Shown in pieces: positions 1-64,000 of a stretch of 64,000 bases of DNA (the first letter of the stretch is position 1; every line of letters begins with the position of its first letter). The notes below the pieces were generated by a model. The model was given only the letters and a program-made list of their open reading frames with translations, was not told the origin of the DNA and did no database searches. This DNA is from Thioclava sp. ES.031 (lineage in GTDB: Bacteria; Pseudomonadota; Alphaproteobacteria; Rhodobacterales; Rhodobacteraceae): positions 1,002,001-1,066,000 of the forward strand of contig NZ_PDJO01000001.1 in assembly GCF_002563775.1 (NCBI RefSeq). The letters are read 5' to 3'. A program made the position numbers and the translations under genes.

Positions 1-2
1 GG

Positions 3-1034
3 TTCAACGAACACCCCCTGGGGTCGCCGATCGACGAGAGCGCCTATACCGCGCTCGCCTCGGACCTCAAGCAGATGAAGGAAAACCGCACGCAGGGCGA
101 GGCGGGGACCCGGATCAACTATGACGTGGCGGGCACGCGCTCGCTGTTCACCTCCACCGCGCGCAAGATCGAACGTCTCGAGCCGCCGTGGAAAGAGTCG
201 ATCCTCGGCGTGAACGAGGGGTGGAGCGACCCGAACCTGTGGCGTGCGATGCGCTCGGCGTCGAGCCCCTACACGGTGGATTTCTACCTCGCCGCGACCG
301 ACCATACCCGCGACAAGGACAACAATATCGTGCCCGTCGATCCGCAACGCGCGATCTACGGCAAGCTGTTCATCCGCACCGCGATCCTGTCGCTGGTGAT
401 TACCGTGCTCTGCATGTTCCTCGCCTTCCCGATCGCGCATCTGCTGGCCTCGTTGCCACTGGCGAAATCGAACCTTCTGATGATCTTCGTGCTGCTGCCC
501 TTCTGGACCTCGCTGCTGGTGCGGACGACCTCGTGGATGGTGCTGTTGCAGCAACAGGGCGTGATCAACGATCTGCTCGTCTGGTCGGGTCTGATCGGCA
601 ACGATAACCGGCTGGAGATGATGTATAACCAGACCGGCACGATCGTCGCGATGACACATATCCTGCTGCCCTTCATGGTGCTGCCGCTCTATTCGGTGAT
701 GCGAACCATCCCGCCGAGCTATGTCCGCGCGGCCCGCAGCCTTGGCGCCACCTCGTGGACCGCCTTCCGCCGCATCTACCTGCCGCAGACGCTGCCGGGG
801 ATCGGGGCAGGGGCGCTTCTCGTGTTCATCCTGTCGGTCGGCTACTACATCACCCCCGCCCTTGTCGGTGGTGCAGACGGTCAGCTGATCTCGAACATGA
901 TCGCCTTCCACATGCAGAAATCGCTCAACTGGTCGCTTGCTGCGGCATTGGCCTCGATGCTGCTTGGCGGCGTCATCATCCTCTACTGGCTCTATGACCG
1001 GCTGGTGGGCATCGACAACATGAAGCTGGGCTGA
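3..1034 (+). CDS. ABC transporter permease, PotB-like (5' end outside window)
   Basis: This is an inner-membrane permease of a spermidine/putrescine-type ABC importer. The frame is open from base 3, so the true start lies upstream, and 343 residues are visible. A soluble N-terminal stretch of about 120 residues precedes several hydrophobic segments, starting near base 365. The cytoplasmic EAA loop that contacts the ATPase is visible near bases 740-810 (SLGATSWTAFRRIYLPQTLPG region). The stop is 12 bp before a second permease gene, so the two form an operon and probably a heterodimeric channel. The ATPase and binding protein presumably lie upstream of the window. The substrate (polyamine or a related cation) is inferred from family only. 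Confidence 0.9.
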   Translation, partial: FNEHPLGSPIDESAYTALASDLKQMKENRTQGEAGTRINYDVAGTRSLFTSTARKIERLEPPWKESILGVNEGWSDPNLWRAMRSASSPYTVDFYLAATDHTRDKDNNIVPVDPQRAIYGKLFIRTAILSLVITVLCMFLAFPIAHLLASLPLAKSNLLMIFVLLPFWTSLLVRTTSWMVLLQQQGVINDLLVWSGLIGNDNRLEMMYNQTGTIVAMTHILLPFMVLPLYSVMRTIPPSYVRAARSLGATSWTAFRRIYLPQTLPGIGAGALLVFILSVGYYITPALVGGADGQLISNMIAFHMQKSLNWSLAAALASMLLGGVIILYWLYDRLVGIDNMKLG

Positions 1035-1046
1035 GGAGAAACACAG

Positions 1047-1958
1047 ATGGCCGTTCCCGCATATGCAAGCCCGCTCGAGAGAACCTGGCACTACGCCTAT
1101 CTCGTGATCTGTGGCCTGATCTTCTTCTTCCTGATCGCGCCGATCGTGGTGATCATTCCGCTGTCCTTCAACGCGGAGCCCTATTTCACCTTCACCGAGA
1201 AGATGCTGAGCTTCGACCCTTCCGGCTATTCGATGCGCTGGTATGACCTGCTGCTGACCTTCGGGATGCAGGAGCCGCAGGTGGAGCGTGGCTGGTCTTG
1301 GTGGATGGATGCCTGGCAGCATTCGACCTGGATCGACGTGGCGAAGAACTCGGTGATCATCGGCTTCTTCTCGACGATCCTCGCGACGGTGCTGGGCACG
1401 CTGGCAGCCCTCGGCCTGTCGCGCCCCGAGATGCCGTTCCGCCGTGCCATCATGGCGGTGCTGATCTCGCCGATGATCGTGCCGATCATCATCACCGCGA
1501 CGGGGCTGTTCTTCTTCTACTCGAAGACGGGGCTCGCGCATTCCTATCCGGGCATCATCATGGCCCACGCGACCTTGGGCATTCCCTTCGTGATCATCAC
1601 CGTGACCGCGACGCTGGTGGGCTTCGATCACTCGCTGACCCGCGCAGCGCAGAACTTGGGCGCGGATCCGCGCACGACCTTCTTCAAGATCGTGATGCCG
1701 CTGATCCTGCCGGGCGTGGTCTCGGGCGCGCTGTTCGCTTTTGTCACCTCCTTCGACGAAGTCGTCGTGGTGCTCTTCGTGGCAGGCTATGACCAGCAGA
1801 CGATCCCGCGTCAGATGTGGAACGGTATCCGCGAGCAGATCAGCCCCGCGATCCTTGCGGTGGCGACGATCCTCGTCTTCGTGTCGATTGCGCTTCTGAC
1901 CACGGTCGAGCTGCTGCGCCGCCGCTCCGAGCGCCTGCGCGGGATGTCACCCGGTTAA
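1047..1958 (+). CDS. ABC transporter permease, PotC-like
   Basis: This 303-residue inner-membrane permease is the second channel subunit of the polyamine-type ABC importer begun upstream. A strong Shine-Dalgarno sequence (GAGGAGAA) overlaps the end of the preceding gene and sets the ATG at 1047. A first membrane segment lies near residues 18-38, followed by a periplasmic section and at least four more helices. The EAA loop (NLGADPRTTFFKIVMPLILPG region) is near residues 205-225. Length and architecture fit the PotC family. Its last four bases overlap the end of the convergent DUF1810 gene, so no terminator separates them. Confidence 0.9.
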   Translation: MAVPAYASPLERTWHYAYLVICGLIFFFLIAPIVVIIPLSFNAEPYFTFTEKMLSFDPSGYSMRWYDLLLTFGMQEPQVERGWSWWMDAWQHSTWIDVAKNSVIIGFFSTILATVLGTLAALGLSRPEMPFRRAIMAVLISPMIVPIIITATGLFFFYSKTGLAHSYPGIIMAHATLGIPFVIITVTATLVGFDHSLTRAAQNLGADPRTTFFKIVMPLILPGVVSGALFAFVTSFDEVVVVLFVAGYDQQTIPRQMWNGIREQISPAILAVATILVFVSIALLTTVELLRRRSERLRGMSPG

Positions 1959-2362
1959 AGCGCGTCAAGCGTCAGCGGGCAGCGCTCGCCCTCATAAAAC
2001 GTCTCAAGGAGCCGGGTGAACACCGGCTCCTTTTTCTTTGAGGCGGCCTCGAAGAGCGTCGCGCAAGAGCGCAGCTTCAGCGCATCGACCGGCCCCATGA
2101 TCTCCTCGATGGGCGTGCCCGAATGGGCGAGCACCGCCTCGGAGGCCTCCACCAGACGCGCCCGCAACACGGGATCGGCGAGATAGTCCCGCGCCTCGGC
2201 GAGATCCGCGATCCCGTATTCCCGCGCGCGCGGAGAGCGGCCGAGCGAGGCCAGTTGCGGGAAGATCCACCAGATCCAATGGCTGGTCTTGCGCCCTTGG
2301 CGCAGCTCGCGCAGCGCGGTCGGATAGTCGCGGGATTGGGGGGCGTGGAAGCGTTGGGTCAT
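1955..2362 (-). CDS. DUF1810 family protein
   Basis: This 135-residue soluble protein matches the DUF1810 family in length and in its conserved features: an N-terminal F-x-x-A-Q stretch, an SHWIWWIFPQ motif near residues 27-36 and a GPVDALKLRSC motif near residues 90-100. The molecular function of the family is not established. The gene converges on the potC-like gene with a 4-base overlap at the stop codons and appears to be monocistronic. The start is the first ATG giving the family's usual N terminus. Confidence 0.85.
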   Translation of the reverse strand: MTQRFHAPQSRDYPTALRELRQGRKTSHWIWWIFPQLASLGRSPRAREYGIADLAEARDYLADPVLRARLVEASEAVLAHSGTPIEEIMGPVDALKLRSCATLFEAASKKKEPVFTRLLETFYEGERCPLTLDAL

Positions 2363-2516
2363 GGGATGAGCCTAGCACGGTGCGCCGCGCGCGAGGAGGG
2401 GCCGGGCGCTTGTGCAGGAGAGCCGAGGGACGCGTCCGACCCGAGGGTGGGCGCAATCACGCCCGCCCTGGGGGCGGGGCGGGCGCGGCCCGGCCTAGGG
2501 GCCGGGCGTGTCAGCG

Positions 2517-3191
2517 TCAATTGTGGTTCGAGGAAAGGGGCGCAGTGATGAGAATCTCCGCAACCGGCGCTCTATCGCTACCAAGGTGTTTTCCGTTTTC
2601 TGCTCTTTCAAAGGCCAAATTGGCTGCTTCGAATGCGCTCTCAAGTGCGTTCTTCTCTGCATTTGAGAAAGCACCTTCGATGTAGGAAATTCGGATTCCC
2701 GATATTGGAGGGTTGGATACTCCTAGAACGAGTGGACAACTTACCTCCCATCCTGCCTCAAGGAATACCCTCTCAAGTCCTCTTGCTATCGTTGTCGCTT
2801 CAGATGAAGCCCCGTCACGGCACAGTGAGATTTTCGCGGGAGCTACAGCCAGAAATTTTGTAAGTGTTTCGGCCTGCAAGCGTGACAGCTTCTTAGGAAG
2901 GTTTTCTTCGAATGACTTCGCTAAGTTGCTAACCTTCTGTTCGAGCTCATACATTTTTTCAGCCGCCTCAGAGGGTGTCGCTCCGTCCAGTTTAGCCTGA
3001 TAGTCCTCTAGGCGATCTCTTGCGAGCTTGAGTTGGGATTCGAGATTCTCAATTCGGTTTTTCTTCAAGTAGCTGACAGCTATCCAGACCAGTGTGGCGA
3101 TCACTGCCGATGTCGTCATCCAGCCAACCGGATTCTCTTTAATCGGTTGGAAAACGTATTCGGCAATTACGTCAATCACCCCACACCTCAC
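2517..3191 (-). CDS. Hypothetical membrane-anchored coiled-coil protein
   Basis: I do not recognise this 224-residue protein. Residues about 22-42 form one transmembrane helix. Residues about 46-110 are a charged, heptad-rich region likely to be a coiled coil. The C-terminal 110 residues look like a compact alpha/beta domain (a [14 protein letters not shown] stretch near residue 160). The GTG at 3191 overlaps the 3' end of thyX by 20 bases, and a second GTG at 3182 is possible. Codon use is visibly more A+T-rich than the neighbours (many TTT, AAT, AAA and TTA codons), which suggests recent acquisition. A protein with one membrane helix, a coiled coil and a globular domain could be a sensor or scaffold, but no function can be assigned. 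Confidence 0.75.
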
Positions 3192-4089
3192 AAAACTCCC
3201 GCCACTCGCCTTTGCTCATGCCAGACGTCTCCTGCGTGATCTCCTCGCCCGCCAGACGGCGCTTCAGCAGCTCCACCGCCTTGCCCGACAGGTTCACCCC
3301 GCCCAGACGATAATCCTCGAAGGCCGAATAGGCCGCAGGCACCCAGTCACGCACGATGTCGCACATGGTCTCGGCATAGACGCGGATCTCATATTGCGCG
3401 TGGCTGTCGGCGCGCAGGCGCAGGAAGTGGAAGAGGTTGTGCAGGTCCACCTTCCAATACCATTGCGTGTAGATATTGGTGGGCAGGTTCATCCGCGCCA
3501 GTTCCCGCGCGAGGCCCTGTTTGCCCGCGTCCTCGTCGGGCGTCAGCATGTCCTCGTAATGGTCATAGGCGCGCATCGCGTCGTCGCGCAGGATGTCGAG
3601 CACGCGGGCGGCCTCGGCGCCTTCCAGCACCTGACCGCGGCCCTGATTGTTCTGGGTCGATTGCGCGGCCAGCTTGTCGGGCGCGGGGATGTAGAACTCG
3701 CGGTCGAGGATCGAGTAGCGCGCGGAGTATTCGTTGACGTTCGCGGTGCGGTGGCGGATCCACTGGCGCGCGACGAAGACCGGAAGTTTGACGTGGAACT
3801 TGACCTCGCACATCTCGAAGGGGGTCGAGTGCCAGTGCCGCATCAGGTAGCGGATCAGCCCGGTATCGTTGCTCACCGCCTTCGTGCCGCGGCCATAGGA
3901 GACGCGCGCAGCCTGACAGATCGCGGCATCGTCGCCCATATAGTCGATGACCCGGACCAGCCCGTGATCGAGCACCTCATGGGCGGTATAGAGGCGCTTC
4001 TCCATCCCCGGCGAGACCGCCCGTGCGGTCATTTGCGTCTCGGCGCGCTGTGCGTCGATCTCGGCTTGTTGTTCGGGGGTGAGCGCCAT
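3172..4089 (-). CDS. thyX: Flavin-dependent thymidylate synthase ThyX
   Basis: This enzyme makes dTMP from dUMP using methylenetetrahydrofolate, FAD and NADPH. The ATG at 4089 gives a 305-residue protein beginning [10 protein letters not shown]; frames further upstream add low-complexity sequence unlike the family. The diagnostic ThyX motif [11 protein letters not shown] is at residues 112-122, with the ARYS continuation. Conserved acidic and aromatic residues of the C-terminal half ([17 protein letters not shown] region, here [12 protein letters not shown]) are present. No thyA is visible in the window. The 3' end overlaps the start of the atypical coiled-coil gene, which therefore might be translationally coupled to it. 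Confidence 0.95.
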
Positions 4090-4243
4090 GATGTCCTCCG
4101 GATGTCTCGAATCGACCTCCACTATATATGCGATGGGCGGCTCTAGGAACCGCCATATCCTGTGGATAAGCCGGGGTGCTTGCCGCGGCTGCCTCAAGGG
4201 CTATCCTCCGGTTAACCGCAATCAGTTCCAAGGAAGCCTGTTC

Positions 4244-4678
4244 ATGAAAATCGAATATCTGCACACGATGGTCCGCGTGCTCGACCTCGAGAAATCGAAA
4301 GCCTTCTACGAGCTTCTGGGTCTCAAGGAACGCCGCCGCATCGAAAACGACAAGGGCCGCTTCACGCTGGTCTTCATGTGCCCGCCCGAGCAGGACGACG
4401 GCACGGCGGATGTGGAGCTGACCTGGAACTGGGACGGCGATAGCGGGCTGCCCTCGGACAGCCGCCATTTCGGCCACCTCGCCTACCGCGTCGAGAACAT
4501 CTACGAGATGTGCCAGCACCTGATGGACAACGGCGTGACGATCAACCGCCCGCCGCGCGACGGTCACATGGCCTTCGTGCGCTCGCCCGACAATATCTCG
4601 ATCGAGCTGCTGCAGATGGGGGAGCCGCTGCCGATCCAGGAGCCGTGGTCGAGCATGGAGAACACCGGCAGCTGGTGA
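4244..4678 (+). CDS. gloA: Lactoylglutathione lyase (glyoxalase I)
   Basis: This 144-residue cytosolic metalloenzyme converts the methylglyoxal-glutathione hemithioacetal to S-lactoylglutathione. It has the double beta-alpha-beta-beta-beta fold of glyoxalase I, and the four expected metal ligands are visible at H7, E59, H78 and E121. A good ribosome binding site (AAGGA) sits 9 bases before the ATG at 4244. The length matches the bacterial enzyme of about 135-145 residues. Its stop codon abuts the end of the convergent pth gene. A downstream GTGATCAC at 4675 overlaps the stop and is probably chance. Confidence 0.93.
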   Translation: MKIEYLHTMVRVLDLEKSKAFYELLGLKERRRIENDKGRFTLVFMCPPEQDDGTADVELTWNWDGDSGLPSDSRHFGHLAYRVENIYEMCQHLMDNGVTINRPPRDGHMAFVRSPDNISIELLQMGEPLPIQEPWSSMENTGSW

Positions 4679-5389
4679 TCACTTACGGAAGTGATCCTTG
4701 AGCTTGTCGAAGGGGCTGCGGGTTTCCGTGGCCTCTTTCTTTTGCGGCGCGGGCTGCGGGGCGTCTTGCGGGGCAGGGGTGTCGGCTTTCGCGGGGGCTT
4801 TCGTCCCGGTCGAAGAGCGCGGCGGCGCGACCCGGAGGCTCACCGCATTGAGGAATTTCGACCCGTCGCCCGCCGCCAGCGCAGGCGCCCCGTCCGAGAT
4901 CCCGCGCAGCAGATCGTCGAGCATCTCCTGCTCCGCCTTCGGGAAATCGTTGAGCACATAGCCCGCCACGCGATCCTTGTGCCCCGGATGGCCGATGCCC
5001 AGCCGCACCCGCGCATAGTCGGGGCTCATATGCTGATGGATCGAACGCAGCCCGTTGTGCCCCGCATGACCGCCACCCTGCTTGAGGCGGCACTTGCCGG
5101 GGGCGAGGTCCAGCTCGTCATGGAAGACGGTGATGTCGGAGACGTCGACCTTGTAGAAATCGGCGGCCGCGCGCACGGATTGGCCGGACAGGTTCATGAA
5201 GGTCTCGGGTTTCAGCAGCACAACGCGGGTCGAGCCGAAGCGGCCCTCACTCACCTGACCCTGAAACTTGCCGCGCCACGGGGCGAAGCCGTGATCCTCG
5301 GCGATCCGGTCGAGCGCCATGAAGCCGATATTGTGACGGTTGTTCGCGTATTTCGCGCCCGGATTTCCCAGGCCCACCCAAAGCTGCAT
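4679..5389 (-). CDS. pth: Peptidyl-tRNA hydrolase
   Basis: This enzyme releases tRNA from peptidyl-tRNAs that drop off ribosomes. The 236-residue protein starts MQLWVGLGNPG. It carries the catalytic His at residue 19 (NNRHNIGF), the FMNLSGQSV motif, the HDELDL motif and the GGGHAGHNGLRS motif. The usual length is about 190 residues. The extra C-terminal 45 residues are rich in Ala, Pro and Lys and end in a basic helix, which is common in related alphaproteobacteria and may help bind RNA. The gene lies downstream of the small membrane protein gene and of rplY (L25), both on the same strand; a pairing of rplY and pth is frequent in bacteria. Confidence 0.96.
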   Translation of the reverse strand: MQLWVGLGNPGAKYANNRHNIGFMALDRIAEDHGFAPWRGKFQGQVSEGRFGSTRVVLLKPETFMNLSGQSVRAAADFYKVDVSDITVFHDELDLAPGKCRLKQGGGHAGHNGLRSIHQHMSPDYARVRLGIGHPGHKDRVAGYVLNDFPKAEQEMLDDLLRGISDGAPALAAGDGSKFLNAVSLRVAPPRSSTGTKAPAKADTPAPQDAPQPAPQKKEATETRSPFDKLKDHFRK

Positions 5390-5476
5390 GCGTCTCCCCT
5401 TTCGATCGCCGGTATCGAGGCTCTGCTCACCGAGGGATATGTGAGCGGGCGCGCAGGGGAAAGGGGGTCGTCGCGC

Positions 5477-5767
5477 TTAAGCCGCGCGGTATTCGACATA
5501 AGTCGGGCGTCCCGACTCGCCTACGACGATCGGGCGCTCTTGCGCGTCGGGCAGGGCGAACTCATCGAAGAGGCGCTCGCTGGTCTCGTCGATATTGCAT
5601 TTCGCAATTTCTTCGTACCCGTTGCGCGGGAGTCGTCTCGACGCGAAATGGCAGAACGGGCGCAGGACCGGACGCAGCACGGCATAAACGGCGCGGCCAA
5701 TAGCGCTGAGCATTCTAGGCGGTAGCACCACGAATGCTGCAAGAACGAGTGCGATAAGCTCCAGCAT
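5477..5767 (-). CDS. Small hypothetical protein with N-terminal membrane helix
   Basis: This is a 96-residue protein of unknown function between rplY and pth on the same strand. Residues 2-20 are hydrophobic (a membrane anchor or signal), followed by a basic segment and an acidic C-terminal part ending in VVGESGRPTYVEYRAA. Composition is ordinary for the region. A weak AAGG sits about 10 bases before the ATG at 5767. I do not recognise a family. The conserved-looking C terminus and its place in the rplY-pth cluster support a real gene. Confidence 0.6.
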   Translation of the reverse strand: MLELIALVLAAFVVLPPRMLSAIGRAVYAVLRPVLRPFCHFASRRLPRNGYEEIAKCNIDETSERLFDEFALPDAQERPIVVGESGRPTYVEYRAA

Positions 5768-5904
5768 GTGACTAGCCTTAAGGTTGTATTAACTTAGAGG
5801 CTATCGCGTTTTGAGAAAAAGGCGAGGAAATTCTTGTTCACATAAATGTGAGCATGCGCCGCATGCGGTTTGCCGCGCATCCGGGATGCAAGGCTCTGCG
5901 CAAA

Positions 5905-5931
5905 GAAAAACGGGGCCCCGAAAGGCCCCGT
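5905..5931 (-). terminator. Rho-independent terminator of rplY
   Basis: Read on the minus strand, an eight-base stem (ACGGGGCC/GGCCCCGT, plus-strand 5910-5917 and 5924-5931) encloses a six-base loop and is followed by a T tract (5905-5909). It lies 26 bases after the rplY stop codon. Confidence 0.85.
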
Positions 5932-5956
5932 CTCGAAAATCTCATCGGAAGAAGGA

Positions 5957-6592
5957 TTATTCTTCGGTCGCTTCTTCGCTGGCTTCTTCGCCTTCGTCCT
6001 CGTCGGAGGAACCGCCACCGAAGCCTTTCGGGGGCGCGACGTTCGCGATCACGAAGTCACGGTCGATGGTCGGCTTGGCGCCTTTCGGCAGGTCCACGTC
6101 GGAGATGTGGATGGTGTCGCCGATCTGCTTGCCTTCGAGGTCGACCACGATCTGCTCGGGGATATCACCGGCGAGAACGTTGAGTTCGACTTCCGGACGC
6201 ACTGCGACGAGGGTGCCGCCGCGCTTCAGGCCGGGCGCCTTCTCGTGGTTGATGAACTCGACATGCACGAAGAGCGAGATGCGCGAGTTGCGGTGGGTGC
6301 GCATGAAGTCGACGTGGGTCGGCAGGTCCTTGACGACGTCTTTCTGAACGCCGCGGCAGATCACGCGGACATCTTCCTGGCCTTCCATCTTCAGGTTGAA
6401 GAGGGTGGACATGAAGCGGCCTTTGCGCAGGCGGGTGATCAGGCGGTTGTAGTCGAGGTTGATTGCAACCGGGTCCTTGCCGTCGCCGTAGACGATACCG
6501 GGCACGAGGCCCTCACGACGCGCTTGCCGAGCGGCCCCCTTGCCCGTCCCCGTACGCGCCACGGCTTCGATCGTTTCGATCTCTTTTGCCAT
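5957..6592 (-). CDS. rplY: 50S ribosomal protein L25 (CTC type)
   Basis: This 5S rRNA-binding ribosomal protein is of the long general-stress (CTC) type, at 211 residues. The ATG at 6592 gives the canonical [14 protein letters not shown] start; frames upstream are non-conserved. The N-terminal L25 domain ([20 protein letters not shown]) covers about residues 1-95. The C-terminal TL5-like domain follows and ends in an acidic tail of Glu and Ser residues. A clear terminator follows the stop. The divergent MarR-GNAT gene lies 185 bp upstream. Confidence 0.96.
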
Positions 6593-6731
6593 AACTGGTC
6601 TCCAATTTGTCAAAGTGATGGGCCGCCTCCAAGGGTGTCGGGCCCATGAAGCCGCGCGGATACTCGGGATTGGCCGAGTTGGCAAGGGGAAACCGACGGT
6701 GCGGCGGAATCCGGGTTGCTATAGAAGGATA

Positions 6732-6747
6732 TCTGACTAATGTCAGA
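6732..6747. promoter_or_regulatory. Inverted repeat, candidate MarR operator
   Basis: A perfect inverted repeat, TCTGAC-TAAT-GTCAGA, lies 31 bases upstream of the MarR-GNAT start codon in the space shared with divergent rplY. MarR proteins commonly bind such 16-20 bp palindromes next to their own gene, so autoregulation is inferred. Confidence 0.5.
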
Positions 6748-6777
6748 AATTATCTCGGACTCAGGTCAGGTATTCCC

Positions 6778-7650
6778 ATGGACGCTATCGCACATATACG
6801 CCGGTTCAACCGGGCCGTCACCCGGCAGGTGGGCGCGCTGAATTCCTCCTTCCTCGATCGTGGGCGGCCTCTGGGCTCTGCGCGGGTGCTCAATGCGATC
6901 GGGCGTGGGCAGGGCGATGTAGCCAAGCTGCGTCAGGCGCTGGCCCTCGATTCCGGTCTGATGAGCCGTCTGCTGCGCGGGCTGGAAGCTGAGGGGCTGG
7001 TGGTCGTAGAGGACGATCCCGAAGACGGGCGGCGCCGCATCGCGCGTCTGACCGAGGCGGGGCAGGCGGAATTCGCGGAATATGAACGGCTCTCCGATGC
7101 GCAGGCGGCGGATATCCTCTCGCGCCATCCCGATCAGAGCGCGCTCTTGGCGGCGATGGACCTGATCGCGACGGCGCTGACCCGCGCCGAGATCGAGATC
7201 GTGCCCTGCGATCCGCTCGATCCGCGGGCGCGGGAGTGTCTTCAGAACTACTATGCGGAACTCGCGGCCCGGTTCGAAGGCGGTTTCGATGTGAACCTGT
7301 CGAAAGACCCCGAGGCCGACGATATGCGCCCGCCCCGTGGCACTTTCCTGCTCGCACTGTCCGACGGGGTGCCGGTGGGCTGTGCGGCGCTGAAGGGCGG
7401 CGCGGACTATGCCGAGGTCAAGCGCGTCTGGATCGCCCCCGCCGCGCGCGGCCTCGGGCTGGCGCGGCAGCTGATGGAGGCGATCGAGGCGGCCGCGCGC
7501 GACTTGGGCCAGCTGCATCTGCGGCTCGATACCAATTCCGCACTGCCCGAGGCGGTCGCCATGTATCACCGACTCGGCTGGGACGAGATCGACCGCTTCA
7601 ACGACGACCCCTATCCCGACCGGTTCTTCGAGAAGCGCCTACCCCCTTAG
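6778..7650 (+). CDS. MarR-type regulator fused to GNAT acetyltransferase
   Basis: This 290-residue two-domain protein begins at the ATG at 6778 (MDAIAHIRRFNRAVTRQ). Residues about 1-140 are a MarR winged-helix DNA-binding domain with the wing near DDPEDGRRRIARLTEAG. Residues about 150-290 are a GNAT N-acetyltransferase domain with the acetyl-CoA loop in ARGLGLARQLMEA. Such fusions form a known family, but their acetylation targets and effectors are mostly unknown. The inverted repeat at 6732-6747 is a likely operator. The gene converges on the FMN-dependent dehydrogenase gene, with 10 bases between stops. Confidence 0.9.
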   Translation: MDAIAHIRRFNRAVTRQVGALNSSFLDRGRPLGSARVLNAIGRGQGDVAKLRQALALDSGLMSRLLRGLEAEGLVVVEDDPEDGRRRIARLTEAGQAEFAEYERLSDAQAADILSRHPDQSALLAAMDLIATALTRAEIEIVPCDPLDPRARECLQNYYAELAARFEGGFDVNLSKDPEADDMRPPRGTFLLALSDGVPVGCAALKGGADYAEVKRVWIAPAARGLGLARQLMEAIEAAARDLGQLHLRLDTNSALPEAVAMYHRLGWDEIDRFNDDPYPDRFFEKRLPP

Positions 7651-7660
7651 GAGCCCGCCC

Positions 7661-8824
7661 TCAGGAATAGGTGTCGAAGAAGCCATTGGGGATCAGCAGA
7701 TCGTCCCGGCCCAGATCCTCGATCCGGCGCTCACCACAAAGCGCCATCGACGTGTCGAGCTCCTTCTGGATGACCTCCAGCGCCTTGGTCACGCCCGGCT
7801 CGCCCATCGCGCCCAGGCCGTAGACATAGGCGCGCCCGATCATCACGCCCTTCGCACCAAGCGCCAGCGCCTTGAGCACATCCTGACCCGAGCGGATGCC
7901 GCTGTCGAGCCAGACCTCGGTCTTGTCGCCGACCGCGTTGACGATCTTCGGCAGCATACGGATCGAGCTGAGCGCCCCGTCCAGCTGACGCCCGCCGTGG
8001 TTCGAGACCACGATCGCATCGGCCCCGGTCGCGGCAGCCATCTCGGCGTCTTCCTCGCTGAGGATCCCCTTCAGGATCACCTTGCCGCCCCACATATCCA
8101 TGAGCTGCTTGATCCGGTCCCAGTTCAGCGACTGGTCGAACTTCTCCGCGGTCCAGGATGACAGCGAGGCGGGATCGGCGGCGCTGTCCACATGTCCCAC
8201 GATATTTCCGAAGAAGCGTCGCTTGGTCTGCAGCATCTCGATGCCCCAGCGCCATTTCGTCGCGAGATCCGCCAGCACGGCGGGGGTGAATTTCGGCGGC
8301 GCGGTCAGGCCGTTCTTCAGATCCTTGTGCCGCTGGCCCAGCAATTGCAGATCGACAGTGATCACCAGCGCCGAGCAGCCCGCCGCCCGTGCCCGCTCCA
8401 GCACGCGCTTGTTATAGTCGTCATCGGTCAGCGTGTAGATCTGGAACCAGAAGGGCTGGCTGACATTCTCGGCCACATCCTCGATCGAGCAGATCGACAT
8501 GGTCGACAGTGTATAGGGCACGCCGAATTTCTCCGCCGCCTTCGCCGCCTTGATCTCGCCATCGGCGCGCTGCATCCCCGTCAGCCCGACCGGCGCCAGC
8601 GCCACCGGCATCGCGACCTCCTGACCCAGCATCGTCGATGTCGTCGTGCGCCCCGTCATGTCCCGCGCGATCCGCTGGTTGAGCCGGATCTGCGCGAAGT
8701 CCTCGGTGTTATCGCGGAAGGTCTGCTCGGTGTACGAGCCGCTCTCCGCGTAATCGTAGAACATCTTCGGCGTGCGGCGCTTATGGAGACGTTTCAGATC
8801 GGCGATGGAGGTGATGACGGGCAT
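7661..8824 (-). CDS. lldD: FMN-dependent L-lactate dehydrogenase / alpha-hydroxyacid dehydrogenase
   Basis: This 387-residue flavoenzyme of the (S)-2-hydroxyacid dehydrogenase family oxidises L-lactate or a related hydroxyacid and passes electrons to the respiratory chain. It is a TIM-barrel FMN protein: the active-site His and Arg lie in VVSNHGGRQLDGA, FMN contacts lie in LAPVGLTGMQRADGE, and the C-terminal phosphate-binding segment is GAKGVMIGRAYVYGLG. The length matches LldD (about 380 residues). Substrate preference between lactate, glycolate and mandelate cannot be fixed from sequence alone. It appears monocistronic. Confidence 0.9.
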   Translation of the reverse strand: MPVITSIADLKRLHKRRTPKMFYDYAESGSYTEQTFRDNTEDFAQIRLNQRIARDMTGRTTTSTMLGQEVAMPVALAPVGLTGMQRADGEIKAAKAAEKFGVPYTLSTMSICSIEDVAENVSQPFWFQIYTLTDDDYNKRVLERARAAGCSALVITVDLQLLGQRHKDLKNGLTAPPKFTPAVLADLATKWRWGIEMLQTKRRFFGNIVGHVDSAADPASLSSWTAEKFDQSLNWDRIKQLMDMWGGKVILKGILSEEDAEMAAATGADAIVVSNHGGRQLDGALSSIRMLPKIVNAVGDKTEVWLDSGIRSGQDVLKALALGAKGVMIGRAYVYGLGAMGEPGVTKALEVIQKELDTSMALCGERRIEDLGRDDLLIPNGFFDTYS

Positions 8825-8954
8825 GGGTGTTCCTCTCTCCGTGGTTAAGTTTCCTTACCAATCCCTCGAAATTTGCGCAATCACCCATCGCAAGGCTTGC
8901 AATCATGCGCGATCCGTTCCCATCTCGCCAAGCGAACACGAAAAGGAGAGCGGC

Positions 8955-9725
8955 GTGAACGAGATTTGGCTCGGCCTGATGGGCGGCATGGTGGCGGGCG
9001 TCGCAACGGCTGCCGGGGCGATCCCGGCGCTGCTCGGGCGCTCCATGAGCCAGCGCACCGCCGACACGATGCTGGGCTTCGCGGCGGGCGTGATGCTCTC
9101 GGCCTCGTATTTCTCGCTGATCCTGCCCGGCATCGACGTGGCCGAGACCATGTTCGGCTCGGTCTGGGTCGCCGCCGCCATCGCCGCAATCGGCATCGCC
9201 ATCGGCGCGAGCTTCGTGGCCTGGCTGAACGCGACCCTGCCGCACGAGCATTTCACCACCGGGCGCGAAGGGGCCGATGCGGCGCAACTGGCGCGGATCT
9301 GGCTTTTCGTGATTGCGATCACGATCCACAACTTCCCCGAAGGCCTGTCGATCGGCGTGGCGTTCGGCGCGGGCAACGAGAACGGCTTCTCGGTTATGAC
9401 GGGCATCTCGTTGCAGGACATTCCCGAGGGGTTGGCCGTGGCGGTCGCGCTGATCGGGCAGGGCTACACCCGCCGCAAGGCCTTCTTCGTCACTGCGATG
9501 ACGGGGGCGGTCGAGCCATTGGGCGCGCTGGTCGGCGCGGCTGCGGTCTCGGTCTCCGGCGCGTTGCTGCCATGGGGGCTGACCTTCGCGGCGGGCGCCA
9601 TGCTCTACATCATCAGCCACGAGATCCTGCCCGAAACCCACCGCAACGGGCATCAGAACCGCGCGACCGCCGGGCTTCTCTTCGGGCTGATCCTGATGAT
9701 GTTCCTCGACGTGACGCTTGGCTAA
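8955..9725 (+). CDS. ZIP family metal transporter
   Basis: This 256-residue integral membrane protein is likely to import or export divalent metals such as Zn(II). It has about eight hydrophobic segments. The metal-binding motifs are HNFPEG (helix 4, near base 9330) and QDIPEG (helix 5, near base 9415), typical of the ZIP/GufA family. I chose the GTG at 8955 because it follows an AGGAG ribosome binding site at 8944-8948 and gives a family-like N terminus (NEIWLGLMGG). An upstream extension would have to cross non-conserved sequence. The gene is separate from its neighbours, and direction of transport cannot be inferred. Confidence 0.88.
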   Translation: MNEIWLGLMGGMVAGVATAAGAIPALLGRSMSQRTADTMLGFAAGVMLSASYFSLILPGIDVAETMFGSVWVAAAIAAIGIAIGASFVAWLNATLPHEHFTTGREGADAAQLARIWLFVIAITIHNFPEGLSIGVAFGAGNENGFSVMTGISLQDIPEGLAVAVALIGQGYTRRKAFFVTAMTGAVEPLGALVGAAAVSVSGALLPWGLTFAAGAMLYIISHEILPETHRNGHQNRATAGLLFGLILMMFLDVTLG

Positions 9726-9889
9726 ACCCTCTTTACTTCCGCGCTGCCCCGGCGTAAGCGCAAACGCATGATCGCTCGGACCGCATATATCGCCCGTCCC
9801 CGACGTCGCCGCTGAAGCGCCTGACGTCCGATCTGCCGTGGCATGCCGCCACACCCTATCCCAAATCGCTGACCTTAGGCCCCTGAATG

Positions 9890-9918
9890 TTGACAGACCC
9901 CCGGGACTGTTGCACGCA
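9890..9918 (+). promoter_or_regulatory. Possible promoter of argD
   Basis: A perfect -35 hexamer TTGACA (9890-9895) lies 52 bases before the argD ATG. The -10 position (about 9913-9918) is poorly matched, so this is tentative. Confidence 0.3.
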
Positions 9919-9947
9919 TTTGCCTTCTCTTACTGGAGTTTGACCCG

Positions 9948-11126
9948 ATGATCCCCTCCGTTTTGCCGACCTATAATCGCGCACCGCTCGCCTTCGTGAA
10001 GGGCGAGGGCTCCTGGCTGGAGACGGCGGACGGGACCCGATATCTCGACATGGGTGCGGGGATCGCGGTGAATGCGCTGGGTCATGCCGCCCCCGAACTG
10101 GTCGAGGCGCTGACCGAGCAGGCGAGCAAGCTGTGGCACGTCTCGAACCTCTATCAGATCCCGCAGCAGCAGGCGCTGGCCGATGCGCTGGTCGAGAAGA
10201 CCTTCGCCGACACGGTCTTCTTCACCAATTCCGGCACCGAGGCTGCTGAACTCGCGATCAAGATGGCGCGGAAATACTGGTCCTCGAAAGGCGAGGACCG
10301 GGTGGAGATCATCACCTTCGAGGGCGCTTTCCACGGCCGCTCCACCGGGGCCATCTCGGCCACGCCGAACTCGGAAAAGATGGTGAAAGGCTTCGGCCCG
10401 CTGCTGCCCGGTTTCAGCCAGCTCCCCTGGGGCGATCACGAGGCGCTCAAGGCTGCCGTCACCGACAAGACCGCCGCCATCCTGATCGAGCCGATCCAGG
10501 GTGAGGGCGGTATCCGCCCGGTGCCCGATCAATGTCTGAAGGGGCTGCGCGATCTCTGCGACGAGACCGGCGCGCTCCTGATCTTCGACGAGGTGCAATG
10601 CGGCGTGGGGCGCTCGGGACGGCTGTTCGCGCATGAATGGGCAGGCGTCACGCCCGATATCATGATGGTCGCGAAGGGCATCGGCGGGGGCTTCCCGTTG
10701 GGCGCGGTGCTGGCGACTGAGGATGCCGCCTCCGGCATGGTCGCGGGAACGCATGGCTCGACCTATGGCGGCAACCCGCTGGGCTGCGCGGTCGGCGCCA
10801 AGGTGATGGAGATCGTCTCCGAGCCCGCCTTCCTCGATCAGGTGAACGCGCGCGCGGGCTACCTGCGTCAGAAGCTTGAAGGGCTGATCGCCGCGCATCC
10901 CGACACGTTTGAGAGCGTTCGCGGCACCGGTCTGATGCTCGGGCTCAAATGCAAGCGCGCGCCGACCGATCTCGTCGCCGCCGCCTATGACCAGAACCTG
11001 CTGACCGTGCCGGCTGCCGACAATGTCCTGCGCCTTCTGCCCGCGCTGAACATTTCCGAGGCCGATCTGGCCGAGGCCGTGACCCGTCTCGATGCCGCCG
11101 CGTCGCAACTCGAAAAGGCCGCCTGA
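9948..11126 (+). CDS. argD: Acetylornithine aminotransferase
   Basis: This is a PLP-dependent class III aminotransferase of arginine biosynthesis (N-acetyl-L-glutamate semialdehyde to N-acetylornithine), probably also able to act on succinyl-diaminopimelate. The 392 residues match the family length. The PLP-binding Lys is K243 in [14 protein letters not shown]. The [13 protein letters not shown] motif with its Asp, and the [14 protein letters not shown] glycine/serine loop, are visible. argF follows on the same strand after an 88-bp spacer, a common argD-argF pairing in alphaproteobacteria. Confidence 0.95.
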
Positions 11127-11136
11127 CTTCCTCTTG

Positions 11137-11187
11137 GCGTAAATATCCTCGGGGGCTGCGCGGGAGCGCAGCGGGGCGGACAGCCCC
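11137..11187 (-). repeat. Intergenic GAGGATATTT element (copy 1)
   Basis: Read on the minus strand, a GC-rich hairpin (GGGGCTG...CAGCCCC) is followed by CCGAGGATATTTACGCCAAGAG. The same architecture recurs at 32122-32176. This copy fills the argD-argF spacer and may act as a processing or attenuation hairpin. Confidence 0.6.
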
Positions 11188-11214
11188 TCAGGCCCCTCCA
11201 CGAAAGACAAACCG

Positions 11215-12141
11215 ATGAACCATTTCCTCGATATCCACAAAACCGACCCCGCCGCGCTGCGGTCCATGATCGACCAAGGCATCGCTATGAAGCAGGCCCG
11301 CAACGGTCGCCCGAAAGGCGCGCCCGATGACGAGCAGCCGCTGGCCGGTCACATGGTCGCGCTGATCTTCGAGAAGCCCTCGACCCGGACCCGCGTCAGC
11401 TTCGATGTCGGCGTGCGTCAGATGGGCGGCCAGTCGATGGTGCTCTCGGGCGCGGATATGCAGCTGGGCCATGGCGAGACCATCGCCGATACCGCCCGGG
11501 TTCTGTCGCGCTACGTCGATCTGATCATGATCCGGACCTTTGAGGAGGAAACCCTGCTCGAGATGGCGGAATACGCCTCGGTGCCGGTGATCAACGGTCT
11601 CACCGACCGCACTCACCCCTGCCAGATCATGGCCGATGTGATGACCTATGAAGAGCAGCGCGGGCCGATCGCGGGCAAGAAGGTGGTCTGGTCGGGCGAC
11701 GGCAACAACGTCTTCGCGAGCTTTGCCCATGCCGCCGCGCAGTTCGGCTTCGATCTGACCTTCACCGGGCCCGAGACGCTCGACCCCGAGCGCGCTTGGC
11801 TGGACGTAGCCGAGAAGGCGGGCCACCCGATCACCATCGAGCGCGACCCGGTCAAGGCGGTCGAGGGCGCCGATCTGATCGTCACCGACACCTGGGTCTC
11901 GATGCACGACCCGGAATCCGCGAAAGAGCGTCGCCACAACCAGCTGCGGCCCTATCAGGTCAACGAGGAACTGATGAGCCACGCCAAGCCCGACGCGCTG
12001 TTCATGCATTGCCTGCCCGCGCATCGCAACGACGAGGCGACGAGCGGCGTCATGGACGGCCCGCATTCGGTGATCTTCGACGAGGCCGAGAACCGTCTGC
12101 ACGCGCAAAAGGCGGTGATGCGCTACTGCCTCGGCAAATAA
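11215..12141 (+). CDS. argF: Ornithine carbamoyltransferase
   Basis: This enzyme transfers the carbamoyl group from carbamoyl phosphate to ornithine, giving citrulline. The protein has 308 residues. The carbamoyl-phosphate motif STRTR is at residues 56-60, HPCQIMAD near 138, and the ornithine/catalytic HCLPAHR loop near 265. All are canonical for the anabolic enzyme. It follows argD on the same strand and probably shares its transcript. It converges on engB with a 21-bp gap and no visible terminator. Confidence 0.96.
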
Positions 12142-12162
12142 CGACAGCAGCCGGGCAGGGGG

Positions 12163-12816
12163 TTACTCCAGCCCGGCGATGATCGCGCGCAGCGTCTCGA
12201 TCCCTTGGCCCTTCTCGGACGAGGTCAGCACGATCTCGGGGAAGGCGGCGGGGTGTTTCGCCAGCGCCTGACGCACCTGATCCAGCACCTTCTCGCAATC
12301 CTTCGCGCTGACCTTGTCCGCCTTCGTCATCACGACCTGGAAGGGGACGGCGGCGCGGTCCAATAGCGTCAGGATTTCCTCATCCACCGCTTTCACACCG
12401 TGGCGCGTGTCGATCAGCACGAAGGCGCGGCGCAGCGTGGCGCGACCCGACAGGTAATCCTTCAGCAGCGCCTGCCACTTCGCGACCACCGCGACAGGGG
12501 CCTGCGCGAACCCATAGCCCGGAAGGTCGACCAGATAGGGGCCGTCCTGCGTGGTGAAATAGTTGATCTCCTGCGTCCGGCCCGGCGTGTTCGACGCCCG
12601 CGCGAGGTTGCGGCGGTTCGTCAGTGCATTGATCAGGCTCGACTTGCCGACATTGGAGCGGCCCGCGAAGCAGACCTCGATCCGGTCGGCGGGCGGCAGC
12701 CCCTTCATCGCGACGACGCCCTTGAGGAAGTCGACGGGGGCCGCAAACAGCTTGCGACCACGCTCACGCGAAAAATCGTCGGGGGCCTCGGCCAGCGGGA
12801 ACTTCAATTCCATCAT
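12163..12816 (-). CDS. engB: Ribosome biogenesis GTPase EngB (YihA/YsxC)
   Basis: This 217-residue essential-type GTPase acts in assembly of the large ribosomal subunit. The P loop GRSNVGKS is at residues 52-59, followed by switch I (SNTPGRTQEINYF), DLPGYG (G3) and TKADKV (G4). The ATG overlaps the stop of the upstream MOSC gene (ATGA arrangement), indicating translational coupling in a yidC-MOSC-engB operon. A second ATG at 12813 is a possible alternative start. This operon order is common in Rhodobacterales. Confidence 0.95.
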   Translation of the reverse strand: MMELKFPLAEAPDDFSRERGRKLFAAPVDFLKGVVAMKGLPPADRIEVCFAGRSNVGKSSLINALTNRRNLARASNTPGRTQEINYFTTQDGPYLVDLPGYGFAQAPVAVVAKWQALLKDYLSGRATLRRAFVLIDTRHGVKAVDEEILTLLDRAAVPFQVVMTKADKVSAKDCEKVLDQVRQALAKHPAAFPEIVLTSSEKGQGIETLRAIIAGLE

Positions 12817-13580
12817 AGAACCTCGATCTTGTCGCCGCGCGCGATGCGGCCCTGTTTCGTCACGAGGCAGAATACGCCCAGATCATGGTGGCCGTAATGG
12901 CGCTCCAGCTCGCTCAGCATGTCGATATCGCGTTCGCCCGTCTCGATATTGGCGTCCGTCGCGCGGCAGCGCTCGATACAGGCGCGCAGTTGCAGCTCTG
13001 CCTCGCCGATCCGCACCGTCTTGCCGATCAGGTCCATCTCCGCGAAAGGCTCCCAGCCCTCGACCCAGAGATTGGCGCGGAAGCGGCGGCGGTCGATCGG
13101 CTTGCCCACCCGGGCCGAGAGATCATCGAGCGAGGCTTGCCCGATCAGCGAGACATAGGGCAGGGGATCGTCGGTGAAGGCCCGGTCGGGGCCGCGCACC
13201 AGCGCGGTTGGGCGCGGCGCGCTCTCGGGCCAGAACGGACGCAGCCATTCCAACAGTTTGCGCTGGTCGAGTTCACGGTCGGGGTCGATCTCGAGATGCC
13301 ATTGCTCGGGATGTTCCAGCAGGATGTGCCCGTTCTCGAGCATCCGCGACGTGACCCCCATCAGCCCCGGCGCGGAGCGCCCGATCACGAAGTTGATCTT
13401 CTTGCCCCAGGCATCCGCGCGCCCTTCCGCACCGACGCCGACCTTGGAGCGTTCGTGCAGTACCGCCCATTCCCGGTCGCAAGGCAAGACGCGCCCCTCT
13501 TCAAGGGACGCGTCCTTTAGTTCCTCTACCCCGATCGACTTGATCGGATGTCGGTAGATGCGAGAGAGCGTTGCGCTCAT
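12813..13580 (-). CDS. MOSC domain-containing protein
   Basis: This 255-residue protein has the N-terminal beta-barrel (MSATLSRIYRHPIKSIG, residues 1-120) and C-terminal MOSC domain found in molybdenum-cofactor sulfurase tails and YiiM/YcbX-like proteins. The conserved MOSC cysteine is in the CIERCRATDAN region near residue 210. Such proteins are proposed to carry or deliver sulfur or Mo cofactor; the substrate here is unknown. The ATG at 13580 overlaps the yidC stop by four bases, and the gene's own stop overlaps the engB start, so all three are coupled. Longer upstream frames would run antiparallel to nothing conserved and were rejected. Confidence 0.9.
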   Translation of the reverse strand: MSATLSRIYRHPIKSIGVEELKDASLEEGRVLPCDREWAVLHERSKVGVGAEGRADAWGKKINFVIGRSAPGLMGVTSRMLENGHILLEHPEQWHLEIDPDRELDQRKLLEWLRPFWPESAPRPTALVRGPDRAFTDDPLPYVSLIGQASLDDLSARVGKPIDRRRFRANLWVEGWEPFAEMDLIGKTVRIGEAELQLRACIERCRATDANIETGERDIDMLSELERHYGHHDLGVFCLVTKQGRIARGDKIEVL

Positions 13581-15424
13581 TTCTTCTCTTCGGCGGGTTT
13601 CTTCCGCTGGAAGCTCTCTTTGATATTGCCGAACAGATCCGGGCGTTTCCCGTGCATCGACATGATCGTGTACTGCTGGAGGAACGTGATCGTGTTGTTC
13701 GTGATCCAGTACAGAACGAGGCCCGAGGCGAAGCTGCCCAGCATGAACATGAAGACCCACGGCATCCACGCAAAGATCATCGCCTGAGTCTTATCCGTCG
13801 GCGCCGGGTTCAGGCGCTGCTGGAACCACATCGACACACCCAGCAGGATCGGCAGGATGCCGAGCGACAGGATGAAGAGCGGCGAGCCCGGATCGGGCGC
13901 TGCGAAGGGCAGCAGGCCGAACAGGTTCAGGATCGAGGTCGGATCGGGCGCCGAAAGGTCGTGAATCCAGCCGATCCACGGCGCGTGATACAGCTCGATC
14001 GTGACGTAGATCACCTTATAGAGCGAGAAGAAGATCGGGATCTGGATCAGAAGCGGCAGACAGCCCGCGGCGGGGTTCACCTTGTGCTTCTTATACAGCT
14101 CCATCATGCCCTGCTGCATCTTCTGGCGGTCGTCGCCAGCGGCTTCCTTCATCTTCTCCATCTCGGGCTGCAGCTCTTTCATGCGCGCCATCGAGATGTA
14201 GGACTTCCGTGCCAGCGGGAAGACGATCAGCTTGATGATGAAGGTCAGTGCGATGATCGCCCAGCCCATGTTGCCGATCGCGCCATGCAGGAAGTGCAGC
14301 AGGCGGAACATCGGCTTGGTGAGGAAGTAGAACCAGCCCCAGTCGAGCGAGTCGACGAATTTCGGGATCGGGACATTGTCCTGATAGTCGCGCAGGGTTT
14401 CCCATTCTTTCGCACCGGCGAAGAGGTGGGTCTGCGCGTCGCCCTTGGCGCCCGGCGCGACGTCGATCACCGGCAGGCGGGTCTCGGTCTGGTAGATGTC
14501 GGACTTCTCGCCCGAATATTTCACGACCGAGGTGAACGGGCCCGAGATCGGCGCCAGAACGGTCTGCCAGTATTTGTCGGTGAAGCCCGTCCAGCCGGCG
14601 TCCTGCACCTGCTTGATCTCGGCCTGACCCTCGGCGCCCTTGTTGTCGAGCTTGGTGATGTTCTTGTATTTGATCTCTTCGAGATTGCCGTCATCCATCG
14701 CCACGAGGCCTTCGTGGAGCACGTAGACGCGGCGCTCCTGCGGGATGCCGTGACGCGCGATGATGCCGTAGGGGGCAAGTTTCACCGCAGCGTCGGTGCC
14801 GTTCTGCACCGACTGCTTGATCGTGAAGAGATACTTGTCGTCGACCGAGATCTCGCGCTGGAAGGTCAGGCCATGGCCATTGTCCCATTGCAGCGTGACC
14901 GGGGTGTCGGGCGTGAGTTTGCCGTTGCCGACCTGCGTCCAGACCGTGTTCGGACCGGGCACCTGATCGCCGGGCAGACCGCCTGCGGGCAGCCAGCCAT
15001 AGACGACGTAATAAGGCAGGGTCGAATTGCCGGTATCGCCGCTGATCGGCGACAGAAGCCGCACGTCGGGCGAATCCTCGGCCAGCGTTTCCTTGTATTT
15101 CTTGAGCGAGAGGTCGTCGAAACGCCCGCCGAGAGTCGAGATCGAGCCCTCGACCGCGGGGGTGTCGATCTCGATGCGCGCGGCGCTCTGGGATTGGGCG
15201 CTCGCGGCCTGCGACATCGTCGCGGTATCGACCGGTGCGCCCGTGGAGTCGGCCGCGGTCTTCGGTGCGATATCAGTGGCTTCGGGCGTAGCGCTCTGCT
15301 CTGCGACCGGTTGGCTCGGTGCTGTTGTCGTGTCTTCCGTGGGCGGGAAGAAGTAGGTCCAGACGCCCAGCACGAGCGCGGAAAGCACCACCGCGAGAAT
15401 GAGATTCTTGTTTTGGTTGTCCAT
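13577..15424 (-). CDS. yidC: Membrane protein insertase YidC
   Basis: This Oxa1/YidC-family insertase inserts and folds inner-membrane proteins, alone or with SecYEG. Its 615 residues comprise an N-terminal anchor (residues 6-25), a long periplasmic beta-supersandwich domain (about 60-350) and the conserved five-helix core (about 365-580). The core includes the PMFRLLHFLHG segment, the cytoplasmic MARMKELQPEMEKMKE hairpin and the NPAAGCLPLLIQIPIFFSLYKV helix. A basic C-terminal tail (KKPAEEKK) is suitable for ribosome contact. It opens the yidC-MOSC-engB operon. Unusually, yidC is separated from the upstream rpmH-rnpA-yidD-ttcA run by a signalling gene. Confidence 0.97.
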   Translation of the reverse strand: MDNQNKNLILAVVLSALVLGVWTYFFPPTEDTTTAPSQPVAEQSATPEATDIAPKTAADSTGAPVDTATMSQAASAQSQSAARIEIDTPAVEGSISTLGGRFDDLSLKKYKETLAEDSPDVRLLSPISGDTGNSTLPYYVVYGWLPAGGLPGDQVPGPNTVWTQVGNGKLTPDTPVTLQWDNGHGLTFQREISVDDKYLFTIKQSVQNGTDAAVKLAPYGIIARHGIPQERRVYVLHEGLVAMDDGNLEEIKYKNITKLDNKGAEGQAEIKQVQDAGWTGFTDKYWQTVLAPISGPFTSVVKYSGEKSDIYQTETRLPVIDVAPGAKGDAQTHLFAGAKEWETLRDYQDNVPIPKFVDSLDWGWFYFLTKPMFRLLHFLHGAIGNMGWAIIALTFIIKLIVFPLARKSYISMARMKELQPEMEKMKEAAGDDRQKMQQGMMELYKKHKVNPAAGCLPLLIQIPIFFSLYKVIYVTIELYHAPWIGWIHDLSAPDPTSILNLFGLLPFAAPDPGSPLFILSLGILPILLGVSMWFQQRLNPAPTDKTQAMIFAWMPWVFMFMLGSFASGLVLYWITNNTITFLQQYTIMSMHGKRPDLFGNIKESFQRKKPAEEKK

Positions 15425-15615
15425 GAAACCCTAATTCCACAAGCCTGTCGAAAACTTGCATGGGTTCAACAGAAGGGGCAGCCAAAGGTCAAGCCATTTT
15501 CCCTTGAAACAGTGGATCGGGCATGGTTTGCCATCACGCTTTCGGCCCAGATCCGGGGTCCGCAGTCGCAAAGCCCGGTCTGCGACTCGGTCTGCGGCCC
15601 GGTCTTTGGGATGGT

Positions 15616-17235
15616 TCAACGCCTGCCGATTTGCGGCGTGGCGTCGAGCTTGGTGCGATGACGTTCCGCCCATTCGAGGAATTCGCTGATCGGCATCGGC
15701 GCGGCAATCGCCGGGCCCTGCACCGCCGAGCAGCCCAACTGGCACAGCATCGCGTGTTCGGCGATCCCCGGCACCCCTTCGGCGAGCGTTTCCAGTCCCA
15801 GCCCCTCCGCCATCGACACGATCGCGGCGGTCAGGCGCTGGTGTTCGGTGTTGTGGTCGATCTCTGCCGTGAGCGAACGATGGATGCGCAGCCGCTGCGG
15901 CCCGATCTGGCGGATCGTCTCCGCCGAGACGGGGCCGGAGCCGAATCCCGCCAGTTCGATCAGGCAGCCGAGGCGCTTGATCGCGTGCAGCGTATGGCTG
16001 CAGACCGGATCGTCGAGCCGTGCCACCATCGCCTGCGGGACGATCAGCCGCAGCCGGTTCGGGGCGATCTCGAAGCGGTCGAATTCCCAGGCCAGCCGCT
16101 CGGCCAGCTTCGGGTCGCTCATCTGCCCGGGCAGGAAAGGAAGCGAGGCCGGGCCGAAATCGCTACCGTCGCGGGCGATGTCGCGCAGTGCGCCGAAAGC
16201 CGCGTAAAGCATGACCTCGGAGAAGCGCGCGCCAAGCCCTGCAGCCTCGATCGCGGGGAGTATCTCGCTTTCGGTCAGAATCCCGCGTTGAGCATGAAGC
16301 CAGCGCGGAATCGCCTGAAACCCGCTGATATCGCCTGTGTCGGTGGAAATCTGCGGCAGGAAAAACGCCTTGATATGGCCTGCTTCGAGCGCCTCTCCCA
16401 CACTGGCGGACAGCGGATGCGGGCCCGGCTCTTTCATGGCGACCTTGTCCGAGTGGGAGGAGCGGATCGCGCCGGGGCCGGATTGCATCGCGCGGTTGGC
16501 CGCGGTTTCGGCGCGCGAGAGCGCCGCCTCCGCCTCTGTGTTGGCGCGCGCGTCAGCCTTGGCCTGCGAGGCGGCGTCGTCGCGATAGGCCGGGGCTGCG
16601 GCACTTCGGCCCACGAGGTGAAAACCGATATGCATGGTGATCTCCTGCGTCTGCTCGGCAATCACGTAAGGCTCGCTCACCGCTTCCTGAAGGCGGCCGC
16701 AAAGCTGGATCATCCCTTCGAGGCCAAGCCGCGGCGTCGGCCGAAGCAGCACCGCGAAACGCGCGCCGTCCCAGCGCGTGACCACATCGCCGCTGCGCAA
16801 TTGCGCCTGAAGCCGTTCGCCGATCCGGCGCAGCAGAAGATCGAATTCCTTCGGGTGCAACCGCCGCAGCACCTGATCGGGTGCGTCGAGCCCGAGGATC
16901 AGGCATCCGGTCGGGCGATTGCGCCGCTGCGAATCCTGCAAGGAGGCGGCCATCTCGGCAATCGCGGCACTCGGCGGCAGCAGGCCGGTCGCGGGGTCGC
17001 ATCCTTCCTCGTCGATCTCGACCGGAACGGGCAGGCGGCGGGTCATCCAGCCCACCAGAATCGCGGTCAGACCGATTAGCACCATCGCCTCCGGCCCGAC
17101 CCAAAGCAGGGCGAGCCCGCAGGCCGGCAAAAAGGCGATCATCTCGCGTCGGAGCAGAACCGGACCCGGCTTACCGTTATATCTTGCGCGCAGCTCTGAT
17201 TTGCGGGCGGCGCGCTTGCCCCCGTCATTTCCCAT
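15616..17235 (-). CDS. Degenerate GGDEF-EAL protein
   Basis: This 539-residue membrane-associated signalling protein has two hydrophobic segments near residues 32-65, a GGDEF-like domain (about 75-210), a variable linker, and an EAL-like domain (about 285-525). The active sites look lost: the GGDEF signature reads DGARF (residues 156-160), and the EAL signature reads QAI in GFQAIPRW. The second EAL-domain Asp motif reads LAGFGSG instead of DDFGTG. It is therefore probably an inactive c-di-GMP protein acting as a receptor or partner. I prefer the ATG at 17235 (upstream GGTAGG); a TTG at 17289 is an alternative. It lies between ttcA and yidC. Confidence 0.85.
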   Translation of the reverse strand: MGNDGGKRAARKSELRARYNGKPGPVLLRREMIAFLPACGLALLWVGPEAMVLIGLTAILVGWMTRRLPVPVEIDEEGCDPATGLLPPSAAIAEMAASLQDSQRRNRPTGCLILGLDAPDQVLRRLHPKEFDLLLRRIGERLQAQLRSGDVVTRWDGARFAVLLRPTPRLGLEGMIQLCGRLQEAVSEPYVIAEQTQEITMHIGFHLVGRSAAAPAYRDDAASQAKADARANTEAEAALSRAETAANRAMQSGPGAIRSSHSDKVAMKEPGPHPLSASVGEALEAGHIKAFFLPQISTDTGDISGFQAIPRWLHAQRGILTESEILPAIEAAGLGARFSEVMLYAAFGALRDIARDGSDFGPASLPFLPGQMSDPKLAERLAWEFDRFEIAPNRLRLIVPQAMVARLDDPVCSHTLHAIKRLGCLIELAGFGSGPVSAETIRQIGPQRLRIHRSLTAEIDHNTEHQRLTAAIVSMAEGLGLETLAEGVPGIAEHAMLCQLGCSAVQGPAIAAPMPISEFLEWAERHRTKLDATPQIGRR

Positions 17236-17316
17236 GACACCTACCCCCGTGGCACATGCGGGCCCCTCAAGGTCCCCCTTCGCCAGCAAGGCTAGACGTC
17301 AATGGTGTTCAGCCGG

Positions 17317-18198
17317 TTAATCGCGCTCGCGCAAAACCGGGACGTTTTCGTTAAAATCCGCTTCACCCTCCGCGCGGCGCTCGAGCCCCGCGAAATCGAA
17401 GATCGAGGGGTCGCACAGATGCGAGGGGCGCGCGTTCATCAGCGCCTTGAACATCTTGTTGCGGCGGCCGGGCGCGTTCTTCTCCCAGCCGTCGAGCATC
17501 ATCTTCACCTGCTGGCGCTGCAGCCCGTCCTGAGAGCCGCAGAGGTCGCAGGGGATGATCGGATAGTCCATCGCGCGGGCGAATTTCTCGCAATCGGCCT
17601 CGGAGACGAAGGCCAGCGGGCGATAGACGAAGAGATCGCCTTCCTCGTTCAGCAGTTTCGGCGGCATCGTCGCAAGGCGCGAGCCGTGGAACAGGTTCAT
17701 GAAGAAGGTTTCCAAGATGTCGTCGCGGTGATGGCCCAGCACGACCGCCGAGCACCCTTCCTCGCGCGCGATGCGATAGAGGTTGCCACGCCGCAGCCGC
17801 GAGCACAGCGCGCAATAGGTGCGGCCCTGCGGGACCTTGTCCATCACGATCGAATAGGTGTCCTGATATTCGATCCGATGCGGCACGCCCATCTTCTCGA
17901 GGAATTCCGGCAGCACGGTCGCGGGGAACCCCGGCTGACCCTGATCGAGATTGCAGGCCAGCAACTCCACCGGCAGCAGCCCGCGCCACTGCAGCTCGTG
18001 CAGCACGGCCAGAAGCGTATAGCTGTCCTTGCCGCCCGAGAGGCAGACCAGCCAGCGTTGCCCGCGTTCGATCATCCCGTATTTCTCGATCGCCTCGCGG
18101 GTCTCGCGCACGATGCGTTTGCGCAGCTTCTTGAACTCGGTGGTCGAGGGCGCGCCTGCGAAAAGCGGATGGATCGGGCTGTCTTCGTCATCAAGCAT
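17317..18198 (-). CDS. ttcA: tRNA 2-thiocytidine biosynthesis protein TtcA
   Basis: This enzyme thiolates cytidine 32 in the anticodon loop of certain tRNAs, using ATP and an iron-sulfur cluster. The 293-residue protein carries the PP-loop SGGKDS at residues 54-59. It also has the cluster-binding cysteines C129/C132 ([10 protein letters not shown]) and C217/C220 (PCDLCGSQ), and a GHHRDD motif. The ATG at 18198 overlaps the yidD reading frame by 8 bases, so the two are probably co-translated. It belongs to the rpmH-rnpA-yidD-ttcA run. Confidence 0.95.
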
Positions 18199-18481
18199 CT
18201 GGAGTGTCCTTCGCGTCATGCGCATGGGCGCAACGATGGGCGGCGTCATGGTCGGGATCGGCCCCGGGCACCGGATCATAGCCATGCCCGCCCCAGGGGT
18301 GGCAGCTCAGGAGCCGCTTCCCGGCCAGCCAGCCACCCTTCACCGCACCATGCCGTTCGAGCGCTTCGAGCGCATAGGACGAACAGGTCGGCTGATAGCG
18401 GCAGCCATGCCCCATCCAGGGGCTCAGCAGCAGGCGATAGGCATGAACCGGCAGGGCGAGGATTCGGGCGAGGGGGCTCAT
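18191..18481 (-). CDS. yidD: Membrane protein insertion efficiency factor YidD
   Basis: This 96-residue peripheral membrane protein assists YidC-dependent insertion. The family core is clear: [26 protein letters not shown] near residues 9-34, then [10 protein letters not shown] and the [13 protein letters not shown] segment, with three cysteines conserved. A His/Asp-rich tail follows ([18 protein letters not shown]), longer than in many homologues. Its ATG overlaps the end of rnpA by four bases (ATGA), and its own end overlaps the ttcA start. Confidence 0.95.
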
Positions 18482-18906
18482 TTGCGTTTGCTCCCCTTGG
18501 GTTTGCGCGGCCGCGGCGGGGTGATCGGCAAATCGTGAATGACCGTGAGCACGGTCTCGAATTCGGCCAGCATGGCGGCGAAGTCGCGGGTGGCGGTCGC
18601 CTCGGGGCGTCCGACCAGAACATAGTCCCAGCCCGGCCGACCCGCCTTGGGCAGAACCTGCCGCGCGATCTCGCGCAGGCGGCGTTTCGCGCGATTGCGC
18701 GCCACCGCATTGCCGAGCTTCTTCGAGCAGGTGAAGCCCACGCGGATCAGATCGGGGGCGACGGGCTCGCCCTCGCGGCGCTTGCGCGCCTGCAGCAGAA
18801 AGCCGGGCATCCCCTTACGCTGCGCCGAGGCCGCTTTCAGGAAATCCGCCCGCTGCCGCAGAACCGCGGTCGGACGAGTCGGATCATCTGAGCGTATGGC
18901 GGCCAT
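18478..18906 (-). CDS. rnpA: Ribonuclease P protein component
   Basis: This is the protein subunit of RNase P, which trims the 5' leader of pre-tRNAs. It is 142 residues with the RNR motif RNRAKRRLREIAR near residues 78-90 and the FTCSKKLGNAV stretch just before it. The N terminus carries the family F-x-K region (RQRADFLKAAS). The C terminus is basic and Pro-rich. The gene sits between rpmH (130-bp spacer) and yidD (4-base overlap), the standard order in bacteria. Confidence 0.95.
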   Translation of the reverse strand: MAAIRSDDPTRPTAVLRQRADFLKAASAQRKGMPGFLLQARKRREGEPVAPDLIRVGFTCSKKLGNAVARNRAKRRLREIARQVLPKAGRPGWDYVLVGRPEATATRDFAAMLAEFETVLTVIHDLPITPPRPRKPKGSKRK

Positions 18907-19036
18907 CAGGGGACCTCCGGCGAATAAACGGCACGCAAAATAGCGAAGCCGCCGGTCTTTTCACCGATCCGACCCGAGGGCCCGACCTGCGAAAAGCATC
19001 CGGCGGCGTCAAAAGCCAGTCGCGGCTGTGACGGCC

Positions 19037-19171
19037 TTAAGCCGACAGACGCTTACGGCCCTTCGCGCGGCGGGCGTTGAGAACCCGGCGTCCACCCTTC
19101 GTGGCCATGCGGCTGCGGAAGCCGTGGCGACGGGCGCGAACGAGGTTCGACGGCTGGAACGTGCGTTTCAT
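19037..19171 (-). CDS. rpmH: 50S ribosomal protein L34
   Basis: This 44-residue, very basic ribosomal protein begins [18 protein letters not shown] and ends GRKRLSA, an almost canonical L34. The ATG at 19171 is chosen over a longer 75-residue frame because every known L34 starts at MKRTFQPS. It heads the rpmH-rnpA-yidD-ttcA cluster. No DnaA gene or clear DnaA boxes are visible in the upstream 306 bp, so there is no sign of the replication origin often found next to rpmH. Confidence 0.97.
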
Positions 19172-19477
19172 CGTTTTCACTCCGGTTCGGGCCCCAGAAA
19201 CAGGATTCGAGGCCAGATAGCATTTCGAAGCCCGGTCTTTAGTGGCCTCTCCCCAGCAAGTCAATTCGCGAAAGCGGGTTTTTTCGGGCTTTTCCGGTCG
19301 CTTCGCACGGATCGTGACCGCTCACGGGGTTTTGCCTTCTGCGCGAGCCGCCTATCTTGTGCGCAAAGCGCGGCTGACGCCGGGGACGGCATCCTTGCAT
19401 CCCGACCAGCGGTGCATCAAGAGTGACATTGAAGGGGACGGGCCGACCCTGTGGGGCGGCCCTGCGTTTGATAGGCG
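19172..19477. other. Divergent spacer between rpmH and the histidine kinase gene
   Basis: This 306-bp stretch holds no convincing gene. It should contain the rpmH promoter (leftward) and the kinase promoter (rightward). An inverted repeat GGGCCG/CGGCCC (19440-19445 and 19457-19462) lies just before the kinase start and could form a hairpin in its leader. No DnaA boxes were seen. Confidence 0.6.
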
Positions 19478-20902
19478 ATGAAAGTGAACACTCTTTCAGG
19501 ACGTTTTCTGATCCTGACCACGGTTTTCGTGGTGCTCGCCGAGGCGTTGATCCTTTTGCCGGGTTTGGCGAATTTCCGCGAAGACTATCTTCTAACGCGA
19601 CTTGAGCGCGCGCAGATCGCCTCGCTTGCTCTTCTGACCACCGACACCACTATCGCGCCCGATCTGGAAAAAGAGCTTCTGTCCAATGCGGGCGTCTTCA
19701 ACGTGGTGCTGCGCAGAGACGCGGCGCGGCAGCTGGTGCTGTCCTCGCCGATTCCCTCTCCGGTGACCGAAACCTACGACCTGCGCGATTCGACGGAATG
19801 GACGCGGATTCGCGATGCGGTCCACGCGCTCTTCGATTCCGGGGATCGCGTGATCCGGGTGCTGGGTCAGCCGGTGCAGAAGGGCGGTATCGTGATCGAG
19901 GTGACGCTCGCGACCGAACCGATGCGGATCGCGATGGTGGAATACGGGCTGCGGCTCTTGTCGATCTCGGCGGTCTTCTCGGTGATCACCGCCGTTTTGC
20001 TGTTCCTTCTGGTGCGCCGCCTGATGGTTGTGCCGATCAAGCGGCTGGTCGCGCATATGTCTTCTTACGCGGACGCGCCCGAGGATGCCCGGCGCATCAT
20101 AACTCCGCAGGCCAGCGTCGAGGAGCTGCGCGTGGCGGAAGAGGCGCTGGCCTCTATGCAGCAGCAGCTCACCGCGTCGCTGCGCCAGAAGGAGCGTCTC
20201 GCGCAGCTGGGGCAGGCGGTCGCTAAGATCAGCCACGACCTGCGCAACATCCTGACCACGGCGCAGCTCTTCGCCGATCGGATGGAAAGCTCCGACGATC
20301 CCGGCGTGAAGCGCGCGGCGCCCAAGCTGACCGGCTCGATCGAGCGCGCGATCAACCTGTGCGAAACGACGCTCGCCTTCGGCAAGGCCAAGGAGCCGCC
20401 GCCGACGCTGTCGCGCTTCATGTTCGGCGAGCTGGCGCAGGAGGTTCTGGAGAACGAAGAACATCCGAGCGAAGGCCCGCTCGTCGATTTTGTCACCGAC
20501 ATGCCACCGAATCTGGTGATCCGCGCCGACCGCGAGCAGCTCTATCGCGTGCTCAACAACCTCGTGCGCAACGCGCGACAGGCGATCGAGGCGACTGGCC
20601 AGAGCGGCACGGTGGAGATCGGGGCAGGCGAGAATGCCGATGGCTGGTGGATTCGCGTTCAAGATAGCGGCCCCGGCCTGCCGGAGACCGCGCGCGAACA
20701 CCTCTTCAAGCCGTTCACGGGCGGCACCCGTGCGGGCGGCACGGGCCTTGGTCTCGCCATCGCGGCCGAGTTGATTCGTGGCCATGGCGGGCGTCTGGAC
20801 CTGGTGCGGACCGACGGCAACGGCACCGAGTTCCGGATCTTCCTGCCCTCGGATATCGCGCTGGATTGCGCCTCCGAGAAGGGCGCGGGCGCAATTTCCT
20901 GA
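19478..20902 (+). CDS. Orphan sensor histidine kinase
   Basis: This 474-residue inner-membrane sensor kinase has two membrane helices (residues about 10-30 and 158-182) flanking a periplasmic sensor domain of about 125 residues. A HAMP segment (about 183-235) follows. The HisKA box is ISHDLRN with the phospho-accepting His at 253. The ATPase domain has the N box NLVRNARQ (361-368), the G1 box DSGPG (396-400) and the G2 box GGTGLGLAI (420-428). All catalytic features are intact. No response regulator is encoded next to it, so the partner is elsewhere and the signal is unknown. The ATG at 19478 has a weak ribosome binding site. Confidence 0.92.
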   Translation: MKVNTLSGRFLILTTVFVVLAEALILLPGLANFREDYLLTRLERAQIASLALLTTDTTIAPDLEKELLSNAGVFNVVLRRDAARQLVLSSPIPSPVTETYDLRDSTEWTRIRDAVHALFDSGDRVIRVLGQPVQKGGIVIEVTLATEPMRIAMVEYGLRLLSISAVFSVITAVLLFLLVRRLMVVPIKRLVAHMSSYADAPEDARRIITPQASVEELRVAEEALASMQQQLTASLRQKERLAQLGQAVAKISHDLRNILTTAQLFADRMESSDDPGVKRAAPKLTGSIERAINLCETTLAFGKAKEPPPTLSRFMFGELAQEVLENEEHPSEGPLVDFVTDMPPNLVIRADREQLYRVLNNLVRNARQAIEATGQSGTVEIGAGENADGWWIRVQDSGPGLPETAREHLFKPFTGGTRAGGTGLGLAIAAELIRGHGGRLDLVRTDGNGTEFRIFLPSDIALDCASEKGAGAIS

Positions 20903-21048
20903 GCCTGCGCGGGGTTACGTTCCGCGCGGAGCGTGCCCATCCGGGAGGCTGCCGCGAGGGCATCCGGAAATTTTGACGGTTTTCCAAAATTGCCTCGAAT
21001 TTGCTCTTGCATCGCTCCGACGTGGCCGTTACATCGCCCCACATAAGC

Positions 21049-21125
21049 GGACCCGTAGCTCAGCTGGATAGAGCACTTGACTACGAATCAAGGGGTCGGG
21101 CGTTCGAATCGTCCCGGGTCCGCCA
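21049..21125 (+). tRNA. tRNA-Arg (anticodon ACG)
   Basis: A complete 77-nt cloverleaf with encoded CCA is present. The acceptor is GGACCCG/CGGGTCC, and the anticodon stem CTTGA/TCAAG encloses the loop CTACGAA with ACG at 21083-21085. The T loop TTCGAAT is normal. It reads CGN codons after A34 deamination. Confidence 0.97.
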
Positions 21126-21536
21126 TTTCCCCCTCCTACTGAAAGCCAATGCCTCGCAGGCCATGCCTGTCGTTCGCGCTGTTGTCTGCTGCGGTCTGCG
21201 CGCTCTGTCGGTCGCGCATGTTGAGTCGTGGGCTCTTGGTCGTCTTTGGGTGCGTCTCATCGGACAAGCTCTCGCTGCGCTGCGAGAGGGGCTCCGGGCC
21301 GCGCGTGGGTGTGGGGTGTCGCGGAGGTGTTCGAAGGGTGGCTACGCGCGCTGATCGACGCTCTGAGTCCTCTCCGGGCGGGATCCAAAGACAAGACGCT
21401 TGGAATGCCCTCTCGAGCTTCTCTCAGGCGTCTGTCGGAAGCGGCGTGCGGCTCAGCGGTTTTCAGAGAAACAAACCCTCGGAAACGCGAAACCCCGCCA
21501 CGAGGGGCGGGGTTTTCGACGTCGCGAAGTTTGTAT
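21126..21536. other. Non-coding gap between convergent tRNA genes
   Basis: These 411 bp hold no convincing gene on either strand. A perfect seven-base hairpin (CTCTCGC/GCGAGAG, 21269-21288) and the terminator at 21490-21516 are the only structures noticed. The gap could be a relic of an element once integrated at one of the tRNA genes, but no integrase, attachment-site repeat or insertion sequence is visible. Confidence 0.5.
21490..21516. terminator. Bidirectional Rho-independent terminator
   Basis: A perfect stem CCCCGCC/GGCGGGG (21493-21499 and 21506-21512) is flanked by AAA on the left and TTTT on the right. It can end minus-strand tRNA-Ala transcripts and plus-strand transcripts coming from tRNA-Arg. 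Confidence 0.8.
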
Positions 21537-21612
<76 letters not shown>

Positions 21613-21797
21613 ACCGGAGGTCCAGCGGGTAGCCCCGCTGTGTGGGGAGGCGTATAGGCAAAGCGCCGCGGCGGCGCAAGAGGAATTTCGCTCCGAACTG
21701 CGCGAAAATTTCGTCTCTCTCGCCTTCCCGAACGTCAGTCTTCATCTGCACCCGGAAGCAGGGCGCGAGGCCGCAGGCCGGGGCAGGGCGCCGGGCC

Positions 21798-21832
21798 AAA
21801 GAAAAAGGCGCCACGGTTTCCCGTCGCGCCTT
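21798..21832 (-). terminator. Terminator of the FYDLN-acid gene
   Basis: On the minus strand, a 12-base stem with one mismatch closes a GAAA tetraloop (plus-strand arms 21805-21816 and 21821-21832) and is followed by TTTTTCTTT. It lies 28 bases after the stop codon. Confidence 0.88.
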
Positions 21833-21860
21833 GATCAATGGTCCCGAGCGGCCCAGCCGA

Positions 21861-22187
21861 TCAGTTGTCTTCCTTGTCCTCGGTGCTGACATCCGCGATG
21901 TCATCGAGCGAGACATTGTCGTCATCGTCGTCGTCGTCGAGCAGATCGTCGTCGAGATCCACGTCACCGTCATCGGTGTCGAGATCGTCATCTTCGAGAC
22001 TGACGCCATCCTCTTTCTGAGACGACGTCTTGTCGGTCGTAAGCGTACGACCGCTGCCCGAGGTCAGAGCCTCGAGGGTAAAGGTGTTGTTGCAGACCGG
22101 GCAGGTCATCGGGTCGTTATTCAGGTCGTAAAAGCGGCTCGCGCAATGCGGGCACAGACGCTTGACGCCCCATTCCTCTTTCGGCAT
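21861..22187 (-). CDS. FYDLN-acid domain protein (TIGR02300 family)
   Basis: This 108-residue protein is typical of alphaproteobacteria. A rubredoxin-like zinc site is formed by CPHCASRFYDLN and CPVCNNTF (four Cys near residues 12-33), with the namesake FYDLN motif. The second half is extremely acidic, with a run of consecutive Asp residues. Function is unproven; an RNA-polymerase- or nucleic-acid-mimic-type role is only speculation. The ATG at 22187 gives the canonical MPKEEWGVKRLCPHC start. A very strong terminator follows. It is divergent from the YgjP-like gene. Confidence 0.92.
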   Translation of the reverse strand: MPKEEWGVKRLCPHCASRFYDLNNDPMTCPVCNNTFTLEALTSGSGRTLTTDKTSSQKEDGVSLEDDDLDTDDGDVDLDDDLLDDDDDDDNVSLDDIADVSTEDKEDN

Positions 22188-22366
22188 GGAATTCTCCTGC
22201 GCACTTAATCCAGCAGAGTCGCAGCCACCTGCCACATGCCGGGCAGGGTGTCAAAGCCTTTTCGTGCCTTTTCTGGCCGGGCCGCGACCCGCAGGCCGCC
22301 TCTCGCTGTCGAACCTTTCGGAGAAAACTTCTGTCCCGCACGCCCCCCATTCCGGAACTGCCTGAG

Positions 22367-23026
22367 GTGGAGTTGGTTCTGCGCCGCTCAGGCCGTGCGC
22401 GCAGGTTCTCTCTGCGGGTGTCGCGGGTGGACGGCCGCGTGGCGCTCACGATCCCGCGGGGTGCGTCCGAGCGCGAGGCTTTGGCCTTCGCGCGCTCGCA
22501 GACCGAATGGCTGCGCAAGACCCTCGGGGCGATTCCGCCCGCGCAGGCGGTGCGATTCGGGCAAGGCATCCCGTTCGAGGGGCAGATGCTGACATTGGAG
22601 CCCGCACGGTTGCGCAGCCCGAAGATCGACGGCGCGCGGCTCTTGGTGCCCGAAGACCCGGCACGGCTGGGGGTGCGGGTCGAGACCTTTTTCAAACACG
22701 CGGCCCGTCTGCGGCTGCATGCGGCCAGCACGCGCTATGCCTCCGAGATCGGGCGCGACTTTGCCAAGATCACGATTCGCGATACGCGCTCGCGCTGGGG
22801 TTCGTGCAGCTCCACCGGGGCGCTTTCCTATAGCTGGCGGCTGATCATGGCGCCGCCGGAGGTGCTCGACTACGTCGCGGCCCATGAGGTCGCGCATCTC
22901 GAGGAGATGAATCACTCGCCCGCCTTCTGGCGCGTCGTCGAGGCCCTGCGCCCGAGCTTCAAGACAGAGCGCGCCTGGCTCAAGCGCGAAGGCTCTGCGT
23001 TGCATGCGATCCGGTTTCGAGATTGA
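22367..23026 (+). CDS. YgjP-like (DUF45) metal-dependent hydrolase
   Basis: This protein of about 219 residues has the SprT/WLM-type zinc site HEVAHLEEMNHSPAFW near residues 166-181. The two His and catalytic Glu of HExxH and a downstream His are all present. The TRSRWGSCSSTGALSYSWRL stretch upstream is the family hallmark. It is a putative M48-related metalloprotease of unknown target. The start is uncertain: GTG at 22367 is listed, but conserved-looking residues (LSRTPPIPELPE) continue upstream in frame without an ATG, so a non-ATG start a little further upstream is possible. Confidence 0.85.
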   Translation: MELVLRRSGRARRFSLRVSRVDGRVALTIPRGASEREALAFARSQTEWLRKTLGAIPPAQAVRFGQGIPFEGQMLTLEPARLRSPKIDGARLLVPEDPARLGVRVETFFKHAARLRLHAASTRYASEIGRDFAKITIRDTRSRWGSCSSTGALSYSWRLIMAPPEVLDYVAAHEVAHLEEMNHSPAFWRVVEALRPSFKTERAWLKREGSALHAIRFRD

Positions 23027-23040
23027 CCCCGGCTGCTAAC

Positions 23041-23048
23041 GTGATCAC
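23041..23048. promoter_or_regulatory. GTGATCAC palindrome at the GntR gene
   Basis: The palindrome GTGATCAC (context AACGTGATCACAAAA) ends nine bases before the GntR regulator's ATG. The same core occurs in tandem upstream of sucC and sdhC. The position is suited to autorepression. A neighbouring ribosome binding site is not obvious. Confidence 0.6.
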
Positions 23049-23057
23049 AAAAAGCGC

Positions 23058-23714
23058 ATGACCACGATTTCCACACGCCCCATCGAGACCGCCGCCCATG
23101 ATCGGCTTTACCGCGCCTTGCGCCAGCAGATCATGGTGGGGGAGTTGCTGCCGGGCACCGCGCTGACGCTGCGCGGCTTAGGCAAGCAATACGGTGTCTC
23201 CATGACCCCCGCGCGCGAGGCGCTGCGGCGGTTGGTGGCGGAAGGGGCGCTGACGCTGTCGAGTTCGGGCCGCGTCGCCACGCCGGAACTGTCGAACGAG
23301 CGGATCGAGGAGCTGGCGGCGCTGCGCGCACTGATCGAGCCGGAGCTGTCGGCCCGCGCCCTGCCGCGCGCCCACCTCGCGCTGATCGACCGTCTCGGCG
23401 CGATCAACGTCGCCAATGCCGAGGCTGTCGCGAAACAGGATGCGGTCGGCTACATCCGCACCAATCTCGAATTCCACCGTACGCTCTATCTGCGCGCGCA
23501 GGCGCCCGCGATGCTCGCGGTGATCGAAACCGTCTGGCTGCAGCTGGGGCCGACGATGCGCGCGGTCTACACCAAGCTGCAGCGCAACGAACCGCCGCGC
23601 CACCACCGGATGATTCTCTCGGCGCTGCGTGCGGGCGACGAACCGGCGCTTCGATTGGCCGTGCGCACCGATGTGACCCAGGGTTTGCGTCACCTGGCCC
23701 AGCGTGGCTGGTAA
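23058..23714 (+). CDS. GntR-family transcriptional regulator (FCD subfamily)
   Basis: This 218-residue repressor-type protein has an N-terminal winged helix (residues about 12-78, with SMTPAREALRRLVAEGALTLS as recognition helix and wing) and a C-terminal all-helical FCD ligand-binding domain (about 85-215). FCD domains bind organic acids through metal-coordinating His residues; NLEFHRTLYLRA and the C-terminal HHRMILSALRAGD region provide candidates. A GTGATCAC palindrome just before the start links it to identical motifs at the sucCDAB and sdh operons. I infer control of TCA genes, as described for AkgR in Rhodobacter sphaeroides, but orthology is unverified. Confidence 0.88.
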   Translation: MTTISTRPIETAAHDRLYRALRQQIMVGELLPGTALTLRGLGKQYGVSMTPAREALRRLVAEGALTLSSSGRVATPELSNERIEELAALRALIEPELSARALPRAHLALIDRLGAINVANAEAVAKQDAVGYIRTNLEFHRTLYLRAQAPAMLAVIETVWLQLGPTMRAVYTKLQRNEPPRHHRMILSALRAGDEPALRLAVRTDVTQGLRHLAQRGW

Positions 23715-23763
23715 AACCGCCCCTTAAGCGATGTGTAAGGGGCATAAAAACGGCTTGGGCGAC

Positions 23764-23792
23764 TTGACGCGAGACGCCATTGCCCGTATTCC
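23764..23792 (+). promoter_or_regulatory. Predicted sigma-70 promoter of rpmB
   Basis: A -35 TTGACG (23764-23769) and -10 TATTCC (23787-23792) are separated by exactly 17 bases, 105 bases before rpmB. No other candidate in the spacer is as good. Confidence 0.5.
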
Positions 23793-23896
23793 GCGCCAAC
23801 AGATTTTCGGGCGCTGCCGGGCGGCGCCTTCTCATGTTGGGGCCGGGCGCGCGATTCGCGTAACTTCGGCCAGGTAAGAAACGAAGGAAGAATGCC

Positions 23897-24184
23897 ATGT
23901 CGCGCGTTTGCGAACTGACCGGCAAGGGCCCCACGACGGGCAACAAAGTGAGCCACGCGAACAACAAGTCGCGTCGTCGCTTCCTGCCGAACCTGAACGA
24001 TGTCTCCCTGATCTCGGACACCCTGGGCCAGAGCTTCAAGCTGCGCGTTTCCGCAGCCGGCCTGCGCTCGGTTGACCACCGCGGCGGTCTCGACGCGTTC
24101 CTCGCCAAGGCGAAGGATGCGGACCTGTCGGTGAACGCTCTGAAGATCAAGAAAGCGATCGCGAAAGCTCAGGCAGCCGCCTGA
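23897..24184 (+). CDS. rpmB: 50S ribosomal protein L28
   Basis: This 95-residue basic ribosomal protein begins [29 protein letters not shown], the standard L28 sequence in alphaproteobacteria. The zinc cysteines of some L28 proteins are reduced to one here (C5), as in the C-minus type. It is monocistronic, with a predicted promoter upstream and a strong terminator downstream. Confidence 0.97.
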
Positions 24185-24207
24185 TCCTTTCCGGATCCAC
24201 GGTTTCG

Positions 24208-24236
24208 AAAACCCCGCGCTTCGGCGCGGGGTTTTT
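24208..24236 (+). terminator. Rho-independent terminator of rpmB
   Basis: A perfect 12-base stem, AAAACCCCGCGC/GCGCGGGGTTTT, with a TTCG tetraloop is followed by a T tract, 23 bases after the rpmB stop. Confidence 0.92.
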
Positions 24237-24296
24237 GCTTATGCGGCTCGATCTGCCGTATTTCCCTCCCTGCGCCGTCACGCTAGTGTGAGCGCC

Positions 24297-24650
24297 ATGT
24301 GGAGGACGCGCTTCAAGCTGCCAATCGGGATCGCCGCGGCGCTCATGCTGGCCATGACCAGCATGACGATGGCGGTCGCACGCGGTCAGGCGCGCGTCGC
24401 GGGCGAGGTGGTGCTCTGCACCGGCTATGGCGTGACCACGGTCAGCGTCGATGCCGAGGGCAACCCGACCGGCCCCGCCCATATCTGCCCCGACATGGTG
24501 CTGGCGATGATGGCTGCCGTTGCAGTCGCGCCGGCGCTGCCGACACCGCCGAAGGGCGAGGGGCGCAGCGTCGAGACGGTCGAGCCCGAGACCGCGCAGG
24601 CGCAGGCCGTCGTGGTGCCGCGCGCCCGCGGACCACCCGTGCCCGTCTGA
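24297..24650 (+). CDS. Small secreted protein of copper locus
   Basis: This 117-residue protein has an N-terminal hydrophobic segment (residues 8-28, signal peptide or anchor). A short core, VVLCTGYGVTTVSVDAEGNPTGPAHICPDM, has two cysteines and a His that could bind metal. It resembles small DUF2946-like proteins found beside PCu(A)C copper chaperones. The gene ends 39 bases before the copper-chaperone gene on the same strand, so a joint role in copper handling is inferred. The ATG at 24297 is preferred to the GTG at 24288. Confidence 0.65.
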   Translation: MWRTRFKLPIGIAAALMLAMTSMTMAVARGQARVAGEVVLCTGYGVTTVSVDAEGNPTGPAHICPDMVLAMMAAVAVAPALPTPPKGEGRSVETVEPETAQAQAVVVPRARGPPVPV

Positions 24651-24689
24651 TCCCAAGCTTTCAGACGAACACACCCACAGGAGACGCAC

Positions 24690-25250
24690 ATGATCCGCAA
24701 ATACCTGATGAGCGCGGCCCTGATCGCCGCAGCTCTCCCCGCCTTCGCCGCCGAGCCCATCCAGATCATCGACCCTTACGTCCGGGTCTCGACGCCGATG
24801 TCGAAGTCGGCGGCGGCCTTCATGGAGATCAAGAATATCTCCGATCTCGACGATCGCCTTCTCTCGGTCAGCTCGAACATCGCCGCGCGCGTCGAGTTGC
24901 ATACCCACAAGCAGGGGCCGAATGGCGAGATGCAGATGCTCGAGGTCAAGGAAGGCTTCGAGATCCCCGCCAAGGGTGAGCATGTCCTGCAGCGCGGCGG
25001 CGATCACGTCATGTTCATGGGGCTGGTTCAGCCGCTCCATCAAGGCGACATGGTCACGCTCAACCTGCGCTTCGAGAAGACGGGGCTGATGGTCGTGGAC
25101 ATCCCGGTCGATCTGAACCGCGATCAGCCTGCCGCACCGTCGCAGGACGCCGCGCCGGTCGCCGATCCCCAGATTTCGCATGAGGCTATTACCCACGGGG
25201 AGCCGGAACATACCGAGCCCACGATGGACAAGAAAGAAAGCGATATGTGA
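24690..25250 (+). CDS. PCu(A)C-type periplasmic copper chaperone
   Basis: This 186-residue periplasmic protein is likely to deliver Cu(I) to cytochrome oxidase. A Sec signal peptide (residues 1-21, cleavage after AFA) precedes the DUF461 domain. The copper motif H-x10-M-x21-H-x-M is visible as HTHKQGPNGEMQM and GGDHVMFMG. An unusual C-terminal extension of about 45 residues is rich in Pro, His, Glu and Met (ISHEAITHGEPEHTEP...) and may bind further metal. Good ribosome binding site (CAGGAGAC) upstream of ATG 24690. It is co-directional with the small secreted protein gene. Confidence 0.93.
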   Translation: MIRKYLMSAALIAAALPAFAAEPIQIIDPYVRVSTPMSKSAAAFMEIKNISDLDDRLLSVSSNIAARVELHTHKQGPNGEMQMLEVKEGFEIPAKGEHVLQRGGDHVMFMGLVQPLHQGDMVTLNLRFEKTGLMVVDIPVDLNRDQPAAPSQDAAPVADPQISHEAITHGEPEHTEPTMDKKESDM

Positions 25251-25272
25251 TCGGGGCCGGGCAGGGCGGCGC

Positions 25273-26259
25273 TCAGCCGCCCAGCTGCTCCAGCATCTCG
25301 GCTGCGGCCGCCGAGGCCGCACTTTCGCCGCTGGCCACGGCATCGCCAAGCTCGCGCATCTTCGCGCGGATTTCCGGGTCCTGGCGCAACCGCGCAAGCA
25401 GCCCCTCGCGCACCTCGGCCTCGAACCAGTGGCGTGCCTGCTCGGCCCGGCGCTGATCGAAATGCCCGTTCGCGCGCCGCCATTCGGCCAGCGCGGTCAT
25501 CTCGTCCCAGGCCTTCTCCAGCCCGTTCTCTTCCATCGCCGAGACTGGCAGCGCCTTGGGGAAGCCCTCGGGGTCCTGAGGCCGCTTGCGCAGCAGCCGC
25601 AGCGCGCCCGCGTAATCCGAGACCGTCCGCATTGCGGCCGGTTTCAGATCGCCATCGGCCTTGTTCACCAAGATCAGGTCGGCCATCTCCATGATGCCGC
25701 GCTTGACGCCCTGAAGCTCGTCGCCGCCCGCAGGGGCCATCAGCAGCACGAACAGGTCCACCATCTCGGCCACCAGCGTCTCGGACTGACCGACACCCAC
25801 GGTCTCGATCAGCACCACGTCGAAGCCCGCCGCCTCGCACAGAGACACCGCCTCGCGGGTGCGCCGCGCGACGCCGCCCAGATGCGCCTGAGAGGGAGAG
25901 GGACGGATGAAAGCGTTCGGATCGCGCGACAGCCGCTCCATCCGGGTCTTGTCGCCGAGGATCGAGCCGCCCGAGCGTGCCGAGGAGGGATCGACCGCCA
26001 GCACGGCGACCTTCAGCCCCTTCGCGGTCAGCATCATCCCGAAGGCTTCGATGAAGGTGGATTTGCCGACGCCCGGCGTGCCCGAAAGCCCGATGCGCAG
26101 CGCCTGACGCCCTTCGCCCGCCAGCGTATCCAAGAGTTCGACCGCCTGCGCGCGATGCTCGGCCCGGCCCGATTCCACCAGCGTGATCGCGCGGGCCAGG
26201 GCGCGGCGATCGGCGGCCAGAATGCGCGGAGCGAGGTCGGCGGGGCTTTGTTTGGTCAT
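25273..26259 (-). CDS. meaB: MeaB/ArgK-family G protein chaperone
   Basis: This 328-residue GTPase protects and reloads adenosylcobalamin-dependent acyl-CoA mutases such as methylmalonyl-CoA mutase. The P loop GTPGVGKS is at residues 60-67. [28 protein letters not shown] (switch region) and NKAD are all canonical. The ATG at 26259 gives a family-like N terminus; an ATG at 26304 is possible. No mutase gene is adjacent, but the window also holds mcl2 and mch of the ethylmalonyl-CoA pathway, which uses two such mutases. Confidence 0.92.
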
Positions 26260-26389
26260 CGGCAGGCTTTCGCTGATTTTGGGTATTCGTGTCAAAAATG
26301 ACATCAGACGTGAAGACTTAACGGTTACTTGCCTGCACCCTGCGACCTATGTCCAGAGCCAATGGGAAATTCCTGACACGAGGATGCCA

Positions 26390-27142
26390 ATGACATCTCT
26401 TTCGAACCGTTCGACGCGCCCCTTGGCCGTCGCGCTTGCAGCGGCGCTGGTGATCGCGCCCTTGGGCGCGGCCCCTGCGCGCGCCGATCAAAGCGACAAG
26501 ATCGTCTTCGACGTGGTGCTCAAAGGCATCCGCGCGGGCGAGTTGGCGATCAACGGCAAGATCACCGATGGCGCCTATGGCGCGAATGGCGTGTTGCAGA
26601 CGGCGGGCCTCGTGGGGCTGCTGCGCAAGATCAAGTTCTCGGCCAGCGTCTCGGGGCTTCATGACGGCGAGAACTTCACCCCGATGAAATATTCCGAGGT
26701 GGACGACGCGCCGGGGCGCAAGTCGAAGCACCAGATCATCTACAATAACGGCACCCCCGTTTCCGTCAGCCAGCAGCCGCCGCGCAAGCCCAAACCCCGC
26801 GATGTCGATCCCGCGAAACAGGGCGGCACGGTCGATCCGCTGACCGCGCTCTATGCCGTGCTGCGCGATGTGCCGCGCGACGAGGCCTGCAAGCTCGACG
26901 TGAAGATGTATGACGGCGCGCGGCGCTCTCAGGTGCGCCTCTTCGATCCGAAACCGGATGGCAAAGATCTCGTCTGCTCGGGGGAATATCGCAGGCTCGA
27001 AGGGTTCTCGGAAAAGGACATGAAGGAAAAGAGCCGTTTCGCCTTCACCCTCTATTATGAGCCGAGCCCGAAGGGCGGTTTGCAGGTCGACAAGATCGAG
27101 ACCGATACGATCTATGGAAAAGGCCGCCTCACTCGGCAATAA
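26390..27142 (+). CDS. DUF3108 domain-containing secreted protein
   Basis: This 250-residue protein has a Sec signal peptide (RPLAVALAAALVIAPLGAAPARA, cleavage near residue 32) and a DUF3108 beta-rich domain (DKIVFDVVLKGIRAGELAINGKI onward) that typically sits in the periplasm. Function is unknown. The ATG at 26390 is preferred because CGAGG lies 6 bases before it; the ATG at 26384 is too close to that site. The 3' end is 7 bases before the hrpB GTG, so the two are co-transcribed. Confidence 0.85.
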   Translation: MTSLSNRSTRPLAVALAAALVIAPLGAAPARADQSDKIVFDVVLKGIRAGELAINGKITDGAYGANGVLQTAGLVGLLRKIKFSASVSGLHDGENFTPMKYSEVDDAPGRKSKHQIIYNNGTPVSVSQQPPRKPKPRDVDPAKQGGTVDPLTALYAVLRDVPRDEACKLDVKMYDGARRSQVRLFDPKPDGKDLVCSGEYRRLEGFSEKDMKEKSRFAFTLYYEPSPKGGLQVDKIETDTIYGKGRLTRQ

Positions 27143-27149
27143 GGGGCGG

Positions 27150-29600
27150 GTGAACACAGACCGCTTTTCTCTTCCGATCGACGTGGTGCTGCCCGATCTG
27201 CGGGCGGCACTCTCTGCGCATGGCCGCGCGGTGCTGATGGCGCCGCCGGGCGCGGGCAAGACGACCCGCGTGCCGCTGGCGCTGCTCGATCAGATCGAGG
27301 GCCGGATCGTGATGCTGGAGCCGCGCCGTCTGGCCGCGCGCGCCGCCGCCGAGCGTATGGCGGACACCTTGGGCGAAAAGGTCGGCGAGACGGTCGGCTA
27401 CCGCATCCGCGGCGAGGCGAAGGTCTCGAAAACCACCCGAATCGAAGTGGTGACCGAAGGCATCCTGACCCGCGTGCTGCAATCCGATCCGGAACTGACC
27501 GGCATAGGCTGCGTAATCTTCGACGAATTCCACGAACGCTCGCTCAATGCCGATCTGGGGCTGGCGCTGGCATGGGAGGTGCGCGGCGCGCTCAGGCCCG
27601 ATCTGGCGCTGGTGGTGATGTCGGCCACGCTCGATGCCGAGCCGGTGGCGCAGCTTCTGGACGATGCGCCCATTGTGGTGTCCGAGGGCAGGGCCTATCC
27701 GGTGGAGACGCGGTGGCTGGATCGTCCGGTCGACAGTTCGATGCGGTTCGAGGCCGCGATGGCCGGGCTGATCGCCGAGGCCGCCGAGGCTACCGACGGC
27801 AGCCTCCTGACTTTCCTGCCGGGCGAGGGCGAGATTCGCCGTGTCGAAGCTCTGCTGAAGGGCCGCTTGCCCGCCGACATCGCGATCCGCCCGCTGTTCG
27901 GCGCGATGGAATTCGCCGCTCAACGCGCCGCTATCGCGCCCGCGCCTTCGGGCCGAAAATTGGTGCTGGCCACCGCCATCGCGGAAACCTCGCTGACCAT
28001 CGAAGACATCCGCGTCGTGATCGACGGCGGCCGCGCCCGCCGCGCGCGCTTCGACCCAAGTTCGGGCATGGCGCGGCTTGTGACGGAGCCCGTCTCGCGC
28101 GCCGAGGCCGAGCAGCGCCGGGGCCGCGCGGGCCGCGTCGCGGAAGGCATCTGCTACCGCCTCTGGACCAAGGGCGCGGAAGGCGCGCTGCCGGCCTTTG
28201 CCCCGCCCGAGATCGAGGTGGCCGACCTCACGGGCCTCGCGCTGGAGCTTGCGCTTTGGGGCACCGAAGGCGGCGATCTGGCTTTCCTGACCCCTCCGCC
28301 CCCGCCTGCGATGGCGGAGGCGCGCGCTCTGCTCGAGGAACTCGGCGCGCTGAAATCGGGGCTGATCACCGAACACGGCCGCAAGCTCGCGAAACTGCCG
28401 CTGCATCCGCGCCTCGGGCATATGCTGTTGACCGCGGGCCCCGAGGCCGCCTCCCTTGCTGCCCTTCTGGCCGAGCGCGATCCGCTGCGGGGCGCGCCCG
28501 CCGATCTGACGCTGCGCCTCAGTGCGATCCGCGACCCGAAGCGCTTCGAGGCGAACCACCCCTATACGCCCCATCGCGGCACGATCGAGCGTATCCGCTC
28601 GGAGGCGAAGCGGCTGGCCCGCCTCGCCCCCGAGACGCCCGAGACCTACTCCCCCGCCGAGCAACTCGCGCTCGCTTACCCTGACCGCGTGGGCCTGCGC
28701 CGCAAGGGCGATGCGCCGCGCTACGTGCTGTCGGGCGGCAAGGGCGCGGTGGTGGCCGAGGGTGATCCGCTGGGCGCACAACGCCTGATCGTGGTGAGCG
28801 ATCTCGACGGCGATCCGCGCGAGGCGAAAGTGCGCCAAGGTATCGCGATCTCCGAGGCCGAGGTTCGCCGCCTCTTCGCCGATCAGATCGCGTGGCACGA
28901 TGTCTGCGACTGGTCCAAGCGCGAGGGCCGGGTGATCGCGCGCAAGCACGAACGGTTCGGCGCGCTGGTGCTGGACGATCGGGTCTGGAAGGACGCTCCG
29001 CGCGAGGCATTGGCGCGCGGCGCACTGGCCGGGCTGCGCCAGATCGGGCTACCGATGACGCCCGCCGCGCGCCGCCTTCAGGCGCGGGTGGAGCTGTTGC
29101 GCGGGCAGGGGGCCGATCTGCCCGATTTCTCGGATGAGGGGCTGTTGGAAAGGGCCGAGGACTGGCTGCTGCCCTATCTTGGCAAGGTGCGGACCGAGGC
29201 CGATCTGCGCAAGCTGGACCTGACCGATCCGCTGCGCGCAGCGCTCGACTGGGAGCAGATGCAGCTGGTGGATCGCTTGGCTCCTGCGCATTTCGAGACG
29301 CCCTTGGGTCGCCGCGTGCCAATCGACTACGCGGGCGAGGCACCAGGGATCGAGATCCGCCTGCAGGAGATGTTCGGCGTCACCGCCCATCCCACCGTCG
29401 GCCCGAAACGCCTGCCGCTGCGGATCACGCTGCTGTCGCCCGGTCACAAACCCATTCAGGTGACGATGGACCTGCCCGGCTTCTGGGAGGGCTCCTACGC
29501 CGATGTGCGCAAGGATATGCGCGGGCGCTACCCCAAGCATCCGTGGCCGGAAGACCCGCGCGAGGCCGATCCGACGCTGCGCGCCAAGCCCCGCAAATAG
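27150..29600 (+). CDS. hrpB: ATP-dependent RNA helicase HrpB
   Basis: This 816-residue DEAH-box helicase has motif I PPGAGKTT (residues about 32-39) and motif II DEFHER (near 125). Motif III is SATLD, and motif VI is in the QRRGRAGR region. The HrpB-specific C-terminal domain follows (about 450-816, RRVPIDYAGEAPGIEIRLQEMFG). Its exact cellular role is not established. I chose the GTG at 27150 because AAGGGGCGG lies directly upstream and the length then matches the family (about 815-820). An upstream ATG at 27114 would overlap DUF3108. Confidence 0.93.
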   Translation: MNTDRFSLPIDVVLPDLRAALSAHGRAVLMAPPGAGKTTRVPLALLDQIEGRIVMLEPRRLAARAAAERMADTLGEKVGETVGYRIRGEAKVSKTTRIEVVTEGILTRVLQSDPELTGIGCVIFDEFHERSLNADLGLALAWEVRGALRPDLALVVMSATLDAEPVAQLLDDAPIVVSEGRAYPVETRWLDRPVDSSMRFEAAMAGLIAEAAEATDGSLLTFLPGEGEIRRVEALLKGRLPADIAIRPLFGAMEFAAQRAAIAPAPSGRKLVLATAIAETSLTIEDIRVVIDGGRARRARFDPSSGMARLVTEPVSRAEAEQRRGRAGRVAEGICYRLWTKGAEGALPAFAPPEIEVADLTGLALELALWGTEGGDLAFLTPPPPPAMAEARALLEELGALKSGLITEHGRKLAKLPLHPRLGHMLLTAGPEAASLAALLAERDPLRGAPADLTLRLSAIRDPKRFEANHPYTPHRGTIERIRSEAKRLARLAPETPETYSPAEQLALAYPDRVGLRRKGDAPRYVLSGGKGAVVAEGDPLGAQRLIVVSDLDGDPREAKVRQGIAISEAEVRRLFADQIAWHDVCDWSKREGRVIARKHERFGALVLDDRVWKDAPREALARGALAGLRQIGLPMTPAARRLQARVELLRGQGADLPDFSDEGLLERAEDWLLPYLGKVRTEADLRKLDLTDPLRAALDWEQMQLVDRLAPAHFETPLGRRVPIDYAGEAPGIEIRLQEMFGVTAHPTVGPKRLPLRITLLSPGHKPIQVTMDLPGFWEGSYADVRKDMRGRYPKHPWPEDPREADPTLRAKPRK

Positions 29601-29672
29601 CTGCGCCCAATTGACCACGTTGACCGCGCGCGGCGCATTCGCGCATATGGCGCGAGGTAACGAGGGAAGAAC

Positions 29673-30176
29673 ATGACCGAAACGCTGAGCTTCGAGGACC
29701 GCAAGCGCCTCGTGATGACCGTGCTGATGACGCCCGATCAGGCGAATTTCTCCGGCAAGGTGCATGGCGGCGCGCTGCTGAACTGGCTCGATCGGGTCGC
29801 GTTCTCGCTCGCCTCGCGCTACTCGCAGCGCTACGCGGTGACGCTGTCGGTCGATCAGGTGACCTTCCAGCAGCCGATCAATGTGGGCGAGTTGGTGACC
29901 TTCCGCGCCAGCGTGAACCACACGGGCCGCACCTCGATGGAGATCGGCATCCGCGTCGAGGCCGAGAACATCACAGCCGGCACGCGGCGACACACCAATA
30001 GCTGCTATTTCACCATGGTCGCGGTGGACGAGGACGGCAAACCCGCCGCGGTGCCGAAGCTGGAGGCGGAGACGGCAGAAGAGCGCCACCGCTGGCGCGC
30101 CGCCGAACTGCGCCGGGAACTGCGCCGGGAGTTCGCCGCCAAGATGGACGCGGCGGCGGATCACGGCGAGGGGTGA
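29673..30176 (+). CDS. Acyl-CoA thioesterase (YciA/hotdog family)
   Basis: This 167-residue hotdog-fold thioesterase hydrolyses acyl-CoAs, probably with broad chain-length range. Family hallmarks are the N-terminal MTPDQANFSGKVHGGALLNWLD (active-site region near residues 25-45), the ASRYSQRYAVTLSVDQVTF strand, and the VNHTGRTSMEIGIRV segment. A good ribosome binding site (GAGGGAAGAAC) precedes ATG 29673. A shared terminator hairpin follows at 30220. It converges on lpd. Confidence 0.9.
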   Translation: MTETLSFEDRKRLVMTVLMTPDQANFSGKVHGGALLNWLDRVAFSLASRYSQRYAVTLSVDQVTFQQPINVGELVTFRASVNHTGRTSMEIGIRVEAENITAGTRRHTNSCYFTMVAVDEDGKPAAVPKLEAETAEERHRWRAAELRRELRREFAAKMDAAADHGEG

Positions 30177-30219
30177 GCCTGACGTTGTGATCGGTGTTTG
30201 GGCCGCCGCGCCAAACGAA

Positions 30220-30246
30220 AAAGGGCGCCCCGCGGGGCGCCCTTTC
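30220..30246. terminator. Bidirectional terminator between thioesterase and lpd
   Basis: A near-perfect stem, AAAGGGCGCC/GGCGCCCTTT, with a very short loop is preceded by an A run and followed by TTTC. It can end both the thioesterase transcript and the long minus-strand suc-lpd transcript. Confidence 0.85.
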
Positions 30247-30270
30247 GCATATCTTTCGACCCGTGGCCGA

Positions 30271-31659
30271 TCAGGCGTGGATCGCGCCGTCGCCGCAGGC
30301 GAGCGCGGCTTCGCGCACGGCTTCGGAGAAGGTCGGGTGGGCGTGGCAGGTCAGCGCCACGTCCTGCGCCGAGGCGCCGAATTCCATCGCCACGCAGATT
30401 TCGTGGATCAGGTCGCCCGCGCCGGGGCCGATGATGTGGCAGCCGAGGATGCGGTCGGTTTCCTTATCCGCGATCAGCTTCACGAAGCCGTCCGACTGGA
30501 ACACCGCCTTGGCGCGGCCATTGCCCATGAAGGAGAACTTGCCGACCTTGTAGGCGCGACCTTCCTGCTTGAGCGCCTCTTCGGTCTGGCCCACCGAGGC
30601 GACTTCCGGGGTGGTGTAGATCACGCTCGGGATCACCTCGTAGTTCACGTGACCATGCTTGCCCGCGATGACTTCGGCGACGGCCATGCCTTCGTCCTCG
30701 GCCTTGTGGGCGAGCATCGGGCCGGTGACCGCATCACCGATCGCGTAGATGCCTTTCGCGGAGGTCTGCCAATGCGCGTCAGTCTTCACCTGACCGCGCG
30801 GCAGCATCTCGACGCCCACGCTCTCAAGGCCCAGACCATCGGTATAGGGCTTGCGGCCGGTCGCGACGAGAACGGTCTCGGCTTCGATCGAGGCGTTGCT
30901 CTCATCCTTGCGCAGCTGGTAGTTCACCGTGGCCTTGCCGTTCTTCACGTCGACGCCCTGAACGGCGGCGCCCATGACGAATTTCAGGCCCTGCTTGGAC
31001 AGGATTTTCTGGAAGTTCTTGGAGACCTCGCCATCCATGCCGGGGGTGATCGCGTCGAGATATTCCACGACGGTCACATCCGCGCCGAGACGGGCATAGA
31101 CCGAGCCCATTTCCAGACCGATGACGCCCGCGCCGATGACGACCATCGATTTCGGGATCTTGTTGAGCGACAGCGCGCCGGTCGAGGTCACGACGGTTTT
31201 CTCGTCGATCTCGATGCCCGGCAGCGAGGAGGGCTCGGAGCCGGTGGCGATCACGATGCTCTTGGCGTTGTGGACGTCCTCGCCCACTTTCACCTTGCCG
31301 GCTTCCGGGATCGAACCCCAGCCCTTGAGCCAGTCGATCTTGTTCTTCTTGAACAGGAACTCGATGCCCTTGGTGTTGCCGTCGATGACTTCCTGCTTGT
31401 AGGTCAGCATCTGCTTCCAGTCGACCGAGGGCGATTTGCCCTTCAGGCCCATCTTGGCGAAGTTATGCTCGGCTTCGTGCAGCTGATGCGTGGCATGCAG
31501 CAGCGCCTTGGAGGGGATGCAGCCCACGTTGAGGCAGGTGCCGCCGAGGCTGTCGCGGCCTTCGACACAGGCGGTTTTCAGGCCCAGCTGGGCGCAGCGG
31601 ATGGCGCAGACATAGCCGCCCGGGCCGCCGCCGATCACGATCACATCATAGTCAGCCAT
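30271..31659 (-). CDS. lpdA: Dihydrolipoyl dehydrogenase (E3)
   Basis: This 462-residue FAD flavoprotein reoxidises dihydrolipoamide on the 2-oxoglutarate dehydrogenase E2 subunit, producing NADH. The redox-active disulfide is C42/C47 in [13 protein letters not shown]. The FAD site [11 protein letters not shown] is near residue 10, the NAD site is [17 protein letters not shown], and the C-terminal His-Glu pair lies in CHAHPTFSE. It is the last gene of the sucCD-sucAB-lpd run on the minus strand and probably serves this complex. Confidence 0.96.
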
Positions 31660-31708
31660 TGTTCTTGCTCCTTGGGTTGGGGCGCGAGGGGGGCCTCGCG
31701 CCGGGAGG

Positions 31709-32101
31709 TCAGATCAGCGCGGCAATCGCCAGCGCCAGAATTGCGAAAAACGAAACGCTCCAGACATAGGAGCGCCACGGCACCCAGCCTTGCAGGTAGG
31801 CGGGAATGTAGAGGATGCGCGCTGCGAGGAAGATCCAGGCCAGCGCCGTGGTCAGCGCGGTCGTCTGCCCGGTGAGTCCCACGACCAGCGCGACGGGGGC
31901 GAAGAGGATCAGCCCCTCGAAGGAGTTGTTCATCGCGCGTTGCAGTCGGCCAAGCAGGGTCGAGATCTGCGGCGGCGTCTTGTCGCGCGGGGAGAGCGGG
32001 TAGCGCGGGCCCAGCTCGGTATTGGCCTTGATCGAATAGCCGACCATCAGCCCCAGATGGAGCAGAACGGCGAGGATCAGGACGGTGAGTTCGGGGGTCA
32101 T
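31709..32101 (-). CDS. MAPEG family membrane protein
   Basis: This 130-residue protein has four predicted membrane helices. It carries the MAPEG signature [21 protein letters not shown] (residues about 52-72), as in microsomal glutathione transferases and bacterial relatives. Enzymatic activity is uncertain. It lies between sucB and lpdA on the same strand, an arrangement that keeps it on the suc transcript unless the hairpin at 32122-32158 intervenes. ATG at 32101 gives the usual [15 protein letters not shown] start. It is distinct from the second MAPEG gene at 52.5 kb. Confidence 0.85.
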
Positions 32102-32121
32102 TCGGTCGCTCCCGGCGGAGA

Positions 32122-32176
32122 GGGGGGTCCGGAGGGCTGTCTGCCCCCCGGACCCCCCGAGGATATTTGGCAAGAG
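32122..32176 (+). repeat. Intergenic GAGGATATTT element (copy 2)
   Basis: A perfect 11-base stem GGGGGGTCCGG/CCGGACCCCCC (32122-32132, 32148-32158) is followed by GAGGATATTTGGCAAGAG. It matches the arrangement at 11137-11187 and sits between sucB and the MAPEG gene. Confidence 0.65.
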
Positions 32177-32212
32177 CGAAGGGGCGGGGCGGCCGCCTTC
32201 GTCCTAAGTCGC

Positions 32213-33745
32213 TTACAGATCCATCAGCAGACGGCGCGGATCTTCCAGCGCTTCCTTGACGCGCACGAGGAAGGTCACGGCGCCTTTGCCGTCGACGATG
32301 CGGTGGTCGTAGCTCAGCGCGAGATACATCATCGGCTTGATGACGATCTGGCCGTTCTCGACCATCGGACGCTCCTGAATCTTGTGCATGCCGAGGATAC
32401 CCGATTGCGGCGGGTTGAGGATCGGCGAGGACATCAGCGAGCCATAGACGCCGCCGTTCGAGATGGTAAACGACCCGCCCTGCATCTCGGCCATCGAGAG
32501 CTTGCCGTCACGGGCGCGGGTGCCCATCTCGGCGATCGTCTTCTCGATCGAGGCGAAGCTCATCTGGTCGGCATCGCGCACGACCGGCACGACGAGCCCG
32601 TTCGGGGTGCCCACGGCCACGCCCATGTGGACGTAGTTCTTATAGACCACCTCGTTGCCGTCGATCTCGGCGTTGACTTCCGGGACCTCTTTGAGCGCGT
32701 GGCAGCAGGCCTTCACGAAGAAGGACATGAAGCCGAGCTTCACGCCGTGCTTCTTGTTGAACAGGTCCTTGTACTCGTTGCGCAGGTTCATGACGCCCGA
32801 CATGTCCACCTCGTTATAGGTGGTCAGCATCGCGGCGGTGTTCTGCGAGTCCTTGAGGCGCTTGGCGATGGTCGCACGCAGGCGGGTCATCTTCACGCGC
32901 TCTTCGCGCGATGCGTCATCGGCGTTGACCGGGCCGCGCGGCGCCTGCGAGGGCGTCGAGGCGACGGAAACCGACGCCTGCTTCGGCGCGCTTTCGGCCT
33001 TGGCGACGTCTTCTTTCATGATCCGGCCGTCTTTGCCCGAACCCTGAACGGAGGCCGGGTCGATGCCCTTCTCGGCCATCAGCTTCTTGGCGGAGGGCGC
33101 ATCCTCGACATCCTTGCCGCCCTTGCCGCTGGCGGCGGGGGCTTCGGATTTGGCCTCTTCCTTCGCGGGGGCGCTGGCGGAAGCGCCACCGCTTTCGCCT
33201 TCGGCGATCACGGCGAGCTTGGCCGAGGCATCGACGGTCGCGCCTTCTTCGGCGACGATCTCCTTGAGAACGCCAGCCGCGGGAGACGGCACTTCGACGG
33301 AGACCTTGTCGGTTTCCAGCTCGCAGAGCATCTCGTCGGCCGCGACCGTGTCGCCGACCTTCTTGAACCACGTCGACACAGTTGCCTCGGTGACCGATTC
33401 ACCAAGGCTGGGCACCATCACGTCGGTCATTTTTCCCTCGTTCGATTGGGGCTGTTGGGCGGGTTTTTCCGCCGGTTTGTCATCTTTCTTCGGCGCGGGG
33501 CTGGCGCCAGCCTCTTCGATCGTCGCGAGCAGCGCATCGACGCCGACGGTCTCGCCTTCGGCGGCCACGATCTCGCCGAGCGTGCCGGCCGCGGGGCTCG
33601 GCACTTCGACGGTCACCTTGTCGGTTTCGAGCTCGCAGAGCATCTCATCTGCGGCCACCGTGTCGCCGGGCTTCTTGAACCAGGTGGCGACGGTGGCTTC
33701 CGTGACGCTCTCGCCGAGCGTGGGAACGCGGACTTCAGTGGACAT
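32213..33745 (-). CDS. sucB: 2-oxoglutarate dehydrogenase E2 (dihydrolipoyl succinyltransferase), two lipoyl domains
   Basis: This 510-residue core subunit of the 2-oxoglutarate dehydrogenase complex transfers succinyl groups to CoA. It has two tandem lipoyl domains with lipoylated Lys at K43 and K147, both in ELETDKV. Linkers, an E3-binding domain ([26 protein letters not shown], about 220-250) and the catalytic domain with [12 protein letters not shown] near the end follow. Enterobacterial SucB has one lipoyl domain (about 405 residues). The second domain begins with its own Met ([13 protein letters not shown]), suggesting a duplication. The gene starts 4 bp after the sucA stop. Confidence 0.96.
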
Positions 33746-33749
33746 CTAT

Positions 33750-36707
33750 TCAACCCTCCAGTGCATCGTTGACGAGCGCGTCCTGCTCGGCCTTGTGGCG
33801 GCTTGCCAGACCCGTCGCGGGCGAGGCGGAAGCTGCACGGCCTGCATAGCGCGCACGGGCATGTTTCGCGTCGATCTTGGCGAGGACCCATTCGATATAG
33901 GGCTCGACGAAGAACCAAGCGCCTTGGTTTTTCGGCTCCTCTTGGCACCAGACGATCTCGGCATTCTTGAAGCGGGTCAGCTCTTTGGTGACCGCCTGTG
34001 CGGGGAACGGGTAGAACTGTTCCAGACGCAGCAGGTAGACATCGTCCAGCCCGCGTTCGTCGCGCTGTGCCAGCAGGTCGTAATAGACCTTGCCCGAGCA
34101 CATCACGACGCGCTTGATCTTGTCGTCGGACTTCAGCTCCAGATCCGAATTGCCGTGCTGCGCGTCGTCCCACAGCACGCGGTGGAAGCTGGACCCGGTG
34201 GTGAAGTCTTCCGTGGTCGAGACCGCCTTGGGGTGACGCAGAAGCGATTTCGGCGTCATCAGGATCAGCGGCTTGCGGAAGTCGCGATGGATCTGGCGGC
34301 GCAGAATGTGGAAGTAGTTCGCCGGCGTCGTGCAGTTCGCAACGATCCAGTTATCTTCCGCCGACAGCTGCAGGAAGCGCTCCAGACGGGCCGAGCTGTG
34401 CTCGGGGCCCTGACCTTCGAAACCGTGCGGCAGCAGGCAGACGAGGCCCGACATGCGCAGCCATTTCCGCTCGCCCGAGTTGATGAACTGGTCGAACATG
34501 ATCTGCGCGCCGTTGGCGAAATCGCCGAACTGCGCTTCCCAGAGCGTCAGCGCCTTCGGTTCCGCCAGCGAGTAGCCGTATTCGAACCCGAGCACCGCAT
34601 ATTCGCTGAGCATCGAGTCGATCACCTCGTAGCGGGCCTGACCCTCACGAATGTTGTTCAGCGGGTAGTAGCGGTCTTCGTTGTCCTGATTGACCAGCGC
34701 CGAGTGGCGCTGCGAGAAGGTGCCGCGGGTGGCATCCTGACCCGACAGGCGCACCGGGTAGCCCTCGGTCAGGAGCGAGCCGAAGGCCAGTGCCTCGGCG
34801 GTCGCCCAGTCGAAGCCCTTGCCGGTCTCGAACATCTGCTTCTTGTTCTCGAGCAGACGCCCGACTGTCTTGTGCAGCGCGAATTTCTCGGGCGCGGTGA
34901 CGAGCGCCTTGCCGACCTCTTCGAAGGTCTCGGGCGCGATCGCGGTGGTGCCGCGCTCGTATTCGCTCTTTTCCTGCTCCATGCCGGACCAGCGACCGTC
35001 GAGCCAGTCCGCCTTGTTCGGCTTGAAGACCTTGCCGGCTTCGAACTCCTCGTTGAGATGCGACTGGAACGAGGCTTTCATATCCTCGATCTCGCCCTCG
35101 GGGATCAGGCCGTCAGCCACGAGACGCTCGGTGTAGAGCTGCAGCGTGGTTTTGTGGGTCTTGATCGACTTGTACATCACCGGGTTGGTGAACATCGGCT
35201 CGTCGCCTTCGTTGTGACCGAAGCGGCGGTAGCAGAAGATGTCGATGACCACGTCCTTGTGGAACTTCTGGCGGAACTCGGTCGCGACGCGGGCTGCGTG
35301 CACGACGGCTTCCGGATCGTCGCCGTTCACGTGGAAGATCGGGGCTTCCACCATCAGCGCGAGATCGGTCGGGTAGGGCGAGGTGCGCGAGAAGTGCGGC
35401 GCGGTCGTGAAGCCGATCTGGTTGTTCACGACGAGGTGGATCGTGCCGCCCGTACGGTGGCCGCGAATGCCCGAGAGCTGGAAGCACTCGGCCACGACGC
35501 CCTGACCGGCGAAGGCCGCATCGCCGTGCAGCAGCACCGAGACGACCTTGGAGCGGTCCGAACGGTCGGCCAGCTGGTCCTGCTTGGCGCGGACCTTGCC
35601 GAGTGCGACCGGGTTCACCGCCTCGAGGTGCGAGGGGTTCGCGGTCAGCGACAGGTGAACCTTGTTGCCGTCGAACTCACGGTCGGCGGAAGCGCCGAGG
35701 TGGTATTTCACGTCGCCGGAGCCGTCCACGTCCTCGGGCTTGAACGAGCCGCCCTGGAATTCGTGGAAAATCGCGCGGTAGGGCTTTTGCAGCACGTTGG
35801 CGAGGACCGAGAGACGACCGCGGTGGGGCATGCCGACCACGACCTCTTGCAGGCCGAGCTGACCGCCCCGCTTGATGATCTGCTCCATCGCGGGGATCAG
35901 AGCTTCGCCGCCGTCGAGGCCGAACCGCTTGGTGCCCATGTATTTGACGTGCAGGAACTTCTCGAACCCTTCCGCCTCGACGAGCTTGTTGAGGATCGCG
36001 CGGCGGCCGGTCTTGGTGAAGGTGATCTCCTTGCCGTAGCCTTCGATGCGCTCTTTCAGCCAGGCCGATTGCTCGGGATCGGAGATGTGCATGTATTGCA
36101 GCGCGAAGGTGCCGCAATAGGTGCGCTTCACGATATCCATGATCTGGCGCATCGAGGCGATCTCGAGGCCGAGCACGTTGTCGATGAAGATCGGGCGATC
36201 CATGTCGGCATCGGTGAAGCCGTAGCTCTTCGGATCGAGCTCCGGGTGCTGGCCGGTGTCGCGCATGTTCAGCGGGTCGAGATCGGCGGCGAGGTGGCCA
36301 CGGATACGGTAGGCGCGGATGATCATCAGCGCGCGGATCGAATCCAGCACGGCGCGCTTCACCGCGGCCTCATCGACCGGAACGCCAGCCTCGGCGGCCT
36401 TCTTCTTGATCTTGTCGCCAGCGGCCTTGCCCTCGGCAGGGGCGGCGGGCCATTCGCCGGTCAGCGCGGCGGTCAGGTCGTCGGCAGCCACCGGCGGCCA
36501 GTCGCGACGCTCCCAGCTTGCGCCTTCGGCGGATTTCTTCACGTCCTGATCGGGATCACCGAGCGAGGCGAAGAAGGCAGCCCAGGCGGTATCGACCGAA
36601 GACGGATCTTCGGCGAACTTGGCATAGAGCTGCTCGACATATTCGGCATTCGCGCCTTGCAGGAACTGCGAGGCATTGAACTGGTCGTTGGGGGATTGGT
36701 CGGTCAT
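33750..36707 (-). CDS. sucA: 2-oxoglutarate dehydrogenase E1
   Basis: This 985-residue thiamine-diphosphate enzyme decarboxylates 2-oxoglutarate and succinylates the lipoyl group of SucB. Seen are the N-terminal helper segment (LQGANAEYVEQLYAKF), HRGRLSVLANVLQKP, the GDAAFAGQG ThDP motif, a C-terminal transketolase-like domain with SQRHSAL and the QEEPKNQGAWFFVEP end. GTGAGG precedes the ATG at 36707, which I prefer to the GTG at 36714-36716. It is co-transcribed with sucB and lpd, and probably with upstream sucCD. Confidence 0.96.
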   Translation of the reverse strand: MTDQSPNDQFNASQFLQGANAEYVEQLYAKFAEDPSSVDTAWAAFFASLGDPDQDVKKSAEGASWERRDWPPVAADDLTAALTGEWPAAPAEGKAAGDKIKKKAAEAGVPVDEAAVKRAVLDSIRALMIIRAYRIRGHLAADLDPLNMRDTGQHPELDPKSYGFTDADMDRPIFIDNVLGLEIASMRQIMDIVKRTYCGTFALQYMHISDPEQSAWLKERIEGYGKEITFTKTGRRAILNKLVEAEGFEKFLHVKYMGTKRFGLDGGEALIPAMEQIIKRGGQLGLQEVVVGMPHRGRLSVLANVLQKPYRAIFHEFQGGSFKPEDVDGSGDVKYHLGASADREFDGNKVHLSLTANPSHLEAVNPVALGKVRAKQDQLADRSDRSKVVSVLLHGDAAFAGQGVVAECFQLSGIRGHRTGGTIHLVVNNQIGFTTAPHFSRTSPYPTDLALMVEAPIFHVNGDDPEAVVHAARVATEFRQKFHKDVVIDIFCYRRFGHNEGDEPMFTNPVMYKSIKTHKTTLQLYTERLVADGLIPEGEIEDMKASFQSHLNEEFEAGKVFKPNKADWLDGRWSGMEQEKSEYERGTTAIAPETFEEVGKALVTAPEKFALHKTVGRLLENKKQMFETGKGFDWATAEALAFGSLLTEGYPVRLSGQDATRGTFSQRHSALVNQDNEDRYYPLNNIREGQARYEVIDSMLSEYAVLGFEYGYSLAEPKALTLWEAQFGDFANGAQIMFDQFINSGERKWLRMSGLVCLLPHGFEGQGPEHSSARLERFLQLSAEDNWIVANCTTPANYFHILRRQIHRDFRKPLILMTPKSLLRHPKAVSTTEDFTTGSSFHRVLWDDAQHGNSDLELKSDDKIKRVVMCSGKVYYDLLAQRDERGLDDVYLLRLEQFYPFPAQAVTKELTRFKNAEIVWCQEEPKNQGAWFFVEPYIEWVLAKIDAKHARARYAGRAASASPATGLASRHKAEQDALVNDALEG

Positions 36708-36758
36708 TTTCCTCACCTTCGGTCGGTGAAACAGGGATCTGTGGAACTCGAACGTCTA

Positions 36759-37211
36759 TCAGCGGCCCATTGAACGGTTGGTTAAACGCTGGGCGCGCGT
36801 GGTGGCGGGGTCGCGCGGCGCGCAGAGGCTCTCGCGACGGATACAGGGGTGGAACGGGACATGATGTAGGGTCCTTTCCTTCGCGCGCGGGGCCATCACG
36901 GTTCCTTTGAAACCGGCACCTGTCGTCCCGGGCATATTGCCTTCTGGGTCAGTGATGTAGGTGCTGATGTCGGGACTTCCATGCAGGGCAGGGATGCGCG
37001 CGGACTGCATTGCGGCCGATGAGCGGATGGCCGCGACCGGAACGAGGCCGCCAGGGGCGGAATTTCCGGTGCGTTCGGAGGCGAGCCATGCATCGCTCGC
37101 GACGCGCTCAGCCGCAGAAAAAGACCGGCCCCCGTCGCTGCTTTCAAGCAGGGCGCATGCGACCGTCCCCGAAACGGGGAGGGAGGCGCGCCGTGCGATC
37201 CGCAGCGACAT
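36759..37211 (-). CDS. Doubtful small ORF between sucD and sucA
   Basis: This is a 150-codon frame in the 573-bp sucD-sucA spacer. An AAAGGA lies eight bases before its ATG, so translation is possible. The protein (MSLRIARRASLPVSGTV...) has no domain, membrane helix or motif I recognise, and its codon use is less regular than that of adjacent suc genes. It may be spurious, with the spacer acting as an mRNA leader for sucA. No other frame in the spacer looks better. Confidence 0.3.
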   Translation of the reverse strand: MSLRIARRASLPVSGTVACALLESSDGGRSFSAAERVASDAWLASERTGNSAPGGLVPVAAIRSSAAMQSARIPALHGSPDISTYITDPEGNMPGTTGAGFKGTVMAPRAKERTLHHVPFHPCIRRESLCAPRDPATTRAQRLTNRSMGR

Positions 37212-37280
37212 GGGTCCGGTCCTTTCCTTGGTCGGGATGCAGGGCCGCGTGCGCCGCGACCCTGCCAGTTTCGAGAGAGC

Positions 37281-38168
37281 TTATTCGCCCTTGATCGCTT
37301 TCATCACCGCTTCGCCCAGCGTAGCGGGGCTGTCAGCGACGACGATACCGGCCGACTTCATGGCCTCGATCTTGGATTCCGCATCACCTTTGCCGCCCGC
37401 GACGATCGCGCCGGCGTGGCCCATGCGGCGGCCGGGAGGGGCCGTGCGGCCAGCGATGAAGCCAGCGGTCGGCTTCCAGCGGCCTTTTTTCTTCTGCTCG
37501 GCGAGGAATTCCGCGGCTTCTTCTTCCGCCGAACCACCGATCTCACCGATCATGATGATCGATTCCGTCTCCGGATCGTCGAGGAACATATCGAGCACGT
37601 CGATATGCTCGGTGCCCTTGATCGGGTCACCGCCGATGCCGACGGCCGAGGACTGGCCCAGACCCATATCGGTGGTCTGCTTGACCGCCTCATAGGTCAG
37701 CGTGCCCGAGCGCGACACGACGCCGACCGAGCCACGCTTGTGGATGTGGCCGGGCATGATGCCGATCTTGCAGGCGTCGGGCGTGATGACACCGGGGCAG
37801 TTCGGGCCGATCAGACGCGACTTGGAGTCGATCAGCGCGCGCTTGACCTTCATCATGTCGAGGACCGGGATGCCTTCGGTGATGCAGACGATCAGCTCCA
37901 TTTCCGCGTCAATCGCTTCGAGGATCGAGTCAGCCGCGAAGGGCGGCGGAACGTAGATCACCGAGGCATTTGCTTCGGTCTTGGCTTTCGCCTCGTGGAC
38001 CGAGTTGAAGACCGGCAGGCCGAGATGCTCTTGGCCGCCTTTGCCGGGGGTCACGCCGCCGACCATCTTGGTGCCGTACGCGATTGCCTGCTCGGAGTGG
38101 AAGGTGCCCTGCGAGCCGGTGAAGCCCTGGCAGATGACCTTGGTGTTTTCGTTGACGAGAACTGCCAT
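37281..38168 (-). CDS. sucD: Succinyl-CoA synthetase alpha subunit
   Basis: The 295-residue alpha subunit interconverts succinyl-CoA and succinate with phosphorylation of ADP or GDP. The CoA-binding N-terminal part contains [19 protein letters not shown], and the phosphorylated His lies in [22 protein letters not shown] near residue 245. It follows sucC with a 5-bp gap and is translationally close to it. Confidence 0.97.
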
Positions 38169-38173
38169 GATTC

Positions 38174-39367
38174 TTAGCCTTTCACCGCTTTGACGATTTT
38201 TTCTGCGCCATCCGACAGGTTGTCGGCGGCGATGACGTTCAGGCCGGAATTCGCGATGATTTCCTTGCCTTTTTCGACGTTGGTGCCCTCGAGACGGACG
38301 ACCAGCGGCACTTCGAGGCCGACTTCCTTCACCGCAGCGATCACGCCTTCGGCGATGATGTCGCAGCGCATGATGCCGCCGAAGATGTTCACGAGGATCC
38401 CTTTGACGTTCTTGTCCGAGGTGATGATCTTGAACGCTTCGGTCACTTTCTCTTTCGTGGCGCCACCGCCAACGTCGAGGAAGTTCGCGGGCTCGGCGCC
38501 GTAGAGCTTGATGATGTCCATCGTGGCCATTGCGAGGCCAGCGCCGTTCACCATGCAGCCGATCTCACCGTCGAGCGCGATGTAGTTGAGGTCGTATTTC
38601 GACGCTTCGAGCTCTTTGCTGTCTTCTTCGGTCTCGTCGCGCAGCGCGGCGATGTCCGAGTGACGGTAGACGGCGTTGCCGTCGAAGCCGAGCTTGGCGT
38701 CGAGAACCTTCAGGTTGCCGTCGGTCATGACGATCAGCGGGTTGATCTCGAGCATCTCCATGTCCTTCTCGACGAAGGCTTGGTAGAGCTTGCCGAGAAG
38801 ACCGACCATCTGCTTCACCTGCGGGCCTTCGAGGCCGAGCGAGAAGGCGACGCGGCGGCCGTGGAACGGCTGGTAGCCGGTGGCCGGGTCGATCGAGAAG
38901 CTGAGGATTTTCTCGGGCGTGTTCGCCGCGACTTCCTCGATGTCCATGCCACCTTCGGTCGAGGAGACGATCGAGACGCGCGAGGTCACGCGGTCGACGA
39001 GCAGCGCGAGATACAGTTCGCGCTCGATGTCGGAGCCGTCTTCGATGTAGATGCGGTTGACCTGCTTGCCCGCCGGGCCGGTCTGGTGCGTCACGAGCGT
39101 CTTGCCGAGCATCTGCTTGGCGAGCGTTTCAGCCTCTTCGACCGATTTGGCGAGGCGGACACCGCCCTTTTCGCCGGCTTCGGCTTCCTTGAAGTGGCCC
39201 TTGCCGCGACCGCCGGCGTGGATCTGCGCCTTGACGACCCAGAGCGGACCATCGAGTTCGCTGGCTGCGGTCTTCGCTTCTTCGGCCTTGAGGACGACAC
39301 GGCCGTCCGAGACCGGTGCGCCATAGCTCTTGAGAAGCTGTTTGGCCTGATATTCGTGGATATTCAT
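38174..39367 (-). CDS. sucC: Succinyl-CoA synthetase beta subunit
   Basis: The 397-residue beta subunit contains the ATP-grasp nucleotide domain and the succinate site. It starts [19 protein letters not shown], and [14 protein letters not shown], the LEINPLIV metal-binding motif and [13 protein letters not shown] are canonical. ATG 39367 is fixed by this N terminus. It is the first gene of the sucCD-sucAB-lpd operon. Tandem GTGATCAC palindromes lie 111-140 bases upstream. Confidence 0.97.
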
Positions 39368-39477
39368 CCTTGGATACCCCATGCTGGTGCGATTTGAGGG
39401 GGTTCTAGGCTGTTAAGCGGGGCGGACAAACCGAAATCGCGACATTCTGCCCCACTCGCCCGGAAAAAGCGACATAC

Positions 39478-39507
39478 GTGATCACAGCGCGGAAAGGTGT
39501 GATCACA
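39478..39507. promoter_or_regulatory. Tandem GTGATCAC palindromes upstream of sucC
   Basis: Two perfect palindromes, GTGATCAC at 39478-39485 and TGTGATCACA at 39498-39507 (core 39499-39506), start exactly 21 bp apart, two helical turns. They lie upstream of sucC. The same pair with the same spacing precedes sdhC. Confidence 0.75.
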
Positions 39508-39552
39508 AATCGGAAAATGCTGCGCTGTGGCATGGGAGCACTGGCACGACTC

Positions 39553-39564
39553 GGTCAATTGACC
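39553..39564. promoter_or_regulatory. GGTCAATTGACC palindrome
   Basis: A perfect 12-bp palindrome lies in the spacer between sucC and the divergent glycosyltransferase gene, 39 bp before the latter's start. Possible operator; single copy, no further support. Confidence 0.3.
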
Positions 39565-39602
39565 CTATCTGCGCGGAAGGCATCGGCAGGGATCGAATTT
39601 AG

Positions 39603-40667
39603 ATGACGCAAGGGCAAGATATGCCGCGCTGGGGCGTGGTGGCGACGGTGGACGAACCCGCAGCGCTGGTGGCCGCCTATGTCGCGCATCACCTGAGCAT
39701 CGGCGCGAGCGAGGTCCACGTCTTCTTCGACCGCCCGAACCCCGAAGCCGAGGCGCTGCTCGTCCCGGTCGAAGGGGCGTTCATTCACCATTCCGGCGAT
39801 GACGACTGGGCGCGAAGCTGGCGGAAGAAACGCCCCGCGCGCCATCAGGGCCGCCAGAAATACAACGCGACCCGTGCGCTGGCCGAAACGAAGCTCGATT
39901 GGCTGATCCATTGTGACGCGGATGAATTCGTGAGCCTCGCGCGCCCGCTCGAATGGGAGCTGGCGAAGACGGGGGAGCAGAAAGCGTGGCTGCGGCTGGA
40001 GGTCGATGAGCGCTGCTATCTCGACCGCACTCCGGGCCCGGATATTTTCGGCGGCGTGTTCCGGCGGCGTTGGGACGGGTTTCAGGACGACGGGCTGATG
40101 TTCTACGGCTTCCGGTCGCGCTTTCTGAAGAAGGGTCTCGCGGGTCATGTCGCCGGAAAACCTGTCGTGAGGGCAGGGCGCGGCTATGCGATCGGGGTGC
40201 ATTTCCCGCTGAAAGACTGGGACAGCAAGGAAAACGATCTGCCCTATCGGCCCAGCTATAACGGGCGGCTGATGCATTTCGACGGGCTGACGCCGTTGCA
40301 CTTCATCCTCAAGATGCTGCGCCGCGCGACGACCAAGGTGCAGGGCCAGCCCGTGCCCTATGTCGGGTCCCGCAAGGCGCAATTCGCCGCGGCCGCCGAA
40401 CGCGCCGCCGATCCCGCCGAGCTGAAAAAGCTGTGGTGGGAGGTGCAGGGGATGCGCGATTACGAGGCCGACGAGCTGGAAGCCCACGAGCTGCTGATCC
40501 GCCCCGAAGTGAAGATAGCCGCCGAGACCCGTGCGCTCTTCGGCGACAAGGTCGATCTTTCGCCCGCCGCCTTCGATCGCGCGCTGCTCCTCCATGAGGC
40601 CGAGCTGATCGCGCGGCTGCGCGAGGAATTCGGTTTCGACCCGGAGCCGCTCGTCAGTTCAGCGTGA
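39603..40667 (+). CDS. Glycosyltransferase family 2-like protein
   Basis: This 354-residue cytosolic protein resembles PF13704-type glycosyltransferases. The N terminus WGVVATVDEPAALVAAYVAHHLSIGASEVHVFFD is typical, and the metal-nucleotide DxD motif appears as HCDADEF near residue 102. No membrane helix is evident. The substrate is unknown; a role in cell-surface polysaccharide is inferred from family only. It is divergent from sucC, and its 3' end overlaps the end of the convergent secreted-protein gene by 14 bases. Confidence 0.85.
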   Translation: MTQGQDMPRWGVVATVDEPAALVAAYVAHHLSIGASEVHVFFDRPNPEAEALLVPVEGAFIHHSGDDDWARSWRKKRPARHQGRQKYNATRALAETKLDWLIHCDADEFVSLARPLEWELAKTGEQKAWLRLEVDERCYLDRTPGPDIFGGVFRRRWDGFQDDGLMFYGFRSRFLKKGLAGHVAGKPVVRAGRGYAIGVHFPLKDWDSKENDLPYRPSYNGRLMHFDGLTPLHFILKMLRRATTKVQGQPVPYVGSRKAQFAAAAERAADPAELKKLWWEVQGMRDYEADELEAHELLIRPEVKIAAETRALFGDKVDLSPAAFDRALLLHEAELIARLREEFGFDPEPLVSSA

Positions 40668-41916
40668 ACATCATCATGCCGGTCCGCCGCCCGACCAACC
40701 GCGAAAAGCGCGTCCAGTTCTCGGGCGTCAGCATCGGCGTGTCGGTGAAATAGGGATCGAGCGCCCAGCCCTGAACCACCCCGGTCAGGGGCAGCGGCGC
40801 GGGATTTTCCAGCCACGCTCCCAGATCGACCCCGACCGGCACGCGCCAGAAGGGGAAAGACTTCTCGCTCGTCAGGAGCGCCTCGCCATCGCTCAGCACG
40901 CCCCGCCACGTCTCGCCCAGGCCGTCGGGAAATTCGACGCCAAGCGCCTGATCCTGCGCGTCGCTCGGAATCCATTCCGCCTGATTGTCGGTCTCGGCCT
41001 CGGCCAGCTCCCAGAACTGGCGGTTCTGCGCGATCATCGCCAGCCAATGGTCACGTGCGGCACGGGTGCGCGTCGGATCGGGTTGCTGGTGGAGCATGTC
41101 GAGCACCGCCGCCGCCGGATCGATGAAGCTGAACATCATCATCCCGTCCATCGACGTGACTTGCCCGGTGCCCGTCGCCCTGTCGCGCGCTTCGACGAGT
41201 TTCGCATAGGTGTCCATCACGCGGGCGATGGCGGGCTCAGGGTCGAAGGCGAGGGTCAGCTCGCCCACGCCCGAGATCAGATGCGTATAGGCCGACAGCC
41301 AAGCCGCATCCGCATTGTCGAAGCGCACGATCCGCGAGGCGCCCGGGGCGGCCTCGGGGGAGCGGGGCATGAAAGCGCCGCGCAACAGCGTCACAGCGTC
41401 TTCGCCCCCGTCGTCACGCGCACCATTGCCATTCAGGTCAAACCAGAGATCGTTCAGATTGATCGCAAGACCGAACTCCGCTCCGTCGGCCAGCCCGTCG
41501 AGCGCGGTCTTGGCGCGATTCATGCCAGCGATCAGCGCTTCGCTTTGGCGCGTGACCGCATCGGCGGTGAAGGTTTCGCGCGGTGCGTCGCGCCCGCCGG
41601 GGACATTTCCGATAAATGGCATCAGCAAACGAGCGGCGCCCGCTTCCATTTGCCAACGCATCGTCGCTTCAAGACTTGCGAGGAATTCCAGCCCCCCGAG
41701 CGCGAAACGGTCCTTCGGGGCAAGCGCGTCCCGCGATTGCAGATCGGCCAGCACCGGCGCGATCCCCTCCGCCCCGATCTGCGCCGAGATCGGATCGGCG
41801 GCAGGCGCCTCGCTTCGTGCGATCTTGGCGGTCACCGGCCCGTCCTGCGCGTGTGCGCTAATCGGTGAAAACGCGAGAAGAACGGCAAGGCAAGGGGCGA
41901 GACGGGCGGAACACAT
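40654..41916 (-). CDS. Hypothetical secreted protein
   Basis: This 420-residue protein has a Sec signal peptide (CSARLAPCLAVLLAFSPISAHA, cleavage near residue 23). I recognise no catalytic motif. A segment NLNDLWFDLNGNGARDDGG near residues 160-178 resembles a calcium-binding DxNxDG-type loop. The remainder is rich in Trp and acidic residues. GGAGAG six bases before ATG 41916 supports this start. It sits between mdh and the glycosyltransferase gene. Function unknown. Confidence 0.75.
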   Translation of the reverse strand: MCSARLAPCLAVLLAFSPISAHAQDGPVTAKIARSEAPAADPISAQIGAEGIAPVLADLQSRDALAPKDRFALGGLEFLASLEATMRWQMEAGAARLLMPFIGNVPGGRDAPRETFTADAVTRQSEALIAGMNRAKTALDGLADGAEFGLAINLNDLWFDLNGNGARDDGGEDAVTLLRGAFMPRSPEAAPGASRIVRFDNADAAWLSAYTHLISGVGELTLAFDPEPAIARVMDTYAKLVEARDRATGTGQVTSMDGMMMFSFIDPAAAVLDMLHQQPDPTRTRAARDHWLAMIAQNRQFWELAEAETDNQAEWIPSDAQDQALGVEFPDGLGETWRGVLSDGEALLTSEKSFPFWRVPVGVDLGAWLENPAPLPLTGVVQGWALDPYFTDTPMLTPENWTRFSRLVGRRTGMMMFTLN

Positions 41917-41926
41917 GGCACTCTCC

Positions 41927-41958
41927 AAAACAAAGGGCGCGCCGAGAAAGGCGCGCCC
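41927..41958 (-). terminator. Terminator of mdh
   Basis: On the minus strand a nine-base stem GGGCGCGCC/GGCGCGCCC (plus-strand 41935-41943 and 41950-41958) with a six-base loop is followed by TTTGTTTT, just after the mdh stop. It overlaps the leader of the secreted-protein gene. Confidence 0.8.
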
Positions 41959-41985
41959 CAAGTTTGGATCAGTCGTGTCTTTCGA

Positions 41986-43926
<1,941 letters not shown>

Positions 43927-44259
43927 CTAGAGCGCCGCGTCCTTTTCCTTGAGCGTCCCGTCGAGTTCCTCGAACGCCTCGCCCGAGGCGATCAGGCAAC
44001 TCACACCATCCGCCGGGGTGACGATGATCGTCCAGTTGCCCGCCTCGGCTGCGAAGATCTCCAGCACGGAGTTGTTCGACGAGAGCGCCACCATGCGGCG
44101 GCTCTCGTGATATTTCGCTTCGAGATTGGCCACGATCTCGTCTCGCTTGCCACAGGCGCGCGACGGATCAGACGGGTCCCGCGTCTCTCCGTAAGAAGCC
44201 TGTGCGAAGCCGATCGCTACGGCCAGGCCGAGCGTTAGCACATAAGTTTTGTTCAGCAT
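43927..44259 (-). CDS. Small hypothetical periplasmic protein
   Basis: This 110-residue protein has a signal peptide (residues 1-24, ending GFAQASYG). The mature part contains two cysteines (CGKRDEIVANL and VSCLIASGEAF) that could form a disulfide. It resembles small secreted proteins common in Rhodobacteraceae, function unknown. GAGGGATC just before ATG 44259 is a strong ribosome binding site. It converges on the TauE/SafE gene. Confidence 0.7.
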   Translation of the reverse strand: MLNKTYVLTLGLAVAIGFAQASYGETRDPSDPSRACGKRDEIVANLEAKYHESRRMVALSSNNSVLEIFAAEAGNWTIIVTPADGVSCLIASGEAFEELDGTLKEKDAAL

Positions 44260-44435
44260 TTTGATCCCTCTGAAGTCATCATCAAAGAGTGACGGCGTAG
44301 CTGTCAAGAAAGCTTTACGTCGCGACCCCGTATCGCTGGGCGCTGTGATTTTTCTGCGTTGCGGCAAATCGGGGCTTGCCGATTCTGTCCCATTCGTGCG
44401 ATTTGGCGAAAGAAAATTGCGAGATGGAGAATCAA

Positions 44436-45296
44436 ATGGCCCGCCCGACCCGTTCCGTGCTCTACATTCCCGGCTCGAAAGAGCGTGCGCTGGAGAAGGC
44501 CACCGGGCTTGCCTGTGACGCGATCATCTTCGATCTCGAAGACGCCGTGGCGATCGACGAGAAGGCCAATGCGCGCGCGCTGCTCGCGAAGACGCTGACC
44601 GAGGCCGATTACGGTCCGCGCATGAAGATCGTGCGGATCAACGGGCTCGACACCGAATGGGGGCGCGAGGACGTGCTGGCCTTCGCCGACGCGATCCGCA
44701 ACGGCGCCAAGGTCGATGCGATCCTGATCCCGAAAGTCTCCACCCCCGCCGATCTTATCGCGGTAGCCGATCTCATTCAGGGCGTGCCGCTCTGGGCGAT
44801 GATGGAGACCGCGCTGGGGATGCTCAACGCGGGCGAGATCGCGGCCTATCCACGGCTCGAAGGCATGGTGATGGGCACCAACGACCTCGCGAAGGAGTTA
44901 GGCAGCCGTTTCCGCGCCGACCGTCTGCCGATGCTGCCGGGGCTGGGCCTGTGCCTGCTGGCCGCGAAAGCCCACGGCAAGATCATCGTCGACGGCGTCT
45001 ATAATGCCTTCAAGGATGACGAGGGGCTCAAACTCGAATGCGATCAGGGCCGCGACATGGGCTTCGACGGCAAGACGCTGATCCACCCGGCGCAGCTTGC
45101 GGTCTGTAATGCCGCCTTCGCGCCCTCGGAAGCCGAGATCGATCTCGCCCAGCGCCAGATCGCTGCCTTCGAGGAAGCCGAGAAGGCCGGGCAGGGGGTT
45201 GCGGTCGTGGATGGTAAGATCGTCGAGAATCTGCATATCGTCACCGCGCGGCAAGTCCTCGCCAAGGCGGAGGCGATTGCCGCGCTTGGCAGCTAA
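44436..45296 (+). CDS. mcl2: (3S)-malyl-CoA thioesterase / CitE-like lyase
   Basis: This 286-residue HpcH/HpaI-CitE TIM-barrel protein is Mg-dependent. It begins MARPTRSVLYIPGSKERALEKA, with FDLEDAVAIDEK carrying the metal/CoA residues, and METALGMLNAGEIA and GKTLIHPAQ further on. Length and N terminus fit Mcl2, which hydrolyses malyl-CoA to malate in the ethylmalonyl-CoA pathway; a citrate-lyase-beta-like role is the alternative. GGAGA before ATG 44436 decides the start over 44424. It opens a run with NnrU, DUF1737 and mch, as I recall for R. sphaeroides. Confidence 0.88.
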   Translation: MARPTRSVLYIPGSKERALEKATGLACDAIIFDLEDAVAIDEKANARALLAKTLTEADYGPRMKIVRINGLDTEWGREDVLAFADAIRNGAKVDAILIPKVSTPADLIAVADLIQGVPLWAMMETALGMLNAGEIAAYPRLEGMVMGTNDLAKELGSRFRADRLPMLPGLGLCLLAAKAHGKIIVDGVYNAFKDDEGLKLECDQGRDMGFDGKTLIHPAQLAVCNAAFAPSEAEIDLAQRQIAAFEEAEKAGQGVAVVDGKIVENLHIVTARQVLAKAEAIAALGS

Positions 45297-45308
45297 GAGG
45301 CAATCGCA

Positions 45309-45860
45309 ATGGCACTACTCATCCTCGGCGTCCTGATCTGGTCGCTCGCACATCTGGCAAAACGGATCTTTCCGGGCTTCCGGCGCGCGCTCAAAGGGGC
45401 CGAGCGTCCGATGGTCGCCGCTCTCGTCCTGATCAGCCTCGTTCTGATGTTCGTCGGCTGGCGCGCCGCCGATCCGGTCTTCTACCTCTGGACGCCGAAC
45501 GCGGCGCTCAAGGGGATCAACAACCTGCTGATGATCTTCGCGGTCTATCTGTTCGCGGTCTCGGGCATGAAGCTCTGGCTCAGCGGCAAGATCCGTCACC
45601 CGCAGCTGACCGGCGTGAAAACCTGGGCCTTGGCGCACCTGCTGGTCAATCCGACCCTGCCGGGGATCATCCTGTTCGGCGGTCTGCTGGCGTGGGCGGT
45701 GGTCGAGGTCATCCTGATCAACAAGGCGTCGAAGCCCGCCAAGGTCACGCCCGAGGTGAAGATGGGCAAGGAGATCGGCGGGATCGTCGGCACGCTGGTC
45801 CTCTACGGCCTGATCGCGGCGATCCACATCTGGTTCGGCCACAACCCGTTCGGAGCCTGA
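45309..45860 (+). CDS. NnrU family membrane protein
   Basis: This 183-residue integral membrane protein has about five hydrophobic helices and the NnrU-family features WSLAHLAKRIFP near the N terminus, HPQLTGVKTWALAHLLVN in the middle and a C-terminal IHIWFGHNPF. The family was named from nitric-oxide-response loci, but its function is unclear and no denitrification gene is nearby. It starts 12 bases after mcl2 and ends 1 base before the DUF1737 gene, so it is in the operon. Confidence 0.88.
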   Translation: MALLILGVLIWSLAHLAKRIFPGFRRALKGAERPMVAALVLISLVLMFVGWRAADPVFYLWTPNAALKGINNLLMIFAVYLFAVSGMKLWLSGKIRHPQLTGVKTWALAHLLVNPTLPGIILFGGLLAWAVVEVILINKASKPAKVTPEVKMGKEIGGIVGTLVLYGLIAAIHIWFGHNPFGA

Positions 45861-45861
45861 T

Positions 45862-46065
45862 ATGCAGATTTACCGCCTTCTGACCGAGGACGACACCTCG
45901 GCCTTTTGCCACAAGGTGAGCCTCGCGCTCTCGAAAGGCTGGGCGCTGCATGGCGATCCGCAATATGCCTTCGATCAGGCGAAGGGCGTGATGCGCTGTG
46001 CGCAGGCCGTGACCAAAGAGATCGAGGGGGAGTATCACCCCGACATGAAGCTGGGAGAGCAATGA
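45862..46065 (+). CDS. DUF1737 domain-containing small protein
   Basis: This 67-residue protein matches DUF1737 in length and pattern (MQIYRLLTEDDTSAFCHKVSLALSKGWALHGDPQY). Function is unknown. It lies between NnrU and mch genes, and its stop codon overlaps the mch start (ATGATG region), showing translational coupling. Confidence 0.85.
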   Translation: MQIYRLLTEDDTSAFCHKVSLALSKGWALHGDPQYAFDQAKGVMRCAQAVTKEIEGEYHPDMKLGEQ

Positions 46066-47099
46066 TGGGCAAGACCAATCCGGGCCGTTTCTTCGAGGAT
46101 TACAAGCTGGGCGACGTGATCCGTCACGCCGTCCCGCGCACCGTGGCGGAAGGGGAGCGCGCGCTCTATCACGCGCTCTATCCTGCGCGCCATGCGCTCT
46201 ATTCCTCGGACGAATTCGCGGCGGCCTGCGGATTGGAAGGCTCGCCGATCGACGATCTGATCGCCTTCCACGTGGTGTTCGGCAAGACCGTGCCGGATGT
46301 CTCGCTCAATGCGGTGGCCAATCTCGGCTATGCGGAAGGGCGCTGGCTGAAGCCGGTCTATCCGGGCGACACGCTGCGCTCGGAATCCGAAGTGATCGGG
46401 GTCAAGCAGAACTCAAACGGCAAGTCGGGCGTGGTCTATGTCCGCACCCGCGGGCTGAACCAGGTGGGCGAGACCGTGCTGGAATATGTCCGCTGGGTGA
46501 TGGTGCGCAAAGGCGATCTGGATGCGCCTGCGCCCGAGACCGTGCTGCCCGATCTGGCATCGGTCGTGGCGCCTGCGGATCTGGTGGTTCCCGATGGGCT
46601 GAGCTTCGACGACTACGATTTCGATCTGGCGGGCGAGCCGCATCGCTGGGGTGATTACGAGATCGGCGAGAAGATCGACCATGTGGACGGCGTCACCATC
46701 GAGGAAGCCGAGCACATGATCGCCACGCGCCTGTGGCAGAACACCGCCAAGGTGCATTTCGACGCGACCTTCCGCGAGGACGGCCAGCGCCTGATCTATG
46801 GCGGGCACGTGATCTCGATGGCGCGGGCGCTGTCGTTCAACGGCTTGGCTAACGCGCAGATGATCGTGGCGCTCAATGGCGGGGCGCATGCCAATCCCTG
46901 CTTCTCGGGCGATACGGTTAAGGCATGGTCGGAAGTGCTCGACAAGGCCGAGACCGGCGCGCCCGGCGTGGGCGCGATCCGTCTGCGTCTGGTCGCCGTG
47001 AAGCAGGGCGCGCCCGAGTTCGCCTATAAGGGAGAAGACGGCAAATACCTGCCCGAGGTCCTGCTCGATCTCGACTACTGGGCACTGATGCCGATCTGA
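46065..47099 (+). CDS. mch: Mesaconyl-C1-CoA hydratase (MaoC-like)
   Basis: This 344-residue double-hotdog hydratase converts between mesaconyl-C1-CoA and beta-methylmalyl-CoA in the ethylmalonyl-CoA pathway. It begins MGKTNPGRFFEDYKLGD, typical of Mch, with two MaoC-like halves (about 5-170 and 190-340). The second half contains YGGHVISMARALSFNGLANAQ. I place the start at ATG 46065, seven bases after GGAG; an ATG three bases earlier is equally in frame. The Mch-Mcl2 pairing supports an ethylmalonyl-CoA pathway in this organism. Confidence 0.9.
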   Translation: MGKTNPGRFFEDYKLGDVIRHAVPRTVAEGERALYHALYPARHALYSSDEFAAACGLEGSPIDDLIAFHVVFGKTVPDVSLNAVANLGYAEGRWLKPVYPGDTLRSESEVIGVKQNSNGKSGVVYVRTRGLNQVGETVLEYVRWVMVRKGDLDAPAPETVLPDLASVVAPADLVVPDGLSFDDYDFDLAGEPHRWGDYEIGEKIDHVDGVTIEEAEHMIATRLWQNTAKVHFDATFREDGQRLIYGGHVISMARALSFNGLANAQMIVALNGGAHANPCFSGDTVKAWSEVLDKAETGAPGVGAIRLRLVAVKQGAPEFAYKGEDGKYLPEVLLDLDYWALMPI

Positions 47100-47151
47100 A
47101 CTCGTCTCGAGAGACTCACTCGCGGGGGCAGGGCGCCCGCGAGCGTTAACA

Positions 47152-47182
47152 TGTGATCACGCACAGAATTTATGTGATCACA
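47152..47182. promoter_or_regulatory. Tandem TGTGATCAC palindromes upstream of sdhC
   Basis: TGTGATCAC at 47152-47160 and TGTGATCACA at 47173-47182 have identical GTGATCAC cores starting 21 bp apart (47153 and 47174). They lie about 175 bases before sdhC. Same motif and spacing as upstream of sucC. Confidence 0.75.
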
Positions 47183-47354
47183 AAGCGAATTTTTCGCCGT
47201 TCTTTATGCGCAAATGACAGGTTTTCAACCTTGCCCCCCGTGACTTGGGAGAATTTTGCGCTAGTAAAAGAGCCAATTCCGGCCAGCTCCGCGCCAGCGC
47301 GTGCCTCTTCCAGAGGCCGACGAGAGCGCCGAGCCCAGCGAAAAGGGACCGATC

Positions 47355-47744
47355 ATGGCTGAAGCGAAACAGGTTGAGCGTCCGCTTTCCCCGCACCTTC
47401 AAATTTACCGCCCGCAGATGACGTCTTTCTCGTCGATCATGACGCGGATCACCGGCAACGGCATCATCGTCGGCGTGCTGCTGCTCGTCTGGTGGCTTCT
47501 CGCCGCCGCGACCAGCCCCGACTACTTCAACTTCGTGAACGCGATCGCGACCTCGTGGTTCGGCGATCTCGTCTTCACCCTGTCGTTGCTGGGCGTTTGG
47601 TATCACTACCTCGCCGGCATCCGGCACCTCATCTTCGATGCGGGTAAATACATGGACATCAAATCCGCCGAGATGCTCGGCTGGATCTGCACCATCGGTT
47701 CGGTCGTGCTGACCGTGCTGACCCTCATCATCATCCAATTCTGA
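47355..47744 (+). CDS. sdhC: Succinate dehydrogenase cytochrome b556 subunit
   Basis: This 129-residue membrane anchor of complex II has three helices and the family N terminus ERPLSPHLQIYRPQMTSFSSIMTRITG. The conserved haem-ligand His lies in VWYHYLAGIRHLIFDAG near residue 84. ATG 47355 follows AAAGGGACC. It is the first gene of sdhCDA-(glycosyltransferase)-sdhB. Confidence 0.96.
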   Translation: MAEAKQVERPLSPHLQIYRPQMTSFSSIMTRITGNGIIVGVLLLVWWLLAAATSPDYFNFVNAIATSWFGDLVFTLSLLGVWYHYLAGIRHLIFDAGKYMDIKSAEMLGWICTIGSVVLTVLTLIIIQF

Positions 47745-47755
47745 CGGAGGCCCTC

Positions 47756-48148
47756 ATGCGTTACCTCACCGACCGCAAGCGCGCCGTGGGCAAGGGCGCC
47801 TCGGGCACCGGCCCCGAGCATCACTGGTGGATGTCGGCCTCGGCCGTGGCTCTCGCCTTCATGATCCCGACCTGGCTCTATATCGTCGGCACCACGCTCG
47901 GCGCCGATCAGCAGACCGTGATCACGACCTTCTCGAAGCCCTTCCCGGCCATCCTGACCGCGCTGGTCGTGATCGTCGGCATGCGCCACTTCGCGAAGGG
48001 CACTGAGATCTGGATCGAGGACTACATCCACGGCACCGCCGCAAAGGCGACCAAGATCGCGATGCATTCGCTGGCTTACGTGATCATGGCGACCGCACTC
48101 TATGCACTCGGCAAGATGGTCTTCATCGGCCTTCTGCTGGGCAACTGA
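47756..48148 (+). CDS. sdhD: Succinate dehydrogenase membrane anchor subunit
   Basis: This 130-residue complex II membrane anchor has three predicted helices. The start [33 protein letters not shown] is characteristic of alphaproteobacterial SdhD, and WIEDYIHG near residue 84 belongs to the quinone-site region. It lies 11 bases after sdhC and 13 before sdhA. An internal GTGATCAC at 47918 is coding sequence. Confidence 0.95.
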
Positions 48149-48161
48149 ACGGGACGAGATA

Positions 48162-49967
48162 ATGGCTGCTTACGAATACGAAACGCATAATTACGACGTG
48201 GTCGTGGTCGGCGCCGGTGGCTCGGGTCTTCGCGCCACGCTCGGCATGGCCGAACAGGGCCTGCGCACCGCCTGCGTGACCAAGGTCTTCCCGACCCGCT
48301 CGCACACGGTCGCCGCACAGGGCGGCATCGCCGCCAGCTTGGGCAACATGGGCCCGGACAGCTGGCAGTGGCACATGTACGACACGATCAAGGGCTCGGA
48401 CTGGCTCGGCGATAACGACGCGATGGAATACCTCGCGCGCCACGCCCCCAAAGCCGTCTACGAGCTCGAGCACTACGGCGTGCCGTTCTCGCGCACCGAA
48501 GAGGGCAAGATCTACCAGCGTCCCTTCGGCGGCCACACCACCGAATACGGTGAAGGCCCGCCCGTGCAGCGGACCTGTGCCGCCGCGGACCGCACCGGTC
48601 ACGCGATCCTGCACACGCTCTACGGTCAGTCGCTGAAGAACAACGCAGAGTTCTACATCGAATATTTCGCGATCGACCTGATCATGTCCGATGACGGGCA
48701 GTGTCAGGGCGTCGTCTGCTGGAAGCTCGACGACGGCACCATGCACGTTTTCAACGCGAAGATGGTTGTGCTCGCGACCGGCGGTTACGGCCGCGCCTAC
48801 TTCTCGGCCACCTCGGCCCATACCTGCACCGGCGACGGTGGCGGCATGGTCGCGCGGGCCGGTCTCGCACTGCAGGACATGGAATTCGTGCAGTTCCACC
48901 CGACCGGCATCTACGGCTCGGGCTGCCTGATCACCGAAGGCGCGCGCGGCGAGGGTGGTTACCTGACCAACTCCGAAGGCGAGCGCTTCATGGAACGCTA
49001 CGCGCCGACCTATAAGGATCTGGCATCGCGCGACGTGGTGTCTCGCTGCATGACCATGGAGATCCGCGAAGGCCGCGGCGTGGGCGAGCACAAGGACCAC
49101 ATCTTCCTCAACCTCAGCCACCTTCCGCCGGAAGCTTTGGCCGAGCGTCTGCCGGGGATCTCGGAATCGGCGAAGATTTTCGCCGGCGTCGACGTCACGA
49201 AAGAGCCGATCCCGGTTCTGCCGACCGTGCACTACAACATGGGCGGCATTCCGACGAACTACCACGGCGAGGTCATCAACCCGAAAGAGGGCGACCCCGA
49301 TGCGATCGTGCCCGGCCTGATGGCCGTGGGCGAGGCGGGTTCGGCGTCTGTGCACGGTGCCAACCGTCTGGGTTCGAACTCGCTGATCGACCTCGTGGTC
49401 TTCGGCCGCGCCGCCGCGATCCGCGCCGGTGAGGTCGTCGATCCGAACAGCTCCAACCCGGATATCCCGAAAGCCAAGATCGACGCGATCTTCGAGCGCT
49501 TCGACAAAGTGCGCTACGCCGATGGCGGCACGCCGACGGCTCAGCTGCGCGACGAGATGCAGCGCACGATGCAGGCGGATGCGGCGGTGTTCCGCACCGA
49601 CAAGACGCTGGCCGAGGGTGTCGAGAAGATGAAGGCGGTCGCCGCGAAGCTCGACGATCTCAAGGTCACCGACCGCTCGCTGATCTGGAACTCGGACCTG
49701 ATGGAAACGCTGGAACTCGAGAACCTGATGCCGAACGCGCTGGCGACCATCGTCGGGGCCGAGGCGCGCAAGGAAAGCCGCGGGGCGCACGCGCACGAGG
49801 ACTATCCCGATCGCGACGACACCGAATGGCGCAAGCACTCGATCATGCATGTGGAAGGCGCGAACGTCGATCTGACCTTCCGCCCGGTCCACATGGACCC
49901 GCTGACCCCCGAGGATCAGGGCGGGATCGAGATCAAGAAGATCGCGCCGAAGAAGCGGGTCTACTGA
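48162..49967 (+). CDS. sdhA: Succinate dehydrogenase flavoprotein subunit
   Basis: This 601-residue subunit holds covalent FAD and oxidises succinate to fumarate. The dinucleotide site is [13 protein letters not shown], the flavinylation His is H48 in [10 protein letters not shown], and the active-site region [21 protein letters not shown] is near 245-265. A C-terminal KxxR tail ([10 protein letters not shown]) is typical. ATG 48162 gives the expected N terminus. Confidence 0.97.
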
Positions 49968-50000
49968 TGCGTCGCTCCGGTGAAATGCCGGAGCGGCCGC

Positions 50001-50014
50001 CCCGCCTCGGCGGG
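50001..50014 (+). promoter_or_regulatory. Hairpin overlapping a ribosome binding site in the sdh operon
   Basis: A perfect six-base stem CCCGCC/GGCGGG with a two-base loop overlaps the first half of the Shine-Dalgarno GGGAGG (50012-50017) for the gene at 50025. It could reduce its translation relative to sdhA and sdhB. No T run follows, so it is not a terminator. Confidence 0.4.
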
Positions 50015-50024
50015 AGGCTTTCGC

Positions 50025-51242
50025 ATGGCTGAAGTCAACTACCCGCCTCGGATCAATGTGCTTCTTCCGTGTAGTCGCCCCAGCAAGGGGCGCTTCTGGG
50101 GTGACCATTACTTTGGTCAATCTCTGGCGCGAGCGTTGAGAGACCTCGGTGCCGAAGTTTGGGTCGGCTATCGCGGGAAAGCGGTTCATATGCCGCATCT
50201 GCGTCGCGGTATCGATTTGGTTATCCGTGGGAAGCGCGGGCATTCAAGCTTGTGGCGGTCGCAATACCTCTGGGTCATTTCGCAACATGAGCGTATAAGT
50301 GACGCTGATCTGCGGCGAGCGCGTCATGTGTTTTCTGCGTCGAGTTCCTATGCAGAGGAACTGCAAGGGCGTGGGATCAGTGCAAGCTGGCTACCACAAT
50401 GTACGGACCGGTATGTGTTCTCACCTGACCATGCCCGAGCGGACCTCGCTCGCGAGGTTATTTCGGTTGGTAATCTTCGCGGCGCTTACCGGCGTGAGAT
50501 CGTCTCGGCATGTATTGCTGACGGGCTCCCGCTCAAAATCTGGGGCATGAATTGGAAGGGCGCGGTCCCCGACGAGAATCTCGGCGGCAGGCATATCCCG
50601 AATTCTGAACTTGGGGCCTACTACGCCTCGGCAAAGGTTGTCCTCAACGACCACGAGCCGCAAATGGCACGCGGACATTTCGCCTCCAACAGGGTATATG
50701 ATGTTCTCGCTTCGGGAGCGACCCTCGTAACCGATTGTATCGACGGCATTCCGGAAGACCTGCGTCGGCATGTGTATGGATATGTCGGCGCCGAGAGCGC
50801 ACCCGTGGCCGTTCGGGAAGCTCTGGAGGCACCGCGTGGATCGAACGAGATCGCCGAACACGTGCTTCAAAACCACAGTTTCCATAATCGCGCCATGCAG
50901 ATATTGCAGACTGTAGCTCCTACTTTCGCTGCAAGTGTGCCCTTCAAGGGTGTCGTCTCGAAGTTACCCGTAGCGACGGCTTGCCTTAGCATGATGGCGC
51001 TTGCGGCCTGCGGACCGATCCCAGTCGAACAGGCCGAAGCTCAATGTTACGCTCGATATGCCCCGAAATCGCCGGTGTCCGGCGAGGCCGGGATGGGCGT
51101 TACCAATGACGGCTTTCGTTCGAATCTGAAAGTCGAACTCAATGTCGGCACCTACGTTCAGGGCGATCCATCATCCGCCTATGACACATGTGTCTATAGA
51201 AAATCTGGTCGGATGCCTACGCGTCCGCTCTATTCGTACTGA
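50025..51242 (+). CDS. Glycosyltransferase with in-frame lipoprotein-like tail, inserted between sdhA and sdhB
   Basis: The frame gives 405 residues from ATG 50025, which has a strong Shine-Dalgarno (GGGAGG) seven bases upstream. Residues about 1-300 resemble a CgeB-like/Glyco_trans_1_2 glycosyltransferase: RPSKGRFWGDHYFGQSL near the N terminus and LNDHEPQMARGHFASNRVYDVLASGA near residues 207-232. Without a stop, the frame enters a hydrophobic segment with lipobox LAAC (about residue 329) and a tail ending SGRMPTRPLYSY. Base composition is clearly lower in G+C than sdhA or sdhB. I infer foreign DNA joined to a small lipoprotein gene. Function and cellular location are unknown. Confidence 0.7.
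   Translation: MAEVNYPPRINVLLPCSRPSKGRFWGDHYFGQSLARALRDLGAEVWVGYRGKAVHMPHLRRGIDLVIRGKRGHSSLWRSQYLWVISQHERISDADLRRARHVFSASSSYAEELQGRGISASWLPQCTDRYVFSPDHARADLAREVISVGNLRGAYRREIVSACIADGLPLKIWGMNWKGAVPDENLGGRHIPNSELGAYYASAKVVLNDHEPQMARGHFASNRVYDVLASGATLVTDCIDGIPEDLRRHVYGYVGAESAPVAVREALEAPRGSNEIAEHVLQNHSFHNRAMQILQTVAPTFAASVPFKGVVSKLPVATACLSMMALAACGPIPVEQAEAQCYARYAPKSPVSGEAGMGVTNDGFRSNLKVELNVGTYVQGDPSSAYDTCVYRKSGRMPTRPLYSY
50937..51242 (+). other. Possible separate lipoprotein gene inside the fused frame
   Basis: If translation starts at the in-frame GTG 50937, a 101-residue lipoprotein results: a basic N-terminus (PFKGVVSKLP), a hydrophobic core and the lipobox LAAC with Cys at residue 25. The mature tail is GVTNDGFRSNLKVELNVG...DTCVYRKSGRMPTRPLY. 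From memory, a small lipoprotein of this kind sits between sdhA and sdhB in relatives. No clear ribosome binding site precedes the GTG, so fusion, reinitiation or relic are all possible. Confidence 0.4.
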
Positions 51243-51257
51243 CGAAAGGGACATCTC

Positions 51258-52034
51258 ATGGTTCAGTTCACGCTTCCGAAGAATTCCAAGATCCGCGTCG
51301 GCAAGACCTGGCCGAAGCCGGATGGCAAGAATATCCGCAAGTTCCAGATCTATCGCTGGGACCCGGATACCGGGGAGAACCCGCGTCTCGACACCTATTT
51401 CATTGATATGGATAAGTGCGGGCCGATGGTTCTCGACGCGCTCTTGAAGATCAAGAACGAGATCGACCCGACGCTGACCTTCCGCCGCTCCTGCCGCGAA
51501 GGCATCTGTGGCTCCTGTGCGATGAACATCGACGGGATCAACACGCTGGCCTGTATCTACGGCCTCGACGAGATCAAGGGCGACGTGAAGATCTACCCGC
51601 TGCCGCACATGCCGGTGGTGAAAGACCTTATCCCCGACCTGACCATGTTCTACGCCCAGCACGCGTCGATCATGCCGTGGCTCGAGACCAAGACGAACCG
51701 TCCCGAGAAGGAATGGCGTCAGTCTATCGAAGACCGCAAGAAGCTCGACGGTCTGTATGAGTGCGTCATGTGCGCATCCTGCTCGACGTCCTGCCCGAGC
51801 TACTGGTGGAACGGCGACAAGTATCTCGGCCCGGCAGCGCTGCTGCACGCCTATCGCTGGATCATCGACTCGCGCGACGAAGCGACGGCAGAGCGTCTCG
51901 ATCAGCTCGAAGACCCCTTCAAGCTCTATCGCTGCCACACGATCATGAACTGCACCAAGACCTGCCCGAAAGGTCTGAACCCGGCGAAAGCGATCGCCGA
52001 GATCAAGCGGATGCAGGTCAACCGGGTCGTCTGA
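51258..52034 (+). CDS. sdhB: Succinate dehydrogenase iron-sulfur subunit
   Basis: This 258-residue subunit carries the three iron-sulfur clusters of complex II. The [2Fe-2S] ligands are in [21 protein letters not shown], the [4Fe-4S] ligands in [16 protein letters not shown], and the [3Fe-4S] ligands in [20 protein letters not shown] 51258 follows GAAAGGGAC. It is the last structural gene of the sdh operon, 15 bases after the inserted glycosyltransferase frame and followed by a strong terminator. Confidence 0.97.
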
Positions 52035-52088
52035 TCCGATGCATATATTGGGGTGAGCCTATGGTTCACCCTCAACGATTTGTGGAAG

Positions 52089-52111
52089 GGGCGGCGCGAG
52101 CCGCCCTTTTT
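52089..52111 (+). terminator. Rho-independent terminator of the sdh operon
   Basis: A perfect stem GGGCGGC/GCCGCCC with GCGA loop (52089-52106) is followed by five T, 55 bases after the sdhB stop. Confidence 0.92.
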
Positions 52112-52224
52112 GCTGCGTTGCGGCAAATGCATATCGCACATGCAGCATTTTGGGTTTGATTCCGCGGAAAAATCCCTAAATCGGGTGGCAGGGAGGAACT
52201 CGAAACGTGACTGGAGAGAGTTCC

Positions 52225-52401
52225 ATGGTCGATATCGTCAAATTCCCCAAAGGGGCGCAACCGATCCAGGTGGCCGAAGAGCATCTGGCCTACTACACCC
52301 CTGAGAAGTCCACGCCCCTATTCATCCCGACTGCGAAGACCGAAAATACCGACGGTCTCGAAGCGGTCGAGCTGATGTACGAGTATTACACCGCGGCTTG
52401 A
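52225..52401 (+). CDS. Small conserved hypothetical protein
   Basis: This 58-residue acidic protein (MVDIVKFPKGAQPIQVAEEH...ELMYEYYTAA) has no recognised domain. A GGAGAGAG ribosome binding site six bases before the ATG and a terminator directly after the gene make it a convincing independent small gene. Small proteins of this appearance occur in Rhodobacteraceae. It lies between the sdh terminator and the MAPEG gene. Function unknown. Confidence 0.75.
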   Translation: MVDIVKFPKGAQPIQVAEEHLAYYTPEKSTPLFIPTAKTENTDGLEAVELMYEYYTAA

Positions 52402-52434
52402 GCGGTGACCTCCCGAAGAGTTCTGTCGTGACTG

Positions 52435-52458
52435 CCCCGGCTCTCCGCCGGGGTTTTT
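52435..52458 (+). terminator. Rho-independent terminator of the small gene
   Basis: A perfect stem CCCCGGC/GCCGGGG with a TCTCC loop is followed by TTTTT, 34 bases after the 58-codon gene. Confidence 0.9.
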
Positions 52459-52471
52459 CTTTGTCTGACGC

Positions 52472-52921
52472 TCAGGTCAGCGCGACAACGAGCGTATGGG
52501 CCGCCATGTAGATCACGATCAGCGACCCGACCGTGTAGAAGGTCGCGCGGATTTCATGCGATTGCGCCGTCGCATAGGCCCAGAAATGCGCCAGCCGCGC
52601 GATGACAAACCCGTAGAGCAAGGTCTGTGCGAGCCACAGGGCAGGGTCGATCAGCACGAACAGGAACCCCGCGACCCAGAACGCGGGAATATTTTCCAAG
52701 TCGTTCCGATGCATGCGGCGCGAGCGGTCGACGTAGTCGTTGAGCGCCAATTGGGATGGATCCGGTGCCCGGTTGATGAGGCCGGGGCGCAGATCCTCGG
52801 GGCTGGCGAGCCCGGAATTGCTTTTCAGCATGCGATAGACGGTCATCCAGCCTTGGCCCATGACCTTGAGCACCATGAGCGCGGCCGCGATGACATAGGT
52901 CGCGAGAACGGGGTTTTGCAT
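52472..52921 (-). CDS. MAPEG family protein, divergent from TetR gene
   Basis: This 149-residue membrane protein has four predicted helices and a MAPEG-type core: DRSRRMHRNDLENIPAFWVAGFLFVL near residues 62-87 (the ExNxxE region) and ARLAHFWAYATAQSHEIRATFY towards the end. This is the mPGES-1/microsomal glutathione transferase-like pattern, so glutathione-dependent detoxification is plausible but unproven. ATG 52921 gives a clean membrane N terminus (MQNPVLATYVIAAAL). Two TetR-type operators lie in the 116-bp space before the divergent regulator gene. Confidence 0.88.
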   Translation of the reverse strand: MQNPVLATYVIAAALMVLKVMGQGWMTVYRMLKSNSGLASPEDLRPGLINRAPDPSQLALNDYVDRSRRMHRNDLENIPAFWVAGFLFVLIDPALWLAQTLLYGFVIARLAHFWAYATAQSHEIRATFYTVGSLIVIYMAAHTLVVALT

Positions 52922-52982
52922 GCTGAGGTGATCCAAGGTCCGCTCCTGATCTCTTGGCCATCCGAAGGGGTGGACCAATGTG

Positions 52983-53018
52983 CTTACCATTGGTAAGGAT
53001 AAACTTACCTTTGGTAAG
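52983..53018. promoter_or_regulatory. Twin TetR operators
   Basis: Two inverted repeats with identical arms, CTTACC-ATT-GGTAAG (52983-52997) and CTTACC-TTT-GGTAAG (53004-53018), start exactly 21 bp apart. They lie between the MAPEG and TetR genes, the second ending 18 bases before the TetR ATG. This is a typical dual site for cooperative binding by two TetR dimers. Confidence 0.85.
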
Positions 53019-53036
53019 TCGTCAAGGAATTCGAGC

Positions 53037-53612
53037 ATGGCCACGCCCAAGACAGACGCTGAGATCCTGAAAATCGCGCGCGACATTCTCGCGACCGAAG
53101 GGCTTGGTGGCGTGTCTTTCGATGCCATCGCCCGCAGGCTAGGACGTTCGAAACAGGCGGTGCTCTACTGGTATCCGACCAAACAGGCGCTTCTGGCGGC
53201 GATGTATCTACCCTGGCTCGAAGCGGAGACGGAAGCGGGTCTGGAGGCGTTGCGATCCGCCCCCGAGGGCAGGGCGGCTATCGTAGGATTCGTGCGGGCC
53301 ATCGCGGCGTTTCACTTCAGAGACCTCGACCGGTTCCGGGCGATGTATCTCATGCCGCAGACCCTGAAGCGGACCGGGCAGGACGCGACAGCCGCCGGGT
53401 TCGTGGCGCAAGTTCACCCCGTAACGGACCGCCTGTATTCCGCGCTTGCGGATCACTGCGGAGGCGACCGCCAGCAAGCCGTTGCGATCCATTCGGCGGT
53501 TCTGGGGATGGTGATGCTCTTCGGGCTTGCAGACAGTCTCGATGATCCACTGAAACATTCGCAAGACGAGATGACGGAGGCGCTGATATCGCGCCTCACC
53601 GGAGCGAAGTAA
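53037..53612 (+). CDS. TetR-family transcriptional regulator
   Basis: This 191-residue repressor has an N-terminal helix-turn-helix (residues about 8-52, GVSFDAIARRLGRSKQAVLYWYPTKQALL) and a helical ligand-binding domain (about 60-190). The ATG at 53037 gives the usual TetR N terminus. Two identical-arm palindromes just upstream are its probable operators, controlling itself and the divergent MAPEG gene. The ligand is unknown; a lipophilic or electrophilic compound handled by the MAPEG protein is a guess. Confidence 0.92.
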   Translation: MATPKTDAEILKIARDILATEGLGGVSFDAIARRLGRSKQAVLYWYPTKQALLAAMYLPWLEAETEAGLEALRSAPEGRAAIVGFVRAIAAFHFRDLDRFRAMYLMPQTLKRTGQDATAAGFVAQVHPVTDRLYSALADHCGGDRQQAVAIHSAVLGMVMLFGLADSLDDPLKHSQDEMTEALISRLTGAK

Positions 53613-53696
53613 GGCCAGTCTTCAAACACGATCCTCGCGGAGATGCCTTTTCATTTCCCGCCAGACAGGCAGAGTGGCGGCAATAAGGAGGCCCCC

Positions 53697-54554
53697 ATGC
53701 ACCCAACGCCCCAGTTTTCTGCGCCCGGTGATGCCGAAGCCCGCCGCGATATCGCGCCGGTGATCTGTTACCCGACCGATGCGCTGCCCACGCCGGATCT
53801 GTCCGCCTATCGCACGGCGCGTGACGGCTGGGAGAAGATCGCCGATCTGCGCGTACCCCCGCGCGAGGCGTTGGCCTTCGACGTGCCCGCCGGGCATTTC
53901 TTCCGCATCGCTTCGGTCGAGGGGCCGCAGGTGGGCGATCTGAACCTGTTCTCGGCGGACCTGTCCGAACGGTTCTATTCCGGCAAGACGCGCGCGCTGC
54001 ATGGCACGCATCTGAGCCGCGGCGACCGGATGTGGTCGAGCTTTCCGACGATGCGCCCGCTCGCGACGATCACCGAGGATACGCTCGACTGGTATGGCAT
54101 CGACGCCTTCGGCGGCGCGGTCCATGACGTGATCGGCACGCGCTGCGATCCTTATACGCATTGTCTGCTGTCCGATGGCGGGCAGTATCACCATTGCTGC
54201 CATTCGAACCTGACCCGCGCGCTGGCCGAGGCTCGCGATCTGCCGCTGCGCGAGGCTGAGGCACTGGTGCATGACGTGCTCAACGTTTTCATGTGCACCG
54301 GCTTCACGCGCGACACCGGGCAGTATTTCATGAAAGCGAGCCCGGTGCGCCCCGGCGATTACCTCGAATTCTTCGCAGAGACCGATCTGCTGGGCGTGCT
54401 CTCGGCCTGTCCGGGCGGGGATTGCTCGTCCGAGCACAGCTCGGATACGGCGGCCTGCTTTCCGCTGGGCGTCGAAATCTACCGCCCGAAATCAGCGCCC
54501 GAGGGTTGGGCGCCGCCTGCGCCCAACGCCTACGACCGCAGCCACGGGCTTTAA
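53697..54554 (+). CDS. DUF1989 (urea carboxylase-associated) family protein
   Basis: This 285-residue soluble protein is of the DUF1989 family, often linked to urea/guanidine carboxylase operons. The conserved core has QVGDLNLFSADLSERFYSGKTRALHGTHLSRGDRMWS (about 78-115), GTRCDPYTHCLL and a HHCCHSN cysteine-histidine cluster near 165. The metal-like cluster suggests a zinc or other metal site. AAGGAGG before ATG 53697 is a strong ribosome binding site. No urea-carboxylase gene is nearby, so its partner is unknown. The 3' end overlaps the ABC ATPase gene end by four bases. Confidence 0.88.
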   Translation: MHPTPQFSAPGDAEARRDIAPVICYPTDALPTPDLSAYRTARDGWEKIADLRVPPREALAFDVPAGHFFRIASVEGPQVGDLNLFSADLSERFYSGKTRALHGTHLSRGDRMWSSFPTMRPLATITEDTLDWYGIDAFGGAVHDVIGTRCDPYTHCLLSDGGQYHHCCHSNLTRALAEARDLPLREAEALVHDVLNVFMCTGFTRDTGQYFMKASPVRPGDYLEFFAETDLLGVLSACPGGDCSSEHSSDTAACFPLGVEIYRPKSAPEGWAPPAPNAYDRSHGL

Positions 54555-55483
54555 CGGTTCGAGGTCAGCGAGACAAAGACTTCCTCCAGCCCCGGCTGTT
54601 CGCTCGCGATGTCGCGAATCTCGACATCGGCTGCGCGCAGCGCATCGAGGATATCCTCCGCCGAGGTCTGCTCGCGCGAGTAGGAAAACGCCATCTGCCC
54701 GCCCGCGCGGGTTTCCATGGTGACGCCTTCGGGCAGGCGAATCTCTTGGCTAACCTCATTGCGCGGCTCGACCACCAGCGCCTTGCGGTCCATCCGCTTG
54801 AGCAGGTTCGGCGTGGTGTCGCGCACGATCAGCTCGCCATTGTTGATGATCGCGATCTCGTCGCACATCTCCTCGGCTTCCTCGAGGTAGTGCGTCGTCA
54901 GAATGATCGTCATGCCCTGCTCGTTGAGCTTGCGCACATTGCGCCACAGCATCGCGCGCAGCTCGATATCGACGCCTGCGGTCGGCTCGTCCAGCACGAG
55001 GATCTGCGGGCGGTGCACCAGTGCCTTGGCCAGCAAAAGCCGCCGCTTCATCCCGCCCGAGAGGTTGCGCGCATAGGCCTCGGCCTTGTCCGACAGCCCC
55101 ACCAGTTCGAGAATCTCATCGGTCCAGCGCTCGGATTTCGGCACGCCGTAAAGCCCCGCCTGCATCTCCAGCGCCGCGCGCGGCGTGAAGAACGGGTCCA
55201 TATTCAGCTCCTGCGGCATCACCCCGATCGCGGCGCGCGACTGGCGCGGGTTCACGTCCTGATCGAAGCCCCAGATCACGACGCGCCCGTCGGTTTTCTT
55301 CACCAGACCCGCAAGAATATTGATCAGCGTCGACTTTCCGGCCCCGTTCGGCCCGAGCAGCCCGAAGATCGAGCCTTCCGGGATCGACAGGTCGAGCCCT
55401 TTCAATGCTTCCTTCGGTGCCTGCTTCTTGCCGCCTGCATAGGTCTTGCGCAGCCCGGTAACTTCGATTGCCTGCTGTTCCAA
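54551..55483 (-). CDS. ABC transporter ATP-binding protein
   Basis: This 310-residue ABC-2-type ATPase (drug/antibiotic or polysaccharide exporter class) has Walker A GPNGAGKST, the signature LSGGMKRR and Walker B ILVLDEP. A C-terminal extension of about 80 residues is typical of DrrA/CcmA-like exporters. I choose the TTG at 55483 (giving EQQAIEVTGLRKTYAGG) because the family N terminus starts there; an upstream frame to 55561 is non-conserved. No permease gene is adjacent, so the partner lies elsewhere. It is divergent from the zinc-finger gene. Confidence 0.85.
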   Translation of the reverse strand: MEQQAIEVTGLRKTYAGGKKQAPKEALKGLDLSIPEGSIFGLLGPNGAGKSTLINILAGLVKKTDGRVVIWGFDQDVNPRQSRAAIGVMPQELNMDPFFTPRAALEMQAGLYGVPKSERWTDEILELVGLSDKAEAYARNLSGGMKRRLLLAKALVHRPQILVLDEPTAGVDIELRAMLWRNVRKLNEQGMTIILTTHYLEEAEEMCDEIAIINNGELIVRDTTPNLLKRMDRKALVVEPRNEVSQEIRLPEGVTMETRAGGQMAFSYSREQTSAEDILDALRAADVEIRDIASEQPGLEEVFVSLTSNR

Positions 55484-55563
55484 CTTGCCCCGCCTTTCGC
55501 GATTGCTAGAATGAAGCCCAAATTCAGGGCGCGGTTTTCGTGCCTTATATAGACGGAGCATCC

Positions 55564-55770
55564 ATGACTGCCACCCATTCGCCTAATGCCCCCGAGGCAC
55601 CCGAGACCGAGGTCGTCACCACTTGGAAGGTCGCCTGCGATGGCGGCGAGGGGGCGTTGGGTCATCCGCGCGTCTGGCTGTCGATTCCGCGTGATACCGG
55701 TTTCGTCGAATGCGGCTATTGCGACAAGAAATATGTGATCGACCGCGATCACGCGCATGACGATCACTGA
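55564..55770 (+). CDS. CHCC zinc-finger protein (NDUFS6-like)
   Basis: This 68-residue protein matches the zf-CHCC family (PF10276), the bacterial relative of complex I subunit NDUFS6. Zinc ligands are visible as C26, H34 and the CGYC pair near 51-54, in the order expected. In alphaproteobacteria it is part of or assists complex I. Its last 14 bases overlap the start of the globin-like gene. Confidence 0.88.
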
Positions 55771-56200
55771 GCCACTTTTGCCGCCCGAGCGCGCGGCGCG
55801 GGTGAAAGCCAGCGCGGCGCGGCTCGACTTCGAAGATCCGTCGCTGTTTCGCGACGCCTTCGCGCGGCTCTTCGCGGTCCATCCCGAGCTTGATCAGGTG
55901 TTGCCCAACAGCGAAGGCGGGCAGCAGCTGAAATATGCCGCGATGATGGAGGTGATCCTCTCCACGCTCGATCCGCCCGAGGAGCAGGAGCTGGAACTGC
56001 CCGGCCTCGGTCAGATGCATGTGCTGTTCGGAGCCGAGCCGGACTATTACGTGTGGCTGTCAGAGGCGGTGATCGCAGGCCTCGCGGCCAAGCTGGGCGA
56101 TCAGTGGTCGCCCGAGTTGGCCGCCGACTGGGCCGAGTTGTTCAGCAAGGTCTCGGCTCAGATGATCGCGGGCGCCGAGGCGCTGGAAGATCAGTTCTAG
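55757..56200 (+). CDS. Globin-like protein
   Basis: This 147-residue, probably all-helical protein resembles single-domain globins. A candidate proximal haem His is in [17 protein letters not shown] (near residue 97), matching the F-helix H and the following G-x-x-P-x-x-Y of flavohaemoglobin globin domains. The distal-pocket assignment is uncertain, and haem binding is unproven. The ATG overlaps the zinc-finger gene's end, so the two are translated together. An oxygen- or NO-handling role is possible. Confidence 0.75.
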
Positions 56201-56222
56201 GCGCCGGTCTGCCTGCCGCGCC

Positions 56223-56381
56223 TCACTTGTCCTTCTTCGCCGCCGCCTTCATCCGTTCGAGCAGCGCAGCTTTCGGGTCTTTCTTCCCGTAAGGCGTCTT
56301 GTCGGAGCCATAGGCGTTGTGCTCGGCATGTTTGGGCGTGTTCTTCGGCGGCTTCGCGCCACCCATCTTGGAATAATCCAT
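56223..56381 (-). CDS. Small basic conserved protein
   Basis: This 52-residue, Lys-rich protein (MDYSKMGGAKPPKNTPKHAEHNAYGSDKTPYGKKD...) has no domain known to me; small proteins of this type recur in Rhodobacterales. ATG 56381 gives the conserved start. It converges on the globin-like gene, with 22 bases between the stops, and is divergent from polA. Function unknown. Confidence 0.65.
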   Translation of the reverse strand: MDYSKMGGAKPPKNTPKHAEHNAYGSDKTPYGKKDPKAALLERMKAAAKKDK

Positions 56382-56764
56382 CGGTTCGATCCTTTGCGGC
56401 TGCCGCTTGAGATGGGGGATTTCAGGGGAGCTGGCAAGGGCTCTCCGCATATCCTTGGGCACGGGCGACCAGCCCGACCCTCCCCCCGGGAGGGCGCATT
56501 GGCGATGGTGCGCGGGCCCGGCGGTCTTTCGGGCTTGCGAGATGAACTGCCCAAATCAGACGACAGCGAAGCGCCCACCCAAGGCTCGGGCGCGGCCCTT
56601 GTCGCGAAACTCAATCGCCACCCCTGCGCCGCGAAGCGCGGCGCGTTCGCCGCTGAAGGCTTCCACTGGAATCCTTCCGAGACGCGGCTCACCCCCCGAT
56701 CCTCTTCCCCTCCGCACCCCCCTGTGGCACAACCGGGGCCAACGCGCGAAGGAGGGCTCTCGCA
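56382..56764. other. Spacer between small basic protein and polA
   Basis: These 383 bp carry no convincing gene. The rightward frames are rich in Pro, Arg and Ser and lack any motif. The polA promoter should lie here; I see no clear -35/-10 pair. A CTCCCCCCGGGAGGG hairpin (about 56481-56497) is the only obvious structure. Confidence 0.5.
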
Positions 56765-59590
56765 ATGGCATTCGGCAAAGGCTGTCACCTGCATCTTATC
56801 GACGGTTCGGCCTTCATTTTCCGCGCCTATCACGCGCTGCCGCCGCTCACGCGCAAGTCCGATGGGTTGCCGATCGGGGCGGTCGCGGGCTTTTGCAACA
56901 TGCTGTGGAAATACATCGAAGACGCCAAGGGTTCGGACGCGCCGACCCATGCGGCGGTGATCTTCGACAAGGGCAGCCACACCTTCCGCAACGACCTCTA
57001 CGATCAATACAAGGCCAATCGCGACGAGATGCCCGAGGAACTGCGCCCGCAGATCCCGCTGACCCGCGACGCGACCAAAGCGTTCAACATCGCCTGCGAG
57101 GAACTGGCGGGCTACGAGGCCGACGACATCATCGCGACGCTTGCCCGTCAGGGCCGGGAGGCGGGCGGCCGCGTGACGATCATCTCCTCGGACAAGGACT
57201 TGATGCAGCTCGTCGGCGGCGGCGTCGAGATGTTCGACGCGATGAAGAACCGCGCCATCGGCGTCGAGGAGGTCGAGGCCAAGTTCGGCGTCGGCCCCGA
57301 GCGCGTGATCGACGTGCAGGCGCTGGCCGGCGACTCGGTCGACAACATCCCCGGCGCGCCCGGCATCGGTGTGAAAACGGCGGCGCTCCTTATCAACGAA
57401 TATGGCGATCTGGAAACGCTGCTGGAGCGCGCCTCCGAGATCAAGCAACCCAAGCGCCGCGAGACGCTGATCGAGAAGGCCGACCAGATTCGCCTCTCGA
57501 AGCAGCTCGTGACGCTCGACGACCAGACGCCCATCGAGTTCACGCTCGACGATCTGGAAATCCGCGAGCCCGATGTGGACACGCTGATGGGCTTCCTCAA
57601 CGAGATGGAATTCCGCACGCTGACCCGCCGCGTGGCCGACAAATTCGGCGCCGAGCCGCCGCCCGCGCCGGAAGTCTCGGACGTGCCGGCGAGCCACGAC
57701 AACGCGGCGCCCGAGGTCGAGCAACCGCCCTTCGATCCCGACAGCTATATCTGCATCCGCGATGCCGAGACGCTGACGCAATGGCTCGATGCGGCCCGCG
57801 CGAAGGGCTGGGTCGCGGTCGATACCGAGACCACCTCGCTCAACGAGATGCAGGCCGAACTCGTGGGCGTGTCGCTTGCCATCGAGGCGGGGAAAGCGGC
57901 CTATCTGCCGCTCGGGCACAGCAAAGGCGAAGGCGATCTGTTCGGCGGAGCCGAGCGCGTCGAAGGGCAGATGGACCTCAAAGAGGCGCTCGCGCTGCTC
58001 AAGCCCGTGCTGGAGGATCCGGCGATCCTGAAAATCGGCCAGAACATGAAGTACGACTTCAAGATCTTCGCCCGCCACGGCATCCGCGTCGCGCCGATCG
58101 ACGACACGATGCTGATGTCCTACGCGATGTTCTCGGGGCTGCACGGTCACGGGATGGATGCGCTTTCGGATCGCTATCTCAACCACCAGCCGATCCCGAT
58201 CAAGGAACTGATCGGCTCCGGGAAGAGCCAGATCACCTTTGACAAGGTCGAGATCGACAAGGCCACGCGCTACGCCGCCGAGGACGCCGATATCACGCTG
58301 CGCCTCTGGCAGCAGTTCAAGCCGCGGCTCCATCGCGAGCGCGTCACCACCGTCTACGAGACGCTGGAGCGCCCGATGGTCCCGGTGCTCGCCGATATGG
58401 AAATGGCTGGCGTGAAGGTCGACGCCTCGGTGCTGTCGCGCATGTCGAATGCGTTTGCGCAGAAAATGGCGCAGCTCGAAGACGAGATCGCCGAGATCGC
58501 GGGCCAGCCCTTCAATGTCGGCTCGCCCAAACAGCTGGGCGAGATCCTGTTCGACACGATGGGCGTCGAGGGCGGCAAGAAGGGCAAGACCGGGGCTTAC
58601 GGCACCGGGGCGGATGTGCTCGAAGACGTGACCACGATGGAAGACACCAACCCGCAGGCTGCGAAGCTGGCGGCAAGGGTGCTCGACTGGCGGCAGATCT
58701 CGAAGCTGAAATCGACCTATACGGATGCGCTGCAAACCCATGTGAACCCGGATACGGGCCGCGTTCACACCTCCTATTCCATCGCGGGCGCGAACACGGG
58801 GCGTCTGGCCTCGACCGATCCGAACCTGCAAAACATCCCCGTGCGCTCCGAGGAAGGCCGCCGCATCCGCGAGGCGTTTGTCGCGCGCGAGGGCTGCACG
58901 ATCGTCTCGCTCGACTATTCCCAGATCGAGCTGCGCATCCTCGCCCATGTCGCGGATCTTCCCGAGATGCGCGAGGCCTTCAAGGAGGGCTTGGACATTC
59001 ACGCAGCCACCGCGTCCGAGATGTTCGACGTGCCGCTCGACCAGATGACGCCCGAGATCCGCCGTCAGGCGAAGGCGATCAATTTCGGTGTGATCTACGG
59101 GATTTCCGGCTTCGGTCTGGCGCGCAACCTGCGCATCCCGCGCGCCGAGGCGCAGGGCTTCATCGACCGCTATTTCGAGCGTTTCCCCGGTATCCGCAAA
59201 TACATGGACGACACCGTGGCCTTCGCGAAAGAGCACAAATTCGTCCAGACCCTGTTTGGGCGCAAAATCCACACGCCGGATATCGGCGCGAAGGGGCCGT
59301 CGGCGGGCTTCGCCAAGCGCGCGGCAATCAACGCACCGATCCAGGGGGCAGCCGCCGATATCATCCGCCGCGCGATGGTACGGATGCCTCAGGCGATCGA
59401 GGGTATTCCCGCGCGGATGCTGCTACAGGTGCATGACGAATTGATCTTCGAGGTCGAGGATGCGGCCGTCGACGACCTGATCAAGACCGCCCGGGCCACG
59501 ATGGAAGGCGCGGCGGAGCCGGTGATGAAGCTCACGGTACCGCTCGTCGTCGATGCGGGGCAGGGGGAAAGCTGGGCCGCCGCTCACTGA
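56765..59590 (+). CDS. polA: DNA polymerase I
   Basis: This 941-residue repair and Okazaki-processing polymerase has all three domains. The 5'-3' exonuclease occupies about residues 1-290 (LIDGSAFIFRAYHALPP, GYEADDIIATLA, helix-hairpin-helix GDSVDNIPGAPGIG). The 3'-5' proofreading domain (about 325-520) has intact VDTETTSL. The polymerase domain (about 540-941) has DYSQIELRILAH and HDELIFEV. AAGGAGG precedes ATG 56765. The stop overlaps the end of the DUF2798 gene by seven bases. Confidence 0.97.
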   Translation: MAFGKGCHLHLIDGSAFIFRAYHALPPLTRKSDGLPIGAVAGFCNMLWKYIEDAKGSDAPTHAAVIFDKGSHTFRNDLYDQYKANRDEMPEELRPQIPLTRDATKAFNIACEELAGYEADDIIATLARQGREAGGRVTIISSDKDLMQLVGGGVEMFDAMKNRAIGVEEVEAKFGVGPERVIDVQALAGDSVDNIPGAPGIGVKTAALLINEYGDLETLLERASEIKQPKRRETLIEKADQIRLSKQLVTLDDQTPIEFTLDDLEIREPDVDTLMGFLNEMEFRTLTRRVADKFGAEPPPAPEVSDVPASHDNAAPEVEQPPFDPDSYICIRDAETLTQWLDAARAKGWVAVDTETTSLNEMQAELVGVSLAIEAGKAAYLPLGHSKGEGDLFGGAERVEGQMDLKEALALLKPVLEDPAILKIGQNMKYDFKIFARHGIRVAPIDDTMLMSYAMFSGLHGHGMDALSDRYLNHQPIPIKELIGSGKSQITFDKVEIDKATRYAAEDADITLRLWQQFKPRLHRERVTTVYETLERPMVPVLADMEMAGVKVDASVLSRMSNAFAQKMAQLEDEIAEIAGQPFNVGSPKQLGEILFDTMGVEGGKKGKTGAYGTGADVLEDVTTMEDTNPQAAKLAARVLDWRQISKLKSTYTDALQTHVNPDTGRVHTSYSIAGANTGRLASTDPNLQNIPVRSEEGRRIREAFVAREGCTIVSLDYSQIELRILAHVADLPEMREAFKEGLDIHAATASEMFDVPLDQMTPEIRRQAKAINFGVIYGISGFGLARNLRIPRAEAQGFIDRYFERFPGIRKYMDDTVAFAKEHKFVQTLFGRKIHTPDIGAKGPSAGFAKRAAINAPIQGAAADIIRRAMVRMPQAIEGIPARMLLQVHDELIFEVEDAAVDDLIKTARATMEGAAEPVMKLTVPLVVDAGQGESWAAAH

Positions 59591-59820
59591 GCCGCGGGCT
59601 GACGCACCAGCAGATTGGTCACGCGCCGGGCGATCGGCGCGACGATCAGCACCGACGGGTAGGCGAGGATCCAGCTCGAAATCCAGCTCGAGCCCCAAAG
59701 CGCCAGGAAGTCCTCGGCCATCCCGGCCGCGCGGAAGGTGGCGACGCCCGAGACCAGAAGCGACATGATCCCGGAGAGGATCAGGCTGAACAACAGATGG
59801 GCGTAGCGGGCGGGGATCAT
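59584..59820 (-). CDS. DUF2798 family membrane protein
   Basis: This 78-residue protein has two membrane helices and matches DUF2798 in length and pattern (MIPARYAHLLFSLILSGIMSLLVSGVATF and ILAYPSVLIVAPIARRVTNLLV). Function unknown. AGGTGACC before ATG 59820 is a fair ribosome binding site. It converges on polA. Confidence 0.85.
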   Translation of the reverse strand: MIPARYAHLLFSLILSGIMSLLVSGVATFRAAGMAEDFLALWGSSWISSWILAYPSVLIVAPIARRVTNLLVRQPAAQ

Positions 59821-59976
59821 CGGGGTCACCTCATGTGGCCGGGAGTTGCAAGGCTCGCATTTTGGTGAACTGCGCGTGATCGGGCAACGCACAAGCCCGT
59901 GTGTATCTTCGCGCAGCCCTGCTCAGGCGCATTGACCCTGCCGCATGGCAATGTTGAGACTGCGGAAGCCTCCGGC

Positions 59977-60036
59977 GGGGATATTTGGACCAAGTCGAAA
60001 CGCGCGCCTTGCTTTCGGCTTGGTCCAAATATCCCC
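59977..60036. repeat. Large inverted repeat containing GGATATTTGG upstream of the CDF gene
   Basis: Perfect 18-base arms GGGGATATTTGGACCAAG and their complement (59977-59994, 60019-60036) extend inwards by five more pairs (CGAAA/TTTCG) around a short loop. The hairpin ends 51 bases before the transporter gene. The GGATATTTGG core is shared with the elements at 11.1 and 32.1 kb. Confidence 0.75.
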
Positions 60037-60087
60037 CGCGGAGCGTCCCACCCGCGCCTCAGGCGCCGAAATCCGAGAAAGGCGCCC

Positions 60088-61047
60088 ATGCCCCACGATC
60101 ATCATCACCACCACCATCTCGACGCCGATACGAGCGACAACCGCGTGCTTTGGGCGGTGGTCGTCAATGTGGTGCTGACGGTGGCGCAGGTGCTGGGCGG
60201 CGCGATCGCGGGCTCGATGGCGCTGATCGCGGACGGGGTGCATAACTTCTCGGATGCCGCCGCGCTGGTGCTGGCCTTCGGGGCGCGCAAGCTGGCCAAG
60301 CGCGGGGCGGATGCGGCGATGAGCTTCGGCTGGTCGCGCGCCGAGGTCATTGCGGCCTTCGTCAATTACATCGCGCTGATCCTGATCTCGATCTGGCTGG
60401 TCGTCGAAGCGGTGGGGCGGATGATCCACCCGCCGCAGGTCGATGGCTGGATCGTGGTCTGGCTGGCGACGCTGGCCTTGATCATCGATCTGGCGACGGC
60501 CGCGCTGACCTATGCGCTTTCCAAGCAGAGCCTGAACATCCGTGCGGCCTTCCTGCATAACCTCGCCGATGCCGGCGCCTCGGTCGCGGTGATCGTGGGC
60601 GGTGTCGTGATCCTGCTCTACGATTGGCGGCTGGTCGATCCGATCCTGACCATCGGCATCTCGGTCTTCATCCTGTGGCATGTCGCGACCGATCTGAAAC
60701 CGGTGCTGCGCATCCTGATGCTGGGCGCGCCGCCCGAGAAGGATTGCACGGAGGTGCGGGGCGCGCTGGGCGAGGTCGAGGGCGTCATGAGCGTGCATCA
60801 CGTCCACCTGTGGCAGATCGACGAGAAGCGCGTCTCCGTCGAGGCGCATCTGGTGCTGGAAGAGGGCCATAACTATGCCACGGTGATCGCGCGGGCCAAG
60901 GATATGCTCGCGCATCAGTTCGGCATCCACCACGCGACGCTGGAGCCGGAAAGCGCGAGCCTTGGCTGCGCCGATCACCCGGACCACGACGACCACGAAG
61001 ATCATGATCACGAAGTTCATGGCCACGCGGGCCATCCGGCGCATTGA
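60088..61047 (+). CDS. Cation diffusion facilitator, His-rich
   Basis: This 319-residue metal/proton antiporter (Zn, Co or Cd efflux) has six predicted membrane helices. The CDF metal-site motif is HNFSDAAAL near residue 50 (HxxxD) with a second HNLADAGAS near 160. A cytoplasmic domain (about 215-300) carries SVHHVHLWQID. Both ends are unusually His-rich: residues 3-10 are nearly all His, and the last 25 residues alternate Asp, His and Glu. The large hairpin upstream may control expression. ATG 60088 is the start of the His-rich leader. Confidence 0.93.
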   Translation: MPHDHHHHHHLDADTSDNRVLWAVVVNVVLTVAQVLGGAIAGSMALIADGVHNFSDAAALVLAFGARKLAKRGADAAMSFGWSRAEVIAAFVNYIALILISIWLVVEAVGRMIHPPQVDGWIVVWLATLALIIDLATAALTYALSKQSLNIRAAFLHNLADAGASVAVIVGGVVILLYDWRLVDPILTIGISVFILWHVATDLKPVLRILMLGAPPEKDCTEVRGALGEVEGVMSVHHVHLWQIDEKRVSVEAHLVLEEGHNYATVIARAKDMLAHQFGIHHATLEPESASLGCADHPDHDDHEDHDHEVHGHAGHPAH

Positions 61048-61048
61048 G

Positions 61049-61801
61049 CTAGCGCGGCAGCCAGCCCAGTGTTTCGCGCGTCTCCGCCTGCGGGGTGTAT
61101 TCCGCTGACGCATAGCCGTCATAGCCATCGCCATCGAGCGTCGCGAAGAAGCCTGCAAGGTCGATCTTGCCCGAACCGGGGCCGCCGCGCCCCGGGGCAT
61201 CGGCAAATTGCACATGGGCCGCACGGTGACCATGCTTCGCCCAAGCTCCCGCCACATCGCCGGTCAGCATCTGTGCGTGATAGGCGTCGAATTGCAGATG
61301 CAGGTTAGGGGCCGCGACCGCGTCGAGAATCTCCGCCGCGAGATCGAAATCGTTCAGGAAATAGCCCGGCATGTCGATCGGGTTGATCGGCTCGATCGTC
61401 AGGTGCCGTTTCGGCGCGTGCGCCGCCGCCCATTTCAGGTTCGCGATATAGGTCCCCCGGGCCTCCGCGCCCTCGGCCTTGCCCGCCATGATATGGAGGA
61501 CGCGCGGCTTCAGGATGTCGGCGAAGCGCATCGCGCGGTCGAAATCGCGGCGGAAACGGTCTTCCAGCCCCGGCACGGCGGCAAAGCCTCGGTCGCCGTC
61601 CGTATAGTTCGGCGGTGGCACATTCATCAGCACGAAGCTCAGGTCGTGGCGGATCAACTCGTGGCGCATCTCCTGCGCGGACGCGTCGTAAGGAGACAGC
61701 ACTTCCACCGCATCGAAGCCGGCCTGTTTCGCCGCTTTGAACCGCTCCATGAAGGGGAGCTCAGTGAACAGGAACGTCAGGTTCGCGGCGAATTTCGGCA
61801 C
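61049..61801 (-). CDS. Hydroxypyruvate isomerase-like protein
   Basis: This 250-residue TIM-barrel protein belongs to the AP-endonuclease-2/Hyi family that isomerises hydroxypyruvate and tartronate semialdehyde. It begins MPKFAANLTFLFTELPFMERF. The metal-site Glu lies in TIEPINPIDMPGYFL, the His in LHLQFDAYHAQ, and further residues in HVQFADAPGRGGPGSGKIDL and the terminal SAEYTPQAETRETLGW. The substrate could be another keto-sugar acid. Together with lldD-like enzymes it may serve glyoxylate/glycolate metabolism. It has a 1-bp gap to the DUF1285 gene upstream on the same strand. Confidence 0.9.
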   Translation of the reverse strand: MPKFAANLTFLFTELPFMERFKAAKQAGFDAVEVLSPYDASAQEMRHELIRHDLSFVLMNVPPPNYTDGDRGFAAVPGLEDRFRRDFDRAMRFADILKPRVLHIMAGKAEGAEARGTYIANLKWAAAHAPKRHLTIEPINPIDMPGYFLNDFDLAAEILDAVAAPNLHLQFDAYHAQMLTGDVAGAWAKHGHRAAHVQFADAPGRGGPGSGKIDLAGFFATLDGDGYDGYASAEYTPQAETRETLGWLPR

Positions 61802-61802
61802 G

Positions 61803-62396
61803 TTACAGCTCCGCCGCGCGCAGGATCGGGAAGAAGCTGCCCGCCGAGATCACGCCGGTCCAGTCCTCGCCCTCATGCTCGCGCGTCACGGCCAGATCGA
61901 CGAGCCGGTAGAAGCTCTTGCGGTCGATCAAAGCCTCCAGCCCACGGCGCACATGCAGGTAGGGGCGGGGCTCGCCATCCTCGCTATGTTCCACCCGGAT
62001 CGCGTGCTCCGCATCGGCCAGAACCACGTCGCCCACATTGGTCGTGAAGCGAATCAACTGGTCGTCGCCTTCGCCCTCAGTGGTGAAATCGACGGCGATG
62101 AAAGGTGCGTCCTCGACCCGGATACCGACCTTCTCGACCGGGGTGACGAGGTAGTATTTCCCGTCCTCCAGTTTCAGAATCGATGAAAACAGTCGCACCA
62201 GCGCCTCGCGCCCGATCGGCGTGCCAAGATAGAACCAAGTCCCGTCGCGGCGGATCTCCATATCGAGATCGCCGCAGAAGGGCGGATTCCACAAATGCAC
62301 GGGCGGCGGGCCCTTTTTGCTGGCTTTCTTGGCCGCATCGGCGAGCCCGTCTGCCGTCGGGGAAGGGGTCGAAACCGTCTGTTTGTGATCCGTCAT
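61803..62396 (-). CDS. DUF1285 domain-containing protein
   Basis: This 197-residue cytosolic protein has the DUF1285 pattern HLWNPPFCGDLDMEIRRDGTWFYLGTPIGREALVRLFSSIL and YYLVTPVEKVGIRVEDAPF. Function is unknown. ATG 62396 is used. It is divergent from the moxR gene with a 72-bp shared promoter space, and adjoins the hydroxypyruvate isomerase-like gene. Confidence 0.88.
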   Translation of the reverse strand: MTDHKQTVSTPSPTADGLADAAKKASKKGPPPVHLWNPPFCGDLDMEIRRDGTWFYLGTPIGREALVRLFSSILKLEDGKYYLVTPVEKVGIRVEDAPFIAVDFTTEGEGDDQLIRFTTNVGDVVLADAEHAIRVEHSEDGEPRPYLHVRRGLEALIDRKSFYRLVDLAVTREHEGEDWTGVISAGSFFPILRAAEL

Positions 62397-62468
62397 GTAA
62401 ATTTGGCCGTTGGTCGGAGCGTGGATATCTGCTTTGCTGGCAAGATAGGCATCAACGGGGAGAATGTC

Positions 62469-63481
<1,013 letters not shown>

Positions 63482-63485
<4 letters not shown>

Positions 63486-64000
63486 GCGTCACCTCCGATA
63501 CCGCAGCGCCGGGGCAGTCCCCAGCGCTGAGCCTGCGCCGCGAGGCGGAAGGGGCGGCCTCTGCGCTGCCCCCGCTGCTGGTCGCGGCGGAGCATCTGGC
63601 GGCGACCGTCCAGATGGGCGCGCATGGCCGCAGGCGCGCGGGATCGGGCGAGGAATTCTGGCAATACCGACCCGCCCATGCAGGCGACGAGCTGCGCTTC
63701 GTCGATTGGCGGCGCTCGGCGCGCTCGGACAGCCAATATGTGCGCCAGCGGGAATGGCAGCTGGCGCAATCGGTCCATCTCTGGGTCGATGATGCAGCCT
63801 CGATGCGCTTCACCGGGGCCGAGAGCGGGCGCAATGCGCGCGCCACGAAATCAGAGCGCGCCCGTGTTCTGGGCCTCGCGCTTGCGGTGCTGATGGTGCG
63901 CGGCGGCGAGCGCGTCGGGCTGACAGGCCCGCTCGCACCGCCACGTCCGGGCCGCGCGCAGCTGATGGAGCTTGCAGGCCTTCTGTCGCGCGAGGCGGGC
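63482..64000 (+). CDS. DUF58 domain-containing protein (cut by window end)
   Basis: The frame opens with TTG 63482 overlapping the moxR stop (TTGA) and runs off the window, giving 173 visible residues. The DUF58 hallmark EFWQYRPAHAGDELRFVDWRRSARSD is at about 57-82, followed by the von Willebrand-like VHLWVDDAASM. It is the standard partner of MoxR. The stop and any following von Willebrand-factor genes lie outside. The start could also be further downstream. Confidence 0.9.

Follow-up and report, generated by a model that had tools for sequence, protein, structure and literature searches.

The GTGATCAC palindromes that stand in tandem, 21 bp apart, before the sdh and the suc operon of the DNA analysed here (a stretch of 64,000 nucleotides, hereafter the window) are very probably docking sites of AkgR, a GntR-family regulator whose gene lies nearby and is itself preceded by one copy of the word. 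We consider it highly likely that the two copies together form a composite operator of AkgR, the protein encoded at 23058–23714, which would activate the sdh and the suc-kgd operons and repress its own gene. Such a regulon is already known in kind, namely as the AkgR regulon; the strict spacing rule of the tandem pair may be new. The analysis marks the regulator gene and exact candidate operators of two main control points of the TCA cycle in a large bacterial family, and the spacing rule is strict enough for finding the regulon in other genomes of that family.

Sites, spacings and positions were computed from the sequence. Before sdhC, the distal core occupies 47153–47160 and, read directly, is an exact palindrome; the proximal core, equally exact, lies at 47174–47181, 21 bp from the distal one, and the pair, one of two in the genome, sits in the 255 bases that separate ORF 45906–47099 from the ATG of sdhC at 47355. 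The original prediction had described this pair in the sdhC promoter region, an identically spaced one before sucC and a lone copy at a GntR/FCD gene; all are exact in the sequence, the latter two starting at 39478 and 39499 and at 23041, respectively. The gene sucC is on the minus strand, its proximal core being 39478–39485 and its distal core 39499–39506; like all cores given here, they are exact matches to the word and are assigned no strand. The predicted target of the first pair comprises sdhC, sdhD, sdhA, a glycosyltransferase-like ORF and sdhB (47355–52034, plus strand), taken as an operon from gene order and strand; by the same reasoning sucC, sucD, a small ORF, sucA, sucB and an lpd-like gene (30271–39382, minus strand) form the likely suc-kgd target operon. 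The same-strand glycosyltransferase-like ORF between sdhA and sdhB (49980–51242; Pfam Glyco_trans_1_2) is unusual in an sdh operon, and the immediate upstream neighbour of the sdh promoter is a mesaconyl-CoA hydratase-like gene (45906–47099). The ORF behind sdhB (52472–53128) was considered as a regulator and ruled out; it encodes a MAPEG protein.

Conservation of the pair was computed for the host family, one genome per genus, and GTGATCAC pairs of 20–22 bp spacing occur in 106 of 120 genomes (two pairs in 84, one in 21, three in one, none in 14). The survey of pair loci in the family allowed spacings of 11–41 bp, and 72 loci, which do not include the two window pairs, were taken among the matches listed, three listed pairs with spacings of 18, 24 and 24 bp being left out. 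Among these listed matches, sucC or sdhC is the downstream gene at 67 of the 72 loci, 63 with a spacing of 21 bp and four with 20 bp (sucC: 34 at 21 bp and three at 20 bp; sdhC: 29 at 21 bp and one at 20 bp). This strongly supports the dedicated TCA-cycle regulon that had been proposed from the window, and the pair proves conserved when orthologous sdh and suc promoters are compared across the family. At one of the 72 listed loci (L150 of genome G042, 1501–1529) a 21-bp pair precedes fumC, the third TCA gene to be so placed, and in this one genus fumarase would thus belong to the regulon as well; four others, spaced by 12, 18, 27 and 31 bp (L115, L117, L118 and L139), include none at suc or sdh. 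In 33 named-record genomes, which were drawn from the 80 GntR-ortholog loci described below and hence all bear the ortholog, the pair is present in 33 of 33 and occurs twice in 31; in Rhodobacter capsulatus DSM 1710 and in R. viridis there is a single pair, before sucC. The 30 loci retrieved from these genomes (11 at sucC, 19 at sdhC) are all spaced by 21 bp. A class-wide search found the pair in 10 of 385 genomes, that is, in all five members of the host family (the window included) and in 5 of 380 others; the latter have one pair each, none of them at suc or sdh as far as reading frames were read by eye, and the pair therefore looks like a family trait. Of the pairs outside the family, L202 (992–1020, 21 bp) and L201 (1501–1530, 22 bp) stand beside TonB-receptor-like genes, and L202 is also adjoined by a divergent GntR/FCD-like gene, both as read by eye.

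The position of the pairs relative to the promoters bears on how AkgR would act. A putative −35 box of sdhC, GTGACT (47240–47245, plus strand), begins 66 bp downstream of the first base of the proximal core and is followed, across a 16-bp spacer, by a putative −10 box TAGTAA (47262–47267, plus strand), an inferred choice, TAAAAG with a 19-bp spacer having been ranked above it by the scoring script. For sucC, the candidate −35 box TTGTCC (39424–39429, minus strand), weaker than that of sdh, lies 56 bp beyond the point where the proximal core begins and would go with a −10 box TAGAAC (39402–39407, minus strand), again across 16 bp. The promoter boxes are weak over the loci compared. Counted from the first base of the proximal core, 24 of 31 sdh promoters have GTGAC at 65–68 bp; of the seven without it at this distance, one has it at 78 bp, one turn further, and in six of the 31 it was not found in the range searched. 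Of 38 suc promoters, 14 have their best −35 box at 54–56 bp and the others have it at scattered positions, and in the 35 aligned suc promoters with a 21-bp pair two T columns at the −35 position are 83% conserved. With the transcription start set 12 bp after the first base of the −10 box, the centres of the cores lie about 97 and 118 bp before the predicted start in sdh and about 87 and 108 bp in suc; the distance from pair to start differs between the two by one helical turn. Between pair and promoter, A/T tracts recur about every 10 bp (10.2 in sdh, 9.6 in suc; p 0.0002 by column shuffles, p 0.0005 by rotations). Several sdh promoters also share a TTGCGCCAAAAAACCGCGCC-like block between the pair and the −35 box, and in several of the suc promoters the proximal core is followed by AAATGTCGCTTTTT; either is perhaps the site of another regulator.

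Each GTGATCAC palindrome would bind one AkgR dimer, and the two dimers, separated by about two helical turns, would sit on one side of the DNA; the near-invariant spacing of 20–21 bp suggests that they may bind cooperatively, as had been supposed. Some 87–118 bp before the predicted start, the pair is in a position typical of activators, which makes it most likely that AkgR activates sdh and suc; the operons for succinate dehydrogenase and for succinyl-CoA synthetase/2-oxoglutarate dehydrogenase would be activated jointly. That the pair is instead a repressor operator, by which AkgR would block sdh and suc, is unlikely, even though GntR/FCD regulators are, as is generally known, often repressors and the family is best known for these. 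The proximal cores start 66 and 56 bp upstream of the putative −35 boxes, gaps too large for simple steric blocking, and the accessible part of one report calls AkgR a transcriptional activator (PMC6365646). Should phasing matter, activation of sdh and suc by AkgR would offer a clean test case of a GntR/FCD protein activating transcription from a distance.

The proposed akgR (23058–23714, plus strand) is assigned from its domains and from its co-occurrence with the pair; its protein, of 218 aa, matches Pfam GntR (2.8e-15) and FCD (1.9e-16) and is 100% identical to one from Thioclava sp. JE_KL1, which makes Thioclava the very probable source of the genome. Seven of the named GntR families of NCBIfam were matched, none of them to the curated cut-off (the best, PRK11414, with 86 bits versus 225). 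With a profile of 26 orthologs, the best match among solved structures is McbR (YncC) of E. coli (PDB 4p9f, E 2.6e-24), a distant relative; to our knowledge, no TCA regulon is known for McbR. The residues N136, H140, H183 and D205 of the regulator are invariant in the 26 orthologs and may occupy the usual metal-ligand positions of FCD domains. The single GTGATCAC core of the gene (23041–23048) ends nine bases before its ATG and lies on the expected −10 region, downstream of a putative −35 box TTGACC (23023–23028, plus strand) which overlaps the TGA stop of ORF 22367–23026. An exact core is present upstream in 66 of 80 orthologous GntR loci, 14 of the 80 being without an exact site; TTGAC lies upstream in all 66 loci having the core, 17–20 bp before it in 62, and the core thus sits where the −10 region of the GntR gene would be expected. 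In the window the expected start falls on the ATG itself, so that the message may be leaderless. A single copy over the expected −10 region makes it most likely that AkgR represses its own gene; taken together, the arrangement suggests self-repression, which would act through this one site, and a leaderless message.

AkgR of Rhodobacter sphaeroides is, as we take it, RSP_0981, an identification reportedly made by Imam et al. 2015. In the accessible parts of the sources, RSP_0981 is of the GntR family, with the succinyl-CoA synthetase (sucCD), succinate dehydrogenase (sdh) and alpha-ketoglutarate dehydrogenase (kgd) genes as predicted targets (PMC4344238), and GTGATCAC is given as the AkgR motif (PMC6365646). 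As far as these parts go, the window resembles the AkgR regulon of R. sphaeroides in its GntR-family regulator, the window protein having the Pfam domains GntR and FCD, in the GTGATCAC word, here at sites predicted from sequence, and in the targets, with pairs before sucC and sdhC and with sucA and sucB following sucCD in the same orientation. What the window adds to these parts of the sources is the 21-bp tandem pair at both operons and the single site at the regulator gene. Whether the system is that of AkgR had been left open in the original prediction; the identity now finds support in the motif and the list of targets in print, within the parts of the sources accessible, and in co-occurrence with the GntR gene; the 80 GntR-ortholog loci contain no R. 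sphaeroides record. Since motif and targets agree, we class the system as the regulon of AkgR, seen now in another genus. The fixed architecture, with a tandem pair before sdh and suc but a single site at akgR, was not found in the literature searched, a coverage outside which the main AkgR study (Imam et al. 2015) lies; the accessible part of PMC11323563 names AkgR only in its reference list. Another regulator, PS417_07240 of Pseudomonas simiae, is 32% identical to AkgR and likewise has a conserved GTGATCAC site proposed as operator; it differs in belonging to a deoxyribose catabolism cluster and in having one site, 40–47 bases before the start codon (all from the accessible part of PMC6365646).

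Co-occurrence of pair and regulator was computed with the GntR gene as query, which finds a match at E 1e-30 in 107 of the 120 family genomes. Of these, 104 were counted as ortholog genomes; G054 (a 40% homolog), G019 (best E 5e-36) and G114 (1e-31) were left out, and G033 was counted despite an identity of 49%. The exact pair is present in 103 of the 104 ortholog genomes versus 3 of the 16 others (Fisher p 9e-14, a value that ignores ancestry). In G040, the sole ortholog genome lacking the exact pair, a one-mismatch version precedes sucC, and the three genomes with a pair and no counted ortholog are G096 (77% complete), G019 (91% complete) and G114 (320 contigs). In the 13 genomes that have neither pair nor ortholog, the search covered 400 bp upstream of the top-scoring sucC-like gene (G021 gave only a distant sucC homolog); the best pair of 20–22 bp has 6–7 mismatches in 16 positions in 12 of them and three in G017. 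Co-occurrence of pair and ortholog is partly shared ancestry; on a 51-row sucC tree, into which G096 was entered twice with unequal regulator labels, the pair label needs seven changes, well-supported branches force only three, and an independent-pairs test gives a median p of 0.5, which is not significant.

These distributions also speak to the idea that the pair is bound by a GntR/FCD paralog that recognises the same word and that the akgR site is coincidental, which we regard as quite improbable. A second homolog, of about 36–42% identity, does occur in many family genomes, and at L202, outside the family, a 21-bp GTGATCAC pair precedes a gene read as another GntR/FCD regulator; however, the presence of the pair follows the close ortholog, G054 with only its 40% homolog is without a pair, and it is the close ortholog whose own gene is preceded by the site (66 of 80 loci). 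With AkgR itself as the protein that binds the pairs, a more specific scheme may be put forward tentatively, its likelihood a little short of even. The mode of action of AkgR would be set by the number and position of its sites: the phased tandem pair, with the −35 box at 66–67 bp in sdh and at about 55–56 bp, one turn less, in suc, would be a family-wide activation platform for two dimers, with phased A/T tracts as its link to the promoter, and the single −10 site of a leaderless akgR promoter would serve autorepression, and the regulator and both pairs would be gained or lost as one module.

The half-sites of CRP are TGTGA and TCACA, six bases apart, and the same half-sites can be seen in the word studied here. 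That TGTGATCACA is a CRP/FNR-type site and not a GntR site is nevertheless very improbable; in GTGATCAC the half-sites abut and leave no six-base spacer, there is no tie to a CRP gene here, and the pair co-occurs with the GntR ortholog. The combination of TGTGATCACA with GntR was not found in the literature searched.

The genome of 4.02 Mb contains 127 single copies of GTGATCAC, about two per 64 kb, and two exact pairs at 21 bp, only before sdhC and sucC, versus 0.004 expected from random scatter of the 127 copies; pairs at two TCA operons are thus indeed hard to explain by chance, as had been argued, and with no other exact pair in the genome there is none at unrelated genes. If up to three mismatches are allowed, 21-bp pairs are found at 107 places, of which sdh and suc have none and all others at least two. 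An origin by chance or as a codon-usage artefact, which might appeal to the 127 single copies and to the three of nine window copies that lie inside genes, has a practically negligible probability and is already contradicted by the pair count of the genome, by the placement of the loci and by the conservation in 106 of 120 family genomes. The nine copies in the window compare with 0.73 expected from dinucleotide shuffles, a null too low for a genome that averages about two copies per 64 kb, and the case therefore rests on the pairs and not on single copies. A control with the reversed word was left unused, as the CTAG in that word probably makes it rare. The three copies inside genes are at 8358 (FMN-dehydrogenase gene), 19982 (histidine-kinase gene) and 47918 (sdhD); the copy at 4675 overlaps the 3′ end of ORF 4079–4678. 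The flank-extended word YGTGATCACRWA has six matches in the genome, one at the GntR gene, two at suc, two at sdh and one at 2,946,510; the two sdh matches are one core on both strands, and the distal sdh core does not fit. No exact copy stands 21 bp from the site at 2,946,510 (L241), and the site was kept out of the regulon; as read by eye, it lies near a urease accessory gene and a gene for a urea-type ABC transporter.
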